A stretch of 64,000 nucleotides of DNA from IMG/VR virus record IMGVR_UViG_3300009163_003337, positions 1-64,000 of that record; one strand, 5' to 3'. Position numbers and translations under genes: made by a program. Positions within the stretch are counted from its first letter, which is position 1; every line of letters begins with the position of its first letter. This stretch comes from a virus. Below, in pieces: positions 1 through 64,000 of this stretch. The notes under the pieces were generated by a model. It had not been told where the DNA came from, ran no database searches, and worked only from the letters and a program-made list of their open reading frames with translations.

Positions 1-117
1 ATAAGCGTCGGAGGATTTAAACTTATTATCAAACTTAAAGATATCACCTACAAGAAAACCACCCCGTTCAAAGCGCTTCATATAATCCTCAACGAGTAAC
101 AAGTACGTTTTTGCCAT
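1..117 (-). CDS. Late protein of unknown function, 5' part only
   Basis: The open frame starts at an ATG at 117 on the minus strand and runs off the left edge, so only 39 residues are visible (start MAKTYLLLVEDYMKRF, then GGFLVGDIFKF). A late-promoter variant CATAAATA lies 5 nt upstream, which fixes the start. The first ten residues end in Leu-Val-Glu, like the putative capsid-targeting leaders of the 46-54 kb genes, so this may be another head-packaged or virion protein. The function cannot be judged from this fragment. Confidence 0.7.
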   Translation of the reverse strand, partial: MAKTYLLLVEDYMKRFERGGFLVGDIFKFDNKFKSSDAY

Positions 118-122
118 ATATC

Positions 123-130
123 TATTTATG
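123..130 (-). promoter_or_regulatory. T4-type late promoter (CATAAATA)
   Basis: Reverse complement reads CATAAATA, one mismatch from the T4 late consensus TATAAATA, with 5 nt to the ATG at 117. It has the same geometry as the other late promoters of this window. Confidence 0.6.
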
Positions 131-176
131 CTCGTATTATATATTTTCCTCTAAATATAATAAGATATCAAATATT

Positions 177-662
177 ATGGCAATCAAGTTAAATATTGTA
201 AAGCCTGCTGTAGCAGTACAAACAGCAAAAAGCTCTGGATTCTTATATAAAGATCTAGCAATGGATATTCTAGTAGGTAGTATTGACAATCCAGAACTCT
301 ATGCTTTAAAGAATAATGCAGATTTAGCTTCACTATATGATGTTAAATCAGTACTCAACTCTGTTAAGAATATACTCACAACTTCTCCCGGTGAAAAGCT
401 CTTAAATCCTACGTTTGGTATTAATTTATATATGTACCTCTTTGAGCCTATATCCGAGACACGCGGATTTTTTATAGGTACAGATCTATATAATGGAATT
501 ACATCTCAGGAGCCTCGAGTCACAGTAGATTTTATAAGAGTAATAGCTGATATTGAAGAACAGCAGTATGACATAAATATTCAACTATCTATACCATCTC
601 TTAATATTAATAGTCTATCACTTGATGGTATATTAAATAATAGCGGATACGTATTATTATGA
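177..662 (+). CDS. 25: Baseplate wedge protein gp25-like
   Basis: 161-residue protein of the GPW/gp25 family, the conserved lysozyme-like-fold component of contractile baseplates that joins wedge to sheath. The family signature is clear: an N-terminal segment ending in 'NILTTSPGEKLLNPTFG' followed by 'LFEP' at about residues 68-95, as in T4 gp25. The ATG at 177 is chosen over upstream in-frame codons because the family begins close to this point. A one-mismatch late promoter (TCTAAATA, 150-157) lies 20 nt upstream, giving one of the longer leaders here. The stop overlaps the gp6 start by 4 nt (ATGA), so translation is probably coupled. Length is typical (T4 gp25 is 132 aa). Confidence 0.88.
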   Translation: MAIKLNIVKPAVAVQTAKSSGFLYKDLAMDILVGSIDNPELYALKNNADLASLYDVKSVLNSVKNILTTSPGEKLLNPTFGINLYMYLFEPISETRGFFIGTDLYNGITSQEPRVTVDFIRVIADIEEQQYDINIQLSIPSLNINSLSLDGILNNSGYVLL

Positions 663-877
663 GCATTAATAACTTTACTGAATATAACCTACCTAAGAGC
701 GCATACGCAACTTTTGAAGCAGATTCCTTAAAGAGTCTTATTATTGATCGCTTACGTGAAAGTGATGTATTTAAAGATCAGAGTTTTGAGGGTTCCAATA
801 TTAATGCACTTATTGATGTAGTAGCGTATATGTATCATGTGTTGCTATTTTATTTGAACGACTGCATCAGAAAGTAA
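659..877 (+). CDS. 6: Baseplate wedge protein gp6, N-terminal fragment
   Basis: 72-residue open frame matching the start of gp6-family wedge proteins: 'FEADSLKSLIIDRLRESD', then a Phe-Glu-Gly-Ser segment and 'LIDVVAYMYHVLLFYLN', equivalent to the FEGS-LxxLLDxLAYxxHYNxLY region of T4-like gp6. The frame then drifts to 'DCIRK' and stops. The expected continuation ('TTASESNFSTATLYEN') is present at once in another frame and leads without a break into the next ORF, so this is the front of a single gp6 gene with a +1 (or -2) frame change at about 855-861. gp6 forms the wedge ring that clamps the baseplate and is essential in T4. Confidence 0.8.
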   Translation: MSINNFTEYNLPKSAYATFEADSLKSLIIDRLRESDVFKDQSFEGSNINALIDVVAYMYHVLLFYLNDCIRK

Positions 878-905
878 TTTTAGTACTGCTACTCTATATG
901 AAAAC

Positions 906-2462
906 ATGAGTAAGATAGTATCACTATTAAACTACAAGCCAAGAGGCCGATTAACATCGATTGCTAATATTACTTTAGAGACAGATTCTAGTGTACCTCT
1001 AGCTACATACACAATTAAACGCTTCTCTTTTATTGCTGTTGGTAACATTAAGTATAGCACAATAAAAGATATTACTTTTGAAAAAACAAATTACCTTGAT
1101 GCGGCTGTTTTTATAGATAACAGCACTCTACTGCAAGGCACTATATTAGAGTCACCTACATATACCGGTATGGGTGAGAATTATGAAGTTATTACTCTTA
1201 TTAATCCTTATAGCGACAGTAGCTTAAAATTTATTGCAGATAATAGCTTTACTGTGTTTGTACAAGATATAAACAATAAAATGTGGTATGAGTGGCAGGA
1301 GGTTTCGTCACTCTTTTTGGAGTCACCTACAAGCTTAGTATATGAAAAACGAATTGATGAAAATAGCAACTATACTTTTAAGTTCGGTAATAATATTACA
1401 GGTAAGGCGCTAACTATTGGCGATAGTATTAAGATCTTTTATGTTCTATCGGATGGTGAAGCGGGTCTAATTAATGCTAACGCTCTAAATAACTATAAAT
1501 TTAATTTATATAATTCACCAAGTATAGATAGTATTCTTAATGATCTGAATACATATAATGTTCAGTATATAAGCGCGACTGTATTATCGCATATAACACC
1601 TATTAATAGTAACGACTCTACACCTATTACATCCGCCGAGACAGTAGACGAGATTAGAGAGAACGTACCGAAAATGCTGTCTTCGCAAAATAGACTTGTT
1701 ACTGCAGCAGACTATGAGTTTTTTATTGCAAGTCAGTATAATAATATTGTAAGATCTACTAAAGTTATATCAAACGACGAGTACGCATCATCCTTTTTAA
1801 AATATTTTTATAGTATAGGTATTAATAAACCAAACGACAACTGTAGAGTCTTACTAAATCAAGTAAATTTTGCAACAGCATCAAATTTTAACAGTGTCTA
1901 TTTATTTTGCATTCCAAAAATATCGCCTATACTAGCAGAAACACGACCAAACTATTTAAATCTAGCTCAGAAGCAATTACTAACAAACGCATGTAACTCT
2001 AAAAAGGATATTACACACAATATAGTACATATGGATCCGATATTTAAAGCAGCTAGTTTTGGGTTACAGCTGCAGGGTGAAGAAATATGTGTTGATATCA
2101 AAGACAAAACTGTACTAGTAGTTAAGATAGATAGAGATATAAGAGTGAGTAGTTCCTCTGTAAAGTCAATTATAGTTAAGCTATTTATGGATCACTTTAA
2201 TAGCATGCAATTAGGTGGCAATATAAATATCAGAACACTAAACGACGATATCTTGAATATAGAAGGTGTTGTAAAGGTATTAACTAGACGTGTAGATACT
2301 GGCTACGAAACTACAGGCGTTCATCTCATTATTTGGAATCCTATATATGATATAGAGGACATAACGATTACATCACAAAGTTATGCACTTGAGAAGTATA
2401 TGTATGCGTTCTTATATGAATCTAGTAACTTACACACTAAAATAATCATAGAGGATGAGTAA
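906..2462 (+). CDS. 6: Baseplate wedge protein gp6, main part
   Basis: 518-residue continuation of gp6. Reading this frame upstream to 858 gives residues that join directly to the end of the previous ORF, so the ATG at 906 is probably an internal Met, not the true start. The segment 'NMSKIVSLLNYKPRG' corresponds to the SVVSLAKHLGYxPRS block of gp6 proteins. The middle has 'TSAETVDEIRENVPKMLSSQ' followed by 'RLVTAADYEFFI', the classic gp6/gpJ-like repeat also found in T4 gp6. Together the two parts give about 600 residues, near the T4 length of 660. The stop overlaps the next gene by 8 nt. Confidence 0.85.
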   Translation: MSKIVSLLNYKPRGRLTSIANITLETDSSVPLATYTIKRFSFIAVGNIKYSTIKDITFEKTNYLDAAVFIDNSTLLQGTILESPTYTGMGENYEVITLINPYSDSSLKFIADNSFTVFVQDINNKMWYEWQEVSSLFLESPTSLVYEKRIDENSNYTFKFGNNITGKALTIGDSIKIFYVLSDGEAGLINANALNNYKFNLYNSPSIDSILNDLNTYNVQYISATVLSHITPINSNDSTPITSAETVDEIRENVPKMLSSQNRLVTAADYEFFIASQYNNIVRSTKVISNDEYASSFLKYFYSIGINKPNDNCRVLLNQVNFATASNFNSVYLFCIPKISPILAETRPNYLNLAQKQLLTNACNSKKDITHNIVHMDPIFKAASFGLQLQGEEICVDIKDKTVLVVKIDRDIRVSSSSVKSIIVKLFMDHFNSMQLGGNINIRTLNDDILNIEGVVKVLTRRVDTGYETTGVHLIIWNPIYDIEDITITSQSYALEKYMYAFLYESSNLHTKIIIEDE

Positions 2463-5400
2463 TATAAACACTATAAACGCCTCTTTTAGAACGTATAACT
2501 TTTCTAATAGTATATCTGTTAGTGGTTATGCACTACCCTTTTCACAGTTTAAATTTATACTTGACATAGACGCTGACTTTGATATTAATATTTCCAGAAC
2601 ACAGCTAACATGGAATTTCGGTGATGGTACGATATCCAGGTCGATAACAGGTGTACATGCGTATAGTAAACCGGGTAACTATTATGTCTCAGTAGCTTTA
2701 TATGATAAATCCGGCATTAGTTATATAAGTACTTTTCAGCAAGCAGTTACTATTTATGATTTTATACAGAGTTCACTTAATGTATATGTGAGTGGATCAA
2801 ATACATATGAACTTATAGCTTCACGCATTACATCCCCCATTAAGGTTACAAATACTATACCTTACCACTTACTTTCAGGTGAGCAAGATAACAAATTGAT
2901 TGTACCAACGTCATCTATTGATAAACTCAATAATTTCTTTTACTTAAATTATGATAAGACTCCCTATGGTCACCTAAAACAATACTCCTCTTTCTACACA
3001 CTAGATGAATCATCTATTGGCAAGTTGGAATTTGTTGAGATAGATTCTTTCGTGACTACCGCAACACCAATTTTTTGTAAGTTACATAATAGTGATATTG
3101 TAATTACTGATGCAGAAGACTCAAATGCTTTCTTCTGCGGAATCTCAGGCAGCAGAGATATATACTTTAAAAGTGATGAACCGTATAGTAATGTAGACTT
3201 ATTTTTTGAGTATAGTCCGGAAGAAGGTATTAATACTCCACGTATAGGAATACATACTACCATTAAACAAAATGACAGTCTTTCTTACCTTAGTATAGAT
3301 GCTAACGGACTATCAAACGAGGGACCAACATCTAATTTATATAACATAACAAAAAATAAGTTTGGCAATACGAAGATTGGATTTGTTATTAAAATTAAAG
3401 ATGCGCTTAACTTTACCAATAAGTCATCTACTAACAGCTTAATAGTGGATGACCTTGTCGACGTTAACGGCAATTTAATTCTCATACCGCCACGAGAGGC
3501 CGATGTAAATATTGCGGTATTGGGTGGATACTCTACAGAGCTCGGCAAACGAGCAGTTAGTATTAAGTTAGCTAAGAACTCAATATCAATTAGTAATGTA
3601 GAGTTTACTATTTATAATAGTGGTGAGATTCAACACGGTATTGTACAGGGGTATTTTATAGTATCAACTACTAGGCCTTTAATTGATGTTTATATATCGG
3701 CCGATATAACTCTATCTGATAGAGTTATATCGGGTCAGTCAAATACATTTAATATATACACTAGTGATTTTTATAGTATATCTAAAAATGAAGAACTTAT
3801 AGATACTCATCAACAATTTGTTGATGTATCAATTCAACCTGTTCTACGTAATACACCTGTATTATTGAATAATTTTATTGGTAGTATAGTAGGTAACATA
3901 TCTTCAAATATAGATAATACACTAGGTAAACGGGTGTATGAAAAAATTAGCAACTTTACAAGTAATAACGCCGCGATTGACTATTGCTCGGTTCAGAGTA
4001 TTGATAGTAGTTTAAAGTCAGTAGGTAATAAGCTAATAAAGTATAATAAAGATAATTATTTATTTCCTTGTGATATGGGCAGACTTATTGATATAATGTC
4101 AATTAACTTTAATAAGCTAAAGGGTACACTAACTGCACCTAAGTTAGACTTTAATACAAATGGTTATAATAATTCTGAGGTATATGGAGAAAATTTAGGT
4201 AATAGAATTACCACGGATTATATTATTACTGCTGGTAAAGATATAGTTGCTTTTGAGAAAGCTAGTCAGACATTTAGCCTACTAAATACATACCTACCTC
4301 TTTGTGCGTCGAGAATTACTATGATATCTCCTAGTGCTAAGACATATAGGTTACGTGATTATAATTCTACCTGGGGTTGGGGACTGTTATTATCAAATGA
4401 TACTAAGATGAGTATTAGTCAGCAACTTGATACGGTATATATATTTTATGAATACAAGTCTTCTATCAGTAGTGTTGTTGTAGGTAGTATTATTGATAGT
4501 AATATTAGCGCTAATATTTCTATTAGTAATATTAGCTATAAAGAGTGGTCAGAACCAGCAGGTATTATGACCAATATACTTGCAAACCATATTTACAAAA
4601 AGCTAAATTTATTTATAAAGCCTTCAACGACCACCACTGTAACACAAGGACTAGAGTTACAAACTACGATAGGTTGGCCTGATTTAACAACTAATAAGTT
4701 AGGTGGAGCTCTTAATATGAATATATTTTCTACGAAAGACCACGATGCTGGTATATATGTAAGAAACGCTAACATGTGGTTGCATCAGTACCGACAACAG
4801 ATAAGTGGAGCTGTAGTATATAAGGGAGGAATGTCTACTGAGCGACCTGAGGACTATGGTGGTGTATTGATTACACCTAGACATGTATTATACTGTAACC
4901 ACGCGCACCCACACGCAGCAAACACCTGGGGACCCAATCTTAATGACTCGAGACCTACTACAGTTCGATTCGTGTTAGGTGATAACACCGTTGTTAATGC
5001 GACACAGTTGCATCAGGTACAAGTTGGTAGTCGTGATTTATGTGTTGCGGTTTTAGATACTAATGTATATGACCGGGGTGTGCATATTATACCGATATAT
5101 AACAATTATCATGAACTAGGACGTAACCTACCGTGGCTTGTAGGTACAAACCCTGGGTTTAGATATAAGTTTGCAATAAGTCAAGGATCACTAGGAGTGC
5201 AGGATGGTGGTGGTCCACGACCACTTGCTCCACTACCACTTACTACTCCATCAGAAACTGCTTCACAATATCAGGAAAATATGTGTCATATTTTTAATAT
5301 GTATAAGTTTGATGATACAGTGTTAGGAGATAGTCTGCAAGAAATAACTTCACCACTAATAGCTGCACCTGCACAATTTGTCTACGGTCTATATAAAGGA

Positions 5401-5604
5401 GATAGTGGAACTCCAGGATTTATGCTTTATAAAGATACTGTTTACTTGAATAGGATTGTTGGCGCTCAAGGTGAGTTCGATACAAGTGTAATGGAAGATA
5501 TTAATATTGCAATTATTGCAGCTGATGATGCGGCTATGTCACTTGACAGACTTCCCGTTAGAACTGGTTATACCGTATCTTTTAGTACCTTAGATAACTC
5601 TTAA
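2455..5604 (+). CDS. Giant baseplate/tail protein with PKD and trypsin-like protease domains
   Basis: 1049-residue protein in the slot after gp6 where T4 has gp7 (1032 aa), but the domain content differs. Residues about 33-100 form a PKD-type Ig fold (WNFGDGT, then HAYSKPGNYYVSV). The C-terminal ~300 residues look like a chymotrypsin/trypsin-fold (S1/PA clan) serine protease: 'VLITPRHVLYCNH' supplies His816, 'GSRDLCVAVLD' supplies Asp861 and 'GDSGTPGF' supplies Ser984, in the order and spacing usual for the family. The residues are seen; protease activity is inferred. It may cut a host surface protein or a virion protein during assembly or infection. The start overlaps gp6 and so is probably coupled to it. 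Confidence 0.72.
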   Translation: MSNINTINASFRTYNFSNSISVSGYALPFSQFKFILDIDADFDINISRTQLTWNFGDGTISRSITGVHAYSKPGNYYVSVALYDKSGISYISTFQQAVTIYDFIQSSLNVYVSGSNTYELIASRITSPIKVTNTIPYHLLSGEQDNKLIVPTSSIDKLNNFFYLNYDKTPYGHLKQYSSFYTLDESSIGKLEFVEIDSFVTTATPIFCKLHNSDIVITDAEDSNAFFCGISGSRDIYFKSDEPYSNVDLFFEYSPEEGINTPRIGIHTTIKQNDSLSYLSIDANGLSNEGPTSNLYNITKNKFGNTKIGFVIKIKDALNFTNKSSTNSLIVDDLVDVNGNLILIPPREADVNIAVLGGYSTELGKRAVSIKLAKNSISISNVEFTIYNSGEIQHGIVQGYFIVSTTRPLIDVYISADITLSDRVISGQSNTFNIYTSDFYSISKNEELIDTHQQFVDVSIQPVLRNTPVLLNNFIGSIVGNISSNIDNTLGKRVYEKISNFTSNNAAIDYCSVQSIDSSLKSVGNKLIKYNKDNYLFPCDMGRLIDIMSINFNKLKGTLTAPKLDFNTNGYNNSEVYGENLGNRITTDYIITAGKDIVAFEKASQTFSLLNTYLPLCASRITMISPSAKTYRLRDYNSTWGWGLLLSNDTKMSISQQLDTVYIFYEYKSSISSVVVGSIIDSNISANISISNISYKEWSEPAGIMTNILANHIYKKLNLFIKPSTTTTVTQGLELQTTIGWPDLTTNKLGGALNMNIFSTKDHDAGIYVRNANMWLHQYRQQISGAVVYKGGMSTERPEDYGGVLITPRHVLYCNHAHPHAANTWGPNLNDSRPTTVRFVLGDNTVVNATQLHQVQVGSRDLCVAVLDTNVYDRGVHIIPIYNNYHELGRNLPWLVGTNPGFRYKFAISQGSLGVQDGGGPRPLAPLPLTTPSETASQYQENMCHIFNMYKFDDTVLGDSLQEITSPLIAAPAQFVYGLYKGDSGTPGFMLYKDTVYLNRIVGAQGEFDTSVMEDINIAIIAADDAAMSLDRLPVRTGYTVSFSTLDNS

Positions 5605-5617
5605 CAAACCTTGTTCA

Positions 5618-5631
5618 TATAAATATAAATA
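5618..5631 (+). promoter_or_regulatory. Tandem overlapping late promoters (TATAAATATAAATA)
   Basis: Two overlapping TATAAATA boxes, 5618-5625 and 5624-5631. The first leaves exactly 6 nt to the ATG at 5632; the second abuts it. The first has the spacing seen at the other late genes and is the likelier promoter. Confidence 0.7.
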
Positions 5632-8600
5632 ATGAGTAGTGAAGTTATATTTAGTTCGAGTAGGGTCAGTAATTCAATTACGACGAACCCCACAACTACT
5701 TCTATTGATGTAACGTCTCCACTGTCTTTTTTTAATTTTTTACAGAATATTGAAGCTGACTATACAGCTGATCAATACAATAACCTCTATATTAAGTACC
5801 TACAAGAGTGGTCAGAAGTTAAAAGCACACTTGATAATACTAAGACCTTAAGTGTAGTAGAGCTCTATATATCCTTTCTAAAAGAAGTAGTTATAACGTA
5901 TTCAACGCAACAGGAATTAAGATTCTTATCTACTCTTGACTTTAGTGATCCTGTAGATCTAGATATAATTATACCTATTTATGTAGAAAAATTACGTCAA
6001 ATTATTATAATGTACAAGGAGCGACGAGACTACGCTAAGTACTCGATTGACAGGTTTAAGATAAAAGGAACACAGACCTCTGTAGAGCGCGCTATTTTTG
6101 AGCAAATATATAACTATATATTTAACTCAACGGTGAGTATATCAATTAACGAGCCTACTACACCTATTTCTATCATACTTTCAAATATGAACATCAACAT
6201 TGAAGAGTTTGTTGATGTTCATTCAAAATATTTTGACATACCTAGAGATAAACCTAGTAATACAACATTACGTGATGAGTTGTCTTCTGCTAATATTAAC
6301 TCTATAGATATTAATTTATTCTTTTCCGCAATTGACGCTAATGATATTTTTAGGTCGGAGATATTTCTTTCAGAGGTGCCGATTGCAATTAATTATGCAA
6401 CAACTATAGACGCGCAGTGTGACCCTACTAATCCCCTTCTCTTAATATCCAGTGAGGCTACACGTTGTGGTATAAGTCTACGGCAACAAGATATATTAAA
6501 ACGTGAACTAATCAGTAAGTATATTGGTGTTGATTTTTACTATACAAGTACTTTTAATAATACTCTATGTTCCGGTAGATTTATTAAAGCACAAAACCCA
6601 TCCTCTAATATCCCAAACTTACAGGTAGCAGACACTGCTACTATTCAGTCTAATGAACTTAAGCTACTGCGTGATGTAGGTTTATTTTTTAAGCCTGATA
6701 AGACAGGAATTATACAGTTAAATAGTAATAACTATACATATAGAATTGACGAAACTAAGATCGAGAAAGATAAGCTGTATATTTATCCTGATCCAGCTGT
6801 ATATGGTAATGTCTCTATTAATAAGCAATCTAATTACCCACTTATTTTTATACATAATTATGAAGACGCAGTTCGCAATAGTACTGCAGGATTAGCCAAC
6901 GGTCAGCCGAGTGTTAGTAATTATGAGCAAACCGTTAATGCCTATTATGCGAAAAATAACTTAATAACGAGTAATGCGTCTCACCCGGAAGGTCTTAATC
7001 TTAACTTTAGTGACCTATCTAATAAGGGATATATTGCTAAACTTCAATATGATGTATACGGTAATGAGTATGCTTTGTTTAAGGAGGAGTTAGGTCATAC
7101 GTTTAGGCAATATGAGAACGTAGCATATAGTAACACTATACTTAATTTACAGCTTGATGGTCATACGTTTTTAGATCTTTATGAAGGTTATAATTTTGAC
7201 TATTCTACTACAGGTAAATTAGATTCATCTTTTCGGTCAGGTGTGCGAACCAATACCGCAAATGACGTTACATATCAACCAATTACAACAGAATCGTCAC
7301 CTACACTATCAATTCTTACAGAAGATTGTCAAGAGATCATATACGCTGCATACTCTACGGCTAACTTTAAATATGCAAACTTCCCGCTGCATTGTAATTT
7401 GAGAAGCTTTACACCATATGAGGAATTAATCGTACCGAGTCGTAATGTTATTGCTAAATTTCGTGACGGTGGTTCTTTTGTATCAAATTCAGTATCGATA
7501 ACAGCTGCCAATGATGATTCTGACACACTTCAGGAAGATGGTCTTCCTTTAGATATTGAGTCTACAGATAATAGTGAGATAGTAAATCCTGTTTATACTA
7601 CTGTCAAGAGTTTAGTTGATAGTTTATCAGGTGCTGATTCTAATGCGTATCCTCTCAATATTGATTACTATTATACGGAACTAGTTGACGCAGGTATTAG
7701 TAGCTTAACGCCTATTACACGTGCAACTTTTACACTTTCAGCTAGCTTTACATACGACCTGTTTAATAGTTATAGCAGCGCGCTTGTAGAGGAATATTAC
7801 TGTGGATTATTTACAGATACAGATTTAGAACTTGTAAATGATTTTAATTATAAGGAAGGGATATCAATATATAACAATATTAATGAAAGTAGTGTCACCC
7901 AATTAGAAACGCTAGGCGACGCAAGCGACTGCAACGGTGTACTAAACACTGATGTACTGAAGGCACAAGCTATAAAGCAAAAGTTAAGCGGTAAGTTATT
8001 TATCAAGAATCAAAAATACTCTACGTCACAACAGATATTTGAAACTTTTGGATTTTTAGATGCAAAGTATAGCAATAGTGTTTATAGAGACGTTATAGAT
8101 AATATGTGCGATTTTGATGTTATCTATGATACGGTGATTTTCGAGACAGAGCAACATCTTATTTTTGAAAAAATAAGATATAGTGATAACAAGTTTACAC
8201 TACCGTTAACAAAAAACAATATAATTGTAGCTAAGCAATCAAATATACGAGATAAGTTCTCTAATAGATTCTTTAATGAGCGTAATAATATGATTATATT
8301 CTGCACTGTAGGTAGTGTACGGAGTTCTACGTTAAATAGCAGCACCTTAAACGATAGTATAATACTGCTACCCACTATATATCAATATTCAATTAAGACA
8401 AACGAGATTAGTATGATATTCCCACAAAGGAGTAATCTTAATGAGGATACCATTGCAGTATTTAACATTGCTAGTTACTTTACTAGTACTTTTGACGTTG
8501 TTATTGTTAAGATAAATAAGCCTGTAATAACGTTTAATTATTTTAATAACATATATAAGCTGACATATACATGTACTGATAATAATAACATGGTATATTT

Positions 8601-8784
8601 ATTCGATATAGATTTTGAGGTTGGAACTACTTCAGTTAGACTAATCAAGAATCGATTCTTTAAGCAGAATAAGATGATTAATACGACAAACTTTACTAAC
8701 GACTTTAATAGTTCACGAGAGTTTGTCGACATAAATTCTATAAACGGTAACATAACTAGAACATCAGGGGTAATATCTCTATGA
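5632..8784 (+). CDS. Large baseplate wedge/virion structural protein (gp7-position)
   Basis: 1050-residue protein without a domain I can name. The N-terminal ~170 residues are helical and charged and include a region ('IKGTQTSVERAIFEQIYNYI') seen in many phage baseplate proteins of this position and size; the rest is Ser/Thr/Asn-rich, beta-type sequence typical of tail proteins. By position in the late operon (after gp25 and gp6), and by length near T4 gp7, it is best seen as a wedge or peripheral baseplate protein. It has its own late promoter directly before the ATG. It overlaps the next gene by 4 nt (ATGA). It could also be a tail-fibre attachment protein. Confidence 0.6.
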   Translation: MSSEVIFSSSRVSNSITTNPTTTSIDVTSPLSFFNFLQNIEADYTADQYNNLYIKYLQEWSEVKSTLDNTKTLSVVELYISFLKEVVITYSTQQELRFLSTLDFSDPVDLDIIIPIYVEKLRQIIIMYKERRDYAKYSIDRFKIKGTQTSVERAIFEQIYNYIFNSTVSISINEPTTPISIILSNMNINIEEFVDVHSKYFDIPRDKPSNTTLRDELSSANINSIDINLFFSAIDANDIFRSEIFLSEVPIAINYATTIDAQCDPTNPLLLISSEATRCGISLRQQDILKRELISKYIGVDFYYTSTFNNTLCSGRFIKAQNPSSNIPNLQVADTATIQSNELKLLRDVGLFFKPDKTGIIQLNSNNYTYRIDETKIEKDKLYIYPDPAVYGNVSINKQSNYPLIFIHNYEDAVRNSTAGLANGQPSVSNYEQTVNAYYAKNNLITSNASHPEGLNLNFSDLSNKGYIAKLQYDVYGNEYALFKEELGHTFRQYENVAYSNTILNLQLDGHTFLDLYEGYNFDYSTTGKLDSSFRSGVRTNTANDVTYQPITTESSPTLSILTEDCQEIIYAAYSTANFKYANFPLHCNLRSFTPYEELIVPSRNVIAKFRDGGSFVSNSVSITAANDDSDTLQEDGLPLDIESTDNSEIVNPVYTTVKSLVDSLSGADSNAYPLNIDYYYTELVDAGISSLTPITRATFTLSASFTYDLFNSYSSALVEEYYCGLFTDTDLELVNDFNYKEGISIYNNINESSVTQLETLGDASDCNGVLNTDVLKAQAIKQKLSGKLFIKNQKYSTSQQIFETFGFLDAKYSNSVYRDVIDNMCDFDVIYDTVIFETEQHLIFEKIRYSDNKFTLPLTKNNIIVAKQSNIRDKFSNRFFNERNNMIIFCTVGSVRSSTLNSSTLNDSIILLPTIYQYSIKTNEISMIFPQRSNLNEDTIAVFNIASYFTSTFDVVIVKINKPVITFNYFNNIYKLTYTCTDNNNMVYLFDIDFEVGTTSVRLIKNRFFKQNKMINTTNFTNDFNSSREFVDINSINGNITRTSGVISL

Positions 8785-9302
8785 ATACAATAAATATATA
8801 TTATGATTTAAATCTGCAGAATTCAGTTCAAACCATGGAGCCTCTGTTGATTAAAGGTACTACTACTATTAATACAGTATTAACCGGTATAAAGGAGGAT
8901 ACATCTAAGGTATTGTATATCGATATAGACTATGGTGATGGATCAGCAAAAGTTAAGCTACAACGACCCGTTCACTATAATTACAGGCAAAACTCTATAT
9001 TTAATGAGCTAAGATATGGTAAGATTGGAGGATCCATATGCCTAACAACGTCACATGTTTATAGTAATACTGATAATATTAACTATGGTAAGCAGTTTAT
9101 AACAAGCTTTCTCTTTCTATATAGTGATGGTAGGGAGTATAGGATTATACAACCAGTTACAGTATTTTGGGGCTCTTTCTATGACGATATTAAGGAACTA
9201 GTTGCGATTAACACTCAGATACAACCTACAATTGAGAATAATTCATTTGTGAATCTTGAAAGTACTTCAGCGTCGCAGTTATTTCCTTGTATATTACCTT
9301 AA
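8781..9302 (+). CDS. Small virion protein with PKD-like fold
   Basis: 173-residue protein of unknown exact role. It carries 'IDIDYGDGS' and later 'LTTSHVYSNT', spaced like the strand B and strand F-G motifs of PKD/Ig-like domains (compare FGDGT and HxY), then 'FLFLYSDGREYRI'. This suggests a single Ig-like domain of the kind decorating baseplates and tails. The 4-nt overlap with the preceding 1050-residue gene suggests co-translation and perhaps a shared complex. No signal peptide or membrane segment is visible. Confidence 0.55.
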   Translation: MNTINIYYDLNLQNSVQTMEPLLIKGTTTINTVLTGIKEDTSKVLYIDIDYGDGSAKVKLQRPVHYNYRQNSIFNELRYGKIGGSICLTTSHVYSNTDNINYGKQFITSFLFLYSDGREYRIIQPVTVFWGSFYDDIKELVAINTQIQPTIENNSFVNLESTSASQLFPCILP

Positions 9303-9314
9303 ACTTAAATACAG

Positions 9315-9322
9315 TATAAATA
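9315..9322 (+). promoter_or_regulatory. T4-type late promoter (TATAAATA)
   Basis: Exact TATAAATA, 6 nt before the ATG at 9329. No Shine-Dalgarno-like purine run lies between it and the start, so the transcript is predicted to be leaderless or nearly so. Confidence 0.75.
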
Positions 9323-9328
9323 TATTAT

Positions 9329-12300
9329 ATGTCATTAGAGGTATACAGTCTATCTTCAATAGCTACACCAAGAGCTGTATATCTCGATAATTTTTATAAC
9401 TATAAGCAAAAATTAGATATATATGAGCAAGGACTACAGTTAAATGTTATTGATGCCTTTAAAAGTACCTATGATACTTCTATTAATAACTACACTTCAC
9501 ATTATCTTACAGGTTTTAAAAAAATAAGTGATTTTATTGATACATCTAATATACAAGACCAACGTAGAACTATAACTACACCTTTAATTTTTAATAATTT
9601 ATCAAAAACTACCAATATACGAGTACTTGATTTACAACCAGTAAGAAATACCGATAATACTACTTTACGTATACTACCTGAGGTTAAATTTACGAATGAT
9701 GGGAACTTTTTTGAGTTAGAATTTATTAATGATAGTTTATTAAGAGTATTACACAATAATAGAAGAGGATATTATGCACTCAATGTTAAACGAAGTGAAT
9801 CAACAGCGGTATTTACAAAGGAGATTACATCATTTATAGATCAAGGTAGCGGTAGGACAGCAAATGATTTAGTTAAGCTATATACAGATGTCTTTCTTTT
9901 TCACTTAGATGATCAGGGCTACCTTCAACTATATCAGTACGCTACAGATGATGTATTATGTATTGTACAACTTACAATTGTATCAGATAGCGTATCGCTA
10001 ACTTTAATAAACAATACATCAAAGTATGTCTGCAAGACTACGTCAGTAATTAAAGTAAACAACAACAATATATCACTATTACCTAAACTACAACACAGTT
10101 CAATAAGCTATGATGTGTCTAAACTACATAGTCTCAAGATAAACTCAAATAAAGTCACAACTAACTTAAGCAATCAGTACTTACTACACACTAATTACAA
10201 TACGGTTAATGACACGTTTAATCTTAACTATATAGAGCTTAATAATAATCGCTCTGAGTTAGGGTTTATTAAACAGGGAACAAACTTAAATGTTACATCT
10301 AATATGGGTAAGGCAAGTACGTTTAGAGAGTATACTACTCTAAGAACTGGTAACCATCAAGTATATGGTGATAGTAACATCTCTCTATCATATATTCTAT
10401 ATGATAGAGATATAATAGCTGTAAGCGATACATCTACCGAATTTCAAACACCACAATCTCTATATCCATATAAAAAACTTAACGTCAATGATACAGTGTT
10501 TACGCAGAATGGTAGTATGGGCTCTACTGTTCCACTACTCGCGGACAGAATACTAAATACTAGCTTGACAAAATCTACATTTAACTCTGGTGAGTTTATA
10601 TGTACGTGGCTGTGCTATAATTCTGTTGATAATACATATAAGTGGCTTGATAGGTATTACTATCCTGATAGAATCTCGAGGCAAGCAGCGTTATCTGCAT
10701 CGAGCATGTATATTATAACGTCTCCTATTGTGGTGGATTCAGTTAGTGAAAATATTAAGTCAGTAGTACCCTATGTTTTTGATAAGCTAAGCGACTTGGT
10801 ATTTGAGCCAGGTAGTATTTATACATATTTTAGAGTCGGTAAACAGAATGTTATGGATATACTTAGCAAGCAACAACCAGTTATTAACAATTTTGATTGC
10901 TATTTCACCGCAGCTAACAATACAAGGGTACCGTATATCAGCAACTCCCTTAACTACGATGGTTCTAGATATAGTTCCTATGATGTTCATGAATCAATTA
11001 ATAGTACATCACAATTTACAGTTGCCTTTGATTACTACGTTGATGATAAGGTGAGTATAGGTCATTCAATCTTAAATTCTTATGATTGCTTTACTGTAGT
11101 AAATAATGAACAACTAACACCACTTATTACGTTGTATCAAGATAGAGAAGTGCTTATATATAATACTGACTATGTTTTAATAAAGAGAGTTAAGTTTAAT
11201 TCTAATGTTAAGTCGATCATACATAATTCCTTGTTAGATGGATTCTTTGTAGTGTGTACAGATGGTACTATAACAAAAGTTAGTACAGATGGTACTAAAA
11301 TACAACAAAAAATTATTAGTGATGTATTAGATACATCTATTGTAAATTATAAAAGCCACACTACTGATGATAATAATATTTACTTTCTGCTAGATTCAGT
11401 AGGTAATGTAGCTGTTGTTGATAAACATACACTTAATACAACATATACTAAATCAACACCTCTACCTCTATATTCTTCAATTACTCAACCCGTAAATAGT
11501 ATTATTATATATAATCGTACGATTTTTGGCGTACCAGGTGACATAGTAAAGTATCAAACGAATACTAAGATCTTCTTTCTACAGGGAAATAAGCAGATTT
11601 GGCGTTATGATCTAGTTCAAAATAAAGCCAGAGTATTATTTGATACCGGTTCTTCAAGCGTTATTAATGATTTTGATATAGTTGATGATAATATTATCTT
11701 TATAACTAATAAGAATTGGTATTCATACACATTAAATAGATTATTTGTATTATCGGGTACCACTACAACAAGTACAGAGACATTTAAGAATATACATATA
11801 GATACTGTCCTTGAACATACATATAAAGGCACTACTCAGTCGACAAATTTATTAATGTTATCGGGTGCGCAAGGTAGTAATAGTGGTTCCCTCTACATAT
11901 CAAATTTATTTACAGGTGTAACAACTAATTTAGGTATTAGTGGTATATATAGCCCTCTAACATCTTCTTATCGTAGATTTTTCTCTATGACCGATTCGAA
12001 TAGATTCGTGATTCAGGAAAAAAATACCCTTAACTTTAAACTTAAGTTAACAAATATATCAAATACAGCTGATATAGATACAGTATCCATAGCTGTACCT
12101 GTAGGTACTCTTGATACAGGTTTTCATAATTTTATATATCGTTTTGACGCTATTCAAGGCAATATTAGTTTATATATTAATGGAGTTTTCTATGAGAATA
12201 AAGTGATACAGCCATATAAATACTGTGGAGCCTCGATAATAAATGAAAACCTATATATCGGAACTACAGGCTTTAAAAATAATAATACTTTAGCTACGTA

Positions 12301-12661
12301 TCTCGAGCAACCGGGATATTATTTTATAATAAGTAGTGAATCCTTTAAAAATTTCCGTTTATACAATATAGCATTACTGGAGCATGAAATACAGGCGCTT
12401 TCTTTAGAGAATAAACGCATTGAGGATGTTGTCTTATCTATACCTTGCGGGCAACGGAATAATATAGAGGAGATTGAGAGGTACTTTAAGTATGCAACAC
12501 CTACAACCTCTAAAAATATAGATATCAATATTAATAATTCTATGATAAGTACTAGTATTGACAAACGTAATATTAAAAACATTATACTAAGTCAAGCAGC
12601 AGATATTTTACCTGTAGGTGTTAAGATAAATGATATAAAATTTAATAATTTTAATAAATGA
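9329..12661 (+). CDS. Very large tail/adhesin protein with propeller-like middle and LamG-like C-terminus
   Basis: 1110-residue virion protein. Residues ~600-870 contain repeating short blades ('SIIHNSLLDGFFVVCTDGTI', 'DDNNIYFLLDSVGNVAVVD') that resemble a beta-propeller. Residues ~920-1040 look like a concanavalin/LamG jelly roll: 'GNISLYINGVFYENKV' (compare lYvDG), then 'LYIGTTG', and 'FRLYNIALLEHEIQAL' matching the family end motif (RiYnraLsxxEIxxL). Such domains bind glycans, so host-surface or glycan binding is inferred. It sits in the late operon between baseplate and fibre genes, has an exact late promoter, and its stop overlaps the next start (AATGATAG). Confidence 0.6.
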   Translation: MSLEVYSLSSIATPRAVYLDNFYNYKQKLDIYEQGLQLNVIDAFKSTYDTSINNYTSHYLTGFKKISDFIDTSNIQDQRRTITTPLIFNNLSKTTNIRVLDLQPVRNTDNTTLRILPEVKFTNDGNFFELEFINDSLLRVLHNNRRGYYALNVKRSESTAVFTKEITSFIDQGSGRTANDLVKLYTDVFLFHLDDQGYLQLYQYATDDVLCIVQLTIVSDSVSLTLINNTSKYVCKTTSVIKVNNNNISLLPKLQHSSISYDVSKLHSLKINSNKVTTNLSNQYLLHTNYNTVNDTFNLNYIELNNNRSELGFIKQGTNLNVTSNMGKASTFREYTTLRTGNHQVYGDSNISLSYILYDRDIIAVSDTSTEFQTPQSLYPYKKLNVNDTVFTQNGSMGSTVPLLADRILNTSLTKSTFNSGEFICTWLCYNSVDNTYKWLDRYYYPDRISRQAALSASSMYIITSPIVVDSVSENIKSVVPYVFDKLSDLVFEPGSIYTYFRVGKQNVMDILSKQQPVINNFDCYFTAANNTRVPYISNSLNYDGSRYSSYDVHESINSTSQFTVAFDYYVDDKVSIGHSILNSYDCFTVVNNEQLTPLITLYQDREVLIYNTDYVLIKRVKFNSNVKSIIHNSLLDGFFVVCTDGTITKVSTDGTKIQQKIISDVLDTSIVNYKSHTTDDNNIYFLLDSVGNVAVVDKHTLNTTYTKSTPLPLYSSITQPVNSIIIYNRTIFGVPGDIVKYQTNTKIFFLQGNKQIWRYDLVQNKARVLFDTGSSSVINDFDIVDDNIIFITNKNWYSYTLNRLFVLSGTTTTSTETFKNIHIDTVLEHTYKGTTQSTNLLMLSGAQGSNSGSLYISNLFTGVTTNLGISGIYSPLTSSYRRFFSMTDSNRFVIQEKNTLNFKLKLTNISNTADIDTVSIAVPVGTLDTGFHNFIYRFDAIQGNISLYINGVFYENKVIQPYKYCGASIINENLYIGTTGFKNNNTLATYLEQPGYYFIISSESFKNFRLYNIALLEHEIQALSLENKRIEDVVLSIPCGQRNNIEEIERYFKYATPTTSKNIDININNSMISTSIDKRNIKNIILSQAADILPVGVKINDIKFNNFNK

Positions 12662-14961
12662 TAGATTACTCAAAATATAAACGCTTCTATACAAGTGGAG
12701 GTCAATTTAAATTAGCTGATTCAAACTATATTGGATATGTTGAGGTAATTAATGGTGTACCTTTTGTATCTAAGGATGTTAGCTACAGTCAGGTAGAGAG
12801 TCAAGCTGCGATATATCAGCTAAGCTATAATACAGACTTTGCAACACTACTACAGCTATCAGAGTTTTTAATCGATAGACGTATAACAGATAATACATCA
12901 TTACCTTATAGCCTAAGTGATATATTATTTGAGGCTAACGACTTCTTAAATTATGATTTATTGCAAGTCAGGGTGGATAAGATAAAACTAAACAACTTGT
13001 ATGTATATTCACGTTGTATAGTGCCTAGTAATCAAATACCAACATCGACTGCTGTCAAATACGCCGGTGTTGCATCACCTCGACGGGAGCAACTTGATAT
13101 ATTGAACGGCTTTACTGACATACCGATATTTGCAAGTACTTTCAACTTTAATGGTCTCGCTAATATAAAGGGATTTGATGTATTTGGTAATAAAGATTCT
13201 AACGACGTATTTAATGTTATAGCCTATACAGAAAACCAACTTATAATTATAAGTTGTAGTGATACCGCTGTTACAGTTGAGGAAATTTCAAATTACTATG
13301 ACACGAGTGATACAACAAATGAGCTTGTGTTTACATCTATAGGTGGAATGGCTATTGTAGGTAATAAGCTGTTTGTTTCAGATACAGAGGGTAATGCTGT
13401 GATGAAGTATGATCTTACTACATATGTAGGTGTTGATAGTATTGTTCACAGAAGAAGGTTAGAGGATGTACTAACTAGTACAGATAGTGTCAAAGGGAAT
13501 AAGTCAGCCGTTAAAAAACCTACCTTAATAGCAGCTTCATCTAAGCTACTAGCTATATATAGTTCAGGGGAGCTTGCAATTAAAGTATATGATATTAACT
13601 TTAACTTTAAAGCAGTTATACGCAGCATATCATTTAAGCAGGAAGCTATACAGGCATTAGAAATTGATAAGTTAACTGATAGATTGTATGTCTGCACTAA
13701 AACAAAATTTAATAAATATAAGCTGTACGTTTATAATGATAATTTAACACTAGCTGATACGTATGAGCTTAGTATTTTATTAACAATAAATGAGGTTATT
13801 AACAGTATGCGATTTGCGTATAGTGATAGTAATTATTTTTATATTGCGACTAATTTTAATATTTATAAATTGCTTGTAAATCGACCTGACCAGCTATTAG
13901 GTAAATTTGATAGCTCTAAGCTCTATACAAACACTCGGGTATCAGAAGAAGGTGCACCAATTTTTGAGGTTGCAACAGAAGTTACTTACTTCGAAGACGT
14001 TACATCAACCAATAACGTAAGTGTAGGAGCTGCTACTAGTACTATTCAAACTGTGTCATCGGTTGTAACAAGTCTTTCAAGTACTATAGCATATGTTGCG
14101 ATACCATTTGAAGTGCAACGGTTGATTCAAACATCTTCAAGTACAACGAATGATATATGGAACTATATAAATATAGATTATAAGAGTAGTGAGTTTCTAT
14201 GGAATACGGGTCAGATTACGACTATATCAACTGATAATTATATAACTGAGACAATATATGTTGATACGCCTGTGACTATATACACCACGGTATCTAGTAT
14301 AGCCCTATCAAGTAACGTAAACACTACAGTAACTACAACAGTATCAACTGGAACGGTAAGACTATCGAGTATAGCTTACACTCAACAGCTTTCTAGCGTA
14401 TTTGCAGACACTTATATATCAACATTGTTTAATGACTCGTTTAAGAGTTTTAGTATACTACCTCAGTCAGATAATACGGATAAACTGATATTTATAACGA
14501 AAGGTAAGATTTACTTTTTTAATGAAAGTAACGAGTATAATTCGGTGTTAAAGTATAATGATATAGCAAATTATGGATCGACATTCAATCTCGACTCAGA
14601 CGAGTATGTACAAGGTAGTACAATTAACAAGGAATTTCATAAGGTATCTAGAGATATTATAAGTCTAAAGAATAATATCGTAGGTAGATTTACCGGTAAG
14701 TATGATGCAAGTAATGCGTTTATATATACTGATTATAATTATAATATCGATATGTCTAATTTTATCGATGGTGATATAGAAGATTTTTTCATACACGATA
14801 ATGAAAAAAATACGCTTGGTGTGTTCAATCGTGTTATTACACAGATATATATGTTGCAGGAAAATTTAATTGAGCTTACAAAAGCTGATAGAGGTGACGA
14901 TGTATCGCCTGTCTTTAATGTTGGTCAGGGGTATCCAAGTAATGTATTGATAATAGAATAG
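12658..14961 (+). CDS. Tail protein with NHL/WD-type beta-propeller
   Basis: 767-residue virion protein. Residues ~150-450 have recurring blade-like units: 'GGMAIVGNKLFVSDTEGNAV', 'LIAASSKLLAIYSSGELAIK', 'LEIDKLTDRLYVCTK', 'SDSNYFYIATNFNIYKL'. This is the look of a six- or seven-bladed propeller (NHL/YncE-like). Residues ~460-580 are Thr/Ser/Val-rich ('TTVTTTVSTGTVRLSSIAYT'), a fibrous stretch, and the C-terminal part is again globular. It is likely a tail or baseplate appendage partner of the previous protein, with which it overlaps by 4 nt. No enzymatic motif was seen. Confidence 0.55.
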   Translation: MIDYSKYKRFYTSGGQFKLADSNYIGYVEVINGVPFVSKDVSYSQVESQAAIYQLSYNTDFATLLQLSEFLIDRRITDNTSLPYSLSDILFEANDFLNYDLLQVRVDKIKLNNLYVYSRCIVPSNQIPTSTAVKYAGVASPRREQLDILNGFTDIPIFASTFNFNGLANIKGFDVFGNKDSNDVFNVIAYTENQLIIISCSDTAVTVEEISNYYDTSDTTNELVFTSIGGMAIVGNKLFVSDTEGNAVMKYDLTTYVGVDSIVHRRRLEDVLTSTDSVKGNKSAVKKPTLIAASSKLLAIYSSGELAIKVYDINFNFKAVIRSISFKQEAIQALEIDKLTDRLYVCTKTKFNKYKLYVYNDNLTLADTYELSILLTINEVINSMRFAYSDSNYFYIATNFNIYKLLVNRPDQLLGKFDSSKLYTNTRVSEEGAPIFEVATEVTYFEDVTSTNNVSVGAATSTIQTVSSVVTSLSSTIAYVAIPFEVQRLIQTSSSTTNDIWNYINIDYKSSEFLWNTGQITTISTDNYITETIYVDTPVTIYTTVSSIALSSNVNTTVTTTVSTGTVRLSSIAYTQQLSSVFADTYISTLFNDSFKSFSILPQSDNTDKLIFITKGKIYFFNESNEYNSVLKYNDIANYGSTFNLDSDEYVQGSTINKEFHKVSRDIISLKNNIVGRFTGKYDASNAFIYTDYNYNIDMSNFIDGDIEDFFIHDNEKNTLGVFNRVITQIYMLQENLIELTKADRGDDVSPVFNVGQGYPSNVLIIE

Positions 14962-14965
14962 CCGG

Positions 14966-14973
14966 TATAAATA
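14966..14973 (+). promoter_or_regulatory. T4-type late promoter (TATAAATA)
   Basis: Exact TATAAATA, 6 nt before the ATG at 14980. It overlaps no coding sequence: the upstream gene stops at 14961. Confidence 0.75.
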
Positions 14974-14979
14974 TATTAA

Positions 14980-15657
14980 ATGTCATCCTTAACCAACACT
15001 AAGATTAATGTTACCTATACTGGAGTATTACACTCTAATGGAGCGGCTATTCCACAGACTGGTTTACAGTTCGTCTATGATGGCGCTGGCAATCAATCAT
15101 CTTTTGCTGTTGGTAGAGATGGTCAAGGAGCAACTGTATCAGGACGATTAAATTGTACAACCTTAAATGTAACAAACCCTATTGACATTATAAATTTAAT
15201 ATATCCTGTAGGTAGTGTAATATTAAATATGACAGGTGCAAGCCCTACCGGTTACTTACCTGGTACAACTTGGGTTCAGATTTCACAAGGCCGCTTTCTT
15301 GTGGGTACCGGTACGGGTTACGATTCACGTGGTACTCCTTCATTTTATGAGCATGGGGGTGTTGCTGGATATTATACTCAATCTTTTACTTTCTCTCTTC
15401 CATACCATAGACATGGAACAGGGGGATTCAATGCGGCTGGAAATGATGACTGGTATCCTATATATATAGGAGATTTTGGTGAAAATATTGGTGGTAGGTG
15501 GGTTGCAGGAGATTCGGACCGACCAAATTGGAACACGATCGGCTCCACATATGGAACCGGTACTACAGGTCCAAAGAATAGCAATAACGGTAGCACCGAT
15601 TGGGCTTTAACGGCACCACCTGGTTTCGGTGTAACTGTTTGGCAGAGAACTTCATAA
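14980..15657 (+). CDS. Collar-domain fibre protein (T4 gp10 C-terminal type)
   Basis: 225-residue protein. Residues ~70-110 carry the signature of the phage gp10 C-terminal/collar domain: 'LIYPVGSVILNMTGASPTGY', then 'GTTWVQISQGRFLVGTGTGY', and the end 'LTAPPGFGVTVWQRTS' (family: PPYxxVxxWxRT). A His pair ('LPYHRHGTG') in the same domain is common in trimeric fibre tips that bind metal. It is likely a short tail-fibre or baseplate-tip protein that contacts the host. The N-terminal 65 residues are probably the trimerisation/attachment part. It is the first gene of a fibre block and has an exact late promoter. Confidence 0.75.
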   Translation: MSSLTNTKINVTYTGVLHSNGAAIPQTGLQFVYDGAGNQSSFAVGRDGQGATVSGRLNCTTLNVTNPIDIINLIYPVGSVILNMTGASPTGYLPGTTWVQISQGRFLVGTGTGYDSRGTPSFYEHGGVAGYYTQSFTFSLPYHRHGTGGFNAAGNDDWYPIYIGDFGENIGGRWVAGDSDRPNWNTIGSTYGTGTTGPKNSNNGSTDWALTAPPGFGVTVWQRTS

Positions 15658-15669
15658 TAATAAAATAAT

Positions 15670-16728
15670 ATGCCTGATATCAAAATTATAAAGCTAAAAA
15701 TAAGGAGGGGTACTGATGTTCAGCGTAAATCAGTTATTTTAGAGCAAGGCGAACTCGGATATACAATTGATTATAAGCGTGTATTTGTAGGTGATGGTAG
15801 TACCACTGGAGGCATCGCTATTGGCAGTAAGGCACATCAACCTACTGAAGCAAATCTATCAACTATCACATCTGCTGTAAATGGAGATATTGTACTAAGG
15901 GGCAGCTTGTTGTATCAACTAACCGGCTCTAGTAATACTGCTGCATCCGATTGGGTATATATAGGTACTCAGGCTGATAATTCTACAATTAGTTTAAGTG
16001 GTAGTAAACTAGCCATTAAGGATAACGGTATAACAGGCAATAAATTTAACAGAGCTGCAGCATACTTATCTGGTGGTATTCTCGTACACCCTACGTTAGG
16101 CTTATCTGCAAATGTTGACAATAGCACGATAACGGTTACTGCTACAGGTAAATTATCTGTAAATCAGATCGATCAACGACATGTTGCAGCTAGTACCTTT
16201 GGTCGAGGTATTCAGAGTGATGCAGACGGTAAATATGAACTAGCTGTAGAACCTGATCAGTTTAGGTTTAACAGTAATCTTTTAGTATTATCCGGTATAC
16301 CATCATATACACTTAGTTCGATTGCAGGTGCAGGACTTGAGGTTGTAAGTAATAAGCTAAGCACAAAAATTAAAGGTATAAGTGATAGTAACTTTCAACT
16401 TAACGTGGGTAATCAGACGCTTGAACTTAAACCGATTTTACAATCAAGTGGTACAGCAAAATTCTCTAATATAGTATATAACGCGTTCGGTCAGATCACA
16501 AGTGCTACACCTACAATAGTGTTGGGGGTCAGTTCTGGAGTTACCGCTGCTTATAACGGGCATATAGATCAAACAATATTTACTAATCAAACGCTAGTTA
16601 CAACAGTATCTACTAATCCATCTGGTACAACTGCGACAGGTATACTCACGTCAGCAGGCTTTATCTTAATTGATACACAAATGGGCAAGCTTGCATTACC
16701 TGTTTTTAAGCATAACTACAATATATAA
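15670..16728 (+). CDS. Tail fibre protein with Mtd-N-type head
   Basis: 352-residue fibre. The first ~55 residues ('IKLKIRRGTDVQRKSVILEQ', then GELGYT, then 'VFVGDGSTTGG') are the N-terminal fibre-attachment module also found in the major tropism determinant and many phage fibres (RRGT..QR..ILxxGExGYxxDxxRxxxGDGxT). The rest is repetitive Ser/Thr/Gly beta sequence typical of shaft repeats ('IAGAGLEVVSNKLSTKIKGI'). Its head is paralogous to that of the next gene, so the two probably attach to the same site or form a hetero-fibre. The promoter is weak or absent; it may be read through from 14966. Confidence 0.7.
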   Translation: MPDIKIIKLKIRRGTDVQRKSVILEQGELGYTIDYKRVFVGDGSTTGGIAIGSKAHQPTEANLSTITSAVNGDIVLRGSLLYQLTGSSNTAASDWVYIGTQADNSTISLSGSKLAIKDNGITGNKFNRAAAYLSGGILVHPTLGLSANVDNSTITVTATGKLSVNQIDQRHVAASTFGRGIQSDADGKYELAVEPDQFRFNSNLLVLSGIPSYTLSSIAGAGLEVVSNKLSTKIKGISDSNFQLNVGNQTLELKPILQSSGTAKFSNIVYNAFGQITSATPTIVLGVSSGVTAAYNGHIDQTIFTNQTLVTTVSTNPSGTTATGILTSAGFILIDTQMGKLALPVFKHNYNI

Positions 16729-16733
16729 AGAAT

Positions 16734-18452
16734 ATGTCTGAAAACAAAATAGAAATTTATGAAAATACATTACTGAAGCTATTAGTTCGTCGTGGTACTA
16801 ATCTTGATAGGCAGAGTGTTATTCTCAGTGAGGGGGAATTAGGATATACTACAGACTCACAACGTCTCTATATTGGTGATGGCTCTACACCTGGCGGTAA
16901 TTTAATTGGTAATAAATTTAGAGGATCAGTTAACGATGTTACTGGTTTATCTGATATAATCGTAGGTGACTATGCTTTTGATGAGGATGATCTTAAGTTA
17001 TATGTATACACTGGAACAGGCGGTGTAGCGGATTCAAAGGAAAAAGATATAGCAAATTGGCGCGTTATTGGCGGTACATACGCGCCCGGTAACAACTCCA
17101 TACAAATAAGTAACTTAAACAAGATAACGGTAGGTCAACTATCTGCGGGTAATTTTTCAACTAACGCTATATTAGATACACTGTTTATTGATACTGCTGG
17201 CAAATTAGGACTTAAATCTATACCTAGTCCTATTCAAATTAATGGTATAGGCTATAACCTCCCTATAAACAGCGGACCACCACAATCATTTTTAAGTACT
17301 GATGGTAATAGTAATTTAAGTTGGCGTGATTTTGTATCTGAACCGTCACTCTTTGTTTCAAGTACGGCAGGTCAAATACCCGTAGGTTCTGTTATGCCGT
17401 TTAGTTCGGATATTTTACCTGCAGGCTGGCTACTGTGTGATGGTTCTTCTTATAACATAGCGACTCCTTATAACAGCTTATGTAGTGTCATAGGTTATAA
17501 GTACGGCGGTACGGTGGGTATGACATTTAAGGTTCCAAATTATATTAACAAGACCTTATATGGAACTGCGCTTAATGCTGCAGGATCTACTATATTCAAG
17601 TCTTTTTCTGGTACAGCTGTAACCTTGAGTGCTACAGCATTAAGCGCACAAGGAGCTAATTATATTATTAAGTATAAGTCAGATTATGTTATTTCATCAG
17701 AAATAACTATCGGTGGAGGATTAACTGCTCGTCGTTCTACCTCTTTAAATCAAAAGCTAAGTGATTATAGTGATGTAACAGAAGTAAAAGTTGGCTTGCT
17801 AGATTTTCATACTGTCGTAGGGCTACCAGAGGTATTTTCATCTCAAGTCGTACCAGGGGGCATGGGTGTTTATGTTGATGCATATGGTAGAGTAACGAAT
17901 ACTGACACTCAGCAAGCTGGTACCCAAACAACAATAGCTACAAATACAATTGCTTATAATTCACTTTCTCCTATAGTATTTCTTAAAACCCCTATTTCAA
18001 TTATTAACTTTAGTAGTGGTAATGATTTTTCTTGTAAGACTACATTAACAGGTTATCCAGCTATTGCGACTTTCTCGGGTGCTGCGGGCTTGAGCGCAGT
18101 CGCGACTACACCAGCTTTACCATCTAGTCTTCCGAGTACAGCGAAAAATATTATATTAGAAGCTCGTGCATCTAAGTTAGGACCCTCTATTGGTAACACA
18201 AAGACACTTATACTAGGAGCACCACACGTTAGCTCACTAGAGGCTCATGGGGTAACGTCAGTAGGTCAAAATGAGTATGTCATATTAATGCCTGAAGCTA
18301 CAGGAGGAAGTAGTCAAGTCTCAACTACATCGCAAGTATTCCTGCCCTTATCAGCCGCATCCAACGGGTATCTAACATATGCACTAAGGGTTGACTTTGC
18401 AAAGCTAGCTGAATTATCGGTTGTACTGCGTGTCGTAGGATATACTAATTAA
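16734..18452 (+). CDS. Tail fibre with Mtd-N-type head and phage tail collar domain
   Basis: 572-residue fibre. Residues ~15-65 are the same RRGT...GELGYT...GDGSTPGG attachment module as in the previous gene. Residues ~215-285 are a phage tail collar domain (Pfam PF07484 type): 'IPVGSVMPFSSDILPAGWLL', CDGSSY, then 'GMTFKVPNYINKTLYG'. The remainder is beta-rich and probably forms the distal, host-binding part. A near-consensus TATAAAGA box (16724-16731) lies 2 nt before the ATG. This is a likely receptor-binding protein; the receptor is unknown. Confidence 0.75.
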   Translation: MSENKIEIYENTLLKLLVRRGTNLDRQSVILSEGELGYTTDSQRLYIGDGSTPGGNLIGNKFRGSVNDVTGLSDIIVGDYAFDEDDLKLYVYTGTGGVADSKEKDIANWRVIGGTYAPGNNSIQISNLNKITVGQLSAGNFSTNAILDTLFIDTAGKLGLKSIPSPIQINGIGYNLPINSGPPQSFLSTDGNSNLSWRDFVSEPSLFVSSTAGQIPVGSVMPFSSDILPAGWLLCDGSSYNIATPYNSLCSVIGYKYGGTVGMTFKVPNYINKTLYGTALNAAGSTIFKSFSGTAVTLSATALSAQGANYIIKYKSDYVISSEITIGGGLTARRSTSLNQKLSDYSDVTEVKVGLLDFHTVVGLPEVFSSQVVPGGMGVYVDAYGRVTNTDTQQAGTQTTIATNTIAYNSLSPIVFLKTPISIINFSSGNDFSCKTTLTGYPAIATFSGAAGLSAVATTPALPSSLPSTAKNIILEARASKLGPSIGNTKTLILGAPHVSSLEAHGVTSVGQNEYVILMPEATGGSSQVSTTSQVFLPLSAASNGYLTYALRVDFAKLAELSVVLRVVGYTN

Positions 18453-18453
18453 T

Positions 18454-18615
18454 ATGAAAGAGATAATATTTGAAGATCTAGAAGAGGTAGATTTCTTAAT
18501 GATTAGGAAGGTGCTTGAGGCATATAAAATAAACTTTCTAGACACATCGGCGTGCGCTCAGTTGACGTCAACTCATAAGAAAATACTAGAGATTATAAAG
18601 CAGTTAAGTGAATAA
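18454..18615 (+). CDS. Very small unknown protein in fibre operon
   Basis: 53-residue ORF beginning MKEIIFEDLEEVDFLMIRK and ending IIKQLSE; it starts 1 nt after the fibre stop and is acidic and helical. Its position between fibre genes, compact spacing and sensible composition support it as real. Size and place recall small fibre-assembly or trimerisation helpers, but there is no motif to prove this. The stop (TAA at 18613) lies inside an AATAAATA box that would serve the next gene. Confidence 0.5.
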   Translation: MKEIIFEDLEEVDFLMIRKVLEAYKINFLDTSACAQLTSTHKKILEIIKQLSE

Positions 18616-18623
18616 ATATATGT

Positions 18624-18836
18624 GTGACTGCCTCAGAAAGAGCCATAGCACTCGGTGAAGAGTTTACTGAGTATATGCTTGTAGATGAGAAGCGAAAAAG
18701 TATTATTATAAATATAGAGGATATTTATTTTAATATATTATACCGTGAATATAAAAGACTGGGCTTTTATATTAGACACGTAACTTATTTTAAAGCAAAA
18801 AATATAATGACTTGTGTCTTCTCGGCAGATTGTTGA
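18624..18836 (+). CDS. Small unknown protein, GTG start
   Basis: 70-residue ORF, read from a GTG at 18624. It is charged at the start (TASERAIALGEEFTEYML) and hydrophobic/aromatic later ('IYFNILYREYKRLGFYIRHV'). AATAAATA (18611-18618) lies 5 nt upstream, which matches the late-promoter spacing and supports the GTG. The ATG at 18619 is out of frame and stops soon. It is followed by another late promoter. No family recognised. Confidence 0.5.
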   Translation: MTASERAIALGEEFTEYMLVDEKRKSIIINIEDIYFNILYREYKRLGFYIRHVTYFKAKNIMTCVFSADC

Positions 18837-18844
18837 TATAAATA
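18837..18844 (+). promoter_or_regulatory. T4-type late promoter (TATAAATA)
   Basis: Exact TATAAATA. It abuts the ATG at 18845 but leaves exactly 6 nt to a second in-frame ATG at 18851. The 6-nt rule of the other late genes favours the second ATG as the start. Confidence 0.7.
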
Positions 18845-18850
18845 ATGTAT

Positions 18851-20461
18851 ATGCAGTATCCTTTGTTTAGTATTACCCCAAAGGCAATTAATGTTGTATC
18901 AAAATATGCATACTGCCCTCAGTTCGATATTGTGTGGTCTTTTGACTATGCTATAAGCGGCAATGCAGTTACAGAAGCGGGATTTACAGTTTTTTTAACG
19001 CAGGATGTAAATGCCGTCGGCGGCAGCGGCGGGATCGATCTTGGTTATTCAGGTATCGGTAGAGTAATTGGACAAGGCCAAAACTACACTTATCTCAATA
19101 AAGGTCTCTCGGGTGGTGTTATTGCAGTAGGCTTTGATACTACAGGCTCGTTTCCTCTAAGTACAACTAGTAGCTTTATACTGGAGCCAGGAATGACACT
19201 TCGTAATGGTATTGCAGATTCAGATCGAATATTAAATAGTGTCTCTATTAGAGCTTTGTCAAGTTTTGATTATAATGTATATAAATTTAATGTGTCTATT
19301 AATGAACTCGATCCAACATTTAAGATTGTAGAGAGTGATCTTAGATATAAAACGATGAGAGTTAGATTAGGTAATATAGGTAGAACCCTATATATTGATT
19401 ACCGCTATACACCAGAAGACGTATTTCGTAATATACTTACTTATGATGTGGATTTAGGCTCAACGAGTGACACTAAGTATAAAGTTGGTGCGTCTTTCGC
19501 AACACCTATCTTTACAAACAGTATAACTCGCGTTGGAAATATTTTTATTAAGAATTTTCATACTGAGGGTAGTAGTGTATCTGGTACCATTGCGGCTGCA
19601 AGTAGTGTGTTGAATTTAGATAGCATATACAATAGTAATAATACAGCTGCTCAAAATGTTGATGAAGCTGAAACTCCGGAAATAGTAAGTACTGCTATAT
19701 CGACTGAAAATATGATGGATGGTATGTCTACGATCATAAATACTTTTAATTCAGCTCAAATTATAACATTACCTGCTAATTCTATAGACGGCTATAATTT
19801 TACATATCAGCTTCTCCTTTCAAGCGTAGGAGTACAGCCATTAAATACTGTATTGACACGAGTTGGTGTCTTTGAGTATAGGGGTGATAATTTATATCTA
19901 TTTAAAGAAAATAAGTGTACATACTGGACTCTTACTGGCTTAATAAACGGTGATCAACGTGCTGCTAACAACTCTACCAGTGTTAATAAGACGCTACCAA
20001 CAAGCATTTTTACAACAACCTGTGGTACAGTTATAACTTTAACTTCTACCGCACATATAATAGTGCCTCCAATAGTGCCTCCGATACTACCTGTAATAAC
20101 ACCTACACCGTTTATTGTTGATTGTGGTGGTGTAGTTGAATATAGTGGTGAAAAAGGTACATATGAAGTTCTAGTTAATTTAGGCACCACAAAAGGTAGA
20201 GTCTCGTTTGATTATAATGCATATAATATTCAAGACCGGTTTCGAGTTAAGTGGAATAATGATGTGGTTATTGATACAGGCTATGTAGGTTACCCCTACG
20301 AAGAAAGTCCGCCGGATCCCCATATAGTCGGGGATGGTCAAGGCAGTACATCTTTCAATAAAATATCGGCGCTACCTTCAACTGCTTTAGTTACAGTTGA
20401 TGCACCGCTAGACGGTACGGAATGGACTTTTACAATGGGTTGCCCAGTACCTATACCGTAG
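18851..20461 (+). CDS. Fibre protein with L-type lectin-like head and conserved C-terminal domain
   Basis: 536 residues from the ATG at 18851 (538 from 18845). The N-terminal ~150 residues look like an L-type/legume-lectin jelly roll: 'FDIVWSFDYAISGN', 'EAGFTVFLTQD', a Gly-rich loop, then 'VIAVGFDTTGSFPLST'. The C-terminal ~100 residues ('CGGVVEYSGEKGTYEVLVNL', 'VSFDYNAYNIQDRFRVKWN', DTGYVG, 'WTFTMGCP') match a domain recurrent at the ends of phage and marine-bacterial adhesion proteins (DAYxIPDRFxVxYxxxxVxDTGY). A Pro-rich linker (VPPIVPPILP) separates the halves. Glycan binding by the virion is the likely role. Confidence 0.65.
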   Translation: MQYPLFSITPKAINVVSKYAYCPQFDIVWSFDYAISGNAVTEAGFTVFLTQDVNAVGGSGGIDLGYSGIGRVIGQGQNYTYLNKGLSGGVIAVGFDTTGSFPLSTTSSFILEPGMTLRNGIADSDRILNSVSIRALSSFDYNVYKFNVSINELDPTFKIVESDLRYKTMRVRLGNIGRTLYIDYRYTPEDVFRNILTYDVDLGSTSDTKYKVGASFATPIFTNSITRVGNIFIKNFHTEGSSVSGTIAAASSVLNLDSIYNSNNTAAQNVDEAETPEIVSTAISTENMMDGMSTIINTFNSAQIITLPANSIDGYNFTYQLLLSSVGVQPLNTVLTRVGVFEYRGDNLYLFKENKCTYWTLTGLINGDQRAANNSTSVNKTLPTSIFTTTCGTVITLTSTAHIIVPPIVPPILPVITPTPFIVDCGGVVEYSGEKGTYEVLVNLGTTKGRVSFDYNAYNIQDRFRVKWNNDVVIDTGYVGYPYEESPPDPHIVGDGQGSTSFNKISALPSTALVTVDAPLDGTEWTFTMGCPVPIP

Positions 20462-20473
20462 CCGTAAGATTCG

Positions 20474-20481
20474 TATAATTA
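20474..20481 (+). promoter_or_regulatory. Late promoter variant (TATAATTA)
   Basis: One mismatch from TATAAATA, exactly 6 nt before the ATG at 20488. Confidence 0.55.
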
Positions 20482-20487
20482 CATCTC

Positions 20488-21480
20488 ATGATAAATCAAT
20501 CTACAGACATAAAAATTAGCCTACACGGACAGTATAAAATATCTATACAGTCTGATGATTGTATAGATTACGACTCTAACTGGTGTAATAATACAATCTT
20601 ATCAGGAGGCTTGGCGGAATTATACTCATATACATTTTTAGAAATTATGAGTCTACTAGATTTAGGAAGTAACTCAACTCTTGGTGGGTCTTCGGGTTAT
20701 GGTCTATCGGGTGTAGTAAGCTCGATACTACCTTTTACTAATATCTATAATGACTTCAGGGATACCTTTATAGATAGCACCACTTCGAGAGTTTATCACG
20801 CTTACTATACGTCGATTAAAGCGCCGTATGATATAACTGTGAGTGAGTTTGCAGTAAAACGGAAGCAAGCAGGTGTTGCTTTCGCGCGTAATGTGTTTAC
20901 TGAGTCATACCAGGTGAAGAAGGGTCAACATATTAATTTTCAATATAGATTAAAGGTGAACTGGGAGTCAACCGTAGATACTAAATTACTTACAGTGAGT
21001 ACAGGAACTTCATCCTTCACAGTACCTACAACATCAGCTACCTATAACATACCACATAACCGAGCTTACTATAATAATAATAAACTCGTACTTGCTAACA
21101 CAGCAAATAGTATTATAGATAAATCAGCTCTGCCGCTATTTGGTGATAAATACCCCGGTGATGTATTTACTTTCGCAATTAATTCAAGTAACCAAAAATC
21201 TATTATTAACCCTATAGAGATCTCTAGAGGTCATAACGAAGGTAGAACATATAGTGTTAGTACAAGGTATAGTAATATAACGAGTCGTGCAGATAGTGTA
21301 GCAATAAACTTTATTAATAATGCATACCTTGTTAGTGACGGTGAAATTGACATACCGTCTAATTGGTTCTATATAACTCGCTTCGCTTTTCCTATTATAA
21401 TTTATAACGAAGTAGCTGCATGTGCAGGTATAGCTACTTCAAATAAATTATCTCTCACATATAATTATACGTGGGGATAA
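20488..21480 (+). CDS. Tail/fibre structural protein
   Basis: 330-residue protein of the late block. The region near residue 35 ('NTILSGGLAELYSYTFLEIM') is a recurrent feature of phage structural proteins that follow fibre genes; the rest alternates polar beta strands ('YNIPHNRAYYNNNKLVLANT'). No enzymatic motif, signal peptide or membrane segment is visible. It is the last plus-strand gene of the virion block and ends 17 nt before the convergent gene at 21497, with no obvious terminator hairpin between. Confidence 0.5.
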   Translation: MINQSTDIKISLHGQYKISIQSDDCIDYDSNWCNNTILSGGLAELYSYTFLEIMSLLDLGSNSTLGGSSGYGLSGVVSSILPFTNIYNDFRDTFIDSTTSRVYHAYYTSIKAPYDITVSEFAVKRKQAGVAFARNVFTESYQVKKGQHINFQYRLKVNWESTVDTKLLTVSTGTSSFTVPTTSATYNIPHNRAYYNNNKLVLANTANSIIDKSALPLFGDKYPGDVFTFAINSSNQKSIINPIEISRGHNEGRTYSVSTRYSNITSRADSVAINFINNAYLVSDGEIDIPSNWFYITRFAFPIIIYNEVAACAGIATSNKLSLTYNYTWG

Positions 21481-21496
21481 ACAGCGACAGTATCAG

Positions 21497-21739
21497 TTAA
21501 ATATTGCCCATCAGCGCTTCTACAGTTAAGTCATGCTTCATTGAATGAAAGCGTTCGTCAATGTACTTTTGAAACGCAAGTGGCTTAACCCACTCTATAT
21601 TATCTTTACCGTATCCTAGCTCGTCACATTTATTTGAAACCTGCTCAACACCTTCAAGCAAACACACCCAGCGTGTTAACTCATCAATACCCATATCAAC
21701 ATTATTACCATTCTTAAGTTTAAATTTAAACGTTCTCAT
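21497..21739 (-). CDS. Small unknown early protein
   Basis: 80-residue basic/acidic mixed protein (MRTFKFKLKNGNNVDMGIDE ... EALMGNI). It is the last minus-strand gene before the virion block. A GGAAC-N5-TATAAT element lies 8 nt upstream of the ATG, the same arrangement as before the exonuclease gene, suggesting expression independent of the genes upstream. No family is recognised. Confidence 0.6.
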   Translation of the reverse strand: MRTFKFKLKNGNNVDMGIDELTRWVCLLEGVEQVSNKCDELGYGKDNIEWVKPLAFQKYIDERFHSMKHDLTVEALMGNI

Positions 21740-21747
21740 TATATCTT

Positions 21748-21763
21748 ATTATATCATAGTTCC
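21748..21763 (-). promoter_or_regulatory. GGAAC-N5-TATAAT promoter-like element
   Basis: On the minus strand: GGAAC (21763-21759), 5 nt (TATGA), TATAAT (21753-21748), then 8 nt to the ATG at 21739. There is no TTGACA-like box at normal spacing. It shares its layout with three other sites. Confidence 0.45.
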
Positions 21764-22165
21764 CTTCTTCTTAAGAACATCAAAAGCATTCTCAAGATTT
21801 AACGGCTCAGTTAACAAGACGGTATCGAAGGTAATATTGATGCGAAACTTACTGTTACACTTTGTACACAGCACAACATTATCTGAATTAATTAGTACTG
21901 GTATTTCTGATGTTACTTGGCCACACGGACAAGTCGTCTTTATAACCTGCGTCTGTAGAAGATTGTTAAATGCTGCTTGCGCTACATCATCATCGTTATG
22001 ATGATCTTGCTTTATTTTAGATATATTGAAAATAATAACTAAAAAATGAGTGGTGATTGCAGCTGCGAATCCCTGCCAGAATCCTATTATATGTTGTAAA
22101 ATAAACCCTATGGAAGTACTTACTATCAATATTAGTACTAGGGATAATAGTATTTTTTTATTCAT
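21749..22165 (-). CDS. Membrane protein with cytosolic zinc ribbon
   Basis: 138 residues. Two strongly hydrophobic helices at ~5-22 ('ILLSLVLILIVSTSIGFIL') and ~29-48 ('FWQGFAAAITTHFLVIIFNI') form a hairpin. The soluble tail has Cys-Pro-Cys-Gly and, ~27 residues later, Cys-Thr-Lys-Cys, a likely zinc ribbon. Its role is unknown; a membrane anchor for a phage or host protein, or a superinfection/lysis-related protein, is possible. The start overlaps the stop of the upstream gene by 8 nt, so both probably share the late promoter at 22512. Confidence 0.6.
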   Translation of the reverse strand: MNKKILLSLVLILIVSTSIGFILQHIIGFWQGFAAAITTHFLVIIFNISKIKQDHHNDDDVAQAAFNNLLQTQVIKTTCPCGQVTSEIPVLINSDNVVLCTKCNSKFRINITFDTVLLTEPLNLENAFDVLKKKGTMI

Positions 22166-22505
22166 ACCTCATTGTATGTGATAATTGTAATTTATCAAGC
22201 AATTCTGGGATATCTTGTAAAATTTCATTACCAATATTATCAATAACATTTAAAATTGGTCTTGTAAGTCTTGTTTTCACCTGTGGATTTTTTTCTGCTG
22301 CAAGAACCATATTCCTAATATCTAAGAGATTTTTATAGAGTATACTAATTAATTCTTGCGACTTATCAAAGTCGAAGGGTAATACTTGAGGAGCAATATG
22401 TGTTGCTTTTTCATCCTTGAATTTTTGAATTTGACTTTGAGTGTTAAGATTGTTAATTGGATTAGGAGCTATACCTACACTATAAGGATTAGTTGCGATT
22501 GGCAT
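22158..22505 (-). CDS. Unknown late protein
   Basis: 115 residues. The Pro/Asn-rich N-terminus ('MPIATNPYSVGIAPNPINN') is followed by a helical domain ('ELISILYKNLLDIRNMVLAA' ... 'IGNEILQDIPELLDKLQL'). It is preceded by a minus-strand CATAAATA with 6 nt to the ATG, so it appears late although it lies among early genes. No family recognised. It is co-transcribed with the zinc-ribbon membrane protein. Confidence 0.55.
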   Translation of the reverse strand: MPIATNPYSVGIAPNPINNLNTQSQIQKFKDEKATHIAPQVLPFDFDKSQELISILYKNLLDIRNMVLAAEKNPQVKTRLTRPILNVIDNIGNEILQDIPELLDKLQLSHTMRYE

Positions 22506-22533
22506 TATAAATATTTATGCATTGGCATAAATA
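22506..22533. promoter_or_regulatory. Divergent late promoters
   Basis: Three late-type boxes face both ways. Minus-strand CATAAATA (22519-22512) has 6 nt to the ATG at 22505. Plus-strand CATAAATA (22526-22533) has 5 nt to the ATG at 22539. A further exact plus-strand TATAAATA lies at 22506-22513. This supports late expression of both neighbours. Confidence 0.6.
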
Positions 22534-22538
22534 TATTT

Positions 22539-22976
22539 ATGACGAAGTTTGAATCAAGATTTTTGAGAGTTTTAAGTGAGCAAGATATGGACCGTCAAGC
22601 GATGGAACAGTCACTTGATCAAGGCACGGATCCTGGTAAGTTTGATGTTAGTCCTACTAATGGCAATACAGATGCTGCGTCTCAACACCTTGCTGCTGCT
22701 GCTCAAGTTACTGCACAACAGCATGCCGAGTATGTAAAGCAAATAGAAGGTTGGTTTGCTGAAGTAAGAGAAATTTATAAGTTTCTTAATGCCTCGGATG
22801 GCGCGTCTATACTATCAGTAATATCTAATGCACCGGAAAAAACAATATTAAGCGAGGCTCTTGGTGAGAAAGCGTGTAGTCTAATAGAAAGAGCTGCAAA
22901 GGAAATTAGTGCTCTTAGCACCCTGCTAGAGTCCGCTATAAGCTCAAAGACTAAGCCTGAACTTGCAGGAGTCTAA
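22539..22976 (+). CDS. Putative head-targeted protein with capsid-targeting-like leader
   Basis: 145 residues from the ATG at 22539 (start set by the late promoter 5 nt upstream). The leader MTKFESRFLRVLSE ends in Leu-Ser-Glu, the kind of site ([L/I]xE) cut by T4-type prohead protease gp21, and resembles the capsid-targeting sequences of T4 internal proteins. The rest is Ala/Gln-rich and then helical ('ASILSVISNAPEKTILSEAL'). It is an isolated plus-strand late gene among early minus-strand genes, and its 3' end overlaps the primase 3' end by 26 nt. Function unknown. Confidence 0.6.
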   Translation: MTKFESRFLRVLSEQDMDRQAMEQSLDQGTDPGKFDVSPTNGNTDAASQHLAAAAQVTAQQHAEYVKQIEGWFAEVREIYKFLNASDGASILSVISNAPEKTILSEALGEKACSLIERAAKEISALSTLLESAISSKTKPELAGV

Positions 22977-24018
22977 ATTTTTTAATCTCTGAAAGCTTAA
23001 TAACCCCTTCAAGAGAATTGAAGGTGTTTTTTTGTATAAATTCTGCTGATATTTCGTCTACCTTACAATATATGGCGATATCGTTAAAGTCTTTAAATCG
23101 CTTACCGATTTTTTCAGGCCATATAAACACATTCTCACCGTTTAGTAGTAATGTCTCTGATTTCTTAAGTGAAGCATTATCAATCCACTGACTATCAAGT
23201 ACCCATATACGATCCATCCACCTTAGTGTTGTATCAACTTGTTTTTGCTGCCTTTCAGTAAACGTCGCGTTACCTCTTTCTGTAATTCCAGCTACTGCAA
23301 CACTATTTTTTGTAAAAAACGCATTAATAGGACCTTCAAAGATAAAAACACTCTTACTATCACTAGTAACCTTATCTATATTAAAGAGAGTCTTTTCAGC
23401 ATTAATTCTCGAAACATATTTTGGTCGCGTCTTATTATCACTAGGTATTATTGTTCTAGATTGGTAGAATTCAATGTTACCCTGTTCACTTTTAAAAGGT
23501 AACACTAACCGATTTTTATGAACAGGATCTGTAAGTGATAGATAGAGGTTGTCAGGGCGGTTCACCGCTGTATCTAGACGTCTACCGTGAATTAATGCTA
23601 AACAAGCGGATACAACGGGATTTGTACTGTAAAACTTAAGCTGCTGACTGTCACTCAAGTTAATAGAGTCTTTAGGTAGGGTTTCTGTCTTAGGCCTTAC
23701 TAGAGGCTCATCAATAATAGGCAAAATCTCACGTTCACCAGTATAATTCTCAACTTCTGCAATAATTTCTGTATCAGTCTTACCCGATACTTCCTTAATC
23801 CACGTATAAGGCTTTCCAGACCAACCACAATTATGACAAAAGATATTGTCATTTTTTGGAATATAATAACAACGCTTTTTGTTGCCAAATGAAGAACCGC
23901 TACCCTCTCTACAAATAACACAACTTGCTTGGTAAGTATTATTAAACTTATTACGCTTAGGTCGGTGTGAATATTGAAAGAATTTTTCTACAATATAATC
24001 TTCTGGTAAACTAATCAT
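22951..24018 (-). CDS. 61: DNA primase (T4 gp61-like)
   Basis: 355-residue primase; T4 gp61 is 342 aa. The N-terminal zinc-binding domain shows CVIC at ~32-35 and 'IFCHNCGW' at ~58-65. The TOPRIM catalytic core includes 'SKSVFIFEGPINAFF' (catalytic Glu) and a later 'RIWVLDSQW' with Asp. It makes RNA primers for lagging-strand synthesis with the gp41 helicase. The start overlaps the stop of the exonuclease gene (ATGA), so the two are translationally coupled. The last 26 nt overlap the convergent gene at 22539. Confidence 0.85.
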   Translation of the reverse strand: MISLPEDYIVEKFFQYSHRPKRNKFNNTYQASCVICREGSGSSFGNKKRCYYIPKNDNIFCHNCGWSGKPYTWIKEVSGKTDTEIIAEVENYTGEREILPIIDEPLVRPKTETLPKDSINLSDSQQLKFYSTNPVVSACLALIHGRRLDTAVNRPDNLYLSLTDPVHKNRLVLPFKSEQGNIEFYQSRTIIPSDNKTRPKYVSRINAEKTLFNIDKVTSDSKSVFIFEGPINAFFTKNSVAVAGITERGNATFTERQQKQVDTTLRWMDRIWVLDSQWIDNASLKKSETLLLNGENVFIWPEKIGKRFKDFNDIAIYCKVDEISAEFIQKNTFNSLEGVIKLSEIKKFRLLQVQA

Positions 24019-24890
24019 ACAAACATTGATAATAGACGACTTTTTACAAAAAACAAGTTATACCAGTCTTCTCTCTTATTAAGAATAGAATTAATATCAT
24101 GCTCTTGGCATAATTCAATAAACTGTTGAAAGTTAGGCACGCAACTCAAAACAGCTGGCATTTGATTCTGATAATACATTAATTCATCACGGTTGTCAAT
24201 AGATCTATATCTATCTAAGCGAAATATCTCCAAATTGCGTGTAAATATTAACTGCTCTTCTGTCGTGAGTTTAATATTGCCGTTCAGGTACTGTTGTACT
24301 CTAACCTTACCGAATTTAGGAATACCCGATACATTATCAGATTTATCACCCGTAAGACACTTAATAGTCATGAAATTAGCTTGATCATAACCTACAAGTG
24401 TAGTAAAGTTATCTTGATTTACTTCTGTTTTACGTATTGGATCGTAAACAGCTACCTTAGCATTAACCAACTGCAAGAAGTCCTTATCAGCAGATACAAT
24501 TATCTTAGAGCCTTCAAGCGACTCAGATAAGTATGCAATAACATCATCAGCTTCTAAACTACGTGGAAAGATAGACTGTATACCTAAGGTATAAAGAAAT
24601 TCTTTAATCGTTTCATTATTTTTATGCGGCGACTCATCACTAGACCTGTTACCCTTATAATCTGTTAAAAGATCTTTACGCGTATTACGTTGATAATCCG
24701 GCTTTTCATCCCAACATGCGATGATTTTATCTGGTTTATAAGTATTAACGTAGCTTTTAATTGCATTGAGTGTAAAGTAAATATGAAAACTATCTAGTTT
24801 AGCTTGATTTTCAGTACCTGCAACATTCTTTGCCGTCCAAAAAGTGCGGTGTATTGCATTATTCATATCCATTAGGAGAGTCTTACTCAT
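24015..24890 (-). CDS. rnh: 5'-3' exonuclease/RNase H (T4 Rnh-like)
   Basis: 291-residue FEN-1-type nuclease; T4 RNase H is 305 aa. Acid residues for the two metals are visible in 'TLLMDMNNAIHRTFW' (Asp), 'SLEADDVIAYL', 'VSADKDFLQLV' and 'LTGDKSDNVSGIPKFG' (helix-hairpin motif). It removes RNA primers from Okazaki fragments. It is the first gene of a short unit with the primase. Upstream lies a GGAAC-N5-TAATAT element 6 nt from the ATG. Confidence 0.9.
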   Translation of the reverse strand: MSKTLLMDMNNAIHRTFWTAKNVAGTENQAKLDSFHIYFTLNAIKSYVNTYKPDKIIACWDEKPDYQRNTRKDLLTDYKGNRSSDESPHKNNETIKEFLYTLGIQSIFPRSLEADDVIAYLSESLEGSKIIVSADKDFLQLVNAKVAVYDPIRKTEVNQDNFTTLVGYDQANFMTIKCLTGDKSDNVSGIPKFGKVRVQQYLNGNIKLTTEEQLIFTRNLEIFRLDRYRSIDNRDELMYYQNQMPAVLSCVPNFQQFIELCQEHDINSILNKREDWYNLFFVKSRLLSMFV

Positions 24891-24896
24891 ATACCC

Positions 24897-24912
24897 ATAT
24901 TATCATAGTTCC
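24897..24912 (-). promoter_or_regulatory. GGAAC-N5-TAATAT promoter-like element
   Basis: Minus strand: GGAAC (24912-24908), 5 nt (TATGA, the same as at 21754), TAATAT (24902-24897), 6 nt, ATG at 24890. It is the second of four copies. Confidence 0.45.
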
Positions 24913-24935
24913 TTATAAATTTAATAATAGCAATT

Positions 24936-25202
24936 CTATGCCTCGACAGATTCATTTTGTTCATACAACGCTAAACATACCTTAAACACGTCATCTGGTA
25001 CTGTCTCTACATATTTAAGTATATCATTACTTCTTGCAAGCTCATATGACTCAAAAGGTACATGCCTGTTCTTTTTTGTAGGTATAGCAAGAAAATTATG
25101 AGTCGTAGATGTTGTTTTAACAAACAACATCATTTCACCAGCATATTGACCATGGTGTACAGCGTATACACTACCTATTGTCGGTATATCATGATTGCTC
25201 AT
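24936..25202 (-). CDS. Small conserved-looking protein downstream of clamp operon
   Basis: 88 residues from the ATG at 25202; an upstream TTG at 25211 is possible but unlikely. It has a compact SH3/KOW-like feel: 'IPTIGSVYAVHHGQYAGEMM', 'FLAIPTKKN', 'ILKYVETVPDDVFKVCLALY'. No family can be named with confidence. It overlaps the end of the preceding gene by 14 nt and is the last gene of the gp45 unit. Confidence 0.6.
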   Translation of the reverse strand: MSNHDIPTIGSVYAVHHGQYAGEMMLFVKTTSTTHNFLAIPTKKNRHVPFESYELARSNDILKYVETVPDDVFKVCLALYEQNESVEA

Positions 25203-25515
25203 TAGTCTCAATTTGAGATATGCCGTGTGTAATTAAGCTAGTAATTATTACCTCCATTGACGATGTCTTAAGTGAGTAATTTCGTGGATATAAACGACCA
25301 CCATCATTAAACTCAAACATCATTTCACCCTTAAAATCCTTGTTTTCATAACATGTAATAAATAGTGAAGCATTACCTGGATCAACTAGAATTGTCCACT
25401 TTCTAGGGTCCGAATTAGCATAACACGTATTTATTTTCCAGGTGTTAATCTGGCAGTCTTTTAAGCGCTTTACAAAATACGATAGTGTTGTGATTTTATT
25501 TTTAAGTATTCTCAT
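25189..25515 (-). CDS. Unknown protein coupled to sliding clamp gene
   Basis: 108 residues. The start overlaps the gp45 stop (ATGA). Sequence features: 'TTLSYFVKRLKDCQINTWKI', an Asp-Pro-Arg-Lys-Trp turn, then beta strands ('NASLFITCYENKDFKGEMMF') and a helical end. In T4 the gene after 45 is clamp loader 44, but this protein is far too small and has no P-loop. Its position hints at a replication role; the function is unknown. Confidence 0.6.
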   Translation of the reverse strand: MRILKNKITTLSYFVKRLKDCQINTWKINTCYANSDPRKWTILVDPGNASLFITCYENKDFKGEMMFEFNDGGRLYPRNYSLKTSSMEVIITSLITHGISQIETNEQS

Positions 25516-26246
25516 TGTGTTAGTGATGTGATTATATACGTAAGTTTAATATCAGGTGATACTATACTAAAGCAACATATACCATGCTCAGTATTAATAC
25601 TTACATCAATAGTATTGTTTATCACATTTAAAAGTTTAATATTATCTAAGTTTAGAGGTAGCGGTAAAAGCTCAAAATCTACAATTCCAAGATCTAGGCA
25701 AAGTGCATCAGTGTTATGCCTAGCTCTGTCAGTAAGCTCTGCTTTAAGAGACTTACCGTCCGTATACAAATATAATTTATTTGTATCTGTTGCAAAAGTA
25801 CTACCTTTTATAATATTTTGTAAAACCTCTTTCGTTATTTGAAAGTTAATATTATACTTAAACCCTTTAATTTTTTCAACATTAATAGATGGCTTACTAA
25901 GTAGTCCATCTTCATATAGATGATATTTAAATTTAAGACTATTACCTTCATATTGATAGTTATTTGAATTAACTATTAATTTAATATCCTTCGTATTAAT
26001 ACTATCTAGAACTCTTATAAGCTTCTTAACATCTGGTATATTATTTGTAGCTGTAAAGTTAGTATCGATTGAAGATAGCTCTGCGGATAAAATAAGTGTA
26101 TTATCCGCAGAGCAAGCTAAGCAAGAAATAGAGCCCCCACCTTCTTCATGAATATTTAAAATTGCTGACTCATTTACCTTTGATAAACTGTCTAAAAATT
26201 TTATAAATTCAGAACGCTTTTGTATCTTTAGTTCTCTTTGATCCAT
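25512..26246 (-). CDS. 45: Sliding clamp (T4 gp45-like)
   Basis: 244 residues from the ATG at 26246 (the frame stays open to a TTG at 26258); T4 gp45 is 228 aa. Two PCNA-like halves with alternating strands and helices are recognisable: 'SEFIKFLDSLSKVNESAILN', 'DVKKLIRVLDSINTKDIKLI', and a second half starting 'YNINFQITKEVLQNIIKGS'. It tethers the polymerase and, in T4, activates late transcription with gp55 and gp33. The position between gp32 and small replication genes and the operon layout support the call. Overall identity to T4 is low, so confidence is moderate to good. Confidence 0.78.
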   Translation of the reverse strand: MDQRELKIQKRSEFIKFLDSLSKVNESAILNIHEEGGGSISCLACSADNTLILSAELSSIDTNFTATNNIPDVKKLIRVLDSINTKDIKLIVNSNNYQYEGNSLKFKYHLYEDGLLSKPSINVEKIKGFKYNINFQITKEVLQNIIKGSTFATDTNKLYLYTDGKSLKAELTDRARHNTDALCLDLGIVDFELLPLPLNLDNIKLLNVINNTIDVSINTEHGICCFSIVSPDIKLTYIITSLTQ

Positions 26247-26619
26247 TGTATGTCTCAAGTGTAGATGCTATATTAGCTAAGTTCAAGCTTATTGATTGTA
26301 ATACCTCCAATACTTTATCACTTACAACTACTGGCTGTACTTCAGCCATATGTACAATTGGTGTAACAACTTCATCGTATACAGGTAAATCCGGTGTATT
26401 AGGTATAGGAGAGGTAGCTAATTCAGCAGATATATAAGGTTGATCATCTGCGCGTTCACGGGTTGTTGAACGTAAAACTTCACCAAACTGCTTTTCGATA
26501 CCAACACTTATTGGGTTAATATTGCCAGAGTTACTCATTACCATTTGATCTGTTTGCTTGGCTAAACCATGCATAGTACCAGCAAATGCAAGAAACGCTT
26601 GCTTTTCTGCTTCTGTCAT
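26209..26619 (-). CDS. Unknown protein between gp32 and clamp
   Basis: 136 residues from the second ATG (26619); a first ATG at 26625 is possible. A TATAAT (26633-26628) leaves 8 nt to the second ATG and only 2 to the first, favouring 26619. It has a Pro/Val-rich middle ('ATSPIPNTPDLPVYDEVVTP') and a helical end ('VLEVLQSISLNLANIASTLE'). It overlaps the gp45 start by 38 nt. It could be a small adaptor of the replisome or of late transcription, but nothing in the sequence shows this. Confidence 0.55.
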   Translation of the reverse strand: MTEAEKQAFLAFAGTMHGLAKQTDQMVMSNSGNINPISVGIEKQFGEVLRSTTRERADDQPYISAELATSPIPNTPDLPVYDEVVTPIVHMAEVQPVVVSDKVLEVLQSISLNLANIASTLETYNGSKRTKDTKAF

Positions 26620-26628
26620 GTGCATAAA

Positions 26629-27480
26629 TTATAGATCTTTTAGAAGTTCGTCGATTTCATCATCAATTGATGTATCTTGATATTGTGGCTTTTTAAATGG
26701 TGGAGCTTCTTCCTGAATAGGGCTAGCTTTAACATAAGTCTGAGCTGGTGATACAGTAGCTTCTTCTGCTGATCTACAGTAGTAATGCTCGTCAATCATT
26801 TGCTTTAGGTCATCGTACGATTTAAGAGTAAAGACCTTTGTAAGGTCAAAAGTATTATCATAGATTTTCTTTTGCTCATCTTCACTCAAGCTAAGCTTAC
26901 CTGCTGATGTAAATCTTGAAGATACATAGGTTGGAAACTCTCCTTGATTTTCACACTTAATTTTAAAATTGACTCCTGTAGAACCAAGATCAAAGATCCG
27001 CGGACCAAACTCCTCCGCATCTTCACCTTCGATGGCTTCCATGATAATCTTATGAAGCTGCTTACCGTATCGAAGAATTTTAACCTTACCGTTATTATCA
27101 GGATTCTGCGAATCGTCTACCACATAGACATTAACGAGATACTTCTCAATACGCTTAATAACTTTAACCTTTTCTTTATCATCTTCTGAGCCTGACCGTA
27201 AAATTTTAAATCGCTCTTCAGCGATTGGATCACGATCACCGAACGTCATCGGAGAAAGAGCTTGTACGTACTGACCCGTTGCAAACGATGGCCAACCGTG
27301 ATTATAATAGTGGAAGAATGTGTTCTTTGGATCTTTAGCGAACGGCAGCAATCTAACTGTATAGGTATGACCTGGTGAAGTCTTCATGATTTCATTAAAG
27401 GTAGAGTTGCTATTTTCACCCTCTGTCTTAACGAGGGCGTCTTTTATGGATTGAAACATAGATGTATTGAATGTACTCAT
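26629..27480 (-). CDS. 32: Single-stranded DNA-binding protein (T4 gp32-like)
   Basis: 283 residues; T4 gp32 is 301 aa. The core has the gp32 OB-fold features: 'SPGHTYTVRLLPFAKDPKNT' followed by 'FFHYYNHGWPSF', then 'KILRYGKQLHKIIMEAIEG' and 'VNFKIKCENQGEFPTYVSS', typical of T4-like gp32. The C-terminus is acidic ('DTSIDDEIDELLKDL'), as expected for the protein-recruiting tail. It coats ssDNA in replication, recombination and repair. A sigma70-like promoter lies about 37 nt upstream, a longer leader than at most genes here; T4 gp32 regulates its own translation through its leader. Confidence 0.87.
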   Translation of the reverse strand: MSTFNTSMFQSIKDALVKTEGENSNSTFNEIMKTSPGHTYTVRLLPFAKDPKNTFFHYYNHGWPSFATGQYVQALSPMTFGDRDPIAEERFKILRSGSEDDKEKVKVIKRIEKYLVNVYVVDDSQNPDNNGKVKILRYGKQLHKIIMEAIEGEDAEEFGPRIFDLGSTGVNFKIKCENQGEFPTYVSSRFTSAGKLSLSEDEQKKIYDNTFDLTKVFTLKSYDDLKQMIDEHYYCRSAEEATVSPAQTYVKASPIQEEAPPFKKPQYQDTSIDDEIDELLKDL

Positions 27481-27516
27481 TGATTTGTTGGTTTATATTT
27501 TATTGGCTTGTTATTT

Positions 27517-27544
27517 ATTATACGCTGGTAGTTTGACTTTGCAA
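27517..27544 (-). promoter_or_regulatory. sigma70-like promoter of gp32
   Basis: Minus strand: TTGCAA (27544-27539), 16 nt, TATAAT (27522-27517). It lies over the stop codon of the upstream gene. The start of transcription would be about 30 nt before the gp32 ATG. Confidence 0.55.
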
Positions 27545-28180
27545 GAGCTGAATTTCTATTATTTTAAGAGCTGCACTAATAACGTGCTTTAGTTTTTGTG
27601 ATTGCGCAAGGATTAGACGCGTTTTATTTAGAATATCGTGAAAGTCTTTTATAAAGAAGTCGAGTAGGTCAGGCTCTACTAGCTTAAGTGTTTTACTGCA
27701 TTCTAATCCGTGGAGGATATAAAAATTTATCTTGTGATCTCGTAGGTGCTGCAATACAATTGGATTATTACCTAAATTGATTACTTTATATTGCGCTAAG
27801 GTTATATTATTTGCACGACAGTATCGAAGAATAAAAGTACAGCTTCTCTTGCAAGCGTTGATTGTATCTTCAGTATCGGGTAATGCTGTTTCTTTTTTGC
27901 GTATGTATGTTGTATAGCACGCTATTGCTTTTGATGTTTTAAAGAACTGTAGGTCAAAGTATGTCTCATCTTGATATACTTTATATGGTGCCGTAAAAAA
28001 CTCTAACATGTTGACTTCGTTGTTTGAAGCAAACAAGAAGTTTAGCTTCTTAAGAGCAATGTAGTCTGCATCTGAGAGTTTGTCGAAGTTTTGACGTAAT
28101 TTAAAAGGTAACCCCTTAATAGTACGTTGAGCGATAAGAAAAGAATTGTATATTTTTTTTTCTACTTCTGTTAGAGGCAT
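27518..28180 (-). CDS. Unknown replication-operon protein (gp59 helicase-loader position)
   Basis: 220-residue, mostly helical protein directly upstream of gp32 and downstream of gp41. T4 gp59, the gp41 loader, is 217 aa, all-helical and also next to gene 32, so position and size fit a very diverged gp59. The sequence ('ALKKLNFLFASNNEVNMLEF', 'CKRSCTFILRYCRANNI') shows no motif that proves it. I keep this as a candidate only. It overlaps the upstream gene by 10 nt. Confidence 0.5.
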   Translation of the reverse strand: MPLTEVEKKIYNSFLIAQRTIKGLPFKLRQNFDKLSDADYIALKKLNFLFASNNEVNMLEFFTAPYKVYQDETYFDLQFFKTSKAIACYTTYIRKKETALPDTEDTINACKRSCTFILRYCRANNITLAQYKVINLGNNPIVLQHLRDHKINFYILHGLECSKTLKLVEPDLLDFFIKDFHDILNKTRLILAQSQKLKHVISAALKIIEIQLLQSQTTSV

Positions 28181-28464
28181 AATTTAGCATTGTTGTTCAA
28201 ATATTTAGTTATGTACTTACTTTTGGTAATAGTAGGATCATAATCTAAAAATATTTTAACTACCTCGTAATTAGATTCAACTCCTAAAATTGCTTTGAGT
28301 ATATTTCTTAAGGTTTCATCCTGTAGGGCTATAATAAACACATTTTGAAACGATAGTTTCTTGCCTTTAAGTAAAGTACAGAAAGAACAAAATGAAAGTA
28401 GAATGTGTTCACTCTCTAAGTCTATTGTCCTCTGATATGGTGTCGTTATAGGTGTTAGGTACAT
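28171..28464 (-). CDS. Small unknown protein in replication operon
   Basis: 97 residues, helical, with several hydrophobic segments ('IDLESEHILLSFCSFCTLL', 'FIIALQDETLRNILKAI'). It lies between gp41 and the gp59-position gene and overlaps both neighbours by 10 nt, so it is translated as part of the operon. T4 gp33 (112 aa) would be a positional guess but I see no sequence support. Confidence 0.5.
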   Translation of the reverse strand: MYLTPITTPYQRTIDLESEHILLSFCSFCTLLKGKKLSFQNVFIIALQDETLRNILKAILGVESNYEVVKIFLDYDPTITKSKYITKYLNNNAKLCL

Positions 28465-28895
28465 ATGTTTAATATCTTTGTAAAATTTAAAAAATTAGCT
28501 GTAAATTTACCCGTTACAGATGTTGTAGTATGAGTTATAGTGTTAGCAGCACAAAAGATAGCGGCAAGCTTTAAAATGTCTATAGTGCATCTATCTTTAA
28601 TGTAAAACATTGTAAGTTCTCTTGTTAATACAGATACAATAATTACAATGTCGGCTGAATACTTTTTAAAGCCATAATCAGCTAATTCTTTATAAAAGCT
28701 ATCAGCAAAGCAGCTGATGACATTGTGTGTTTTAATTTTACCTGAATAAAAGGTCGCTTGCTCAATACAATCTTTATACTTCAATAAGTATAACTTGATA
28801 TCTCTTAACTCATGAGTGTTGAAGTCTCGGTTACCGCTTCTATATGACTCTACCATGGTAGATACACTAGTATCATTAATAATATCTACGTTCAC
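28455..28895 (-). CDS. Unknown protein downstream of gp41, GTG start
   Basis: 146 residues from a GTG at 28895. Helical, Cys-containing sequence ('YLLKYKDCIEQATFYSG', 'ADIVIIVSVLTRELTMFYIK', 'ILKLAAIFCAANTI'). The hydrophobic segments are too mixed for confident membrane helices. It starts 30 nt after the gp41 stop and overlaps the next gene by 10 nt. No family is recognised. Confidence 0.5.
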   Translation of the reverse strand: MNVDIINDTSVSTMVESYRSGNRDFNTHELRDIKLYLLKYKDCIEQATFYSGKIKTHNVISCFADSFYKELADYGFKKYSADIVIIVSVLTRELTMFYIKDRCTIDILKLAAIFCAANTITHTTTSVTGKFTANFLNFTKILNICT

Positions 28896-28924
28896 AGTAA
28901 ATATTTAACCAAATAGTAGTAAAA

Positions 28925-30244
28925 TCAACTACTTAGCGCCTGTATTGCATTATATGAACTATCAGACTCATTTATACTAAAATCCTCCTCAGACTGCGTA
29001 ATAGTTAGGGTAGAATAATCAATTCTCATAGCTTGAGTATGGCCTCTTGGACCATATCTATTCTTCATCATACCTAGTCTAATAATACCTAATTCTCTAT
29101 CTTCTGCGTTCTGATAGATAGATACAATAACATCAGCTGTAGCAGCTAAACCTACACTCTCGGAGATAGTAGCTAGGTCAGGGTTATCACTACCAAATCC
29201 TTGACGATTTAGTTGTGTAGCGCTAATTATCGGACAGTTAAATATATAGGTCATAGCGCGGACCTGCTCTGTTACGTTTTTAATTCTCTCGTATGAATTA
29301 CTACCTACCGTGGAGTGTAGTAGGTTAAGGTAATCAAGCACAATAGCATCAATCTTAATGCCTTTATCTATAATCTTCTTAATAAAAGCCTTGAGTTGGT
29401 TAGGTGTGACTGTGCTAGGAGGAAACTCCTTAATAAACATATGACCTTTACCTTCTTCCTGTTGCTCTCTTATTGCTTGCTTCAGCGATTGAGCATTAAT
29501 TGCTAATTCTTTAAGAGGTATCTTACTAACGTTGGAGCATATACGACGAGCATACAGCAATTCCGACATCTCAAGAGTAATTAATAACACATTCTTACCC
29601 TGATTAACAATATTAGTAGCTATATTACCTAAAAAGATTGACTTTCCAATATTTGTCTCACCTGCAAACACATATAATGCTCGACCATTCTCTTGAAATC
29701 CTCCATTTAATGCCTCATCAAACCAACTCCAAGTACTCGGAATAGCTTTCTGTAGGCTTGTTAGATCTTCAACAATTAAATCAATATCTCTATATAAATC
29801 AAGACCTCTATCAGTTACAAGACTAATATTGCACGATGTCTCAAATTTATTAAGTATTTCAGAGGTATCTACCGTACCTTTAGCTATATCACCCGCAACA
29901 TCGAGCATAGTATAATATACAGACTTTTCCTTAATGAATCTCTCCGTATTATCATATAATTCTGACTTGTCAATATTCTTGTCAAGGTCTTTAAATGATT
30001 CAACAAGCTGCTTAAATGATTCTCTAAACTCATCAGTAGTAAGGTAAGCTTTAACCTCAGTAAGAGTAGGAAGTTTTTCACGCCTTGTATAGAAATCATT
30101 AATAATTTCAAATATCTTAGCAATATTTTTTGATTTAAAATACTTCGGCTTGATATAGTCTACAATTGAAGCAAGATACGTTGAGTCAGTTAAAGATCGG
30201 TAGCATAAAATTTTTTCAAAATAATCATTATCTAAATCACTCAC
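28925..30244 (-). CDS. 41: Replicative DNA helicase (T4 gp41/DnaB-like)
   Basis: 439 residues; T4 gp41 is 475 aa. The RecA-type core begins near residue 165 with 'STWSWFDEALNGGFQENGRA' and Walker A GETNIGKS; Walker B is in 'IKIDAIVLDYLNLLHS'; motif 'CPIISATQLNRQGFG' and 'MMKNRYGPRGHTQAMRIDY' (arginine finger/beta-hairpin region) follow. The N-terminal helical domain ('YFEKILCYRSLTDSTYLASI') is also typical. It unwinds DNA ahead of the polymerase and works with gp61. The start is a GTG at 30244. Confidence 0.9.
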   Translation of the reverse strand: MSDLDNDYFEKILCYRSLTDSTYLASIVDYIKPKYFKSKNIAKIFEIINDFYTRREKLPTLTEVKAYLTTDEFRESFKQLVESFKDLDKNIDKSELYDNTERFIKEKSVYYTMLDVAGDIAKGTVDTSEILNKFETSCNISLVTDRGLDLYRDIDLIVEDLTSLQKAIPSTWSWFDEALNGGFQENGRALYVFAGETNIGKSIFLGNIATNIVNQGKNVLLITLEMSELLYARRICSNVSKIPLKELAINAQSLKQAIREQQEEGKGHMFIKEFPPSTVTPNQLKAFIKKIIDKGIKIDAIVLDYLNLLHSTVGSNSYERIKNVTEQVRAMTYIFNCPIISATQLNRQGFGSDNPDLATISESVGLAATADVIVSIYQNAEDRELGIIRLGMMKNRYGPRGHTQAMRIDYSTLTITQSEEDFSINESDSSYNAIQALSS

Positions 30245-30308
30245 AAACTAATACTATAATTAAAGTTTCTATTATCAATCATTTATCCAACTCTTCTCAT
30301 AATCAGTC

Positions 30309-30977
30309 TTACAGCTTACCCTTCCACTTGTTTAAAAACCACGCTTGTCCCTCTAAAAACTCCGGGGTAAATTCTCTTAGACCTGGGGAAGCGTGTGTAA
30401 TCATAATATCAGATACACCTAATTTAAATCCTGCTTTATGACACTGCAAACTAAAATCTAAATCATAATGGTGAAACTTTGCTGGATTTGTTTCATCAAA
30501 TCTTACGGTTTCAAATACTCGTCGATGAATTGCTAAGAATACGCCGTCGAGTAGTACTACACGTCTTGGATAGGTTCCAAAAGCCGTCATATTTTTTTGT
30601 GTTTCCGTACCATGAGCAACAGCACCGTGTAGTTTACCACCTTCAAATCCACCTCCCATTATATGCCACAAGGCGGGCTCCTGTAATTTACATTCTGTAG
30701 TTCCAGCCACACCAACAACATCATACTCTGTATTCAATAAGCTTGGAATTTTATATATAATATCCGATTCAATGATTACATCATCATGACACAGTACGAG
30801 GTAGTCTTTCTTACCCTCGATAGCTAAATCAATTGCACGATTATAGACTTCCGGTAGTGATGAAGTATTTTTTTCTTTATATATAAATTGATTGAAGGTT
30901 GATACATTTTTATATAGGAGGGTATCTTTTCGGCTGCCTTTTGTAGCTGAGAAATATAGTGTTTTGTATTTTGACAT
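30309..30977 (-). CDS. GT2-type glycosyltransferase
   Basis: 222 residues with a GT-A fold of the Glyco_tranf_2_5 kind. The DxD-like metal site is 'DYLVLCHDDVIIES'; acceptor-side motifs are 'RRVVLLDGVFLAIHRRVFE', then RFDE, 'HHYDLDFSLQCHKAGFKLGV' and 'ITHASPG'. It could add sugar to phage DNA, virion or host surface; the substrate is unknown. It stands alone among replication genes and is not part of the 59-64 kb glycosyltransferase operon. A TATAAT lies 3 nt upstream of the ATG. Confidence 0.75.
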   Translation of the reverse strand: MSKYKTLYFSATKGSRKDTLLYKNVSTFNQFIYKEKNTSSLPEVYNRAIDLAIEGKKDYLVLCHDDVIIESDIIYKIPSLLNTEYDVVGVAGTTECKLQEPALWHIMGGGFEGGKLHGAVAHGTETQKNMTAFGTYPRRVVLLDGVFLAIHRRVFETVRFDETNPAKFHHYDLDFSLQCHKAGFKLGVSDIMITHASPGLREFTPEFLEGQAWFLNKWKGKL

Positions 30978-30981
30978 AAGA

Positions 30982-31662
30982 TTATATAAATAAAAATGGC
31001 GATTTGGTCTCGAATGTATCAGCGATCTTCCACTCTTTAAATTCAGATAGTACCATAATCACCCCTTCTGGTAGTAATTTAAACCCTTCACCACCAAGGG
31101 TAGAGATATCACCGGTGTCATTGTAATGAAGAATAGATCCCTGTCTTGCAATATAAACTTCATTAGTATCTGTATCTATTACACACAGCGCAAAGGTTCC
31201 TTCGAGTCTACCGAGAACCTTTTTAATAAGAGTATGAGCTAAGCACTCACCGTTACATTCTTCAGTAAAGTGTTGTAGTAAGTTAGGAATTACGGCGGTA
31301 TCAACAGGATTTACATCCCAATCTACAAATTCTGCTACTAAACTCTTCGAATTAGTAAGTACACCATTGTGAACAACAGACCATGAAAGAGATTCAAAGG
31401 GGTGAGATGTATCATATGACCAGTAGCGGGCAGCTGATGTAGGTGCCTGGACGTGCCCTATATAGTAATCACATCTCTCATCTAACTGAATTTGGTTAAA
31501 ATCGAGCGTACCTTGCTTTTTAATAACTTGCTGCTCGTTTCCATTGTAAAGACAAAGAACTCCACTAGCAAAATTACCGCGAGGTAGATTACCTTCATAT
31601 AATACTTCAAATTTTGATACATTGTTAGATCCTATAATTGCGCAAATAATTAAGCTTCTCAC
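30982..31662 (-). CDS. Class II glutamine amidotransferase (stand-alone Ntn domain)
   Basis: 226 residues of the GlmS/PurF-type N-terminal nucleophile family, which releases ammonia from glutamine. Motifs: Cys-Ala-Ile-Ile-Gly near the start (nucleophile Cys7 in this reading), 'IGHVQAPTSA', 'SHPFESLSWSVVHNGVLTN' (oxyanion-hole Asn-Gly) and 'GRLEGTFALCVIDTD'. There is no acceptor domain, so a partner must use the ammonia. QueC lies 1.5 kb away on the same strand; Gat-QueC fusions of this domain are known in 7-deazaguanine modification, so a split pair is possible (inference). The annotated GTG start puts six residues before Cys: either a propeptide or an ATT start directly before Cys. Confidence 0.75.
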   Translation of the reverse strand: MRSLIICAIIGSNNVSKFEVLYEGNLPRGNFASGVLCLYNGNEQQVIKKQGTLDFNQIQLDERCDYYIGHVQAPTSAARYWSYDTSHPFESLSWSVVHNGVLTNSKSLVAEFVDWDVNPVDTAVIPNLLQHFTEECNGECLAHTLIKKVLGRLEGTFALCVIDTDTNEVYIARQGSILHYNDTGDISTLGGEGFKLLPEGVIMVLSEFKEWKIADTFETKSPFLFI

Positions 31663-31719
31663 TCCTCTCTTAAAAGTATTAAAATAATAAAAACAATAAT
31701 AAGAATAGCAATCATAATA

Positions 31720-32037
31720 TTATAAATAATCTCTCCTCTCTTTTGGCATTCTCCAAAAAAAGTCAATTTGACCGGTTAAATTGTTTTTGGCTAGAGAGTA
31801 TGTTGGATACTCAATACCATCAGGCATAAGATACCAGGATTTGCGTTCTTTCTTAACTTTTTCAATACCTAAATTTCTTAAAGTATTATATCCAAGACCT
31901 TTTATTTTAAAAAGATCATTGTTTGTACGGAAAGGCTGCATTGCTACAATGCGCTCAGCTACCTTCTTACCTATACCTGGCAGGTTACATATGCCTGTAT
32001 AAGACATTTCATTAAAATCTTCCCAATTTAGTTGCAT
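31720..32037 (-). CDS. Helix-hairpin-helix DNA-binding protein (ComEA-like)
   Basis: 105 residues with two helix-hairpin-helix units: 'GICNLPGIGKKVAERIV' (~15-31) and 'LFKIKGLGYNTLRNLGIEKV' (~42-61). This matches the (HhH)2 DNA-binding module of ComEA and related repair proteins. The C-terminal 40 residues are aromatic and basic and not recognised. It probably binds DNA non-specifically; the role may be repair or DNA handling. A TATAAT lies 14 nt before the ATG, back to back with a plus-strand late promoter. Confidence 0.7.
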   Translation of the reverse strand: MQLNWEDFNEMSYTGICNLPGIGKKVAERIVAMQPFRTNNDLFKIKGLGYNTLRNLGIEKVKKERKSWYLMPDGIEYPTYSLAKNNLTGQIDFFWRMPKERRDYL

Positions 32038-32041
32038 CTTG

Positions 32042-32049
32042 TATAAATA
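32042..32049 (+). promoter_or_regulatory. T4-type late promoter (TATAAATA)
   Basis: Exact TATAAATA, 9 nt before the ATG at 32059. A minus-strand TATAAT (32057-32052) for the divergent HhH gene lies next to it. Confidence 0.65.
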
Positions 32050-32058
32050 TTATTATAC

Positions 32059-32538
32059 ATGAGTTCCTTTAGTAATCTACTTTCAAGGCTATCTTTTCTT
32101 AACGAGCAGTTTAAGCTAGGTAAGCCAGAGACAAAGGTGTTAAATCCAATAATTGCATCACTTAAGCATCCAACTATTTTGGATAAAAAGCCCGCGAATT
32201 CGTATTTAAAGAACTTGGTAAAAATTACTGCACTGTCGAGATTAGATCTAATAACGAATGAGCAATTTAGTATACTTAAAAGGAAAGCTGCATCTGTAAC
32301 GTATATTACTAATAAGTTAAAAGAATTTGGGCTATATGATAAGTTATTTAAAGATGATGCCACAATAGATGAGGTCAATAATTTTGTTATTGATAACGCT
32401 AGAATGCTTGTTGGTTTTGCTGCTAAGCAAATGCCTGGCGGTGGTTATGACTTACCTGATGAGGGTCTAGAGCCTGAAGAAATAGCGAGAGAGGTAGTGC
32501 AAGATTTGAGTCAAGATATAGATGACTATTCAGAGTAA
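32059..32538 (+). CDS. Putative head-targeted protein, part 1 (before in-frame TAA)
   Basis: 159 residues ending at TAA 32536-32538. The leader MSSFSNLLSRLSFLNE ends in Leu-Asn-Glu, a T4 gp21-like cleavage site, as in other capsid-targeting-like leaders of this window. Sequence continues in the same frame after the stop with coding-like residues ('AYQIEIKFAKRTSEIVVTKV'), so this and the next entry are probably one ~360-residue gene interrupted by one stop. The late promoter supports expression with virion genes. Function unknown. Confidence 0.6.
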   Translation: MSSFSNLLSRLSFLNEQFKLGKPETKVLNPIIASLKHPTILDKKPANSYLKNLVKITALSRLDLITNEQFSILKRKAASVTYITNKLKEFGLYDKLFKDDATIDEVNNFVIDNARMLVGFAAKQMPGGGYDLPDEGLEPEEIAREVVQDLSQDIDDYSE

Positions 32539-33147
32539 TTTTCAGATGCATATCAAATTGAAATTAAGTTTGCAAAGCGTACGTCAGAAATTGTTGTTAC
32601 AAAGGTAGCAGAGTTGCTAAAATCTATAACATCAAACGATGATGTTATAGACATCGATGAAACAAATGGTGCTATTGATATAATTGTAGCAAAAAATACT
32701 GCATTAGATAACAGATTAGATAAAGCTGTAAAGTTAAATAATCCAACTCAAACATTTGACCAAATTGAAAGGGATATAGAGGGCTATATACACAGTAAGG
32801 CAAATATAGATGTTGTAGTTCAAGTAATGGGTCCGGACAAAGAAGCTGTATCTAATTTATCTAATAACGGTTATGAAGACGAAGAGATGTATGGTGAAGA
32901 GGAAGCTGAAGATCAAACAAATCAGGTAGGTAATTGGACAATTGAGGAGCTAGAGGGATTGGGTATAATAATGCCAAGATATACAGGTGGTAAAACACCA
33001 ATTGAAGAAAGATCAGTACTTAACTATATGTCAGAACAGAAAGTATATAATACTCCAAAGCTCGTTGTTGAATCGCAGAGCTTTAAAGACAAATTTAAGC
33101 CAAAGACATCTAAGCAATTGGCTGAGTTAAGAAATTACGGAATGTAA
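32539..33147 (+). CDS. Putative head-targeted protein, part 2 (after in-frame TAA)
   Basis: The frame stays open from 32539 to 33147; the first possible start after the stop is a TTG at 32614. An acidic stretch ('EDEEMYGEEEAEDQTNQVG') is followed by 'MPRYTGGKTPIEERSVLNYM' and a basic end ('FKDKFKPKTSKQLAELRNYG'). There is no promoter and no good start of its own, so it is best read as the C-terminal half of the 32059 gene, reached by read-through or broken by a nonsense mutation or base error. It overlaps the QueC 3' end by 13 nt. Confidence 0.5.
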   Translation, partial: FSDAYQIEIKFAKRTSEIVVTKVAELLKSITSNDDVIDIDETNGAIDIIVAKNTALDNRLDKAVKLNNPTQTFDQIERDIEGYIHSKANIDVVVQVMGPDKEAVSNLSNNGYEDEEMYGEEEAEDQTNQVGNWTIEELEGLGIIMPRYTGGKTPIEERSVLNYMSEQKVYNTPKLVVESQSFKDKFKPKTSKQLAELRNYGM

Positions 33148-33953
33148 CATCCTTTAGCTTCATAAATCTCATTCAGCTTTTCTTGCTGAAGATACTCAAT
33201 AGGGTCTCTAAATCCAGCCTCAATAAAGCCAGCTAATCTCAAACTACTTGAAGGGGTAGTAGCATCAGCTAAACCATCTCCACGATTAGAATAGCATGTC
33301 CATGTGTCTTTGAAGTTTACCCCAAGCTCTACACCCTGCCTTACAATATCAGCTTTCGACATGGAGAGCAGTGGAGCTCCCACGTTAATCCTATGTTGTC
33401 TGTTAAGTGATACTAAGCTGTTTACACTATCAACAAACTCTTGACTACCATCCCAATAACCGGCTAAAGAGTCTACTTGAGCAGCACCATACCATACTGT
33501 ATCTGCTCTAAGGCTTTCTGCATAAGCACAGCAGATCGTAATAAACATCTGATTCCTAAACGGTACATATGATACAGGTTGTGCATCACCTGCGATTTTA
33601 CTAATATCAGGGTTATCAATCTCTTCATTAGTGAGAGATGAAGTAGGTGAGATATTTTTTAAATATGTTACATCTAATGTTTTATTTGTAATAATAACAT
33701 TAGGATATTTCTCTTTAATAAGTTGATATTGAACACCCATGCACTCTAATTCCCTACTATGTCTTTGACCGTAATCAAAGGATACAGTATGGAGCTCTTT
33801 TACGCCACCTGCAGCAGCGATGTGTAATAGTAACGTTGAATCCATTCCACCTGAAAATGCCAAAACAAGCTTTTCTGGTGGTTTAGGCGCTACATAACCG
33901 ATTGATTTCTCATAGTCTGTTAAAATTTCTGATATACTTTTATCTTTATTCAT
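33135..33953 (-). CDS. queC: QueC-like 7-cyano-7-deazaguanine (preQ0) synthase
   Basis: 272 residues of the PP-loop ATPase family: 'LVLAFSGGMDSTLLLH' (SGGMDS), 'HTVSFDYGQRHSRELE', 'VPFRNQMFITICCAYAESL' and 'TVWYGAAQVD'. QueC turns CDG plus ammonia into preQ0. The usual zinc site (one Cys, then CGxCxxC) is lost: after 'DTWTCYSNRGDG' come Ala/Thr/Ser instead of the three Cys, and then the normal 'LRLAGFIEAGFRDPIEY'. So the enzyme may have changed function or lost Zn. FolE, QueD and QueE are also in the window. The start lies inside the UvsX 3' end (8-nt overlap). Confidence 0.8.
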   Translation of the reverse strand: MNKDKSISEILTDYEKSIGYVAPKPPEKLVLAFSGGMDSTLLLHIAAAGGVKELHTVSFDYGQRHSRELECMGVQYQLIKEKYPNVIITNKTLDVTYLKNISPTSSLTNEEIDNPDISKIAGDAQPVSYVPFRNQMFITICCAYAESLRADTVWYGAAQVDSLAGYWDGSQEFVDSVNSLVSLNRQHRINVGAPLLSMSKADIVRQGVELGVNFKDTWTCYSNRGDGLADATTPSSSLRLAGFIEAGFRDPIEYLQQEKLNEIYEAKGCYIP

Positions 33954-35061
33954 TATCTTCTGTTGTAATTACTTCTTCTGGTACTTCATGTTCATCGTTA
34001 GAGTATGACCACTCCTTTTTAATCTTTAACTCAAGCTTAGGAATAATAGTTTCTTCCCAAAGCTTTGTATCTTTGCGCCAGTTACGATAGTATCCTAGCT
34101 TAGTTCCGTCCTCTAGAGTATATGTAGCACCACCTTGAATGACGATACCGTGACCTACTGCAAGATCGAGTAACCCATAGTAACGATCAAGTCCTGTAGA
34201 GAATGATAAGAACATTTCACCTTCAAGATACTGTTTAATGAAGCGATTCTTACGAGTAAGAGCTCTAATAATAATACCAGAGTAGTTTTTTTGACCTACA
34301 GCAAGTGTAGTATCAGTAGTCTTACCTCCGTCATCTTTTACTGGCTTTCGAGCTAGTTGAACTGTAACAGATGGAAGGTATACACACGCTTTGCCACCTG
34401 GCATATTTTTTTCAATCGATGGAAACATTGCTGTCGGGTCGTCATAAACGTGATTTGTCAGCAAAATCGTAGTCTGCGTTACAGATCCTAAGTTAGTGCA
34501 TGTTTGCAGTAGGGTCTTCATTGCTCTAGCTTTTGAGCCCATATCTGAACTCGTACTCTCTTTACCCATTCGTGAATGCTCAAGTTCAGATTGAAGATTA
34601 CCAAGTGAGTCGATGGCTACTATAAACTTACCTTGTAGTTTTTTTTCTTGTACTGTAGTTAAAAACTTATACAGAGCATTCCGTGTCTGCTCAATACTAA
34701 CACATGGAACATATTTGACTTTGGATACATCAAGACCGAGCCTTTCAGCACCGTCGCTGTCTACAGCATTTTCTGTGTCAAAAATAACAGGAATAAGACC
34801 TTCCTTTTGTGCACTAGCAAGGATTTTTTGTACAAATAAAGATTTACCAGTCATACTCTCACCTGCCAGCATAACTACCCTACCTTTAGGTATACCACCA
34901 TATACGGATCCTGATATAATTGCATTAAGAACGTAGCTTCCCGTATCTATCCAACCTGAAACTCTACTTAGGGTATTATCACTCAGGTAAGTCGCAAATG
35001 GGTTAACTTCATCTATAGAGTCTAATGCCTTCTCAATATCCTTATCCTCAAATCTACTCAT
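33946..35061 (-). CDS. uvsX: UvsX recombinase (RecA-like)
   Basis: 371 residues; T4 UvsX is 391 aa. Walker A is GESMTGKS; Walker B is in 'KFIVAIDSLGNLQS'; loop 2 region 'SEIEKNMPGGKA'-like sequence (here 'SIEKNMPGGKACVYLPS') and 'ILLTNHVYDDPTAMFPS' are typical of UvsX. It catalyses strand exchange in recombination-dependent replication and repair. The C-terminus is acidic ('EHEVPEEVITTEDNE'). A TATAAT lies 8 nt before the ATG, with no clear -35. Confidence 0.92.
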   Translation of the reverse strand: MSRFEDKDIEKALDSIDEVNPFATYLSDNTLSRVSGWIDTGSYVLNAIISGSVYGGIPKGRVVMLAGESMTGKSLFVQKILASAQKEGLIPVIFDTENAVDSDGAERLGLDVSKVKYVPCVSIEQTRNALYKFLTTVQEKKLQGKFIVAIDSLGNLQSELEHSRMGKESTSSDMGSKARAMKTLLQTCTNLGSVTQTTILLTNHVYDDPTAMFPSIEKNMPGGKACVYLPSVTVQLARKPVKDDGGKTTDTTLAVGQKNYSGIIIRALTRKNRFIKQYLEGEMFLSFSTGLDRYYGLLDLAVGHGIVIQGGATYTLEDGTKLGYYRNWRKDTKLWEETIIPKLELKIKKEWSYSNDEHEVPEEVITTEDNE

Positions 35062-35147
35062 ATCTATATATTATAGTAATAAACATACAAATCAACATAA
35101 ATATAATTGTAGTTCACGGAATCCTACCTCCTAACTACTCTATTGTT

Positions 35148-35882
35148 ATGAAATTAAACCAACAGCATGAACCTATTTATACACCTTATTGCTATTTAAT
35201 AGGGTGGTCAAAGCAAAACAAATTTTATTACGGTGTTAGGTATTCAAGAAAACTAAACTGTATTTACGAATATGGGTGTCATCCAGATGATCTATGGGTA
35301 TCATATTTTACTTCTTCTAAATATGTTAAAGACTATAGATTAATGTATGGAGAACCTGATATTATACAAGTAAGACGTACTTTTAAAAATATTAAAAGTG
35401 CTTTATTATGGGAGTCTAGAGTTATTAAATATGTTAAATCTAAATCTAATAATAAATGGCTAAATAAAAATTGCGGAAGTGCTGTTTATTGGGATGATGA
35501 ATTAAGACAAAGAGTTACAGGTAGAGTAGGTAGTCGGAAAAATAGAACAATGCAGGAAATGCAACCAGGTTGGGTTAATCCTGTTAAAGGTAAGACATCG
35601 AAGGAGAGGTATAAAGGTGATTGGGTATGTTATAGAAAAGGAAAGTCAATACAGGAGATATGGGGAGATGATTATATAGATCCAAGAAGTATTCCATTTA
35701 TTATTATATCTCAATTTTTAGGTGAGCTTAAATTTAATAATGTAACTGACTGCATAAGATTGACAGGTTTGGATGGTATTAGTATTATCAATCTAAAACG
35801 AACCGGTGTTCGTAAAATTCGTCGCCGATTAACTACGAAGCATATTTTTACAGAGGGGGATATACTTTACTTTAAAAAATAA
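35148..35882 (+). CDS. GIY-YIG homing endonuclease (free-standing)
   Basis: 244 residues from the ATG at 35148. The catalytic module is 'YCYLIGWSKQNKFYYGVRYS' (GIY...YIG equivalents Tyr-Leu-Ile and Tyr-Tyr-Gly), followed by a conserved Arg region and Glu in 'ALLWESRVIKYV'. Downstream are NUMOD-type DNA-binding repeats ('KGKTSKERYKGD', 'KGKSIQEIWGDDY') and a helix-turn-helix-like end. It lies on the plus strand between minus-strand core genes, as T4 seg genes do, and its leader is unusual (44 nt after a CATAAATA at 35096). It is a selfish mobile gene; its target is probably nearby. Confidence 0.75.
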   Translation: MKLNQQHEPIYTPYCYLIGWSKQNKFYYGVRYSRKLNCIYEYGCHPDDLWVSYFTSSKYVKDYRLMYGEPDIIQVRRTFKNIKSALLWESRVIKYVKSKSNNKWLNKNCGSAVYWDDELRQRVTGRVGSRKNRTMQEMQPGWVNPVKGKTSKERYKGDWVCYRKGKSIQEIWGDDYIDPRSIPFIIISQFLGELKFNNVTDCIRLTGLDGISIINLKRTGVRKIRRRLTTKHIFTEGDILYFKK

Positions 35883-36022
35883 AAATTCACTTTAAAAATC
35901 AATATAAAAAAGAACCTCTCTTGGTGCGCATTATTAAGAGGCGTGGGAGGTGTTGTTTAAAAAACACCCTCGAAAGTGTGCTTAAATCAGAGGCATCGAG
36001 GGTCTGCTAAATTTATTTATTC
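35883..36022. terminator. Structured intergenic region between convergent genes
   Basis: 140 nt without an ORF. An 8-bp perfect inverted repeat (ACCCTCGA, 35966-35973 / TCGAGGGT, 35996-36003) overlaps a 6-bp one (GGTGTT, 35949-35954 / AACACC, 35963-35968); a third weak stem is CCTCT/AGAGG (35935-35941 area). The two main stems share bases and are mutually exclusive. The region separates the 3' ends of the homing endonuclease and the 36023 gene, so it is probably a two-way terminator; an RNA element tied to the homing gene is the alternative. Confidence 0.4.
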
Positions 36023-36370
36023 TCAGTCTTCAAAAAGTTTGATAACTTCTGCATCTCCTTGTGGAGCTTGTTGAGGTACAGGGGAATTAATGCCATGATA
36101 TTGTGTAATAATCTTGCTATCTAATTTAACACTAGTTAGCACAATAGAGGCTTTGTTGAAGGTCCAGTGATTTGCTGTTCGGGATTCAGGTGCTAGAAAT
36201 TCCATAAAAATATATGGAATTGATTGAACTTGAAGTTGACCGGTTTGTTGGTTTGGCTGTACGTGTACAATTACAGGATTATCAAGTGTTAGTGTTGTCT
36301 CTGTCTGGGATACCTCAATCCCGATAACAGTACGACCGATGTGATCTACGATGGTTGTTATATTACTCAT
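36023..36370 (-). CDS. Conserved-looking phage protein of unknown function
   Basis: 115 residues. The start 'IVDHIGRTVIGIEVSQTETT' and 'LTLDNPVIVHVQPNQQTGQL' look like a small beta-barrel protein commonly seen in marine T4-like phages near replication genes (from memory of the pattern; not checked). The end is polar and acidic. It forms a pair with the 36396 gene. Upstream TTGAAA and TAATAT/TATAAT boxes at 36379-36406 could be its promoter but the spacing is ambiguous. Confidence 0.55.
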   Translation of the reverse strand: MSNITTIVDHIGRTVIGIEVSQTETTLTLDNPVIVHVQPNQQTGQLQVQSIPYIFMEFLAPESRTANHWTFNKASIVLTSVKLDSKIITQYHGINSPVPQQAPQGDAEVIKLFED

Positions 36371-36395
36371 AATATGATATATTATATATTAAAAA

Positions 36396-36632
36396 TTAAT
36401 TTTCAACTTTCTTTTTTGACAAAGCTTTATCTACTTCTGATTTCCAATTTAAGAGTCCACGCCTCATACTCTCAATACCAGTGTGATTATTAATACCAGA
36501 GCCATCATCGTTTCCCATCATAATATTAGAGATAATTTCAAGTACGCTTGTAATTCCGTTATGTTTACCACGCCAGAATGCTGGATGAGCTCTTGGTGTA
36601 TTATCGTGTTCAGGTTGATCTAAATATTCCAT
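36396..36632 (-). CDS. Small unknown protein
   Basis: 78 residues: 'MEYLDQPEHDNTPRAHPAFW', then 'GITSVLEIISNIMMGNDDGS', ending in basic helix ('EVDKALSKKKVEN'). Soluble and helical. It is divergent from the late gene at 36688. No family recognised; context suggests early expression. Confidence 0.55.
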   Translation of the reverse strand: MEYLDQPEHDNTPRAHPAFWRGKHNGITSVLEIISNIMMGNDDGSGINNHTGIESMRRGLLNWKSEVDKALSKKKVEN

Positions 36633-36674
36633 ATTAACTATAATTAGTAATATGCTTTAAAAATGCAACATATT

Positions 36675-36682
36675 AATAAATA
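36675..36682 (+). promoter_or_regulatory. Late promoter variant (AATAAATA)
   Basis: One mismatch from TATAAATA, 5 nt before the ATG at 36688. Confidence 0.55.
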
Positions 36683-36687
36683 ATTAT

Positions 36688-37227
36688 ATGAGAAAGCAAA
36701 GTGATTGGATTTTATTAGAGCAAGCCTATGTGCAGGTACATGAAGGTGTTGCAGGGGATATGATAATTAAAGCTGGGGCTTTTCTTGTTAAAAAATTACA
36801 AGAAGCTGATTCAAAAATGTTTAAAGAATTACAAGAGATAGTAAGTAATAAAGATGTACAAGCTTTAGATAAAATTATGAATCAACCCCAAGTACAGCAA
36901 GCTAAAGAGTACTTTTCACAACCAATACAAGAATCAGTTTTTGGTAATGCTGGTAAAATAATTAAAAAAATATATGGTTATTTTATGAATACTTCAAAGG
37001 GTGGAGGTGTGGCTCTGTATATTTTTGGTGCGTTAAGTTTGCTAATAGCTTTATATTTAAAAAATACGGATGATTTCGCCATACGAGCAAGTGTTGAATT
37101 TACAGATGTGCTTATTAAATTTTTTACAGCAGCGGGAATTGCTGAATTAGGTCTGGGAGGTTATAGTAGATTAGATTCTAATCATTTTGACAACAGACCA
37201 AAAGAAAATGGAAAAGTAAAGTATTAA
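36688..37227 (+). CDS. Putative head-targeted protein with a membrane segment
   Basis: 179 residues. The leader MRKQSDWILLEQAYVQVHEG has Leu-Leu-Glu at 9-11 and closely resembles the leader of the 51377 protein (LLSEAYGQV). A helical, Gln/Lys-rich region follows, then a hydrophobic segment at ~112-127 ('GVALYIFGALSLLIALYL') and an amphipathic second one ('VLIKFFTAAGIAELGLGGY'). A head-packaged protein that inserts in the host membrane on ejection is one reading. Its stop overlaps the polymerase stop in a shared TTAA. Confidence 0.55.
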   Translation: MRKQSDWILLEQAYVQVHEGVAGDMIIKAGAFLVKKLQEADSKMFKELQEIVSNKDVQALDKIMNQPQVQQAKEYFSQPIQESVFGNAGKIIKKIYGYFMNTSKGGGVALYIFGALSLLIALYLKNTDDFAIRASVEFTDVLIKFFTAAGIAELGLGGYSRLDSNHFDNRPKENGKVKY

Positions 37228-38825
37228 AAGCTAAATAAATCACTTAACTCGGTCTGAACATTATCGGTTGGCTTTCTTATACGCCACTTAACCGAATCGT
37301 AAAAGCGTTCTATAGAGTTAAAAAGAATTTTTTCAAACATTAGTTCGTAGTCTATCTTAAACACTGACTTAAACTCGCTTATATATTCATTCTTAAATCC
37401 AATAGACGTAATACCATATTTATTTTGCTTTTCAACATATAAATAACGTATCTTATCACCAGAAGAAATAAGATCCGCTCTACCTCCCAGTTTTTGCATA
37501 ATTAAATTATGATAGTATGCAGATTTAACGTGTATCGGCATACCTCTTACTATGCTAAACTCTCTACACAGCGGAGCGTATTTTTCATAACCCTTTATAC
37601 CCATAACAAACGCAATTTCTTCCGGCTGTAGACCTTTAAATATTGCAAACGTCTCATTTAACACCTTGTTCGTTGTATTCTGAGATTGTGTTAACATCAT
37701 TGTCTCAATTATCTTCTTAGCATACGGCTTAATAGCATTAGGCATAGTCGTACGAACAACCTCTACACCAGTATACTTAAATTTATCAACCTTAATACCT
37801 TCATCATCAAGAATATGCATAACATATCTCTTTTTCTGTAAAAATAAGGCGACATCCGCAATACACTCACGCTTGAATACAAATCTACTATCTAAAGTAA
37901 GCAATTCTTTCTTAGCCCACGTAGTAATTCCTACATTTAAATAATTCTCTAGATCATTAACAGTTTCATAAAACTTATCCGAGATAACCTCACCATTCTT
38001 TAGAGGTACCGCTGATTTAATACATTCTAATGAAAAATAACAACTATCAGTATCAGAATACACCCAGCTTTCCTCTAATATATGTTCATCGGTTATGTTA
38101 AAGTTTGTAGTTAAGTATTTTTGTAGTAGTTTACCTGCTTGCTTAATGACAGCTTGACCAGTTAAAGTTACTGATGATGCAATATCGTCGTCACCAATAG
38201 GGGCTTGTTTATTTCCCATATATCCGTAACAAGAATTGCAGAGAATTTTAATAACCATCTGCTTGGTATTAAGTCGCTCTACTTCAAACTTTAAGGCACG
38301 GTATTCTGTATCAGATTCCTTTAACTTACTGAGTCTTTCCTTAACTTTAAATAATTCAGCCTTAATTACTACACGCTCACTATAGTAATGATCTAGAAAC
38401 TCCGGTATAATACCTTTTTTCTTCTGAGAGAACAAAAACCCTGCTTTAGTTAATGATAATTGCTCTTTTTTAATTAATAGTTTAAGCTTATCTGTAGTAA
38501 GAGCGAAGGTTTTACCTGAAACATGATGAAGATTAATAATATCACCTGTTTTATCTATACGACCAACTTTAGTCTCCGGTGAAAGATTTAAAGCTATCAT
38601 TACATTAGGGTAAAGTGAGTTTGCATCGAACGACACTACATTTTCTTTAAAACCTCTTTTCGGCTCAGCTACATAGGCACCTGGATTCTTACCCTCAGCA
38701 GCAGATCGTACAAAGGTTGATAAAATTTCACCTCGTTTTCTTGCCTTAATAGCTAATGCACCATTGATAATGGAGATTGTACCCATTGCTGATTCAAGAG
38801 TGGTTAGTCCGACATAGGCCAACAT
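37224..38825 (-). CDS. 43: DNA polymerase gp43, C-terminal (polymerase) part
   Basis: 533 residues of a family B polymerase. Motif A 'VVSFDANSLYPNVMIALNLS', motif B 'KILCNSCYGYMGNKQAP', and motif C 'WVYSDTDSCYFS' are intact, as is the thumb end. The true reading joins this frame to the upstream ORF: the unfinished sequence between them reads through in this frame as 'DVNLLIKLEKKLQYIFLLR' before MLAYVG. So the polymerase is one gene of about 890 residues (T4 gp43 is 898) with a 1-nt deletion near 38880-38884. Confidence 0.9.
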   Translation of the reverse strand: MLAYVGLTTLESAMGTISIINGALAIKARKRGEILSTFVRSAAEGKNPGAYVAEPKRGFKENVVSFDANSLYPNVMIALNLSPETKVGRIDKTGDIINLHHVSGKTFALTTDKLKLLIKKEQLSLTKAGFLFSQKKKGIIPEFLDHYYSERVVIKAELFKVKERLSKLKESDTEYRALKFEVERLNTKQMVIKILCNSCYGYMGNKQAPIGDDDIASSVTLTGQAVIKQAGKLLQKYLTTNFNITDEHILEESWVYSDTDSCYFSLECIKSAVPLKNGEVISDKFYETVNDLENYLNVGITTWAKKELLTLDSRFVFKRECIADVALFLQKKRYVMHILDDEGIKVDKFKYTGVEVVRTTMPNAIKPYAKKIIETMMLTQSQNTTNKVLNETFAIFKGLQPEEIAFVMGIKGYEKYAPLCREFSIVRGMPIHVKSAYYHNLIMQKLGGRADLISSGDKIRYLYVEKQNKYGITSIGFKNEYISEFKSVFKIDYELMFEKILFNSIERFYDSVKWRIRKPTDNVQTELSDLFSF

Positions 38826-38866
38826 TCTTAGGAGAAATATATATTGCAGTTTTTTCTCTAGTTTGA

Positions 38867-39949
38867 TTAGTAGATTGACGTCTTAATGTTATATTTGACG
38901 AATAGATCCCAATTTACATCAGCAAGAGTAATTATGTTAAGATCACCGTAGTCAGTCTTATGCTCACCTAGCTCTATTTCTGCTATTTCGTTAAGTTTAT
39001 ATGATTCACGAAGATTTAAACAAAATCGCTTGTATATATCAAGATAATCAATACAGGAGATACCACTTATGTAGTATCTTTTAACTTCACGACCGAATTT
39101 ACCACGTATAAGTCTAAAATATACATTACCTACTGGTGAAAGTCTATTTACATGCTCTTGACCGAGTATTTTTTCGGTTCTATTAATAATATAAGGGAAG
39201 TCAAAACCCTCACAATGCCAACCACTTAGTATATCCGGATAGTCAGACTCAATATACTCAAGAAATTTAAGAAGTAGTGCCTTTTCATTCCTACAGTGAT
39301 GATAAATAACATTATCTTCTGTACAGGTATAAGGCGCTAACCCAAATGTATGGAACTTACAGGAGAAGTTATCATAACATGTAATAATGTTAATTGTATG
39401 GTTTGCTTCTTCAGGATTAGGAAAGTTATTATACTTACGCTTGGTAATATATACAGAATTTTGTATTTTTACCCATATCTCCTTTTTTTCATCCCAAACC
39501 GTATGACTCTTACTAAATTTTGACAGCTCTCCTACAGTCGTAGTTGTCTCGATGTCATTTTGCTGAATTTTTACCTTATGGTTAGAGTCATAACTAAGCG
39601 GATCATGCGTTTCTATATCTAAAAAGACTGTCTTTAGTGGATATTGCGAAAATTCAATTGTTTCATTCTCTCTCCAAAAAGTTTCAAGAAGAAACTGCTG
39701 AGCTGTAGGCAAGTTTTCAAATAAGCGCTTATTGCCAGAGTCAGCTATAAACTTAGTTCGATCATATTGCGTATTAAAAACACGCTTTTTAAGTTTGGTT
39801 CCAAAGATAGAGGTCTTATCACCAGTAGGTGACTCTAGATAAAGAAATGGATTAAAAGAGATATCACTGGATATACGACCTCCATTTGTATCCCAGGTTA
39901 ATAGCTTAACAGATTGAGTCTTGCTATTATATATTGCGTTACGGTACAC
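38867..39949 (-). CDS. 43: DNA polymerase gp43, N-terminal (3'-5' exonuclease) part
   Basis: 360 residues, GTG start. Exo I 'TVFLDIETHDPLSYDS' (Asp, Glu), Exo II 'LSGWHCEGFDFPYIINR' and Exo III 'DLFVKYNIK' region (the family reads YNIxDV) are visible. Here the frame leaves the family consensus at the last motif ('KTSIY', stop) because one base is missing from an A-run; the other frame gives the expected Asp-Val. A TTGATA-N16-TATAAT promoter lies 5 nt before the GTG. Confidence 0.88.
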   Translation of the reverse strand: MYRNAIYNSKTQSVKLLTWDTNGGRISSDISFNPFLYLESPTGDKTSIFGTKLKKRVFNTQYDRTKFIADSGNKRLFENLPTAQQFLLETFWRENETIEFSQYPLKTVFLDIETHDPLSYDSNHKVKIQQNDIETTTTVGELSKFSKSHTVWDEKKEIWVKIQNSVYITKRKYNNFPNPEEANHTINIITCYDNFSCKFHTFGLAPYTCTEDNVIYHHCRNEKALLLKFLEYIESDYPDILSGWHCEGFDFPYIINRTEKILGQEHVNRLSPVGNVYFRLIRGKFGREVKRYYISGISCIDYLDIYKRFCLNLRESYKLNEIAEIELGEHKTDYGDLNIITLADVNWDLFVKYNIKTSIY

Positions 39950-39954
39950 GCTTT

Positions 39955-39982
39955 ATTATAGTCGATTAATAGTACTTATCAA
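39955..39982 (-). promoter_or_regulatory. sigma70-like promoter of DNA polymerase
   Basis: Minus strand: TTGATA (39982-39977), 16 nt, TATAAT (39960-39955), 5 nt, GTG start at 39949. Transcription would begin at or next to the start codon. Confidence 0.6.
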
Positions 39983-39986
39983 TATA

Positions 39987-41219
39987 TTATGGGTTATATT
40001 TTCTAAGATATTTACGTTCAGGTGAACCATAGGGGGTATTGAGTGCTTCAATATGGCATCCAATATTAGCATCATGCTCTAGGAATCTCTGCTCACCAAT
40101 ACTTCTATAAAAATCTACATTTCTATAATATGCAGCTCTATTTTTAATAATAGCTTCGATTTTCATTAATAGCTCTGAACCTGTATTAAATTTTAGGTCA
40201 GCAGGTGCATCTTTATATGTTTCCATATCCTGTACGAAGCACGGCAAGCCTAAAACACAAGCTTCAATAAATTTAATATCAGATTTAGAGTTATTAAAAG
40301 AATTATCTTGCAACGGTGCTATCATTACTTGAGCTTCAAGACTTGCGATGAAGCGTGGATACTTATTAAGTGTTTGCCATGGGTGAAATTCAAGTTTTCC
40401 TTGCTGTATTAATGGAAGTAGTGGAGGAGGAAAGGATCCAACAAATACCCACTGATATTTGTCAACTGTTTGACGGACAGCATCAAGAACATGTGAGAAG
40501 TCGTCTATACCGCCATTTTTATTATCGACGTCATAATGTGCACCCGAGCCGGTATACAGTACACGTGGTTTCTTTTTATGCTTATCATAATTATTCCATA
40601 CAATTTGCCTATTAAAGATATGACCCATCCAATGATACGGTACAAAGTTTGGCACTACAGTTATTTCTTTCTTACCAGTGCGTGTTTGATATAATTTACG
40701 CATATAATCACACGTAACTACAACTTCATCACACATATTAATTATATCTATACAGTTTTGACGTATTTCATCCGTGTCAAAGGCAAATTTAAATTTGTTA
40801 TAATTAGGTATATCTTCTCTAAATACGACATCATCAACTTCATATATTAATTTAAATCCACATTCCGCTTGAATCGATTTAAGATATGATATAAAGCTCT
40901 TTTGATCATTAGACGCCTGCCTCTGCACCTTAATACATTTAACACCCATATACCATCGTGGGTCAAAAATCATAGCAGTTTGTGATTGACTACAACCTAT
41001 ACCTTCACTATTAATGTATAATTCTGGCCACAGGATGCGCCAAAACCCACATCCAGAATAGTCCGCAAGGTAGTTTATATATCTAGGTAGTGATAATTCC
41101 GGTGGTTGTTCATGAGCCGGTAATGAAACAATATTATTCGCGTCGTGACCTATAATTCCAACATAAGGAGATACATAAGGAGATACTACTGGAGATGGTC
41201 TTGATGGTACATTTATCAT
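39987..41219 (-). CDS. GT-B type glycosyltransferase
   Basis: 410 residues. The N-terminal half has 'RYINYLADYSGCGFWRILWP' and 'FKLIYEVDDVVFREDIP'; the C-terminal half has the GT-B donor domain: 'KPRVLYTGSGAHYD', 'KYQWVFVGSFPPPLLPL', 'VMIAPLQDNSFNNSKSDIKF' followed by IEACVLGLPCFV (Glu-x-x-x-x-G-x-P, typical of GT4-like donor binding). The sugar and acceptor are unknown; phage DNA, virion and host surface glycans are all possible. It lies between polymerase and gp46, a site where T4-like phages often carry accessory genes. Confidence 0.75.
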   Translation of the reverse strand: MINVPSRPSPVVSPYVSPYVGIIGHDANNIVSLPAHEQPPELSLPRYINYLADYSGCGFWRILWPELYINSEGIGCSQSQTAMIFDPRWYMGVKCIKVQRQASNDQKSFISYLKSIQAECGFKLIYEVDDVVFREDIPNYNKFKFAFDTDEIRQNCIDIINMCDEVVVTCDYMRKLYQTRTGKKEITVVPNFVPYHWMGHIFNRQIVWNNYDKHKKKPRVLYTGSGAHYDVDNKNGGIDDFSHVLDAVRQTVDKYQWVFVGSFPPPLLPLIQQGKLEFHPWQTLNKYPRFIASLEAQVMIAPLQDNSFNNSKSDIKFIEACVLGLPCFVQDMETYKDAPADLKFNTGSELLMKIEAIIKNRAAYYRNVDFYRSIGEQRFLEHDANIGCHIEALNTPYGSPERKYLRKYNP

Positions 41220-41279
41220 GCTACATAATTTATATAAGTTTATAAAAAAGTCAATAGATAAAATATTATATATGTTGAG

Positions 41280-43088
41280 TTAACTTGTGTGTGTAAACAC
41301 ACGTTTCGTTATACCATTTTCCTTTTCTAGCATTATAATGTCACCTGTAGCAAACTTATATGATTCTTTTCTATGAGAAATAACAATATTACACTCATTG
41401 ATACTCTCTACTCTTTCTTGTAAAATATTAGATACAAGTTCTATACCTCTTTCGTCAAAAGATGAATCAAATAGCTCATCATATATAGCGATATTATAAC
41501 AAACGTTGCCTTGAATACGACGTAAGTCAGAAAATGCAAAAAGACATGCAAGATCTATCGCCTTCCTTTCAGCTCCTGAGAAATTAAAATATGAACATAT
41601 CTTACCTTTATCATTTACTATTTCTTCTTCAAAGAACTCATTAAAGCAGCAGGAGGAATTAGAATCAAGCTGTTCTAAGTATAGAAATAGCTTATTATTA
41701 AGAAGTTCAAGTAATTTATTTACAATATATGACCTGACTCCTTCTTCTGATATAATAAATTTAACTATATCTAGTTTATTTAAAACTTCTGCAGAGTCGT
41801 CAAGTACAATTTTTGCAAGTGTCTGCCGCTTTTCAATATCGGCAATAGTACCATCAAGATTAGAATTAGCTGTATTAAGCTCATTAATATCTACAGTTAA
41901 CTCTTGCTGCCAGGTCTTAAGTTTAGCTATAGTATTGGATATAGTCTGTTGCTTTTGCAGCTCAAGCTGTACATTAGCTTTTTCTTTATTAATAATTTGT
42001 ATTTTAGCTTTAGTATTAGCAAGGAGTTCCTTGTTTGCAGTATTTTCTTCTATATATTTTTTGTAGTTAGAGGCTAATAATATAATTTCAGCCTTTATAG
42101 TTGATTTTTCTGCGCTTATTACGGTCATATCATGCTCATCTATAGATTTTAAGCATACCGGACACTTAGATAGGCTGGTGCCTATTAGGCCATATTGCTC
42201 CTTTTTAGAATTAATCTCTAGTTTTGAATGTGTACTTTTTTCTAGAACCTCTACTATTTTATTTTCTAGGGTTACTATTGTCGCTTGAAGCTGGTCGTAT
42301 TGATTATCTAAATGTACAGAGCATATATTAGCTTGAACATTTAGTAGATCATTCTCAAGCTGCTGAATTTCACCTAAGTTATTTTTAAATCGCTCAGTAT
42401 ATAAATCGATCTTGTCAATACGCTTTTTATTTTGATATTGTTGCTGCTCTGTATAGCTTGAGAGTGATGTACTAATTTCTTCATATTTTGCTGCATTAAT
42501 ATCATTATTTCTTTTAATCTCGTTATATTCAGCTCTAACTGTAGCTGTCATCCGACCAAAAATCTCCATACCGAAAATATCCTCAATAAACCGTCGTTTA
42601 TCTACCTTGCTTTTTGCCATAAATGGAGTTGCGTTATTTACAGTCATGATAACACAGTTTTGAAAGATAGCTGGAGATGCACTCAACACCTCACATATAT
42701 ATTTTGTTGTATTTTGTAAACTATCACGCGTTTTATCTACTCCATCTTTATATATGTAAACCTTAGTAGGTGATAGTGTACGTATTATCTTAAAACAGTT
42801 ATTACCACGAGGAGAATTAACATTAAAATCAAGTTCTACGTGTGTCTTACCACCTGTAATATTATTAACTATAAGTTCTTTTTTAATTTCACGTAATGTC
42901 TCACCAAAAATAGCGAAGTATAGACCGTCAGCTATAGTACTCTTACCTACAGCATTCTTCCTCTCAGGCTTATCAATATTTCTACCTGTTAATATATGCA
43001 AACCTGGTTTAAACTCTATAACAACGGGTTCCTCCCCAACTGATAAAAAGTTTTGAATAGCGAGTTTATTAAAATTTACTACTTTCAT
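41280..43088 (-). CDS. 46: Recombination nuclease subunit gp46 (SbcC/Rad50-like)
   Basis: 602 residues from the ATG at 43088; T4 gp46 is 560 aa. Walker A is in 'KNAVGKSTIADGLYFAIF', the coiled-coil middle carries a zinc hook 'SKCPVCLKSID' (CPxC), and the C-terminus has the ABC signature 'FNFSGAERKAIDLACLFAF' and Walker B 'VCYNIAIYDELFDSSFDE'. With gp47 it resects DNA ends for recombination and host DNA degradation. The start overlaps the gp47 stop (ATGA). Confidence 0.9.
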   Translation of the reverse strand: MKVVNFNKLAIQNFLSVGEEPVVIEFKPGLHILTGRNIDKPERKNAVGKSTIADGLYFAIFGETLREIKKELIVNNITGGKTHVELDFNVNSPRGNNCFKIIRTLSPTKVYIYKDGVDKTRDSLQNTTKYICEVLSASPAIFQNCVIMTVNNATPFMAKSKVDKRRFIEDIFGMEIFGRMTATVRAEYNEIKRNNDINAAKYEEISTSLSSYTEQQQYQNKKRIDKIDLYTERFKNNLGEIQQLENDLLNVQANICSVHLDNQYDQLQATIVTLENKIVEVLEKSTHSKLEINSKKEQYGLIGTSLSKCPVCLKSIDEHDMTVISAEKSTIKAEIILLASNYKKYIEENTANKELLANTKAKIQIINKEKANVQLELQKQQTISNTIAKLKTWQQELTVDINELNTANSNLDGTIADIEKRQTLAKIVLDDSAEVLNKLDIVKFIISEEGVRSYIVNKLLELLNNKLFLYLEQLDSNSSCCFNEFFEEEIVNDKGKICSYFNFSGAERKAIDLACLFAFSDLRRIQGNVCYNIAIYDELFDSSFDERGIELVSNILQERVESINECNIVISHRKESYKFATGDIIMLEKENGITKRVFTHTS

Positions 43089-44134
43089 AATGTGCACCTA
43101 TTAAAGAGATCTAGTGTGTATTCAAGTACACTTTCTGATTTCGTTGTGTTTAGTAACTTGACGAAATCTATTATTGACTGCTGGATATCAACACTGGAAA
43201 GATTACGCTCTGCAGATGCATCAAGCATCTTACTTTGAATGTCGTAGTCAAATTGTAGACTATAGGGATTTAATTGATTTAATTTAAGAGACAATATTTT
43301 CTGATCTTCTTTTGATATATTACAGTCTATCTTTAACCTAATTATATTATTATGAATAAGAAGCCGGATATCCTCAGTTATTGTTTCGCTTAAAGCAAGC
43401 TCTTTAAGCGATATCTTTACATGACGGGGTGATATAGTGTTAGGAAAAAATTCAAGATTGAGCTTATTAATATCAAGTATATAATAACCTTTCTCATTAC
43501 CTAAATCACCTAAATCCATTTCAAATGGATTACCTACATAAAGTATACTACCGACACTATACTTTTTTTCACTTCTTAGATGAAAATGACCTGAAATAAT
43601 ACATGAACTTTTTTGTAAAAGATCTGTTATTTTTATACCTTCCTCACACATCTTGTATGAGTTCATTTTAAAAGTTTCAATTTCAAAATGACCTATGACT
43701 ATATCACTATTTGGTATGTTATTAATATCAGTATTCCAGGGGCATAGGCATATGCTCTTACCGAATGCATTTAATGTAGTAACACTATCATATATAGTGA
43801 CATTTCGCCTGTGTTTAAAAATAGATAAAGAATTAACGTCAGTTCTATATTTGTAATATACATCATGATTACCTGTAATAGCTATTACGTTAAATTCTTG
43901 AAATATATCTAAGATATCGGCTGATACCTGTAAGGTATTTACAGATATTTCACTTCTATTGTGGTGCCAATCACCGCAAAATATTACATCCTTTATTTTT
44001 TTTTGCCTGAACTCACCTGCAATCCATGTCGCCCATTCAATAGCGGTCTTATGCCAACTAGCGCTGTTAGAGTGTATACCTAGATGTAGATCTGAAATGA
44101 TACCTACTTTAGGAGTCTTTATATCAATACTCAT
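43085..44134 (-). CDS. 47: Recombination nuclease gp47 (SbcD/Mre11-like)
   Basis: 349 residues from the ATG at 44134 (MSIDIKTPK); ATGs at 44137 and 44152 are also in frame. Metallophosphoesterase motifs: 'VGIISDLHLGIHS' (Asp-x-His), 'VIFCGDWHHNRS' (GDxxH), 'VIAITGNHDVYYK' (GNHD) and 'CIISGHFHLRSEK' (GHxH). It forms the nuclease with gp46. It overlaps the gp55 stop; coupling is likely. T4 gp47 is 339 aa, so size is normal. Confidence 0.9.
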   Translation of the reverse strand: MSIDIKTPKVGIISDLHLGIHSNSASWHKTAIEWATWIAGEFRQKKIKDVIFCGDWHHNRSEISVNTLQVSADILDIFQEFNVIAITGNHDVYYKYRTDVNSLSIFKHRRNVTIYDSVTTLNAFGKSICLCPWNTDINNIPNSDIVIGHFEIETFKMNSYKMCEEGIKITDLLQKSSCIISGHFHLRSEKKYSVGSILYVGNPFEMDLGDLGNEKGYYILDINKLNLEFFPNTISPRHVKISLKELALSETITEDIRLLIHNNIIRLKIDCNISKEDQKILSLKLNQLNPYSLQFDYDIQSKMLDASAERNLSSVDIQQSIIDFVKLLNTTKSESVLEYTLDLFNRCTL

Positions 44135-44555
44135 CATCACTATTTTCGTCATCTAACGGCTTAACGTAGATAAACCCACTATGCTGTGAGGAGTCTGACA
44201 TAATGTCACAATATACCTTCTCCCGATATTTTTTTTCTGCTTCGTGATGACGATTTTCCTTTTTAATTCTATTAATGAAGGCATTAAAAGCAATTGTTGT
44301 AAAATAGGCAAACGGATTAGATTCTGTTTCAAATTTATATTTTTTACGGGATAGCGCTGAGTACATCTTAATAAGAGCATCTCCTATCATGTCATCCTTA
44401 TAGGTGTAGTTAATAAAATTACTACTAAAGCTTAAGCCGTGAGCAATTTTTTTAACATTTTCCGCTAGATCATCTGTTAGTATATCAGATGTATAGAAGC
44501 GGTGTAGTGATTCCTTAAATTCTTTCGGACTTATATAATAGTCGGCCTTAGACAT
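44124..44555 (-). CDS. 55: Late-transcription sigma factor (T4 gp55-like)
   Basis: 143 residues; T4 gp55 is 185 aa. The conserved core is visible: 'YKDDMIGDALIKMYSALSRK' and 'NPFAYFTTIAFNAFINRIKK' (sigma region 2 equivalent that recognises the TATAAATA late -10 box). The C-terminus is short and acidic ('PLDDENSDDEY'). Its presence fits the many TATAAATA boxes of this window. A TTGAAA-N16-TATTAT promoter lies 6 nt before the ATG with an AAAGG purine run between. Confidence 0.87.
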   Translation of the reverse strand: MSKADYYISPKEFKESLHRFYTSDILTDDLAENVKKIAHGLSFSSNFINYTYKDDMIGDALIKMYSALSRKKYKFETESNPFAYFTTIAFNAFINRIKKENRHHEAEKKYREKVYCDIMSDSSQHSGFIYVKPLDDENSDDEY

Positions 44556-44561
44556 ACCTTT

Positions 44562-44589
44562 ATAATATACTATTAGTTTAAAATTTCAA
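44562..44589 (-). promoter_or_regulatory. sigma70-like promoter of gp55
   Basis: Minus strand: TTGAAA (44589-44584), 16 nt, TATTAT (44567-44562), 6 nt (AAAGGT), ATG at 44555. Confidence 0.5.
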
Positions 44590-46037
44590 GCAATTTTTAT
44601 TGGCTTAACACTATAATTAATTTGCTCCTGTTTATAAATTTCCTTGCGCATGTTACCGTGCTGCTGACTATAAAAAAACATATCATATAGATCTAATATT
44701 AATAGTTTATCCTTACTTTCGTGTAGTCTTAGTCCTCGACCTATTGATTGTACGGTTCTAATAAAAGACTTACCTCCAGCTGCAAATATAATAGTGTGTA
44801 TATTCTTAATATTTACACCTGTAGAAAAAATAGCACTAATTGCAACGCATACAATATTTTTACTATTTTCCATAATTTGTTTTATCTTTTCTCTCTCATC
44901 TACACATACACTACCACGTATAAAGTAGATTTGCTTTTCTTTACACGTAGTTTGCAACAAATTATATATATTTTCACCGTGCTTGATATGATTAACTAGT
45001 ATGAGGATGTTGTTGTCTATACCAACGCATAACTTTGATATTACTTCATTACGACGAATACTATCTGCTAAAAATTCAAGCTCATTTCTATACTTATTTT
45101 GTGTTAATGTAGGTATCTTCTGTGATCCATGGTCCAATTGCAACATCTTAACTTCCACATTCGTTAGGTATTTTTCCTGTCTGAGCTCGTAACTACTCTT
45201 TTCATATAGAACTGGACCAAATTTACCTGTTATATACCAACTATTAAACTTGCAGGGCGGTAAGGTACCAGTAAAGCCAAAGCGATTAGGTGTTTTAATC
45301 TTATTAATCACCTTGCTTATCTTATTATCAGGTTTAATACGATGAACCTCATCAACAATTAGTAAATCAACATACTTTACCCAGTCATTATTTGCAAATT
45401 GTGATAGAAGTATGCTCATATTACATATAACAATATTACAATTTGTATCAGGCACATTAGAACCTGTCCAGTAAGTCATACTATAGCTTATACCGTATAA
45501 TTTAAACTCATTATATGTTTGTGATACAAGAGCCAAGTCTGGTACTATCATTAAACATTTAAAAGTTTCTTTATTATTACAATTTCTATAGTAATTCTCT
45601 ATTATTGCTGCGGTTATTAACGTTTTACCAGCTCCTGTACCTAATATGCAGGTTCCCCACCCGTTATCTACTGCCTTTTTAACGACATCAACCTGATAAT
45701 TACGCAAACTTAGGTTAAGATCTGTATATAATTTATATGACCTACTTAAATTTAGCCGATTTTTAAGATTTTCAGAAATATTTACTGTATCTAGTATTTG
45801 ATTTTGTATTAAGTACTGTCTAATCTCCCAATATAAGCCGAGATCACACATTCCTAGGGGTGTTATTACGTATTTACGTGTAGATATCTTAACACTGCTT
45901 AATTTAAAGCGTTTTTGTATAAATTTAGCATCTGTATTAGCTATACTAAAGTATTCTCGTAAAGAACTATAGATTGCAGCGTCTTCACATGTAATACTAA
46001 GTTTATTAGTGGTCTTAATATAGTCAAAAGTAATCAT
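44586..46037 (-). CDS. uvsW: RNA-DNA and DNA helicase UvsW
   Basis: 483 residues; T4 UvsW is 503 aa. SF2 motifs: Q-like 'LRNYQVDVVKKAVDNGWG', Walker A GTGAGKT, Walker B 'VDLLIVDEVHRIKPDNK' (DEVH), 'FGFTGTLPP' (motif III), 'ISAIFSTGVNIKNIHTIIF' and 'RTVQSIGRGLRLHESKDK' (motif VI). UvsW removes R-loops and branches, switching replication from origin to recombination mode. The N-terminal ~90 residues form the extra DNA-binding domain seen in T4. A TATATT box lies 6 nt before the ATG. Confidence 0.9.
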   Translation of the reverse strand: MITFDYIKTTNKLSITCEDAAIYSSLREYFSIANTDAKFIQKRFKLSSVKISTRKYVITPLGMCDLGLYWEIRQYLIQNQILDTVNISENLKNRLNLSRSYKLYTDLNLSLRNYQVDVVKKAVDNGWGTCILGTGAGKTLITAAIIENYYRNCNNKETFKCLMIVPDLALVSQTYNEFKLYGISYSMTYWTGSNVPDTNCNIVICNMSILLSQFANNDWVKYVDLLIVDEVHRIKPDNKISKVINKIKTPNRFGFTGTLPPCKFNSWYITGKFGPVLYEKSSYELRQEKYLTNVEVKMLQLDHGSQKIPTLTQNKYRNELEFLADSIRRNEVISKLCVGIDNNILILVNHIKHGENIYNLLQTTCKEKQIYFIRGSVCVDEREKIKQIMENSKNIVCVAISAIFSTGVNIKNIHTIIFAAGGKSFIRTVQSIGRGLRLHESKDKLLILDLYDMFFYSQQHGNMRKEIYKQEQINYSVKPIKIA

Positions 46038-46060
46038 ATGAGTAATATATTGTTAATTTA

Positions 46061-46456
46061 TTACATAGTCTCCATAGCCATTATCTTAATGATATTAGCT
46101 ATATCAAATCCCATACTACTCATAATCTTTTCAACCTTTTCTAAGTACTCAATAGCAAACTCACAGTCTGTTATTTCAACTATAATTTTTTGAATCTCTT
46201 CAGTTGTTTCAGCAGCTAAATCTGCCGTTTGTTGTGTGATTCTTACCGGTGCTTCAGTAATAATTCGAGATGCAATAGATATCTTAAGAGATTTCTTATG
46301 TTTAACTAGTCTATTAAGCTTTATCTTTAGATCTATTAGTCTGGCTGCCCAGTAATGTTTACGTGATGGCAATTTGAGTTGTACATCTTTAATATTAAAG
46401 TCGTTTATTATAAGATCTTTCTCGATCTCTAACCGGTACTGTTCAATCAAATTCAC
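46061..46456 (-). CDS. uvsY: Recombination mediator UvsY-like
   Basis: 131 residues, GTG start; T4 UvsY is 137 aa. All helical: 'HYWAARLIDLKIKLNRLVKH', 'KIIVEITDCEFAIEYLEKVE', and an ending 'MGFDIANIIKIMAMETM' that matches the pattern of UvsY C-termini (F.I.n.i..m). In T4, uvsY lies directly beside uvsW, as here. UvsY loads UvsX on gp32-coated ssDNA. Identity to T4 is low, so the call rests on size, shape and neighbour. Confidence 0.65.
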   Translation of the reverse strand: MNLIEQYRLEIEKDLIINDFNIKDVQLKLPSRKHYWAARLIDLKIKLNRLVKHKKSLKISIASRIITEAPVRITQQTADLAAETTEEIQKIIVEITDCEFAIEYLEKVEKIMSSMGFDIANIIKIMAMETM

Positions 46457-46462
46457 ATTATC

Positions 46463-46491
46463 ATTATAAATATAATTATCTATGAAATCAA
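46463..46491 (-). promoter_or_regulatory. sigma70-like promoter of uvsY
   Basis: Minus strand: TTGATT (46491-46486), 17 nt, TATAAT (46468-46463), 6 nt, GTG at 46456. The -10 overlaps the plus-strand late box 46465-46472. Confidence 0.5.
46465..46472 (+). promoter_or_regulatory. T4-type late promoter (TATAAATA)
   Basis: Exact TATAAATA, 9 nt before the ATG at 46482. It overlaps the minus-strand -10 box of uvsY, so early and late promoters exclude each other here. Confidence 0.65.
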
Positions 46492-46736
46492 CTGTAACTT
46501 TTAAAGAATATTTTGAGATTTATGTTGAAGAAATGACGGTCGGTGGTGTTATGGGTGGAAGTACAGGAGGATTCAGTCCTAGTAATCCAACTAGCTCTGA
46601 CTTTTATGCACCAGGTGATGCTCGTATAGCCACACCTGATCAATATATATGTACGAGAGCAGGAGCTATAAAACGCAATAAAAAAAGAGCTAAGAAAAGA
46701 GCTAAGAGAAAAACTAAGCATAATATTAAAAAATAA
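46482..46736 (+). CDS. Small basic head-targeted protein
   Basis: 84 residues. The leader MKSTVTFKEYFEIYVEE is very like the capsid-targeting sequence of T4 internal proteins (MKTxxEF...E). A Gly/Ser-rich middle follows ('GGVMGGSTGGFSPSNPTSS') and a very basic tail ('KRNKKRAKKRAKRKTKHNIK'), suited to DNA binding in the head. The likely fate is packaging, leader cleavage and injection with DNA (inference). It is the first gene of a plus-strand late unit; its stop TAA overlaps the next ATG. Confidence 0.65.
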   Translation: MKSTVTFKEYFEIYVEEMTVGGVMGGSTGGFSPSNPTSSDFYAPGDARIATPDQYICTRAGAIKRNKKRAKKRAKRKTKHNIKK

Positions 46737-47164
46737 TGAACTTAGGTCACTGGATTACCTCATTAGATACTACCGACGATGTTATACCGTACGGATTTAT
46801 ATATAAGATTACATGTTTAATTAATTCTAGATCATATATCGGTAAAAAACAGTGTAAAACTATATTAAAACGTAGACCACTTAAAGGCAAACGTAATAAA
46901 CGTCATGAAGAGCGTGAGACCGACTGGAAAATATACACTTCTTCATCGAGAGAACTTAATGAAGATATAGTGACATACGGTATGGAAAAATTTGTCTTTG
47001 AAATATTGCGTTTTTGTAATTCAAAATTTGAAATGTCATACTTTGAAGCTAAACTTCAATTTGAAGAGGAGGTCCTCTTAAGAGATGACTTTTATAATGG
47101 CATTATTAACTTACGAATTGGTAGACCGAAAAACGCAAATGACTATAGAACACAGGATACCTAG
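46736..47164 (+). CDS. GIY-YIG endonuclease-like protein
   Basis: 142 residues. The catalytic module 'GFIYKITCLINSRSYIGKKQ' (Gly-Phe-Ile-Tyr...Tyr-Ile-Gly) is clear; 'RRPLKGKRNKRHEERETDWK' and a Glu in 'MSYFEAKLQFEEEVLLRDD' complete the pattern known from many T4-like cyanophage GIY-YIG proteins. It may be a functional phage nuclease (recombination/host DNA cutting) rather than a homing gene because there are no NUMOD repeats. Its start overlaps the previous stop (TAATG). Confidence 0.78.
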   Translation: MNLGHWITSLDTTDDVIPYGFIYKITCLINSRSYIGKKQCKTILKRRPLKGKRNKRHEERETDWKIYTSSSRELNEDIVTYGMEKFVFEILRFCNSKFEMSYFEAKLQFEEEVLLRDDFYNGIINLRIGRPKNANDYRTQDT

Positions 47165-47663
47165 GTATGAACTTAAATTATTAAATTTTGATTTCATTCT
47201 TAAAGAGACTTTTAGCAAATTTAATAGTGACATAACCCTATATGGTATTAGTAACAATTTCGCAAAGAAGGATACTCAAAAATTTTTCGTAAATGCACTA
47301 ATTATTACTATTTGTGAGCGGATGAAGACAGGTAAAATAGCCTTATATATTAACAGTGACACATTATATTTAAATAATAATGAAAGAGATATAATTCTTA
47401 ATATTTCCCTTAAAACTATTAGAAAATTACCTTTTCAATTTATAATTAGTAATATACCAGTTGATTTTTTCGTTGAAGAGATACATAATAATGTTGTTGA
47501 GTCGGTGGTGATGCTCGAAACGCAACTGAATTACACTCGTAATTATGATACTCTTGAATATTCACTTAGAGATCTAGTTAAATTCCTTAAGACTCACAAG
47601 TTAAGCTATCTTTATGAAGTGTATTTTAAGCAATTAACCAATAAAATCCTGATAGTTAAATAA
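47139..47663 (+). CDS. Unknown protein coupled to GIY-YIG gene
   Basis: 174 residues from the ATG at 47139 (an upstream in-frame ATG at 47085 would bury the first 18 residues deep in the GIY-YIG gene). Mixed alpha/beta sequence: 'YELKLLNFDFILKETFSKFN', 'LIITICERMKTGKIALYIN', 'LPFQFIISNIPVDFFVEEI'. No recognisable motif. It overlaps the GIY-YIG gene by 26 nt and stops 8 nt before the next start, so it is part of the same late unit. Confidence 0.5.
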   Translation: MTIEHRIPRYELKLLNFDFILKETFSKFNSDITLYGISNNFAKKDTQKFFVNALIITICERMKTGKIALYINSDTLYLNNNERDIILNISLKTIRKLPFQFIISNIPVDFFVEEIHNNVVESVVMLETQLNYTRNYDTLEYSLRDLVKFLKTHKLSYLYEVYFKQLTNKILIVK

Positions 47664-47666
47664 ATA
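47659..47666 (+). promoter_or_regulatory. Late promoter variant (AATAAATA)
   Basis: One mismatch from consensus, 5 nt before the ATG at 47672; it overlaps the stop codon of the previous gene. Confidence 0.55.
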
Positions 47667-47671
47667 TAAAC

Positions 47672-48055
47672 ATGAGTAAATTTCTTAATTTAGTGGAGAG
47701 TAATCTACCTCCACAAGATCTTGATAAGAATAGAGAGGTTTTACGAGACTTACAGCAGCTTTTAAGTAAATCAGGCATAACGTCTTCACTAAAAACTTTT
47801 AAGGATGTTGTAGTTATTACCGTAAATAATAAGGTTGTTGAGTTAGAGCTTAAACATATCTCACAATCTACAGAAGAAGAGGCAGAAGATCAGACGGCTA
47901 AAATGATAGCAGCAGTTGCTGGTTTACCAGACCAAGGTATGAAAGGATTCATTCCGGGTACGACGTCAAACAAGCTTGCACAAGCCAAAAAAACAATGGC
48001 TGATGCAGTCGGAATAATGGCTAATAAATTTAGAGATGCAGCAAACGCGAAATAA
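47672..48055 (+). CDS. Small head-targeted protein
   Basis: 127 residues. The leader MSKFLNLVE ends in Leu-Val-Glu. It then has 'NREVLRDLQQLLSKSGITSS' and 'FKDVVVITVNNKVVELELKH', an acidic patch, and a helical, Ala/Lys-rich end ('KLAQAKKTMADAVGIMANKF'). The size and basic helical tail resemble T4 internal proteins. Its own late promoter supports the start. Function unknown. Confidence 0.55.
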   Translation: MSKFLNLVESNLPPQDLDKNREVLRDLQQLLSKSGITSSLKTFKDVVVITVNNKVVELELKHISQSTEEEAEDQTAKMIAAVAGLPDQGMKGFIPGTTSNKLAQAKKTMADAVGIMANKFRDAANAK

Positions 48056-48058
48056 ATA

Positions 48059-48814
48059 ATGAATAATTTAAATAAATTATTTGAAAAGTATTATAGAATA
48101 CTTAACGAACAAGAGCCGCAAGAAGGAGATATACCTACAGCAACAGGTGATCAACAACAAGCAGTTGATACACCTGTTGATCAAGATAATCAACAACCAC
48201 CGGAGCCAGAAATTATAGTCACTCCAGGTGAGAAATATATTATAAATATTTTAATAAGTGCTTTTTGCTTTGACAAATCGAAGCTTACCAAGCCGCAATT
48301 AATAGAGGTTCGTAATTTAACTAGTAAAATTAATGACCTAAAGGGAAGTTCAATCGCTACCTCAATAGATCTAATTAAGCAGATTTTAAAATTACAACCA
48401 AATACCGTTGTTAGGGAATTTAAAACACTTAATTTAATTAAACGTTATATACTAATAATTGATCAATCACTTGATGCTACAGATCTCAATAACTCACAAC
48501 CTACTAATACAGTAGATCAACCTCTTAAAAATTTTAATAATAGACCTGAAGTGGGGGAATTGGAATTATCTAGACTTTGGCCGCAATATAGTGATTTAAT
48601 AATATCAGCAATAGAACACATACCGACAGTTAGCGATTTTTTAATATTAAGGCCAAGTATTAATAAGTTTATTGAAGAAGATCCAATAGAATTAGTTACT
48701 GTAATTAAAGACCTTCTAACATTCCGTAGCAGTGAGGTAACCGATAAACGAGACAAGTTGCCTGACCCGGATATTGATTCTCCTACCTCAGATCTGCCTT
48801 TAGATTCTCTATAA
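48059..48814 (+). CDS. Head-targeted protein, acidic/helical
   Basis: 251 residues. The leader MNNLNKLFEKYYRILNE ends in Leu-Asn-Glu. A disordered Gln/Pro/Asp-rich stretch (residues ~18-55) follows, then a helical domain ('IINILISAFCFDKSKLTKPQ', 'LKTLNLIKRYILIIDQS'-like) and an acidic tail ('DKRDKLPDPDIDSPTSDLPL'). The AATAAATA directly before its ATG (48051-48058) has no room for a start site and may be coincidence. It follows the previous gene by 3 nt. Function unknown. Confidence 0.55.
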   Translation: MNNLNKLFEKYYRILNEQEPQEGDIPTATGDQQQAVDTPVDQDNQQPPEPEIIVTPGEKYIINILISAFCFDKSKLTKPQLIEVRNLTSKINDLKGSSIATSIDLIKQILKLQPNTVVREFKTLNLIKRYILIIDQSLDATDLNNSQPTNTVDQPLKNFNNRPEVGELELSRLWPQYSDLIISAIEHIPTVSDFLILRPSINKFIEEDPIELVTVIKDLLTFRSSEVTDKRDKLPDPDIDSPTSDLPLDSL

Positions 48815-48815
48815 T

Positions 48816-48902
48816 ATGCCTAATCGTAAATTAACAACTATTTATAGCAGCTTTAGACACATCGCAAACAGATATTGAAAACGAAATAGCTAAGTATGAT
48901 TA
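48816..48902 (+). pseudogene. Tiny ORF with probable frame lesion
   Basis: From the ATG at 48816 the frame gives MPNRKLTT and runs out of sense; another frame continues with a coding-like tail 'LFIAALDTSQTDIENEIAKYD' whose stop (TAA 48900-48902) overlaps the next start in ATGATTAA, as at other junctions here. So a ~28-residue gene with a 1-2 nt indel near 48838 is likely. It may also be non-coding. Low confidence. Confidence 0.3.
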
Positions 48903-49699
48903 ATTTTAAAGAATATTACCGTGTTATAGTCGAAGGAGGAAATATATTTACTGTAGATCCTACAGTACGTATTCAATTAGCATATATTAAACCAACAGTT
49001 GATATGCTTTCAAATATTGTTAATATTAAAAATCTTGATAACTGTTTGTTGGGTAGTACTGGAAAAAGAGAGTCCTCAGGTGATTTAGATATAGCAATTG
49101 ACAGTAAAAAATATACTAAAGATGAAATAACAAACTTATTAATTAAGTGGTGTGAAGATCCAGAGCGTAATTTTGTACCTAAATATTATATTGCTAGAGC
49201 CGGGGATAGTAAAAGTTGGCTCCGAGCATCTGGAGATCAGCTACACTTTAGAACACCTATAGTAGGTTTAGATGGTCAGTTTGTACAAACAGACTTCATG
49301 TTTGTACAAGATATTAAATGGGCTAAATTTGTATTAGCTAATGATGAAGCAAGTCCTTATAACGGTAAACACAGAGGTGTAATATTATCAACTCTTGCTA
49401 AGAATATTAACTGTAAGTGGAGTGGTTTAAAGAGTATAACAAATAGAACATCAGGAGCGGTTGTTGAGGGTTCAAATCCAGATAGAGTTGCTCAAATACT
49501 ACTAGGCGATAAGAATGCTAAGAAAGGTAACCTTAAGACAATTCCAAACATCCTATCATTTCTATATAAAAAATATAATGATGTAGAGGTAGTTTTAAAC
49601 ATATTAGTTGCCGCGCGACAGATAATACTTAAAGACGGTTTAGATATAGCTACATTACTACCACAGCAAAAATTAAAAGCAAAGGTAGAAAATGATTAA
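48896..49699 (+). CDS. Head-targeted nucleotidyltransferase (pol-beta type)
   Basis: 267 residues. The leader MINFKEYYRVIVE ends in Ile-Val-Glu. The enzyme part begins with the minimal nucleotidyltransferase signature 'LLGSTGKRESSGDLDIAID' (Gly-Ser, then Asp-x-Asp) at ~53-70 and a later Asp in 'VQTDFMFVQDIKWAKFVLA', as in pol-beta-fold transferases. It could transfer a nucleotide to RNA, protein or a small molecule. With the leader it looks like a co-injected modifying enzyme, a role T4 Alt fills by ADP-ribosylation (inference). The start overlaps the previous ORF's stop. Confidence 0.65.
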   Translation: MINFKEYYRVIVEGGNIFTVDPTVRIQLAYIKPTVDMLSNIVNIKNLDNCLLGSTGKRESSGDLDIAIDSKKYTKDEITNLLIKWCEDPERNFVPKYYIARAGDSKSWLRASGDQLHFRTPIVGLDGQFVQTDFMFVQDIKWAKFVLANDEASPYNGKHRGVILSTLAKNINCKWSGLKSITNRTSGAVVEGSNPDRVAQILLGDKNAKKGNLKTIPNILSFLYKKYNDVEVVLNILVAARQIILKDGLDIATLLPQQKLKAKVEND

Positions 49700-50234
49700 C
49701 TTTAAACAATTTTTCGAACAGCTACAAAATGTAGAGACAATAGCTGTCTTACCAGGAGGTTTTAAACCACCTACAAAAGGACATTTTTTAGCATTAGAAA
49801 ATATTTTACAAGATGCTAATAAGGGAGTTATTTTTATAGGTAAGAGTCCTCGTGACGGTATAGATCAAGAAATGTCATATCAAATATGGTCTATTTACAA
49901 ACCCTATCTTTCAAAGCCTGTTGAAATTGTTAAGAGTGATGTTACACCTGTTAAATCTACCTATGATCTTGCTACTGAACATACTAACGTTAATATAATT
50001 GTTGGAGCAGGCTCAAAAGATAACGATATAATGAGATATAATTATTTTATTAAAAATACGGAGAAATATCCTCATGTTGTTGTGACTCCTATTAACATTC
50101 AAGGAGGTAATATTAGTGGAACTAAAGTTAGAGATATGATACTTTCGAAAGATCCTAATGTAGTTAATTATTTTGTGCCAGACAATATTAAGGAAACAGA
50201 TAGAGAAAGAATTAAGAATATACTTAATATATAA
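49692..50234 (+). CDS. Head-targeted cytidylyltransferase-fold enzyme
   Basis: 180 residues. The leader MINFKQFFEQLQNVE precedes 'TIAVLPGGFKPPTKGHFLAL' (GGFxPxxxGH; the HxGH motif reads Thr-Lys-Gly-His), and 'GGNISGTKVRDMILSKDP' is the family's second motif (ISxTxxR). This is the NMNAT/PPAT/cytidylyltransferase superfamily. Possible roles are NAD-type cofactor synthesis or adenylylation. The first His of the HxGH is replaced by Thr, which often lowers but does not always abolish activity. It overlaps the previous gene by 8 nt (ATGATTAA). Confidence 0.72.
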   Translation: MINFKQFFEQLQNVETIAVLPGGFKPPTKGHFLALENILQDANKGVIFIGKSPRDGIDQEMSYQIWSIYKPYLSKPVEIVKSDVTPVKSTYDLATEHTNVNIIVGAGSKDNDIMRYNYFIKNTEKYPHVVVTPINIQGGNISGTKVRDMILSKDPNVVNYFVPDNIKETDRERIKNILNI

Positions 50235-50237
50235 ATA
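50230..50237 (+). promoter_or_regulatory. T4-type late promoter (TATAAATA)
   Basis: Exact TATAAATA overlapping the previous stop codon; 11 nt to the ATG at 50249, the longest spacing among the exact late boxes close to genes here. Confidence 0.6.
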
Positions 50238-50248
50238 TTATATTAGCA

Positions 50249-51358
50249 ATGCATAATAAACAACTATCAAATATTTATAGTAAAGGAGTCCTTGGTAATT
50301 TCATCAAGAAACCTCTATATCTACGCGTTTTAGGTGAAGCAGACGAAAAAATTAAAAAGTATAGTAAGCGTGAATTAGCGATAATTATTGCAGCTAAAGA
50401 TCCAAATTTAACTGTAGGTTCTTGCAGTAAAGATACACGGGTTCAGCCAAAAGGTCCATATGATGTAACTAAATTTATTCAGACATTAGAAGATGCTAAA
50501 CTATCAATTGTTAAGATAGTTAAGCCGGGTGAGGATGGATCTACTTCTAGTCTACTTCGTACATATATTGTACAAGACGAAAACGAAAATGAATATCCCG
50601 TTGTATTAGGCAAGGGTAAAGGTTTTGGTACAAGGGATGAAAATTTTGTTCTAGATAATTTAAAGGAACAAATAAAATCTCTATTAATACAAGATGATAC
50701 TGATTACATTACTATTGAGATAAATGGTGAGAGTCAAAAAGTTGACGGTATTGAAACTACCCCAAAAACCCCAAAGAGTGATTTTAATTTTACTTACAAA
50801 GGTAAACCAGTATTATTTATCTCACATAAAGCAGGTAAAAAAGCCTCTGACTACCAGCAATACGGAGGAATGACATGTAAAGCAGGTAAGGATATATGTC
50901 AACATGAAGAGATAGAGGATTTTGTTGATCAGATTAAAGAGAGATATGCAGACGGTATGCCTCCTGGTAAGTCTTTATGGAAGAGGATTAGAGATCCTAA
51001 GCTTAAAAAACTTTCTCTTTTTGGTCCGGATTACGGTGAAAAATACGGAGAAGATAATGTTAATGGCTTGTATCAAGGTAATATAAAAATTGTTCCAGCT
51101 GATAATGATACATATAAACTTGAAGCACATCATATTATATACAATGACGATATACCAGATGGAGAATACGAGCCAGTATTATACGCAAGATATAGTGGAT
51201 CAAGAGGCGGTAATCACGGAATTAAAGATTTAAGAACTGCAATTTTACCAATAGCAAAAATATCTAAAAATACACAAGATGTTAAATTAAACAAGGCTAA
51301 TATTAATGCATTAGATAATACCGAGTCTAAAATAGAGGACTTATTGTTAAATAACTAG
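50249..51358 (+). CDS. Head-targeted protein, possible nuclease-like
   Basis: 369 residues. The N-terminus is longer than other leaders; Leu-Gly-Glu occurs at ~28-30 ('LYLRVLGEADEK'). The region 'TPKSDFNFTYKGKPVLFISH' followed by Lys (...Asp...HK) resembles a PD-(D/E)xK nuclease core but lacks a clear acidic residue before Lys, so this is tentative. C-terminal 'YARYSGSRGGNHGIKDLRTA' is basic. It sits between two other leader-bearing genes and has a late promoter. It could be an injected nuclease or a DNA-binding internal protein. Confidence 0.5.
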   Translation: MHNKQLSNIYSKGVLGNFIKKPLYLRVLGEADEKIKKYSKRELAIIIAAKDPNLTVGSCSKDTRVQPKGPYDVTKFIQTLEDAKLSIVKIVKPGEDGSTSSLLRTYIVQDENENEYPVVLGKGKGFGTRDENFVLDNLKEQIKSLLIQDDTDYITIEINGESQKVDGIETTPKTPKSDFNFTYKGKPVLFISHKAGKKASDYQQYGGMTCKAGKDICQHEEIEDFVDQIKERYADGMPPGKSLWKRIRDPKLKKLSLFGPDYGEKYGEDNVNGLYQGNIKIVPADNDTYKLEAHHIIYNDDIPDGEYEPVLYARYSGSRGGNHGIKDLRTAILPIAKISKNTQDVKLNKANINALDNTESKIEDLLLNN

Positions 51359-51363
51359 AATAG

Positions 51364-51371
51364 CATAAATA
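51364..51371 (+). promoter_or_regulatory. Late promoter variant (CATAAATA)
   Basis: One mismatch from consensus, 5 nt before the ATG at 51377. Confidence 0.55.
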
Positions 51372-51376
51372 GTATT

Positions 51377-51868
51377 ATGCTAAAACGTAGAGATCAAAAT
51401 TTGTTATCAGAAGCTTACGGTCAAGTAGGTGGCTGTGATCTAAGTGCTCCGAGCTTAATGGGTAAGCCTGTTATGATAACAATGGATATGCCAGGCACAG
51501 AGGTATATAATAGTCATGATCATAACCATGATCACGAGCACAATAGTGAAGAGCAGGATCCAAGCGAAATAGAAATGGCATTATCTGAGCTACATAAGCT
51601 TGCAGAATATGCGCCAAAGTTAAAGGAGATCGTTGAGGATCTACCTTCTCTCGAAGGTTGGGTATCCTCGAAAATAACAAAAGCATCGGACTATATTTCA
51701 TCTGTTTATCACTGGCTTGAGTACCAGCAACACGAAGGTTGCGGAGAACATAGTCAAGAAATGTTCAATACAGGTAGTGAAGACTCAGGCTGTGAATATG
51801 CGAAGCAAGGGTGTGAGTGTGGAGGATGTAGTGATTGTGGAGGATGTAGTGATTGTACCTATGATTAA
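51377..51868 (+). CDS. Head-targeted His- and Cys-rich metal-binding-like protein
   Basis: 163 residues. The leader MLKRRDQNLLSEAYGQV resembles that of the 36688 protein. Residues ~53-63 are His-rich ('HDHNHDHEHN'). The middle ('LSELHKLAEYAPKLKEIVED', then 'ITKASDYISSVYHWLEY') matches a helical pattern recurrent in T4-like cyanophage proteins (memory; unverified). The end is Cys-rich with a duplicated Gly-Gly-Cys-Ser-Asp-Cys unit. Metal (zinc, copper or iron) binding is likely; biological role unknown. The stop overlaps the next gene's start in ATGATTAA. Confidence 0.6.
   Translation: MLKRRDQNLLSEAYGQVGGCDLSAPSLMGKPVMITMDMPGTEVYNSHDHNHDHEHNSEEQDPSEIEMALSELHKLAEYAPKLKEIVEDLPSLEGWVSSKITKASDYISSVYHWLEYQQHEGCGEHSQEMFNTGSEDSGCEYAKQGCECGGCSDCGGCSDCTYD
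51821..51856 (+). repeat. 18-nt tandem direct repeat, 2 copies
   Basis: GGAGGATGTAGTGATTGT occurs twice in tandem (51821-51838, 51839-51856), encoding two identical GGCSDC units at the end of the His/Cys-rich protein. A recent duplication by slippage is the simplest explanation. Confidence 0.9.
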
Positions 51869-52295
51869 TTTTAAAAATTTTTTCGAAAAGACGGTTATAG
51901 GTCTCATTGAGGTAATGAGTATCGAGGGTATCGGGTCTATTAAAGTTAAAATAGATTCAGGTAACGGAGCCTATAATGTAATACACGGTGATGATCTCAC
52001 TATACAAGGTTCAAAAGTTTCTTTTACTACTATTAATGGAAAACGACTAATAAAGGATGTAGAGGATACTATAAGCATTAATGTAGGAGCTGGTCATACA
52101 GAAGAACGCCCAGTGGTTAAATTTAGAGTTAAATTTGCCGGTACAGAATTTGAAAATATACCTTTTAGTATAGGTAACAGAGAAGCTAATGAATATAAAG
52201 TCCTTGTTGGTAAGGATTTTATTAAGCAGCTTGATGCTTTAATTGATGTAAATTCAAACAATATTGCGAATAATCAAATTGAAGTTAAATATTAA
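51861..52295 (+). CDS. Head-targeted retropepsin-like aspartic protease
   Basis: 144 residues from the ATG at 51861 (MINFKNFFEK); the leader carries a Leu-Ile-Glu site near residue 17. The rest fits the RimB/Pfam Zn_protease retropepsin-like family: 'SIKVKIDSGNGAYNVIHGDD' (Asp-Ser-Gly as catalytic triad), 'EERPVVKFRVKFAGTEFENI' and 'NREANEYKVLVGKDFIKQLD'. The family's usual DTGA is DSGN here, still compatible with catalysis. It may cleave a host or phage protein after injection (inference). The stop overlaps the convergent 52292 gene in a shared TTAA. Confidence 0.68.
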   Translation: MINFKNFFEKTVIGLIEVMSIEGIGSIKVKIDSGNGAYNVIHGDDLTIQGSKVSFTTINGKRLIKDVEDTISINVGAGHTEERPVVKFRVKFAGTEFENIPFSIGNREANEYKVLVGKDFIKQLDALIDVNSNNIANNQIEVKY

Positions 52296-52822
52296 TACCA
52301 ATTAGGTTGCTCTCTTGTTGTCCAGGTAGCAAATTCTTTATCGTTTATAATATAGGAGCGATATTGATCGATAACACTTAATTGATTAAAATTAGGTAAT
52401 TTACGACAATTACAATCTACACCAATAGCTACAGCATATGGTGTAAGCTCGGTTTGTGTTGTAATGATATTATGTATATTGTCCTTACACCACTTAATAA
52501 ACGTTTTAGTAAAGTGCTCATTAGAATTAGGCCAGCGATACATTCGCTCATTAAACATTTCAAGCGTATGATCAGTCAACCATTCAAAATTAGCTTTTGT
52601 TTCTCTTGTCCAAATAGAGCACTGATGCTTAGCATAGCCTTTACCAGCCTTTCTTGGTTTACCGGATTGCGTTCTAGGTGTAGATGGGTGATCTAACAAT
52701 TCTTGCGGAAATGCATGCGCTAACATAATAGCTCCTTCAATTTGCATTTTAGATTTTACATGCTGATCACAAAGATCCCGTGCTGCTAACACGGGATCAT
52801 CGTTAGTTACAAAAATATTCAT
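52292..52822 (-). CDS. Conserved phage protein (NIFVxxxDPxxAA family)
   Basis: 176 residues. 'NIFVTNDDPVLAARDLCDQH', then 'SIWTRETKANFEWL' and 'CRKLPNF' match a widespread family seen in phages and some bacteria. I recall it as uncharacterised; a distant similarity to T4 endonuclease V (Asp-Gln-His near the start, Trp-Tyr at the end) is only suggestive. It would be cytosolic. A GGAAC-N5-TATTAT element lies 5 nt before the ATG. It shares a TTAA stop overlap with the retropepsin-like gene. Confidence 0.6.
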   Translation of the reverse strand: MNIFVTNDDPVLAARDLCDQHVKSKMQIEGAIMLAHAFPQELLDHPSTPRTQSGKPRKAGKGYAKHQCSIWTRETKANFEWLTDHTLEMFNERMYRWPNSNEHFTKTFIKWCKDNIHNIITTQTELTPYAVAIGVDCNCRKLPNFNQLSVIDQYRSYIINDKEFATWTTREQPNWY

Positions 52823-52827
52823 AACTC

Positions 52828-52843
52828 ATAATATGTAAGTTCC
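52828..52843 (-). promoter_or_regulatory. GGAAC-N5-TATTAT promoter-like element
   Basis: Minus strand: GGAAC (52843-52839), 5 nt (TTACA), TATTAT (52833-52828), 5 nt, ATG at 52822. Confidence 0.45.
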
Positions 52844-52844
52844 T

Positions 52845-53513
52845 TTACTTTGTAGAAGCCATATCGATAAACTTATAAAGCTCGGTACGAGTCTTTTCAT
52901 CGGTAAGAAAATCACCTGTAAGTTTAGATGTAATCATAAAACAACCATCATGTCTTACTCCTCTATTACACGCGCATGTATGTTGAGCTTTAAGAACTAC
53001 AGCCACACCTAGATTACCTTCACAAGCTATATTGACAGCATCAGCAATTTGTTTTGTTAACATTTCTTGGATTTGAGGTCTACGAGCATAAAACTCAACA
53101 ATACGATTGAGCTTACTAAGACCGATAACCTTACCATCTAGACTCGGAATATATGCAAGATGAGCAACACCAGTAAAGGCTAAATGATGATGTGAACAAA
53201 GAGACTTTACAGGAATATTACACTGTGCAACAATCCCATCATAACCATCATTAGGAAATGCAGTTACATCAGGTTGACTATCATAACAACCGGTCGCAAT
53301 ATCATTAACGAATGCCTTAGCGACACGCATAGGGGTATTATCTGAATTAGGATCATTCCGCCAATCAAACCCAAGTGCATCCATATATTTTTCATATGCT
53401 TTTGCTGCACGCTTAATAATAGCTTGCTTTTCTCTTTCTGTTCTTGGAGCGTTACCATTAGCATATGGTAATTTAACTAGGTCACCAATCTCAACGTGTT
53501 CTAAATCTTCCAT
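52845..53513 (-). CDS. folE: GTP cyclohydrolase I (FolE)
   Basis: 222 residues, as in typical bacterial FolE. Family motifs: '[20 protein letters not shown]' (zinc Cys and His), '[20 protein letters not shown]', QIQEMLT, '[17 protein letters not shown]' (second zinc Cys). It converts GTP to dihydroneopterin triphosphate, the first step of 7-deazaguanine (and folate) synthesis. With QueD, QueE and QueC it completes preQ0 synthesis. A TTGAAA-N16-TATAAT promoter is 7 nt before the ATG, back to back with the late promoter of the divergent 53563 gene. Confidence 0.93.
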
Positions 53514-53520
53514 ATTAATG

Positions 53521-53548
53521 ATTATAAATCATAATTTATCGATTTCAA
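53521..53548 (-). promoter_or_regulatory. sigma70-like promoter of folE
   Basis: Minus strand: TTGAAA (53548-53543), 16 nt, TATAAT (53526-53521), 7 nt, ATG at 53513. Confidence 0.6.
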
Positions 53549-53549
53549 C

Positions 53550-53557
53550 TATAAATA
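53550..53557 (+). promoter_or_regulatory. T4-type late promoter (TATAAATACTA)
   Basis: Exact TATAAATA and also the downstream CTA of the extended T4 late consensus, 5 nt before the ATG at 53563. It lies 1 nt from the -35 box of folE on the other strand. Confidence 0.75.
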
Positions 53558-53562
53558 CTAAT

Positions 53563-54183
53563 ATGCGTAAGCTTTCACAAAGAGAATTATTAGAAGAAAA
53601 ATGGGGCGACTATTTTAGAGGTTTTGGTAAAGCTGCTGCAAGAAAAGCTCTTGCAGCAACTAAGGGTATAATTAGAACTATTTCACCTACAGGCGCTAAA
53701 ATTCTAAGTTCTGCTGCTGATGCTGTTGGCGCAACAGCTGCTAATATTCTTGGATCAAGTCCAAAAAACGCGTTAGAAACGTTTTTAAAAAGACCAGAAA
53801 ACCAACACTTATTTAAGACATATGAAATAATTAAAGAAACAAATTTACCAAACGGTGATAGATCCATAGAACTCACAGGTGAATTTATTCATCCACAAAC
53901 ATTTGCTATATCAAATATTACAACAAATATTGTATTTCGTCGTGTTGATAGTGGAGGAATTAGTCCAGAGAAATGGAAGTGTATAAGTAAATTTAATAAC
54001 CAAACCGGGCAATTTAGTATAGAATCAACCCCACCAGCTACAGCACCTGCTACGACAGCGACACCTACGACTGCTACGCCACCACCAGCTACGACAGCAG
54101 CTAACGGAAGACAACTAAGCCAGACTCCAAGTGCAATAAGAAGTAGAAATGCTAGAGCAGCAGCAAGAGCAGCAGCACCTTAG
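53563..54183 (+). CDS. Head-targeted protein with Pro/Thr/Ala-rich tail
   Basis: 206 residues from the ATG at 53563. The leader MRKLSQRELLEEKWGDYF has Leu-Leu-Glu at 9-11 (like the 36688 leader). A basic Ala-rich stretch follows ('GFGKAAARKALAATKGIIRT'), then a beta domain ('ITTNIVFRRVDSGGISPEKW'), and a low-complexity tail of PTTATPP repeats ending in 'ARAAARAAAP'. The basic and Ala-rich segments suggest DNA binding in the head. Function unknown. Late promoter matches T4 consensus best of all. Confidence 0.55.
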   Translation: MRKLSQRELLEEKWGDYFRGFGKAAARKALAATKGIIRTISPTGAKILSSAADAVGATAANILGSSPKNALETFLKRPENQHLFKTYEIIKETNLPNGDRSIELTGEFIHPQTFAISNITTNIVFRRVDSGGISPEKWKCISKFNNQTGQFSIESTPPATAPATTATPTTATPPPATTAANGRQLSQTPSAIRSRNARAAARAAAP

Positions 54184-54199
54184 TATGTTATTTAGCGAC

Positions 54200-54227
54200 T
54201 TGCTTTTTAATATTATATTACTATAAT
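54200..54227 (+). promoter_or_regulatory. sigma70-like promoter of queD
   Basis: TTGCTT (54200-54205), 16 nt, TATAAT (54222-54227), 8 nt, ATG at 54236. It is the only clear early-type promoter found on the plus strand in this part. Confidence 0.55.
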
Positions 54228-54235
54228 GAATATAT

Positions 54236-54895
54236 ATGAAGAAAGTATTTCAATCAGCAAAAGTAATCGAGTTGGGTTCATGTGCATTTAGACAATGGCG
54301 CGCCACTAGTCATTGTAGATTTCTACACGGATATCAGCTTAAAGCAAAATTGTGGTTTGGTTGTTCTGAGTTAGACAATAAAGGTTGGGTAGTTGACTTC
54401 GGTAGTCTTAAAGCTCTTAAAGATGAACTTAAGAGTATCTATGATCATACTACTACCGTTGCTCTTGATGATCCAGAACTTGAAACTTTTAAAAAGCTAC
54501 ACGAAAGCGGTATAATTCAGCTATATATTGTTAAGAAGGGAGTCGGCGTTGAACGCACGGCAGAATATGTTTTTGAAATTGCTCAAAAACACATTGAATC
54601 TATCACAAATGGTCGCTGCTGGGTAGATAAGGTAGAAGTCTTTGAACATGATGAAAACTCTGCTATTTTTAGTAGTTTTGATCATATACCTGCTCATAAA
54701 TCAGGATTTACAGGAGTAGTCAATACCGGTGTAATAGATGAAGCAGTAACACAAACAATTAACACATCTAATATAGCCCCGGTTAGCTTTACATGTGCTC
54801 CACCAGTTGGATTTACTGGCGCAGCACATGTAGGCTCAGGTAGCGTATCAAGCGGAATGGGTAATCCGTTCGCTGGTACTAGTTGGGGTGCTTAA
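54236..54895 (+). CDS. queD: 6-carboxy-tetrahydropterin synthase (QueD-like)
   Basis: 219 residues. Zinc His of the PTPS/QueD family: 'ATSHCRFLHGYQLKAKLWFG' (His...His-Gly-Tyr); 'KGWVVDFGSLKALKDELKS' (V-x-DFxxLK) and 'SIYDHTTTVALDDPE' (catalytic Asp-His) follow. It makes 6-carboxy-tetrahydropterin from the FolE product. The C-terminal ~70 residues are a Ser/Gly/Thr-rich extension ('SGFTGVVNTGVIDEA', 'GMGNPFAGTSWGA') not needed for the reaction; similar tails occur in other phage QueD proteins. The stop overlaps the convergent phoH stop in a TTAA. Confidence 0.87.
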   Translation: MKKVFQSAKVIELGSCAFRQWRATSHCRFLHGYQLKAKLWFGCSELDNKGWVVDFGSLKALKDELKSIYDHTTTVALDDPELETFKKLHESGIIQLYIVKKGVGVERTAEYVFEIAQKHIESITNGRCWVDKVEVFEHDENSAIFSSFDHIPAHKSGFTGVVNTGVIDEAVTQTINTSNIAPVSFTCAPPVGFTGAAHVGSGSVSSGMGNPFAGTSWGA

Positions 54896-55641
54896 CGCTG
54901 TTTTGCTTCTAACACCTTAACAATAAACTTAAGAATCTTACTTCTAACAATTTCAGATTCTCCAAATTCGAATGCGTGGATTCTATGATCCACGCATTCT
55001 TCTGTATTAAAACGATCATACACTTCTTTAAAACCAGATTGGTTTCCAATATCACTCTGATTTAAATCGCCACATATTACATATTTAGTGTTTTTACCAA
55101 AGCGAGTTAATATTGTTACAAGCTCACTTAAAGATAAGTTTTGCGCTTCATCTACGATAACTAATGCATCATTAAAGGTTAAGCCACGTACAAAGTTAAC
55201 AGGTACAGCACGAATAATCTCATTAGACTTGAGATTATTACACGTACTAGAATCTGTAATTTCTGTTATTTTCTCTATTAATGGCATTGCATACGGAGAA
55301 AATTTATCATCAATCTCTCCTGGTAGAGCACCAATACTGCGGGATGCAGATTCAATAACAGATCGAATGTAAATAATACTTGATATTTTCTTCTCCTTAA
55401 GCAATTCAAGACCTGCTAATACAGCAATATATGACTTAGCGGATCCAGCTGGACCTGCTACAAAAGCCATATTTGTTTCATCAGCTTTTATACTATTATA
55501 AAATTGCTGGTGATTAGTGTTGAAGTGGAAAGGTTTCTTGATTTTAAAATCAAGTATCCAGTTTTTTTGAAAAGAAGCCTCAATTTCTGATACTTCCTCC
55601 AAACCAGCAGACTTGCGCTTGCGCGCCACTTTACGGGTCAT
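54892..55641 (-). CDS. phoH: PhoH-like ATPase
   Basis: 249 residues. Walker A is 'MAFVAGPAGSAKSYIAVLAG'; Walker B is 'NDALVIVDEAQNLSLSEL'; sensor region 'KYVICGDLNQSDI' is typical of PhoH. Phage PhoH proteins are common in marine phages; the role is unclear (ATP-dependent RNA or nucleic-acid handling is suggested for the family). The N-terminal ~15 residues are very basic ('TRKVARKRKSAG'). A GGAAC-N5-TATTAT lies ~48 nt upstream, so here the leader is longer. Confidence 0.87.
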   Translation of the reverse strand: MTRKVARKRKSAGLEEVSEIEASFQKNWILDFKIKKPFHFNTNHQQFYNSIKADETNMAFVAGPAGSAKSYIAVLAGLELLKEKKISSIIYIRSVIESASRSIGALPGEIDDKFSPYAMPLIEKITEITDSSTCNNLKSNEIIRAVPVNFVRGLTFNDALVIVDEAQNLSLSELVTILTRFGKNTKYVICGDLNQSDIGNQSGFKEVYDRFNTEECVDHRIHAFEFGESEIVRSKILKFIVKVLEAKQR

Positions 55642-55688
55642 GTTAATATTATTTAATCAAAACACTTGAAATATTATACTGTTATATA

Positions 55689-55704
55689 ATAATACTACTG
55701 TTCC
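55689..55704 (-). promoter_or_regulatory. GGAAC-N5-TATTAT promoter-like element
   Basis: Minus strand: GGAAC (55704-55700), 5 nt (AGTAG), TATTAT (55694-55689); 47 nt to the phoH ATG. It is the fourth copy and the only one far from its start codon. Confidence 0.35.
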
Positions 55705-55732
55705 TTTTATACAATAGAAGGTTGCTCGATTG

Positions 55733-55740
55733 TATAAATA
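55733..55740 (+). promoter_or_regulatory. T4-type late promoter (TATAAATA)
   Basis: Exact TATAAATA, 5 nt before the ATG at 55746, drives the homing endonuclease. Confidence 0.7.
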
Positions 55741-55745
55741 TTTAC

Positions 55746-56552
55746 ATGATTAAAATGTGTGAACTATATCTTGAGATTGTCAATCTCATTAATAATGGAT
55801 TATCTACTACAAAGATAGCTAAAATTATAGGTAAAAGCAATCCAACAGTACTAAAGATTGTAAGGCAGAATGATAACGAGAGTGTAATTTCTAAGCTACA
55901 ATTAAATAATAACTATAGTCGAGCTGCTGGATTTCGCGCTTCAAGTGGTCATGCGAGAGGTAAAACATACGAAGAAATTTATGGAGATAAAGCTGACATA
56001 ATGAGGGAAAAGCGTCGCATGTGGCTGACGACAAACAATATAAGACCTTTAGGTAATACATACGAGGAAATGTTTGGAAAAGAATTAGCAAGCCTTTTAA
56101 AACTAAAAAGAAGTGAATGGCTTAAAGGTAATAACATAAGACCTGAGGGTGCTACATATGAGGAAATGTATGGAGAGGAAATTGCTGAACGGCTTCGTAA
56201 AAAAAGAAGTGTGTGGATGAAGGAGAATCATGTATATGTTAGAGGGTTTGTTAGTAGGCTTAGCAAGCCGCAAGCTCAATTATATGATATTATTAAGGAA
56301 ACTTTTGAAGATGCTGAAATTGAGTATCCTGTTAAAGTGGATACAGGTAGATATATTTGGTTAGACATTGCTATCCCTAGTAAAATGATCAACGTAGAGT
56401 ATGACGGATTGTATTGGCACAATAAAGAGGAGGATGAAAAACGAGATAAGTTTTTAAGAAGTCGTGGTTGGAATGTGTATAGGATTCAATCATTTAAAAA
56501 TTTAACAGAGTCGGAGTTGAAAACTGAATTTAATAATCTACAATTAATTTAA
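55746..56552 (+). CDS. Homing endonuclease with HTH, NUMOD repeats and PD-(D/E)xK/Vsr-like nuclease
   Basis: 268 residues from the ATG at 55746 (start fixed by the late promoter). Residues ~14-40 form a helix-turn-helix ('GLSTTKIAKIIGKSNPTVLK'). Three NUMOD3-like repeats follow ('TYEEIYGDKADIMREKRRMW', 'TYEEMFGKELASLLKLKRS', 'TYEEMYGEEIAERLRKKRS'). The C-terminal domain 'TGRYIWLDIAIPSKMINVEY', then 'DGLYWHNKEEDEKRDKFLRS' and 'GWNVYRIQ' is like Vsr/DUF559 nucleases (D...E...H). It lies between phoH and queE and is a mobile element. Its late promoter suggests it borrowed phage regulation. Confidence 0.75.
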   Translation: MIKMCELYLEIVNLINNGLSTTKIAKIIGKSNPTVLKIVRQNDNESVISKLQLNNNYSRAAGFRASSGHARGKTYEEIYGDKADIMREKRRMWLTTNNIRPLGNTYEEMFGKELASLLKLKRSEWLKGNNIRPEGATYEEMYGEEIAERLRKKRSVWMKENHVYVRGFVSRLSKPQAQLYDIIKETFEDAEIEYPVKVDTGRYIWLDIAIPSKMINVEYDGLYWHNKEEDEKRDKFLRSRGWNVYRIQSFKNLTESELKTEFNNLQLI

Positions 56553-56554
56553 TT

Positions 56555-57316
56555 ATGAGTATCGATTGTGATAAAGAAACGATGTTTTTGTCGAATGATT
56601 TCGTGTTTTTTACTATAGAAGGAGAGGGAGCGTTTGTTGGAAAGCCTTCGGTCTTTATGAGATTAGCAAGCTGCAACTTAACGTGTTCAGCATTTATTTC
56701 TGAAGACTCTCCACATGGCTGTGATTCATATGTTTCATGGTCGGTAAAGAATAAGATGACGTTTAATGAAATCTTTAAGCTATTTGAAGATGGAGGACAT
56801 ATAGCTCATTTAAAAGCTGGTGCTATCTTAAAATTAACTGGTGGTGAACCGCTTGTTTCAGGTAAGCAGCTCATTAAGTTTATCGAGGCGCTGGTTGCAA
56901 AGTATGATTTCTTACCGCAGATAGACTTTGAGACTAACGCTACTATTATGCCGGATGAACGCTGGGTCACAGAATTTAAAGCTACCTTTACAACATCACC
57001 TAAATTAACAACAAACGGTGATCCCGAAGAGAAAACATACAAGCCCGCAGTATTAAAGTGGCATCGTGAACACGGCTCTGGCTTTAAGTTTGTTATAACT
57101 CGATCTGAAGATATAGATGAAATTTGGCGTAAATATGTTGATGATTATAACGGTATTAATGTACCGCTAAAACGTATATGGTTTATGCCTTGCTGTGGAT
57201 CTAGAAAAGAACACGTAGAAAATGCACCTGCAGTAGTTGAGTATGCTAAGTCTATGCATGTTAACTTTAGTCCAAGGCTACATCTATTAATCTGGGATAA
57301 AGCATTATCGGTATAA
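56555..57316 (+). CDS. queE: 7-carboxy-7-deazaguanine synthase (QueE-like radical SAM)
   Basis: 253 residues. 'DFVFFTIEGEGAFVGKPSVF' and 'MRLASCNLTC' then 11 residues and 'GCDSYVSW' give the three Cys of the [4Fe-4S] cluster as C-x3-C-x11-C, more spread than the usual C-x3-C-x2-C; 'LKLTGGEPLVSGKQLIKFIE' is the SAM-binding GGEP motif and 'QIDFETNATIM' is the next conserved strand. It makes CDG, the substrate of QueC. The insertion between Cys 2 and 3 has counterparts in other phage QueE proteins (recollection, unverified). It directly follows the homing endonuclease (2 nt). Confidence 0.85.
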   Translation: MSIDCDKETMFLSNDFVFFTIEGEGAFVGKPSVFMRLASCNLTCSAFISEDSPHGCDSYVSWSVKNKMTFNEIFKLFEDGGHIAHLKAGAILKLTGGEPLVSGKQLIKFIEALVAKYDFLPQIDFETNATIMPDERWVTEFKATFTTSPKLTTNGDPEEKTYKPAVLKWHREHGSGFKFVITRSEDIDEIWRKYVDDYNGINVPLKRIWFMPCCGSRKEHVENAPAVVEYAKSMHVNFSPRLHLLIWDKALSV

Positions 57317-57354
57317 GATATACATGATTATTAATTGATTTTTAAATATTTATA

Positions 57355-57362
57355 TATAAATT
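57355..57362 (+). promoter_or_regulatory. Possible late promoter variant (TATAAATT)
   Basis: One mismatch from TATAAATA, 9 nt before the ATG at 57372. Confidence 0.4.
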
Positions 57363-57371
57363 AACATTAAC

Positions 57372-58106
57372 ATGAGAATCTCTATATCAGGAACAGCCTG
57401 CACAGGTAAATCCACACTAATAAAAAATATTTTAGCTGTATGGCCTAATTATAGAACTCCAGATAAAACATATAGAGATATAATTGTAGAAGAAAACCTA
57501 CCTCATTCTACCGTAACATCTGTAGATACCCAATGGAGAATTCTCAATAGTATGATTGATCAGCTTCAAACTGTTGAAAAGAGTGATAACATTATTTTCG
57601 ATAGATGCCCTCTTGATAATCTAGTATATACACTGTGGGCATATGACAATAATTTAAAAGGATTTACGGAAGAGTTTGTAGCAAATTCAATTAAACTAAC
57701 AAAAGAATCGTTAAGACATATAGACTTAATTCTCATGTTGCGTTATGATCCTGTTATTAAAATTATTAATGATGGTGTAAGAGATGTAAACATCAAATTT
57801 ATTAAAGAAATAGATGATATCTTTGACTCACTATATATACAGTATAGAGAAAATTACGAAGCGGATGTATTTTTTCCAAAGGATGATTCTCCCGGTATAA
57901 TAGTATTACCTACGAATCCTCAGCGACGAATTGATACTATAGCTGACTATATTGCTCCAGACGGAGGAATGTATAGTGAAGATACCTCTATATTTAATCC
58001 GTCTAATTTAGATCAACTTGAAGAACTGGTTAAACAGCAAAAATCAGCAGCAGATAGTGAGAGAGCAGAAAAAGAACTCTTCAAAAAGTTTGGAGTTAAG
58101 CAGTAA
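57372..58106 (+). CDS. P-loop kinase/AAA_28-type NTPase
   Basis: 244 residues. The P-loop is 'SISGTACTGKSTLIKNI'; Walker B-like 'KSDNIIFDRCPLDNLVYTLW' (DRxxxD, as in thymidylate and nucleoside kinases) follows; 'LILMLRYDPVIKIINDGVRD' is the nucleotide/lid region. Family: AAA_28/NadR-like kinases, which include nicotinamide riboside kinases. The substrate is unknown; a nucleoside or nicotinamide ribose is possible. The C-terminal ~40 residues are charged, helical and extra. It ends against the convergent fibre-like gene with no gap. Confidence 0.7.
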   Translation: MRISISGTACTGKSTLIKNILAVWPNYRTPDKTYRDIIVEENLPHSTVTSVDTQWRILNSMIDQLQTVEKSDNIIFDRCPLDNLVYTLWAYDNNLKGFTEEFVANSIKLTKESLRHIDLILMLRYDPVIKIINDGVRDVNIKFIKEIDDIFDSLYIQYRENYEADVFFPKDDSPGIIVLPTNPQRRIDTIADYIAPDGGMYSEDTSIFNPSNLDQLEELVKQQKSAADSERAEKELFKKFGVKQ

Positions 58107-59417
58107 TTAAAATAACAAAAAGTTTCCTGACGTACCGTAGGAATGTCTATCACTATCAGCTGGCCATGTCATATATTCTTGATAATTATTAGCATATGTC
58201 ATACTGACTAGCTGTATATAATGATTACCAGGTTTAATCGTCTGATGATATGAGTTTGCAGCACTACCAGAGAGACATGTTTCTGATATTGTGATCCCAG
58301 GTGTTTTAATTCTCATTGCTGATACCATTGGAGATGCTGCATCAAGTGAATAAGCAAAATACCAACACACAGCCGACAAAGCGGTATGTACAGAAGATAT
58401 GTCTATAGTACAAGGTTCACGGTTAATAAAATTAACACGATTACCTAGACCACCAAATGGTTCGAGTGGACCATTACTAATTGCAGTAGCACCAGCGGGT
58501 GTACTACGCCAGGTGTTAAGTCCTCCACTACCAACCTTTCCCTTCTCTAATATACCAAAGGTAATTGGTACCTGATTATAAGCATTCCATAGATAAAACG
58601 TGGGTTCACTACCACTAAGCCTGGTGGTAAAACCGTAACTAAACTTCGATTCGCCTGGTGCGACTGTCTTAATACATCCTATTAATCTCCTACTGTAATC
58701 AACAGGGTTAACAATAAACCCATCAAGATACTTTGTTGAAGCAGTAAAATCTATATCTTGTACAGGTGTTGGTTGATTGAATGTATTTAAGCTTAATACC
58801 TGCAAACTATTCCATGGAGTAAAGCTAACTACAAATTCATCGTTAACAACACTCAAATATATATCATATACCGCATCAGCGACCGTTAGATCAGTAGATA
58901 GCTTGACAGCTATTGTGGAGTTAATTTGATGTGCGACCCATCTCGATGATACCGTATTATAGAGAGCTACAGTATCTCCACGATACGGGTGAATATACAG
59001 AGTGTTAGCATCTGATCCGGATAAATCCATTGTAGGTACAGCCATTGTTGGATGTAATGATAGTCTAATATTTGCTAAAGGTGGGAGTGACGCTCCTGCC
59101 ACTCTAAAAGTCTCAGCTATCTCTGAGTATAGTGCAGCACATAAGGATTGTATTTTTGTCTCTAAATTGGAATTTTTAACTTCTGCGTTATAAAACTGTG
59201 CTGATAGTGTAGTAATATTTGTTTGATTTATACTAATATTCAAACTATGATCTGCTGCAAACGATGTATTTGCCGGTTCAAGAATAAAATTATCAACGTT
59301 AATAATTGATGTTTCTGTAGACGTTTCAACTATTAAGAGATCACCGCTTGTAATATAAGTTATTTCCGGGAGCTCCTTTATGTTTAAATACGTATTTTTA
59401 CCGTCTGTACATGCCAT
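58107..59417 (-). CDS. Tail-fibre-like virion protein
   Basis: 436 residues. The start 'LNIKELPEITYITSGDLLIV' followed by ETSTETSIINVDNFIL resembles the N-terminal module of several T4-like fibre/attachment proteins (LPExxxxxSGDxxIVE). The rest is Thr/Ser/Asn-rich beta sequence and ends 'MTWPADSDRHSYGTSGNFLL'. It is late (AATAAATA, 5 nt upstream) but lies on the minus strand far from the virion block. It could be a second receptor-binding fibre. No enzymatic motif. Confidence 0.6.
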   Translation of the reverse strand: MACTDGKNTYLNIKELPEITYITSGDLLIVETSTETSIINVDNFILEPANTSFAADHSLNISINQTNITTLSAQFYNAEVKNSNLETKIQSLCAALYSEIAETFRVAGASLPPLANIRLSLHPTMAVPTMDLSGSDANTLYIHPYRGDTVALYNTVSSRWVAHQINSTIAVKLSTDLTVADAVYDIYLSVVNDEFVVSFTPWNSLQVLSLNTFNQPTPVQDIDFTASTKYLDGFIVNPVDYSRRLIGCIKTVAPGESKFSYGFTTRLSGSEPTFYLWNAYNQVPITFGILEKGKVGSGGLNTWRSTPAGATAISNGPLEPFGGLGNRVNFINREPCTIDISSVHTALSAVCWYFAYSLDAASPMVSAMRIKTPGITISETCLSGSAANSYHQTIKPGNHYIQLVSMTYANNYQEYMTWPADSDRHSYGTSGNFLLF

Positions 59418-59422
59418 ATATG

Positions 59423-59430
59423 TATTTATT
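59423..59430 (-). promoter_or_regulatory. Late promoter variant (AATAAATA)
   Basis: Minus strand: one mismatch from consensus, 5 nt before the ATG at 59417. Confidence 0.55.
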
Positions 59431-59434
59431 ACAG

Positions 59435-59461
59435 TTGATCTTTTATTAGAGGGTATATAAT
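59435..59461 (+). promoter_or_regulatory. sigma70-like promoter of glycosyltransferase operon
   Basis: TTGATC (59435-59440), 15 nt, TATAAT (59456-59461), 10 nt to the ATG at 59472. Spacing is one shorter than in the other early promoters. Confidence 0.4.
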
Positions 59462-59471
59462 TAACAATGTA

Positions 59472-60335
59472 ATGGGTGACGAGAAATATAAAGTAGGTGT
59501 AGGCATTATAACGTGTAATCGGCCTGAATATTTGTATAACTTGTTAAATAGTATTAGACCATCGTGTGCTGTTGATGAGCTTGTAATAGTTAACGATGGT
59601 GGAAATATTCCAGGACCTAGTTTTACATCTACCTGTCCTGTTACCTATCTCAGGAACGTAACTAATTTAGGAGTAGGCAAATCAAAAAACAGAGCTATTC
59701 AGCGTCTTTTAGATGAAAAGTGTGATTATATCTTCATTATCGAAGATGATACAATTGTGCTAGATCTTGAAATATTCGACAAATATATTGAAGCAAGTAA
59801 AGAAACAGGTATACAGCACTTTAATTTTGGACCTGGTACACCATTTAATAGAAAGCAAACGATTACTAATTATGATCTACATAATAGACATTTGTTAGAT
59901 AATGAATCTAAACCTAATCCTAAGGTTACTATTGAATATCCTAATGATGTTAAGATTGATCTATATGAACACGTAGCAGGAGTATTTAGCTTTTTTACAA
60001 AAGAGATACTACAAAGTGTAGGCTTACACGATGATAGATTTTATAATGCGTGGGAACATGTTGACCATACATTTAGGATAATAAAGGCTGAAGGTCATCC
60101 ACCGTTTTGGTGGTTTGCTGATATACACGATAGTGTAAAATATTTGAGTATACCATCCGATTCTATTGATAGGAGCACGACATCGAACAATCAAGAAGAA
60201 TGGTTTAAAAATATAAACGCTGGAAGAGAGATATATCATAATATACACGGCTTTTATCCAAATATGTGTCCGCATACTAGTAAAGAAGATGTTATTAAAA
60301 CTCTTAAAAGTATAAAATCTAAATGGACGATCTAA
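59472..60335 (+). CDS. GT2-type glycosyltransferase 1
   Basis: 287 residues, first gene of the operon. GT-A fold: 'VGVGIITCNRPEYLYNLLNS', 'NVTNLGVGKSKNRAIQRLLD', 'DYIFIIEDDTIVLDLEIFDK' (Glu-Asp-Asp as DxD), then 'YNAWEHVDHTFRIIKAEGHP' (the ED/H acceptor side). Probably transfers a sugar onto a glycan or nucleotide. It overlaps the next gene by 13 nt. Substrate unknown. Confidence 0.78.
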   Translation: MGDEKYKVGVGIITCNRPEYLYNLLNSIRPSCAVDELVIVNDGGNIPGPSFTSTCPVTYLRNVTNLGVGKSKNRAIQRLLDEKCDYIFIIEDDTIVLDLEIFDKYIEASKETGIQHFNFGPGTPFNRKQTITNYDLHNRHLLDNESKPNPKVTIEYPNDVKIDLYEHVAGVFSFFTKEILQSVGLHDDRFYNAWEHVDHTFRIIKAEGHPPFWWFADIHDSVKYLSIPSDSIDRSTTSNNQEEWFKNINAGREIYHNIHGFYPNMCPHTSKEDVIKTLKSIKSKWTI

Positions 60336-61072
60336 CTTTAATTACCTGTTCTTATAATACACCTGATATAACACTAACAATGTTAAAGTCATGGATGTAT
60401 ATTCATAATAGAACGCAGCGACTTATTATTGTTGACAACTCAACAAATAGTGATACACGAGGCTTGCTATACGATCACAAAGTTCCATACACAACACACC
60501 CAGGAATGAGTCACGGTGATGGGGTTAATGAGGCTTTAAAGTTATGTAAAACAAAATATGCTTTACTTGTTGACACTGATGTTATATTCTTAAAAGATCA
60601 CAGTTCTATTTTTCAGCAATTCAAGGATATGGATTTGTCTATTATGGGTAAGGTAGAAGGTGACCGAGGCGGTAAATCTATCTATAATAGAGTCAATCCA
60701 TGGCATTGCTTTATTGATGTAGAAAAAATTAAACAACATAATATTACTTTCTTTGACGAGGAAAGAATGAAAGACAGTTTTAAGACTGATAAGATATATG
60801 ATATTGGATCTACATTTTTAGAAGATATTAAAAAGCATAACCTTAAAATTGGTAATGTAGATCTTTCAACTAGTTACTATATACACTTAGAGGGTATGAG
60901 TTGGTATAAAAATAAATTTGATGGTACTAAAGAAGATACAGGTATTGACTTTGGCGGTACACACAACAACCCTGCCTATGTAAGTGCTTATGAACAAAAA
61001 CACCAAGCTTTTCAAAACATAAAACAGCAATACGAGGGTGTTAAAATCTCAGATAAATTTATATATGAGTGA
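60323..61072 (+). CDS. GT2-type glycosyltransferase 2
   Basis: 249 residues, GT-A fold: 'LTLITCSYNTPDITLTMLKS', 'RLIIVDNSTNSDTRGLLYD', 'CKTKYALLVDTDVIFLKDHS' (Asp-Thr-Asp is the DxD site). The C-terminal part ('GIDFGGTHNNPAYVSAYEQK') is unassigned. It is coupled to both neighbours by overlaps and so part of the same operon. Confidence 0.75.
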   Translation: MDDLTLITCSYNTPDITLTMLKSWMYIHNRTQRLIIVDNSTNSDTRGLLYDHKVPYTTHPGMSHGDGVNEALKLCKTKYALLVDTDVIFLKDHSSIFQQFKDMDLSIMGKVEGDRGGKSIYNRVNPWHCFIDVEKIKQHNITFFDEERMKDSFKTDKIYDIGSTFLEDIKKHNLKIGNVDLSTSYYIHLEGMSWYKNKFDGTKEDTGIDFGGTHNNPAYVSAYEQKHQAFQNIKQQYEGVKISDKFIYE

Positions 61073-61868
61073 TATAACTTTTATTATACATCTACGTAAG
61101 GATACTGAGGAACGTGCTAAAAATGTAGATATAGTTATTGAATACTATAAAAATATACTACCTACTTGTAAATTTATAGTTATTGAAGACGATAAAATAC
61201 AAAATTTTAAATACTTAAAAGTTGATACAAGGATTCAATATATTCATTTTTATAATGAAGGTCAACATAACAAATGTAAAGGTTACAATATTGGGTTAAA
61301 TAGTTGTGAAACTACTATTATGTGTTTTCTTGATATTGACTGTATTGTAAGTAAGCAGAATATTGAAAAAGCCATTAACACGCTTGAGAATACAGACGGT
61401 TTATGTATAGGTTATAATGGTACTGCTATATATTTTAACTATACAGTTAAAGATAGGATAACTGATGCTACAGAATCTTTATATGACTTTTTAGAAACAT
61501 TTGTTGATACTGTTAATATACGTACTGGTTATGCAAATGAGTTTTATCATGTTGCTAACACAAGAGCTGTAGGTGGTATGTTATTAGGCTACAACCATAT
61601 TTTTAAAAATATTGGAGGGTTTAATCCTAACTTTAAAGGCTGGGGATACGAAGATAATGAAATAATAGTTCGTGCAAGAAAATTAAAAATACCTATCTAC
61701 TCTATCAACACCCCCAAACCATTTTTATTTCACCTACCGCACATTAGTGATGAAAATAAAAATAAAGAAGATACACATGCGTCATATAGACTTAATGAGC
61801 AAGAGTATTTAAAAATAACTAGATTTAGTTTAGAGCAGACGTTAGAATATATAAAATCTTGGAAATAA
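61065..61868 (+). CDS. GT2/galactosyltransferase-like glycosyltransferase 3
   Basis: 267 residues from the ATG at 61065 (MSDITFIIHLRKDT). 'TTIMCFLDIDCIVSKQNIE' has the DxD (Asp-Ile-Asp). The C-terminal 'KNIGGFNPNFKGWGYEDNEI' followed by IVRARKLKIPIY is the signature of galactosyltransferase-type Glyco_transf_7C domains (GGFdexfxGWGxEDxexxxR). It is probably a hexose or N-acetylhexosamine transferase. It overlaps the previous gene by 8 nt. Confidence 0.78.
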   Translation: MSDITFIIHLRKDTEERAKNVDIVIEYYKNILPTCKFIVIEDDKIQNFKYLKVDTRIQYIHFYNEGQHNKCKGYNIGLNSCETTIMCFLDIDCIVSKQNIEKAINTLENTDGLCIGYNGTAIYFNYTVKDRITDATESLYDFLETFVDTVNIRTGYANEFYHVANTRAVGGMLLGYNHIFKNIGGFNPNFKGWGYEDNEIIVRARKLKIPIYSINTPKPFLFHLPHISDENKNKEDTHASYRLNEQEYLKITRFSLEQTLEYIKSWK

Positions 61869-61869
61869 T

Positions 61870-62721
61870 ATGATTACAACTTTAAAAGGAATAGGCATGC
61901 CGTTTAATTATGAACACTCTTCGTGTTCAGATTTAATACCGAAAGACTTTAAATGGTCTCCCTGGTACGGTGATTATAATGTATATATTGATCATGGTAT
62001 GAAGAACCGAACACCAGATCTAAGTATAGATAAAGAAAGGCGGTTTGGATGGGTATGCGAATCTAAATTCGTAATTCCTGATGTATATAACTGGTTAGTT
62101 AAGAATCACGAAATTTTATTTGATAAGTATTTTTATAAAATTTTTACGTGTGAGCAAGAATTATTAAGTTTAAATAATAATTTTGTATATGCTTATTCAG
62201 GAAGTAATTATCCATGGATCAAGAAAGAATTGTGGATGGTTTATCCGAAATCAAAATTATGTTCTATGTTTTGTTCACATAAAATTATAACAGATGAGCA
62301 TGTATATAGGCATAAAGTAGCAAGGTATGCAATGTCAAAAAATATAGATGTTTATGGTGGTATAGTATCAACACCGCGCTCACATCTAGCTTTATGGGAT
62401 ACTAAAATTGACGGTATACGAGATTATATGTTTCATATAGTAGTTGAAAACGGTGTTACGGAGAATTATTTTACTGAAAAATTTACTGACTCCATAGCAG
62501 CAGGTGCGATACCCGTTTATAGAGGATCATCAAAAGTTTTAGAGATATTTGATCCTAACGGTATTATTGTACTCGAACCAGGCAAAGAAGAAGAAATTAT
62601 TAACAGCCTAACACCTGAACTATATAATACGAAGTTACAATTTGTACAAAAAAATCTAGACATTCTAAGAACACTAAAAACGTCAGATGATTATTTGTTT
62701 GATTGTATTAAAGCATTATGA
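61870..62721 (+). CDS. GT10-type (fucosyltransferase-like) glycosyltransferase
   Basis: 283 residues. The C-terminal half has the GT10 donor-binding pattern: 'KLCSMFCSHKIITDEHVYRH', 'KVARYAMSKNIDVYGG', then 'YMFHIVVENGVTENYFTEKF' and 'TDSIAAGAIPVYRGSSKVLE' (family: FENs...dYvTEKlxxAlxagxvPVvxG). GT10 enzymes usually add fucose from GDP-fucose in alpha-1,3 linkage. It is unusual in a phage and suggests decoration of a glycan. It lies 1 nt after the previous gene. Confidence 0.78.
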   Translation: MITTLKGIGMPFNYEHSSCSDLIPKDFKWSPWYGDYNVYIDHGMKNRTPDLSIDKERRFGWVCESKFVIPDVYNWLVKNHEILFDKYFYKIFTCEQELLSLNNNFVYAYSGSNYPWIKKELWMVYPKSKLCSMFCSHKIITDEHVYRHKVARYAMSKNIDVYGGIVSTPRSHLALWDTKIDGIRDYMFHIVVENGVTENYFTEKFTDSIAAGAIPVYRGSSKVLEIFDPNGIIVLEPGKEEEIINSLTPELYNTKLQFVQKNLDILRTLKTSDDYLFDCIKAL

Positions 62722-63287
62722 AGACATTATTTACTACATTTTATTACGATTATAATGATACTATGTATTATAAAAAATCTGCTGAAGCTCTCAAACAAAC
62801 AATTGAAAAGTTAGGCGGTCAAATATTAGTACATGCACCTAAGCTTAATGGTACGTATAATGATAACTGCTTACTTAAACCATCAATTATTCTCGAGACA
62901 CTTAAAACACAAAAGTGTAATATTATTTGGATAGATGCAGATTGTATAGTTAATAGTTTACCTACTGAAATGGATAATATTAATTATGATATGGCAGCTA
63001 TAACGAGAATACATGATATGAAGACACCTCACAGTGCGTTAATATTTTTTAAATATAGTGATGAAGTAATCTCGTTCGTTAATGACTGGATGTTAAAATG
63101 TAATGAGAAGCAGCAAGAAGCTAAAGATGGTAAATATAAAGGAGGTGATCATCATTTATTAATTGAGACGTTACGTGAACGTAAGGATATAAAATGTGCA
63201 ATGTTACAACCAACTGTAGCCTGCTCTGTAAATAAAAATGTAAAGGTGTTTATTAATATAAGCCCGGGTGGTCAACAGGGATTTTAA
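62718..63287 (+). CDS. Nucleotide-diphospho-sugar transferase-like protein
   Basis: 189 residues. 'NIIWIDADCIVNSLPTEMD' gives the DxD metal site (Asp-Ala-Asp) of GT-A enzymes; 'CLLKPSIILETLKTQK' and 'KYKGGDHHLLIETLRERKDI' fit small glycosyltransferase-like (GT77/DUF) proteins. The start overlaps the previous stop (ATGA). Sugar and acceptor are unknown. Confidence 0.65.
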   Translation: MKTLFTTFYYDYNDTMYYKKSAEALKQTIEKLGGQILVHAPKLNGTYNDNCLLKPSIILETLKTQKCNIIWIDADCIVNSLPTEMDNINYDMAAITRIHDMKTPHSALIFFKYSDEVISFVNDWMLKCNEKQQEAKDGKYKGGDHHLLIETLRERKDIKCAMLQPTVACSVNKNVKVFINISPGGQQGF

Positions 63288-63288
63288 T

Positions 63289-64000
63289 ATGAGTGAGTTA
63301 ACCATAACACATAACTCTGGCTTTTTTTCATGCTGCTCGGTTAGATTATATGATATTATAAATTTTTTTAACACACAAAAACGTCTACCGTCAACGATAA
63401 ATTCAAGCTTTCAATTTGCTTCGTACAAAATTAATCCATACGACCCTAACGAAGATTTAAATTCATTACTATTTAAAGGTACGCAATCCAATAATATTGA
63501 GTATGTTGAAGAGATTGATTATCATCACAATCACCAATTTACAGTATACAATCAACTCGATCTTAAAAATATAACACCATTCATTTATAAGTATTTTAGC
63601 CTGAGTGACGATATTGAAAAGTATAATAAAAAATTAGAAGAAAAATATAATATAGAATACGATAATACGGTTTCAGTCTTTTATCGTGGTAACGATAAAT
63701 CAACCGAGACAGGAATTGCATCCTATACAGAATTCTTTAATAAGTGTCAGCAAATTTACGAAAAGAATAACCAAATTAGATTTCTTATTCAAACTGATGA
63801 AGTAGAATTTAGAGATGAATTTCAACAAAATTTCAAACATTCGTTTTTCTTTCAAGAGATGCCTTGTATAAGAAGTAATAAAAATATAGCTTTACAACAT
63901 ATAATAAGCCCCGACCAAAGACATAAGTTTGCTCAGAGAATTTTAAGCTCAACAAGCATTGTATCTAAGTGTAATCACCTCGTTACACATTCAGGTAACT
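63289..64000 (+). CDS. Glycosyltransferase-like protein (GT11/GT23-like), 3' end missing
   Basis: An open frame from the ATG at 63289 runs off the right edge (237 codons visible). 'NTVSVFYRGNDKSTETG' resembles the H-x-R-R-G-D-K motif of GDP-fucose-binding fucosyltransferases (GT11/GT23/O-FucT); 'IRFLIQTDEVEF' and 'SIVSKCNHLVTHSGN' (family: S..S.C..VvtxxSN) agree. It follows the previous gene by 1 nt and so belongs to the same operon. If right, the operon has two fucosyltransferase-like enzymes. Confidence 0.6.
   Translation, partial: MSELTITHNSGFFSCCSVRLYDIINFFNTQKRLPSTINSSFQFASYKINPYDPNEDLNSLLFKGTQSNNIEYVEEIDYHHNHQFTVYNQLDLKNITPFIYKYFSLSDDIEKYNKKLEEKYNIEYDNTVSVFYRGNDKSTETGIASYTEFFNKCQQIYEKNNQIRFLIQTDEVEFRDEFQQNFKHSFFFQEMPCIRSNKNIALQHIISPDQRHKFAQRILSSTSIVSKCNHLVTHSGN

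Follow-up and report, generated by a model that had tools for sequence, protein, structure and literature searches.

Leader-bearing genes of the window

The window, the whole stretch of 64,000 nucleotides that was analysed (positions 1 to 64,000 of IMG/VR record IMGVR_UViG_3300009163_003337), comes from a T4-like phage whose record is solely metagenomic. It holds 13 genes whose products begin with a leader of 9-30 residues, comprising 12 ATG-started open reading frames and a minus-strand gene cut at 117-1. The first-pass annotation had proposed capsid-targeting-like leaders at these starts; all were borne out, including the two listed there as probable, namely the minus-strand gene and 50249, which has a longer leader. 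The genes, named by their start positions, and the features associated with them are as follows.

117 down to 1, minus strand: end-cut gene, begins MAKTYLLLVEDYMKRFERGG; leader MAKTYLLLVE (88..117)
129, minus strand: ATAAATA of the end-cut gene, 5 nt before its ATG
22539..22976, plus strand: leader MTKFESRFLRVLSE (22539-22580); body of 131 residues without assigned function
32059..32538, plus strand: lone late gene; leader MSSFSNLLSRLSFLNE (32059-32106)
36688..37227, plus strand: leader MRKQSDWILLE (36688-36720), like that of 51377; ATAAATA 5 nt upstream
44124..44555, minus strand: gp55-type late sigma factor (PHROG 234, E 3e-25)
46465..46472, plus strand: late promoter TATAAATA, an example, preceding 46482
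46482..46736, plus strand: leader MKSTVTFKEYFEIYVE (46482-46529), then a segment like the N-arm of the major capsid protein (MCP), then a basic tail
46736-47164, plus strand: SegE-type GIY-YIG endonuclease (PF19835, E 3e-27), leaderless, inside the island
47085-47663, plus strand: second leaderless open reading frame inside the island
47672..48055, plus strand: leader MSKFLNLVE (47672-47698)
48059..48814, plus strand: leader MNNLNKLFEKYYRILNE (48059-48109); acidic body
48896..49699, plus strand: leader MINFKEYYRVIVE (48896-48934); Pol-beta-type nucleotidyltransferase-like body (GSTGKRESSGDLDIAI)
49692..50234, plus strand: leader MINFKQFFE (49692-49718); cytidylyltransferase/NMNAT-like body (PGGFKPPTKGH)
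50249..51358, plus strand: leader MHNKQLSNIY...RVLGE (50249-50338); type II restriction-like nuclease body (SDF...ISHK)
51377..51868, plus strand: leader MLKRRDQNLLSE (51377-51412); His-rich and Cys-rich body
51861..52295, plus strand: leader MINFKNFFEKTVIGLIE (51861-51911); PF05618 protease body
53563..54183, plus strand: leader MRKLSQRELLEE (53563-53598); hypervariable body
22527, 32043, 36676, 47660, 48052, 50231, 51365 and 53551, plus strand: ATAAATA of other leader genes

The earlier description of the bodies as effector enzymes holds for part of the set, which includes a PF05618 protease, a type II restriction-like nuclease, a cytidylyltransferase/NMNAT fold and a probable nucleotidyltransferase, but 46482, 53563, 36688 and 48059 could instead bind DNA or belong to the core or a membrane. 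The body of 51861 matches PF05618 with E 3e-8 (34.1 bits against a cut-off of 27), and F4, F7, E9, GLIE17 and the DSGNGA motif are invariant in eight orthologs. That of 49692 matches PHROG 395 (E 5e-6), and some of its orthologs have no E at the end of the leader (MSKFLKLIDEN). The nuclease body of 50249, which was not named in the first-pass annotation, matches PADLOC REase_II (E 2e-10) and phrog_13937 (E 6e-55) and has conserved residues D178, S192 and K194; the mean pLDDT of its structure model is 53. The body of 48896 contains a GS...DxD motif and is a probable Pol-beta-type nucleotidyltransferase; a Pfam search of it gave no convincing match, and the fold matches to Pol beta/lambda are weak (E 0.006 or worse, TM 0.2-0.27). 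Residues 1-18 are disordered in its structure model (pLDDT 72), and its relatives include a 567-aa form. The His-rich and Cys-rich body of 51377 is probably metal-binding, and the hydrophobic segment in the body of 36688 is probably a membrane segment.

Pfam and PHROG gave nothing usable for 22539, 32059, 36688, 46482, 48059 and 53563, nor did PADLOC for 32059, 36688 and 53563. A Phage_capsid match to 51377 and a partial LAGLIDADG_3 match to 47672 (24 residues) were both below cut-off and were ignored. The gene at 22539 lies alone as a late gene amid minus-strand early genes; its orthologs, beginning MTKFESRFFKALNEQD and MTKFENRFFKVLKEQD, are 35-48% identical. The orthologs of 48059 retain FKKYYRILNEQE though the proteins are 31-35% identical, and an intact homolog of the end-cut gene in a relative starts MAGKKFVKLHESYMRRYERGG (MAGKKFVKLHES). 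By the leader criterion, the SegE-type endonuclease and the open reading frame at 47085-47663 are not cargo.

Leader classes, late promoters and exchanged bodies

The single motif M-x2-3-F-x-x-[FY] first proposed for the leaders fits about half of them; the rest fall into other classes, and one common motif is not sufficient. The classes are MINFK[E/Q/N][YF][YF] (48896, 49692 and 51861), MSKFLNLVE (47672), M.KLSQ.ELLEE (53563), a DQNLLSEAYGQV-like class (51377 and 36688), MKSTVTFKEYFEIYVE (46482) and the 30-residue MHNKQLSNIY...RVLGE (50249), and the remaining leaders form further classes. Aromatic or hydrophobic residues at positions 4 and 7 are clear in 48896, 49692, 51861, 47672, 32059 and most relatives; the F4/F7 pattern is absent from 36688, 51377 and 53563, which have other patterns. 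Position 4 is aromatic in 6 of 13 leader genes versus 13 of 87 others (p=0.016), and a hydrophobic residue at position 4 alone is not in significant excess in the leader genes (p=0.16). As to the proposed [LIV]-x-E end, 12 of the 13 have [LIVMF]xE at residues 8-20, versus 23 of 87 others, with 49692 departing in having F at P3 (FFE); the p value of 8e-6 is partly circular because the genes had been picked in the first pass by that feature. LxE alone was rejected as evidence, since 23 of 87 ordinary genes have [LIVMF]xE and the QueD, SegE and PhoH families carry LxE by chance.

Two further tests are non-circular. First, a T4-type late promoter (ATAAATA) lies 0-11 nt before the ATG in 10 of 13 leader genes, compared with 2 of the 58 remaining non-structural genes (p=3.7e-8). 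Judged by their promoters, the leader genes are late genes, and the gp55-type factor is expected to read the TATAAATA promoters. Second, among 80 relatives, N-terminal decamers are similar in 40 of 496 pairs of families whose bodies show no detectable similarity, against an expectation of 0.55 derived from internal windows, for which 200 draws gave 4 at most; among minus-strand families, taken as a control, such sharing occurs in 0 of 91 pairs.

The leaders recur in relatives as natural swaps visible in sequence, with the same leader before replaced bodies. The main cargo-swap slot is 53563, where M.KLSQKELLxEGF is kept and the bodies that follow measure 141-598 aa; 58 of the 80 relatives have such a leader in the slot, and the bodies belong to at least eight unlinked families. 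The MSKFLNLVE leader of 47672 is common to five families whose bodies have no detectable similarity, and the 51377 leader is retained in 59 distinct island proteins. The first 16 residues of 32059 are 81% identical to a leader in relative G004, and the bodies behind leaders of this type in G004 (374 aa) and G003 (495 aa) are unrelated to that of 32059. Other leaders of relatives, MKTFKQYLAEQ and MKTFREYFEEN, match T4 MKTYQEFIAEA in spacing.

The check suggested earlier, for a gp21-like protease outside the window, was positive: positions 81605-82270 of the contig code for a prohead protease of the gp21 type (S77; PF03420, E 1e-30; PHROG 207, E 2e-54), and portal and gp55 are encoded on this contig too. 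In the protein of 46482, an MCP N-arm-like segment occupies approximately residues 17-50 and the tail is strongly basic. Residues 15-49 match the MCP of a relative (tblastn, E 3e-6), and the end of the leader aligns with the predicted MCP maturation site, [IVMLF].E|[AS]N, which was taken from relatives as the contig stops before gp22/gp23.

Virion-detected homologs and known head-cargo systems

Virion detection rests on homologs in other phages, namely S-CREM2, S-SCSM1, PA5oct and Atu_ph07. Homologs of 49692 (NMNAT/cytidylyltransferase) were detected by published mass spectrometry in the virions of two cyanophages and have T4-spaced leaders, MKNFSSFLTE and MKSFLQFLKE. The family profile of 49692 matches the S-SCSM1 NMNAT (E 7e-11), which is placed in virions in PMC9602691, and 49692 aligns from the first residues with the family containing virion-detected S-CREM2 gp154 (hhalign, 97%). 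For S-CREM2 (OR473000), with Table 3 of PMC10665884 as the virion list, a motif spaced like MKTYQEFIAE of T4 IPII/IPIII occurs in 5 of 52 virion proteins versus 1 of 167 others (p=0.003); the five are a SAM hydrolase, an APH-like kinase, the cytidylyltransferase and two proteins of no named function. The only S-CREM2 homologs found for the window cargo belong to the cytidylyltransferase and DUF6267 families, and the leaderless DUF6267-like gp87 is not among the virion-detected proteins of that table. In S-SCSM1, the annotated virion proteins gp89 and gp91 begin MDSKTFNSLSEAY and MKSFLQFLKEAAE, the former resembling the leader of 51377. The PA5oct homolog of 48896 is annotated as a virion protein by ESI-MS/MS, and that of Atu_ph07 (CDS 65 by our own count) lies within the virion cluster CDS 31-76; a leader of the present kind is not obvious in either.

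In T4, residues 4 and 7 of the leader serve targeting, residues 8 and 10 govern processing, and gp21 cuts after L/I-x-E (PMC9026906). IPI, IPII, IPIII and Alt resemble the present proteins in their short N-terminal leader with an [L/I]xE end and, as regards part of the leaders here, in having a hydrophobic or aromatic residue close to positions 4 and 7; they likewise combine late genes, a gp21-type protease and unrelated bodies. They are, however, four proteins, whereas approximately 13 are present here. The present leaders fall into several classes and reach 30 residues, and among the bodies behind them are enzymes of protease, nuclease, NMNAT-like and nucleotidyltransferase-like type. The gene slots are conserved, the bodies in them are hypervariable, and a capsid-arm mimic is present. 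The virion NMNAT/cytidylyltransferases of S-CREM2 and S-SCSM1 share with 49692 homology, an upstream ATAAATA and the T4-spaced leader. In the available portions of their publications, the SAM hydrolase, kinases and NMNAT are treated as metabolic proteins that virions carry or are contaminated with, and no targeting leader is mentioned; the host group also differs and the insertions are larger. In P1, DarA, DarB and other Dar proteins are loaded into the head by means of a capsid signal at the N-terminus, for which the initial 30 residues are enough in DarB (PMC9024508), but they are far larger and depend on another protease and signal; they are likened here by description, not by sequence. The YRGM tandem array of Agrobacterium phage Atu_ph07 has a short M[KR]WxQLxE start ending in LxE and lies in a region dense in virion proteins, but its leader class is different and its tandem bodies seem, by eye, to be one ADP-ribosyltransferase-like family. 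Searches of the open-licence literature turned up no such cargo set beyond those of T4-type phages, P1 and the SPN3US group.

Probable capsid targeting and its alternatives

It is highly probable that the leaders are capsid-targeting sequences working like that of T4, and that the genes form a modular cargo set, which would be freed in the head and ejected with the DNA. This interpretation, already put forward in the first-pass annotation, is strengthened by the phage's own gp21-type protease, the late promoters, the movement of leaders between unrelated bodies, the alignment of the 46482 leader end with the MCP site and the virion-detected homologs with T4-spaced leaders in S-CREM2 and S-SCSM1. 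Head loading is well supported and cleavage of the leaders is likely; by analogy, the cargo would be injected into the host, where we infer that the bodies act as effectors. The system is best regarded as the T4 capsid-targeting system in a large, extended and modular form. A feasible sequence of events may be that gp55-directed late transcription yields the cargo along with the scaffold and capsid proteins, each protein is docked in the prohead core by its own leader, and the gp21-type protease cleaves after the E of [LIVMF]xE, releasing the body inside the head; DNA would be packaged around the freed bodies, which would exit with it at the next infection. The PF05618 protease and the restriction-like nuclease would likely act on host targets, the NMNAT/cytidylyltransferase would likely support or repair NAD or nucleotide pools, and 46482 would likely bind DNA or the shell. 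Fixed leaders and promoters in gene slots with replaced bodies would suit an arsenal under host-defence pressure.

An unlikely but serious alternative is that the leaders do target the prohead core, with the proteins serving as core, scaffold or DNA-condensing parts for assembly, which would make injection unnecessary. T4 IPIII and gp67/gp68, which have roles in assembly (PMC9026906), provide a precedent, 46482 joins a capsid-arm-like segment to a basic tail, and the bodies of 22539, 48059 and 53563 have no recognisable enzyme domain; however, at least three of the bodies resemble enzymes (PF05618 protease, REase_II and cytidylyltransferase), and the wholesale replacement of bodies behind one leader is unlike essential assembly components. 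It is far less probable that the proteins are ordinary late cytoplasmic enzymes, alike at their N-termini through a translation-start constraint or common descent and found in virions as contaminants. Shine-Dalgarno signals are lacking genome-wide (5 of 95 genes versus 5.6% at random) and the late promoters lie right next to the start codon; the first codons could accordingly be under constraint. The authors of PMC10665884 and PMC9602691 also raise contamination of the CsCl preparations as a possible source of the virion enzymes. Yet the structural genes 9329, 14980 and 79986, with the same promoter and spacing, start without such a leader, the minus-strand families lack such N-terminal sharing, and in the S-CREM2 table the motif is enriched among virion-detected proteins and leaderless gp87 is absent. 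That the leaders address the tail or baseplate is scarcely credible: all the proteins are late and some virion proteins of unknown position carry the leader, but it ends in a prohead-protease motif with the spacing of T4 head-cargo leaders, and in 46482 the capsid maturation site is where it joins the capsid-arm segment.

Beyond capsid targeting in this phage, it is conceivable, although tentative, that across a wider T4-like superfamily most virion proteins other than structural ones are loaded by means of a general leader code. Fixed late gene slots would act as cassettes that retain the leader and promoter and exchange the effector body, and head cargo would be predictable from sequence alone. 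This superfamily would comprise the uncultivated clade, cyanophages and possibly jumbo phages, and the predicted protein-delivered cargo would include cyanophage Cas9 and the restriction-like nuclease.

T4 head cargo has been described chiefly from enterobacterial phages. Here, its logic would extend to a large arsenal of exchangeable parts, in a clade common in metagenomes. The leaders would serve as a rule for predicting from sequence the phage proteins that are first into the cell, ahead of the reading of any phage gene, and would point to where early counter-defence factors may be found. They also offer a candidate explanation for the puzzling enzymes of cyanophage virions, namely NMNAT, SAM hydrolase, kinases and Cas9.

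Leader genes and the bodies behind them

All twelve leader open reading frames, starting at window positions 22539, 32059, 36688, 46482, 47672, 48059, 48896, 49692, 50249, 51377, 51861 and 53563, are real, and the thirteenth item (1-117) is also a gene, although it lies on the minus strand, unlike the twelve others. The first-pass annotation had read one shared motif in the leaders, the short N-terminal tags taken as capsid-targeting sequences (CTSs). The common hydrophobic-any-Glu end stands, but no single motif covers the leaders, which belong to several classes. This end occurs in 12 of the 13 leader genes vs. 23 of 87 other genes, a comparison that is partly circular because the genes had been picked by that feature; independent tests were therefore sought.

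Bodies of the leader proteins, by gene start in the window
36688 (+), membrane-like segment
48896 (+; 48896-49699), probably a Pol-beta-type nucleotidyltransferase
49692 (+), cytidylyltransferase/NMNAT fold
50249 (+), type II restriction-like nuclease (PADLOC REase_II, E 2e-10; conserved D...SxK)
51377 (+), rich in His and Cys
51861 (+), PF05618 protease (match above the cut-off)

The 48896 product is short here (267 aa, compared with ~567 aa in relatives), and 50249 lies downstream of it, whereas in relatives it lies upstream; length and gene order together represent a local rearrangement. FolE-, QueD-, QueE- and QueC-like genes (52845-53513, 54236-54895, 56555-57316 and 33135-33953) are located in and around the cargo island, QueD being assigned by PF01242 (E 4e-18) and the others by eye. 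The phage DNA may contain 7-deazaguanines, which, if present, could shield it from the carried nuclease. An abiF RNA (35914-35950, minus strand; Rfam RF03085, 40 bits, E 8e-4) adjoins an open reading frame (35025-35882, plus strand) with no match in Pfam or PADLOC, and the two possibly constitute a phage-borne AbiF-type element.

Shared leaders and exchanged bodies in relatives

A single profile scan with 51861 yielded 80 island loci from relatives, whose proteins were clustered on the body alone (first 25 residues cut off) before N-termini were compared across body groups. The first decamers are alike in 40 of 496 plus-strand family pairs vs. a mean of 0.55 and a maximum of 4 for internal windows, although BLAST may have overlooked a distant homology in some of the 40, several of which share a slot (a fixed gene position); among minus-strand families, 0 of 91 pairs are alike. 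Leaders of the MxxFKxxF class, however, stand in front of various bodies at different slots, among them a PF05618 protease, cytidylyltransferases and DUF6267 proteins. Between 32059 and its counterpart in relative G004, 13 of 16 leader residues are identical and the bodies have no similarity, which, with the decamer excess, supports the earlier claim that unrelated bodies follow shared leaders. In the 53563 slot, the leader M.KLSQKELLxEGF is kept in 58 of the 80 loci, in front of bodies of 141 to 598 aa from at least 8 unlinked families. Bodies have been replaced behind a fixed leader at both of these slots. DUF6267 begins at residue 4, without a leader, in cyanophage S-PRM1, and at residue 21, behind MKKFKLYFEDYLELLEE, in the clade of the window.

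A SegE GIY-YIG homing-type endonuclease (46736-47164) lies within the island, and in relatives L198-L206 another late gene, with Cys pairs and grouped with the homing-type endonucleases, precedes the 53563 slot. Such endonucleases may drive cassette exchange.

Late promoters, head assembly and the predicted capsid maturation site

The T4 late promoter sequence is TATAAATA. ATAAATA is found 0-11 nt upstream of the ATG in 10 of 13 leader genes and in 2 of 58 other non-structural genes (p=3.7e-8); elsewhere it precedes chiefly genes for tail, portal and head proteins. The three leader genes that do not carry it (48896, 49692 and 51861) each lie close downstream of another leader gene, and 22539, 32059 and 36688 are isolated plus-strand late genes amid minus-strand genes. 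At 22505-22539, a divergent late pair (22505 minus, 22539 plus) has overlapping ATAAATA boxes, and a similar back-to-back pair occurs in relatives G003 and G004. The box often ends 5-6 nt from the ATG in late genes of the window, and a genome-wide search for a Shine-Dalgarno signal gave 5 of 95 genes, equal to random. Possibly the late transcripts are leaderless, or Shine-Dalgarno sequences are not used by the host.

The whole contig, an IMG/VR virus of 82,394 bp with the window as its first 64 kb, encodes a T4-type portal (PHROG 213, E 1e-98), a gp55 late sigma factor and UvsY. The gp21-like protease expected outside the window is indeed present at contig 81605-82270 (PHROG 207, E 2e-54; PF03420, E 1e-30), with its own TATAAATA 5 nt upstream of the ATG. 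The contig stops just past this gene, so the scaffold and major capsid protein (MCP) are absent and their sequences were taken from relatives. At the N-terminus of the relatives' MCPs, a conserved stretch ends in WC[IVML]xE|[AS]N, the maturation site expected by analogy with T4. The leader of 46482 runs into a stretch with homology to the capsid arm immediately past this site (tblastn with a relative's MCP, E 3e-6). Capsid CIQE-ANNSGVFGGGQQAGFTPSSPNSKDSYAAGDAR aligns with YVEE-MTVGGVMGGSTGGFSPSNPTSSDFYAPGDAR of 46482, and thus the leader end coincides with the predicted maturation site of the MCP itself. The remainder is a basic tail. From its sequence, 46482 looks like a capsid-arm mimic with a DNA-binding tail.

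Virion homologs and relation to the T4 system

T4 IPII and IPIII begin MKTYQEFIAEA, in which residues 4 and 7 serve targeting and residues 8 and 10 processing (PMC9026906). A T4-spacing pattern, [FYL]xx[FY][LIMVF]xE from position 4, was run on the 219 CDS of cyanophage S-CREM2, for which Table 3 of PMC10665884 lists 52 virion proteins. Judged by that table, 5 of the 52 virion proteins carry it vs. 1 of 167 others (p=0.003, an optimistic value because the pattern was fixed after part of these N-termini had been seen). The five carriers comprise two unknown proteins, one of them small and the other gp136, together with a SAM hydrolase, an APH-like kinase and a cytidylyltransferase. This last is a homolog of the 49692 family (hhalign 97%, with the alignment beginning at the first residues). 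A Cas9 in the same table (OR473000 7704-10313) has the motif within its first 25 residues (LRFASFMAEA); a phage may package Cas9 protein. In a second cyanophage, S-SCSM1, an NMNAT annotated as a virion protein has the N-terminus MKSFLQFLKEAAE; it is matched by the profile of the 49692 family (E 7e-11) and by that family's sister family (E 3e-54). The adjoining gp89 bears a virion annotation too, and its start, MDSKTFNSLSEAY, resembles that of 51377. In PA5oct, the homolog of 48896 is annotated as a structural protein found by ESI-MS/MS, and that of Atu_ph07 (CDS 65 by our count) falls within cluster 31-76, 29 products of which were found in virions. Also in Atu_ph07 (MF403008 39484-49507), ten tandem ADP-ribosyltransferase-like proteins in a virion-protein-rich region start M[KR]W.QL.E, and a YRGM/YRGI motif is present in most of them; they possibly represent an independent leader-tagged effector array.

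It is very likely that the leader loads these proteins into the head, where it would dock them in the prohead core, and likely that the gp21-type protease then cuts it; the bodies would plausibly be ejected and act in the host. Read in this way, the set would function as the T4 CTS system does. It has most of the defining features of that system that could be assessed, whereas presence in heads, cleavage and ejection are predicted for this phage. Unlike that system, it comprises ~13 proteins, with diverse leaders, a distinct enzyme content and cargo that turns over by slot.
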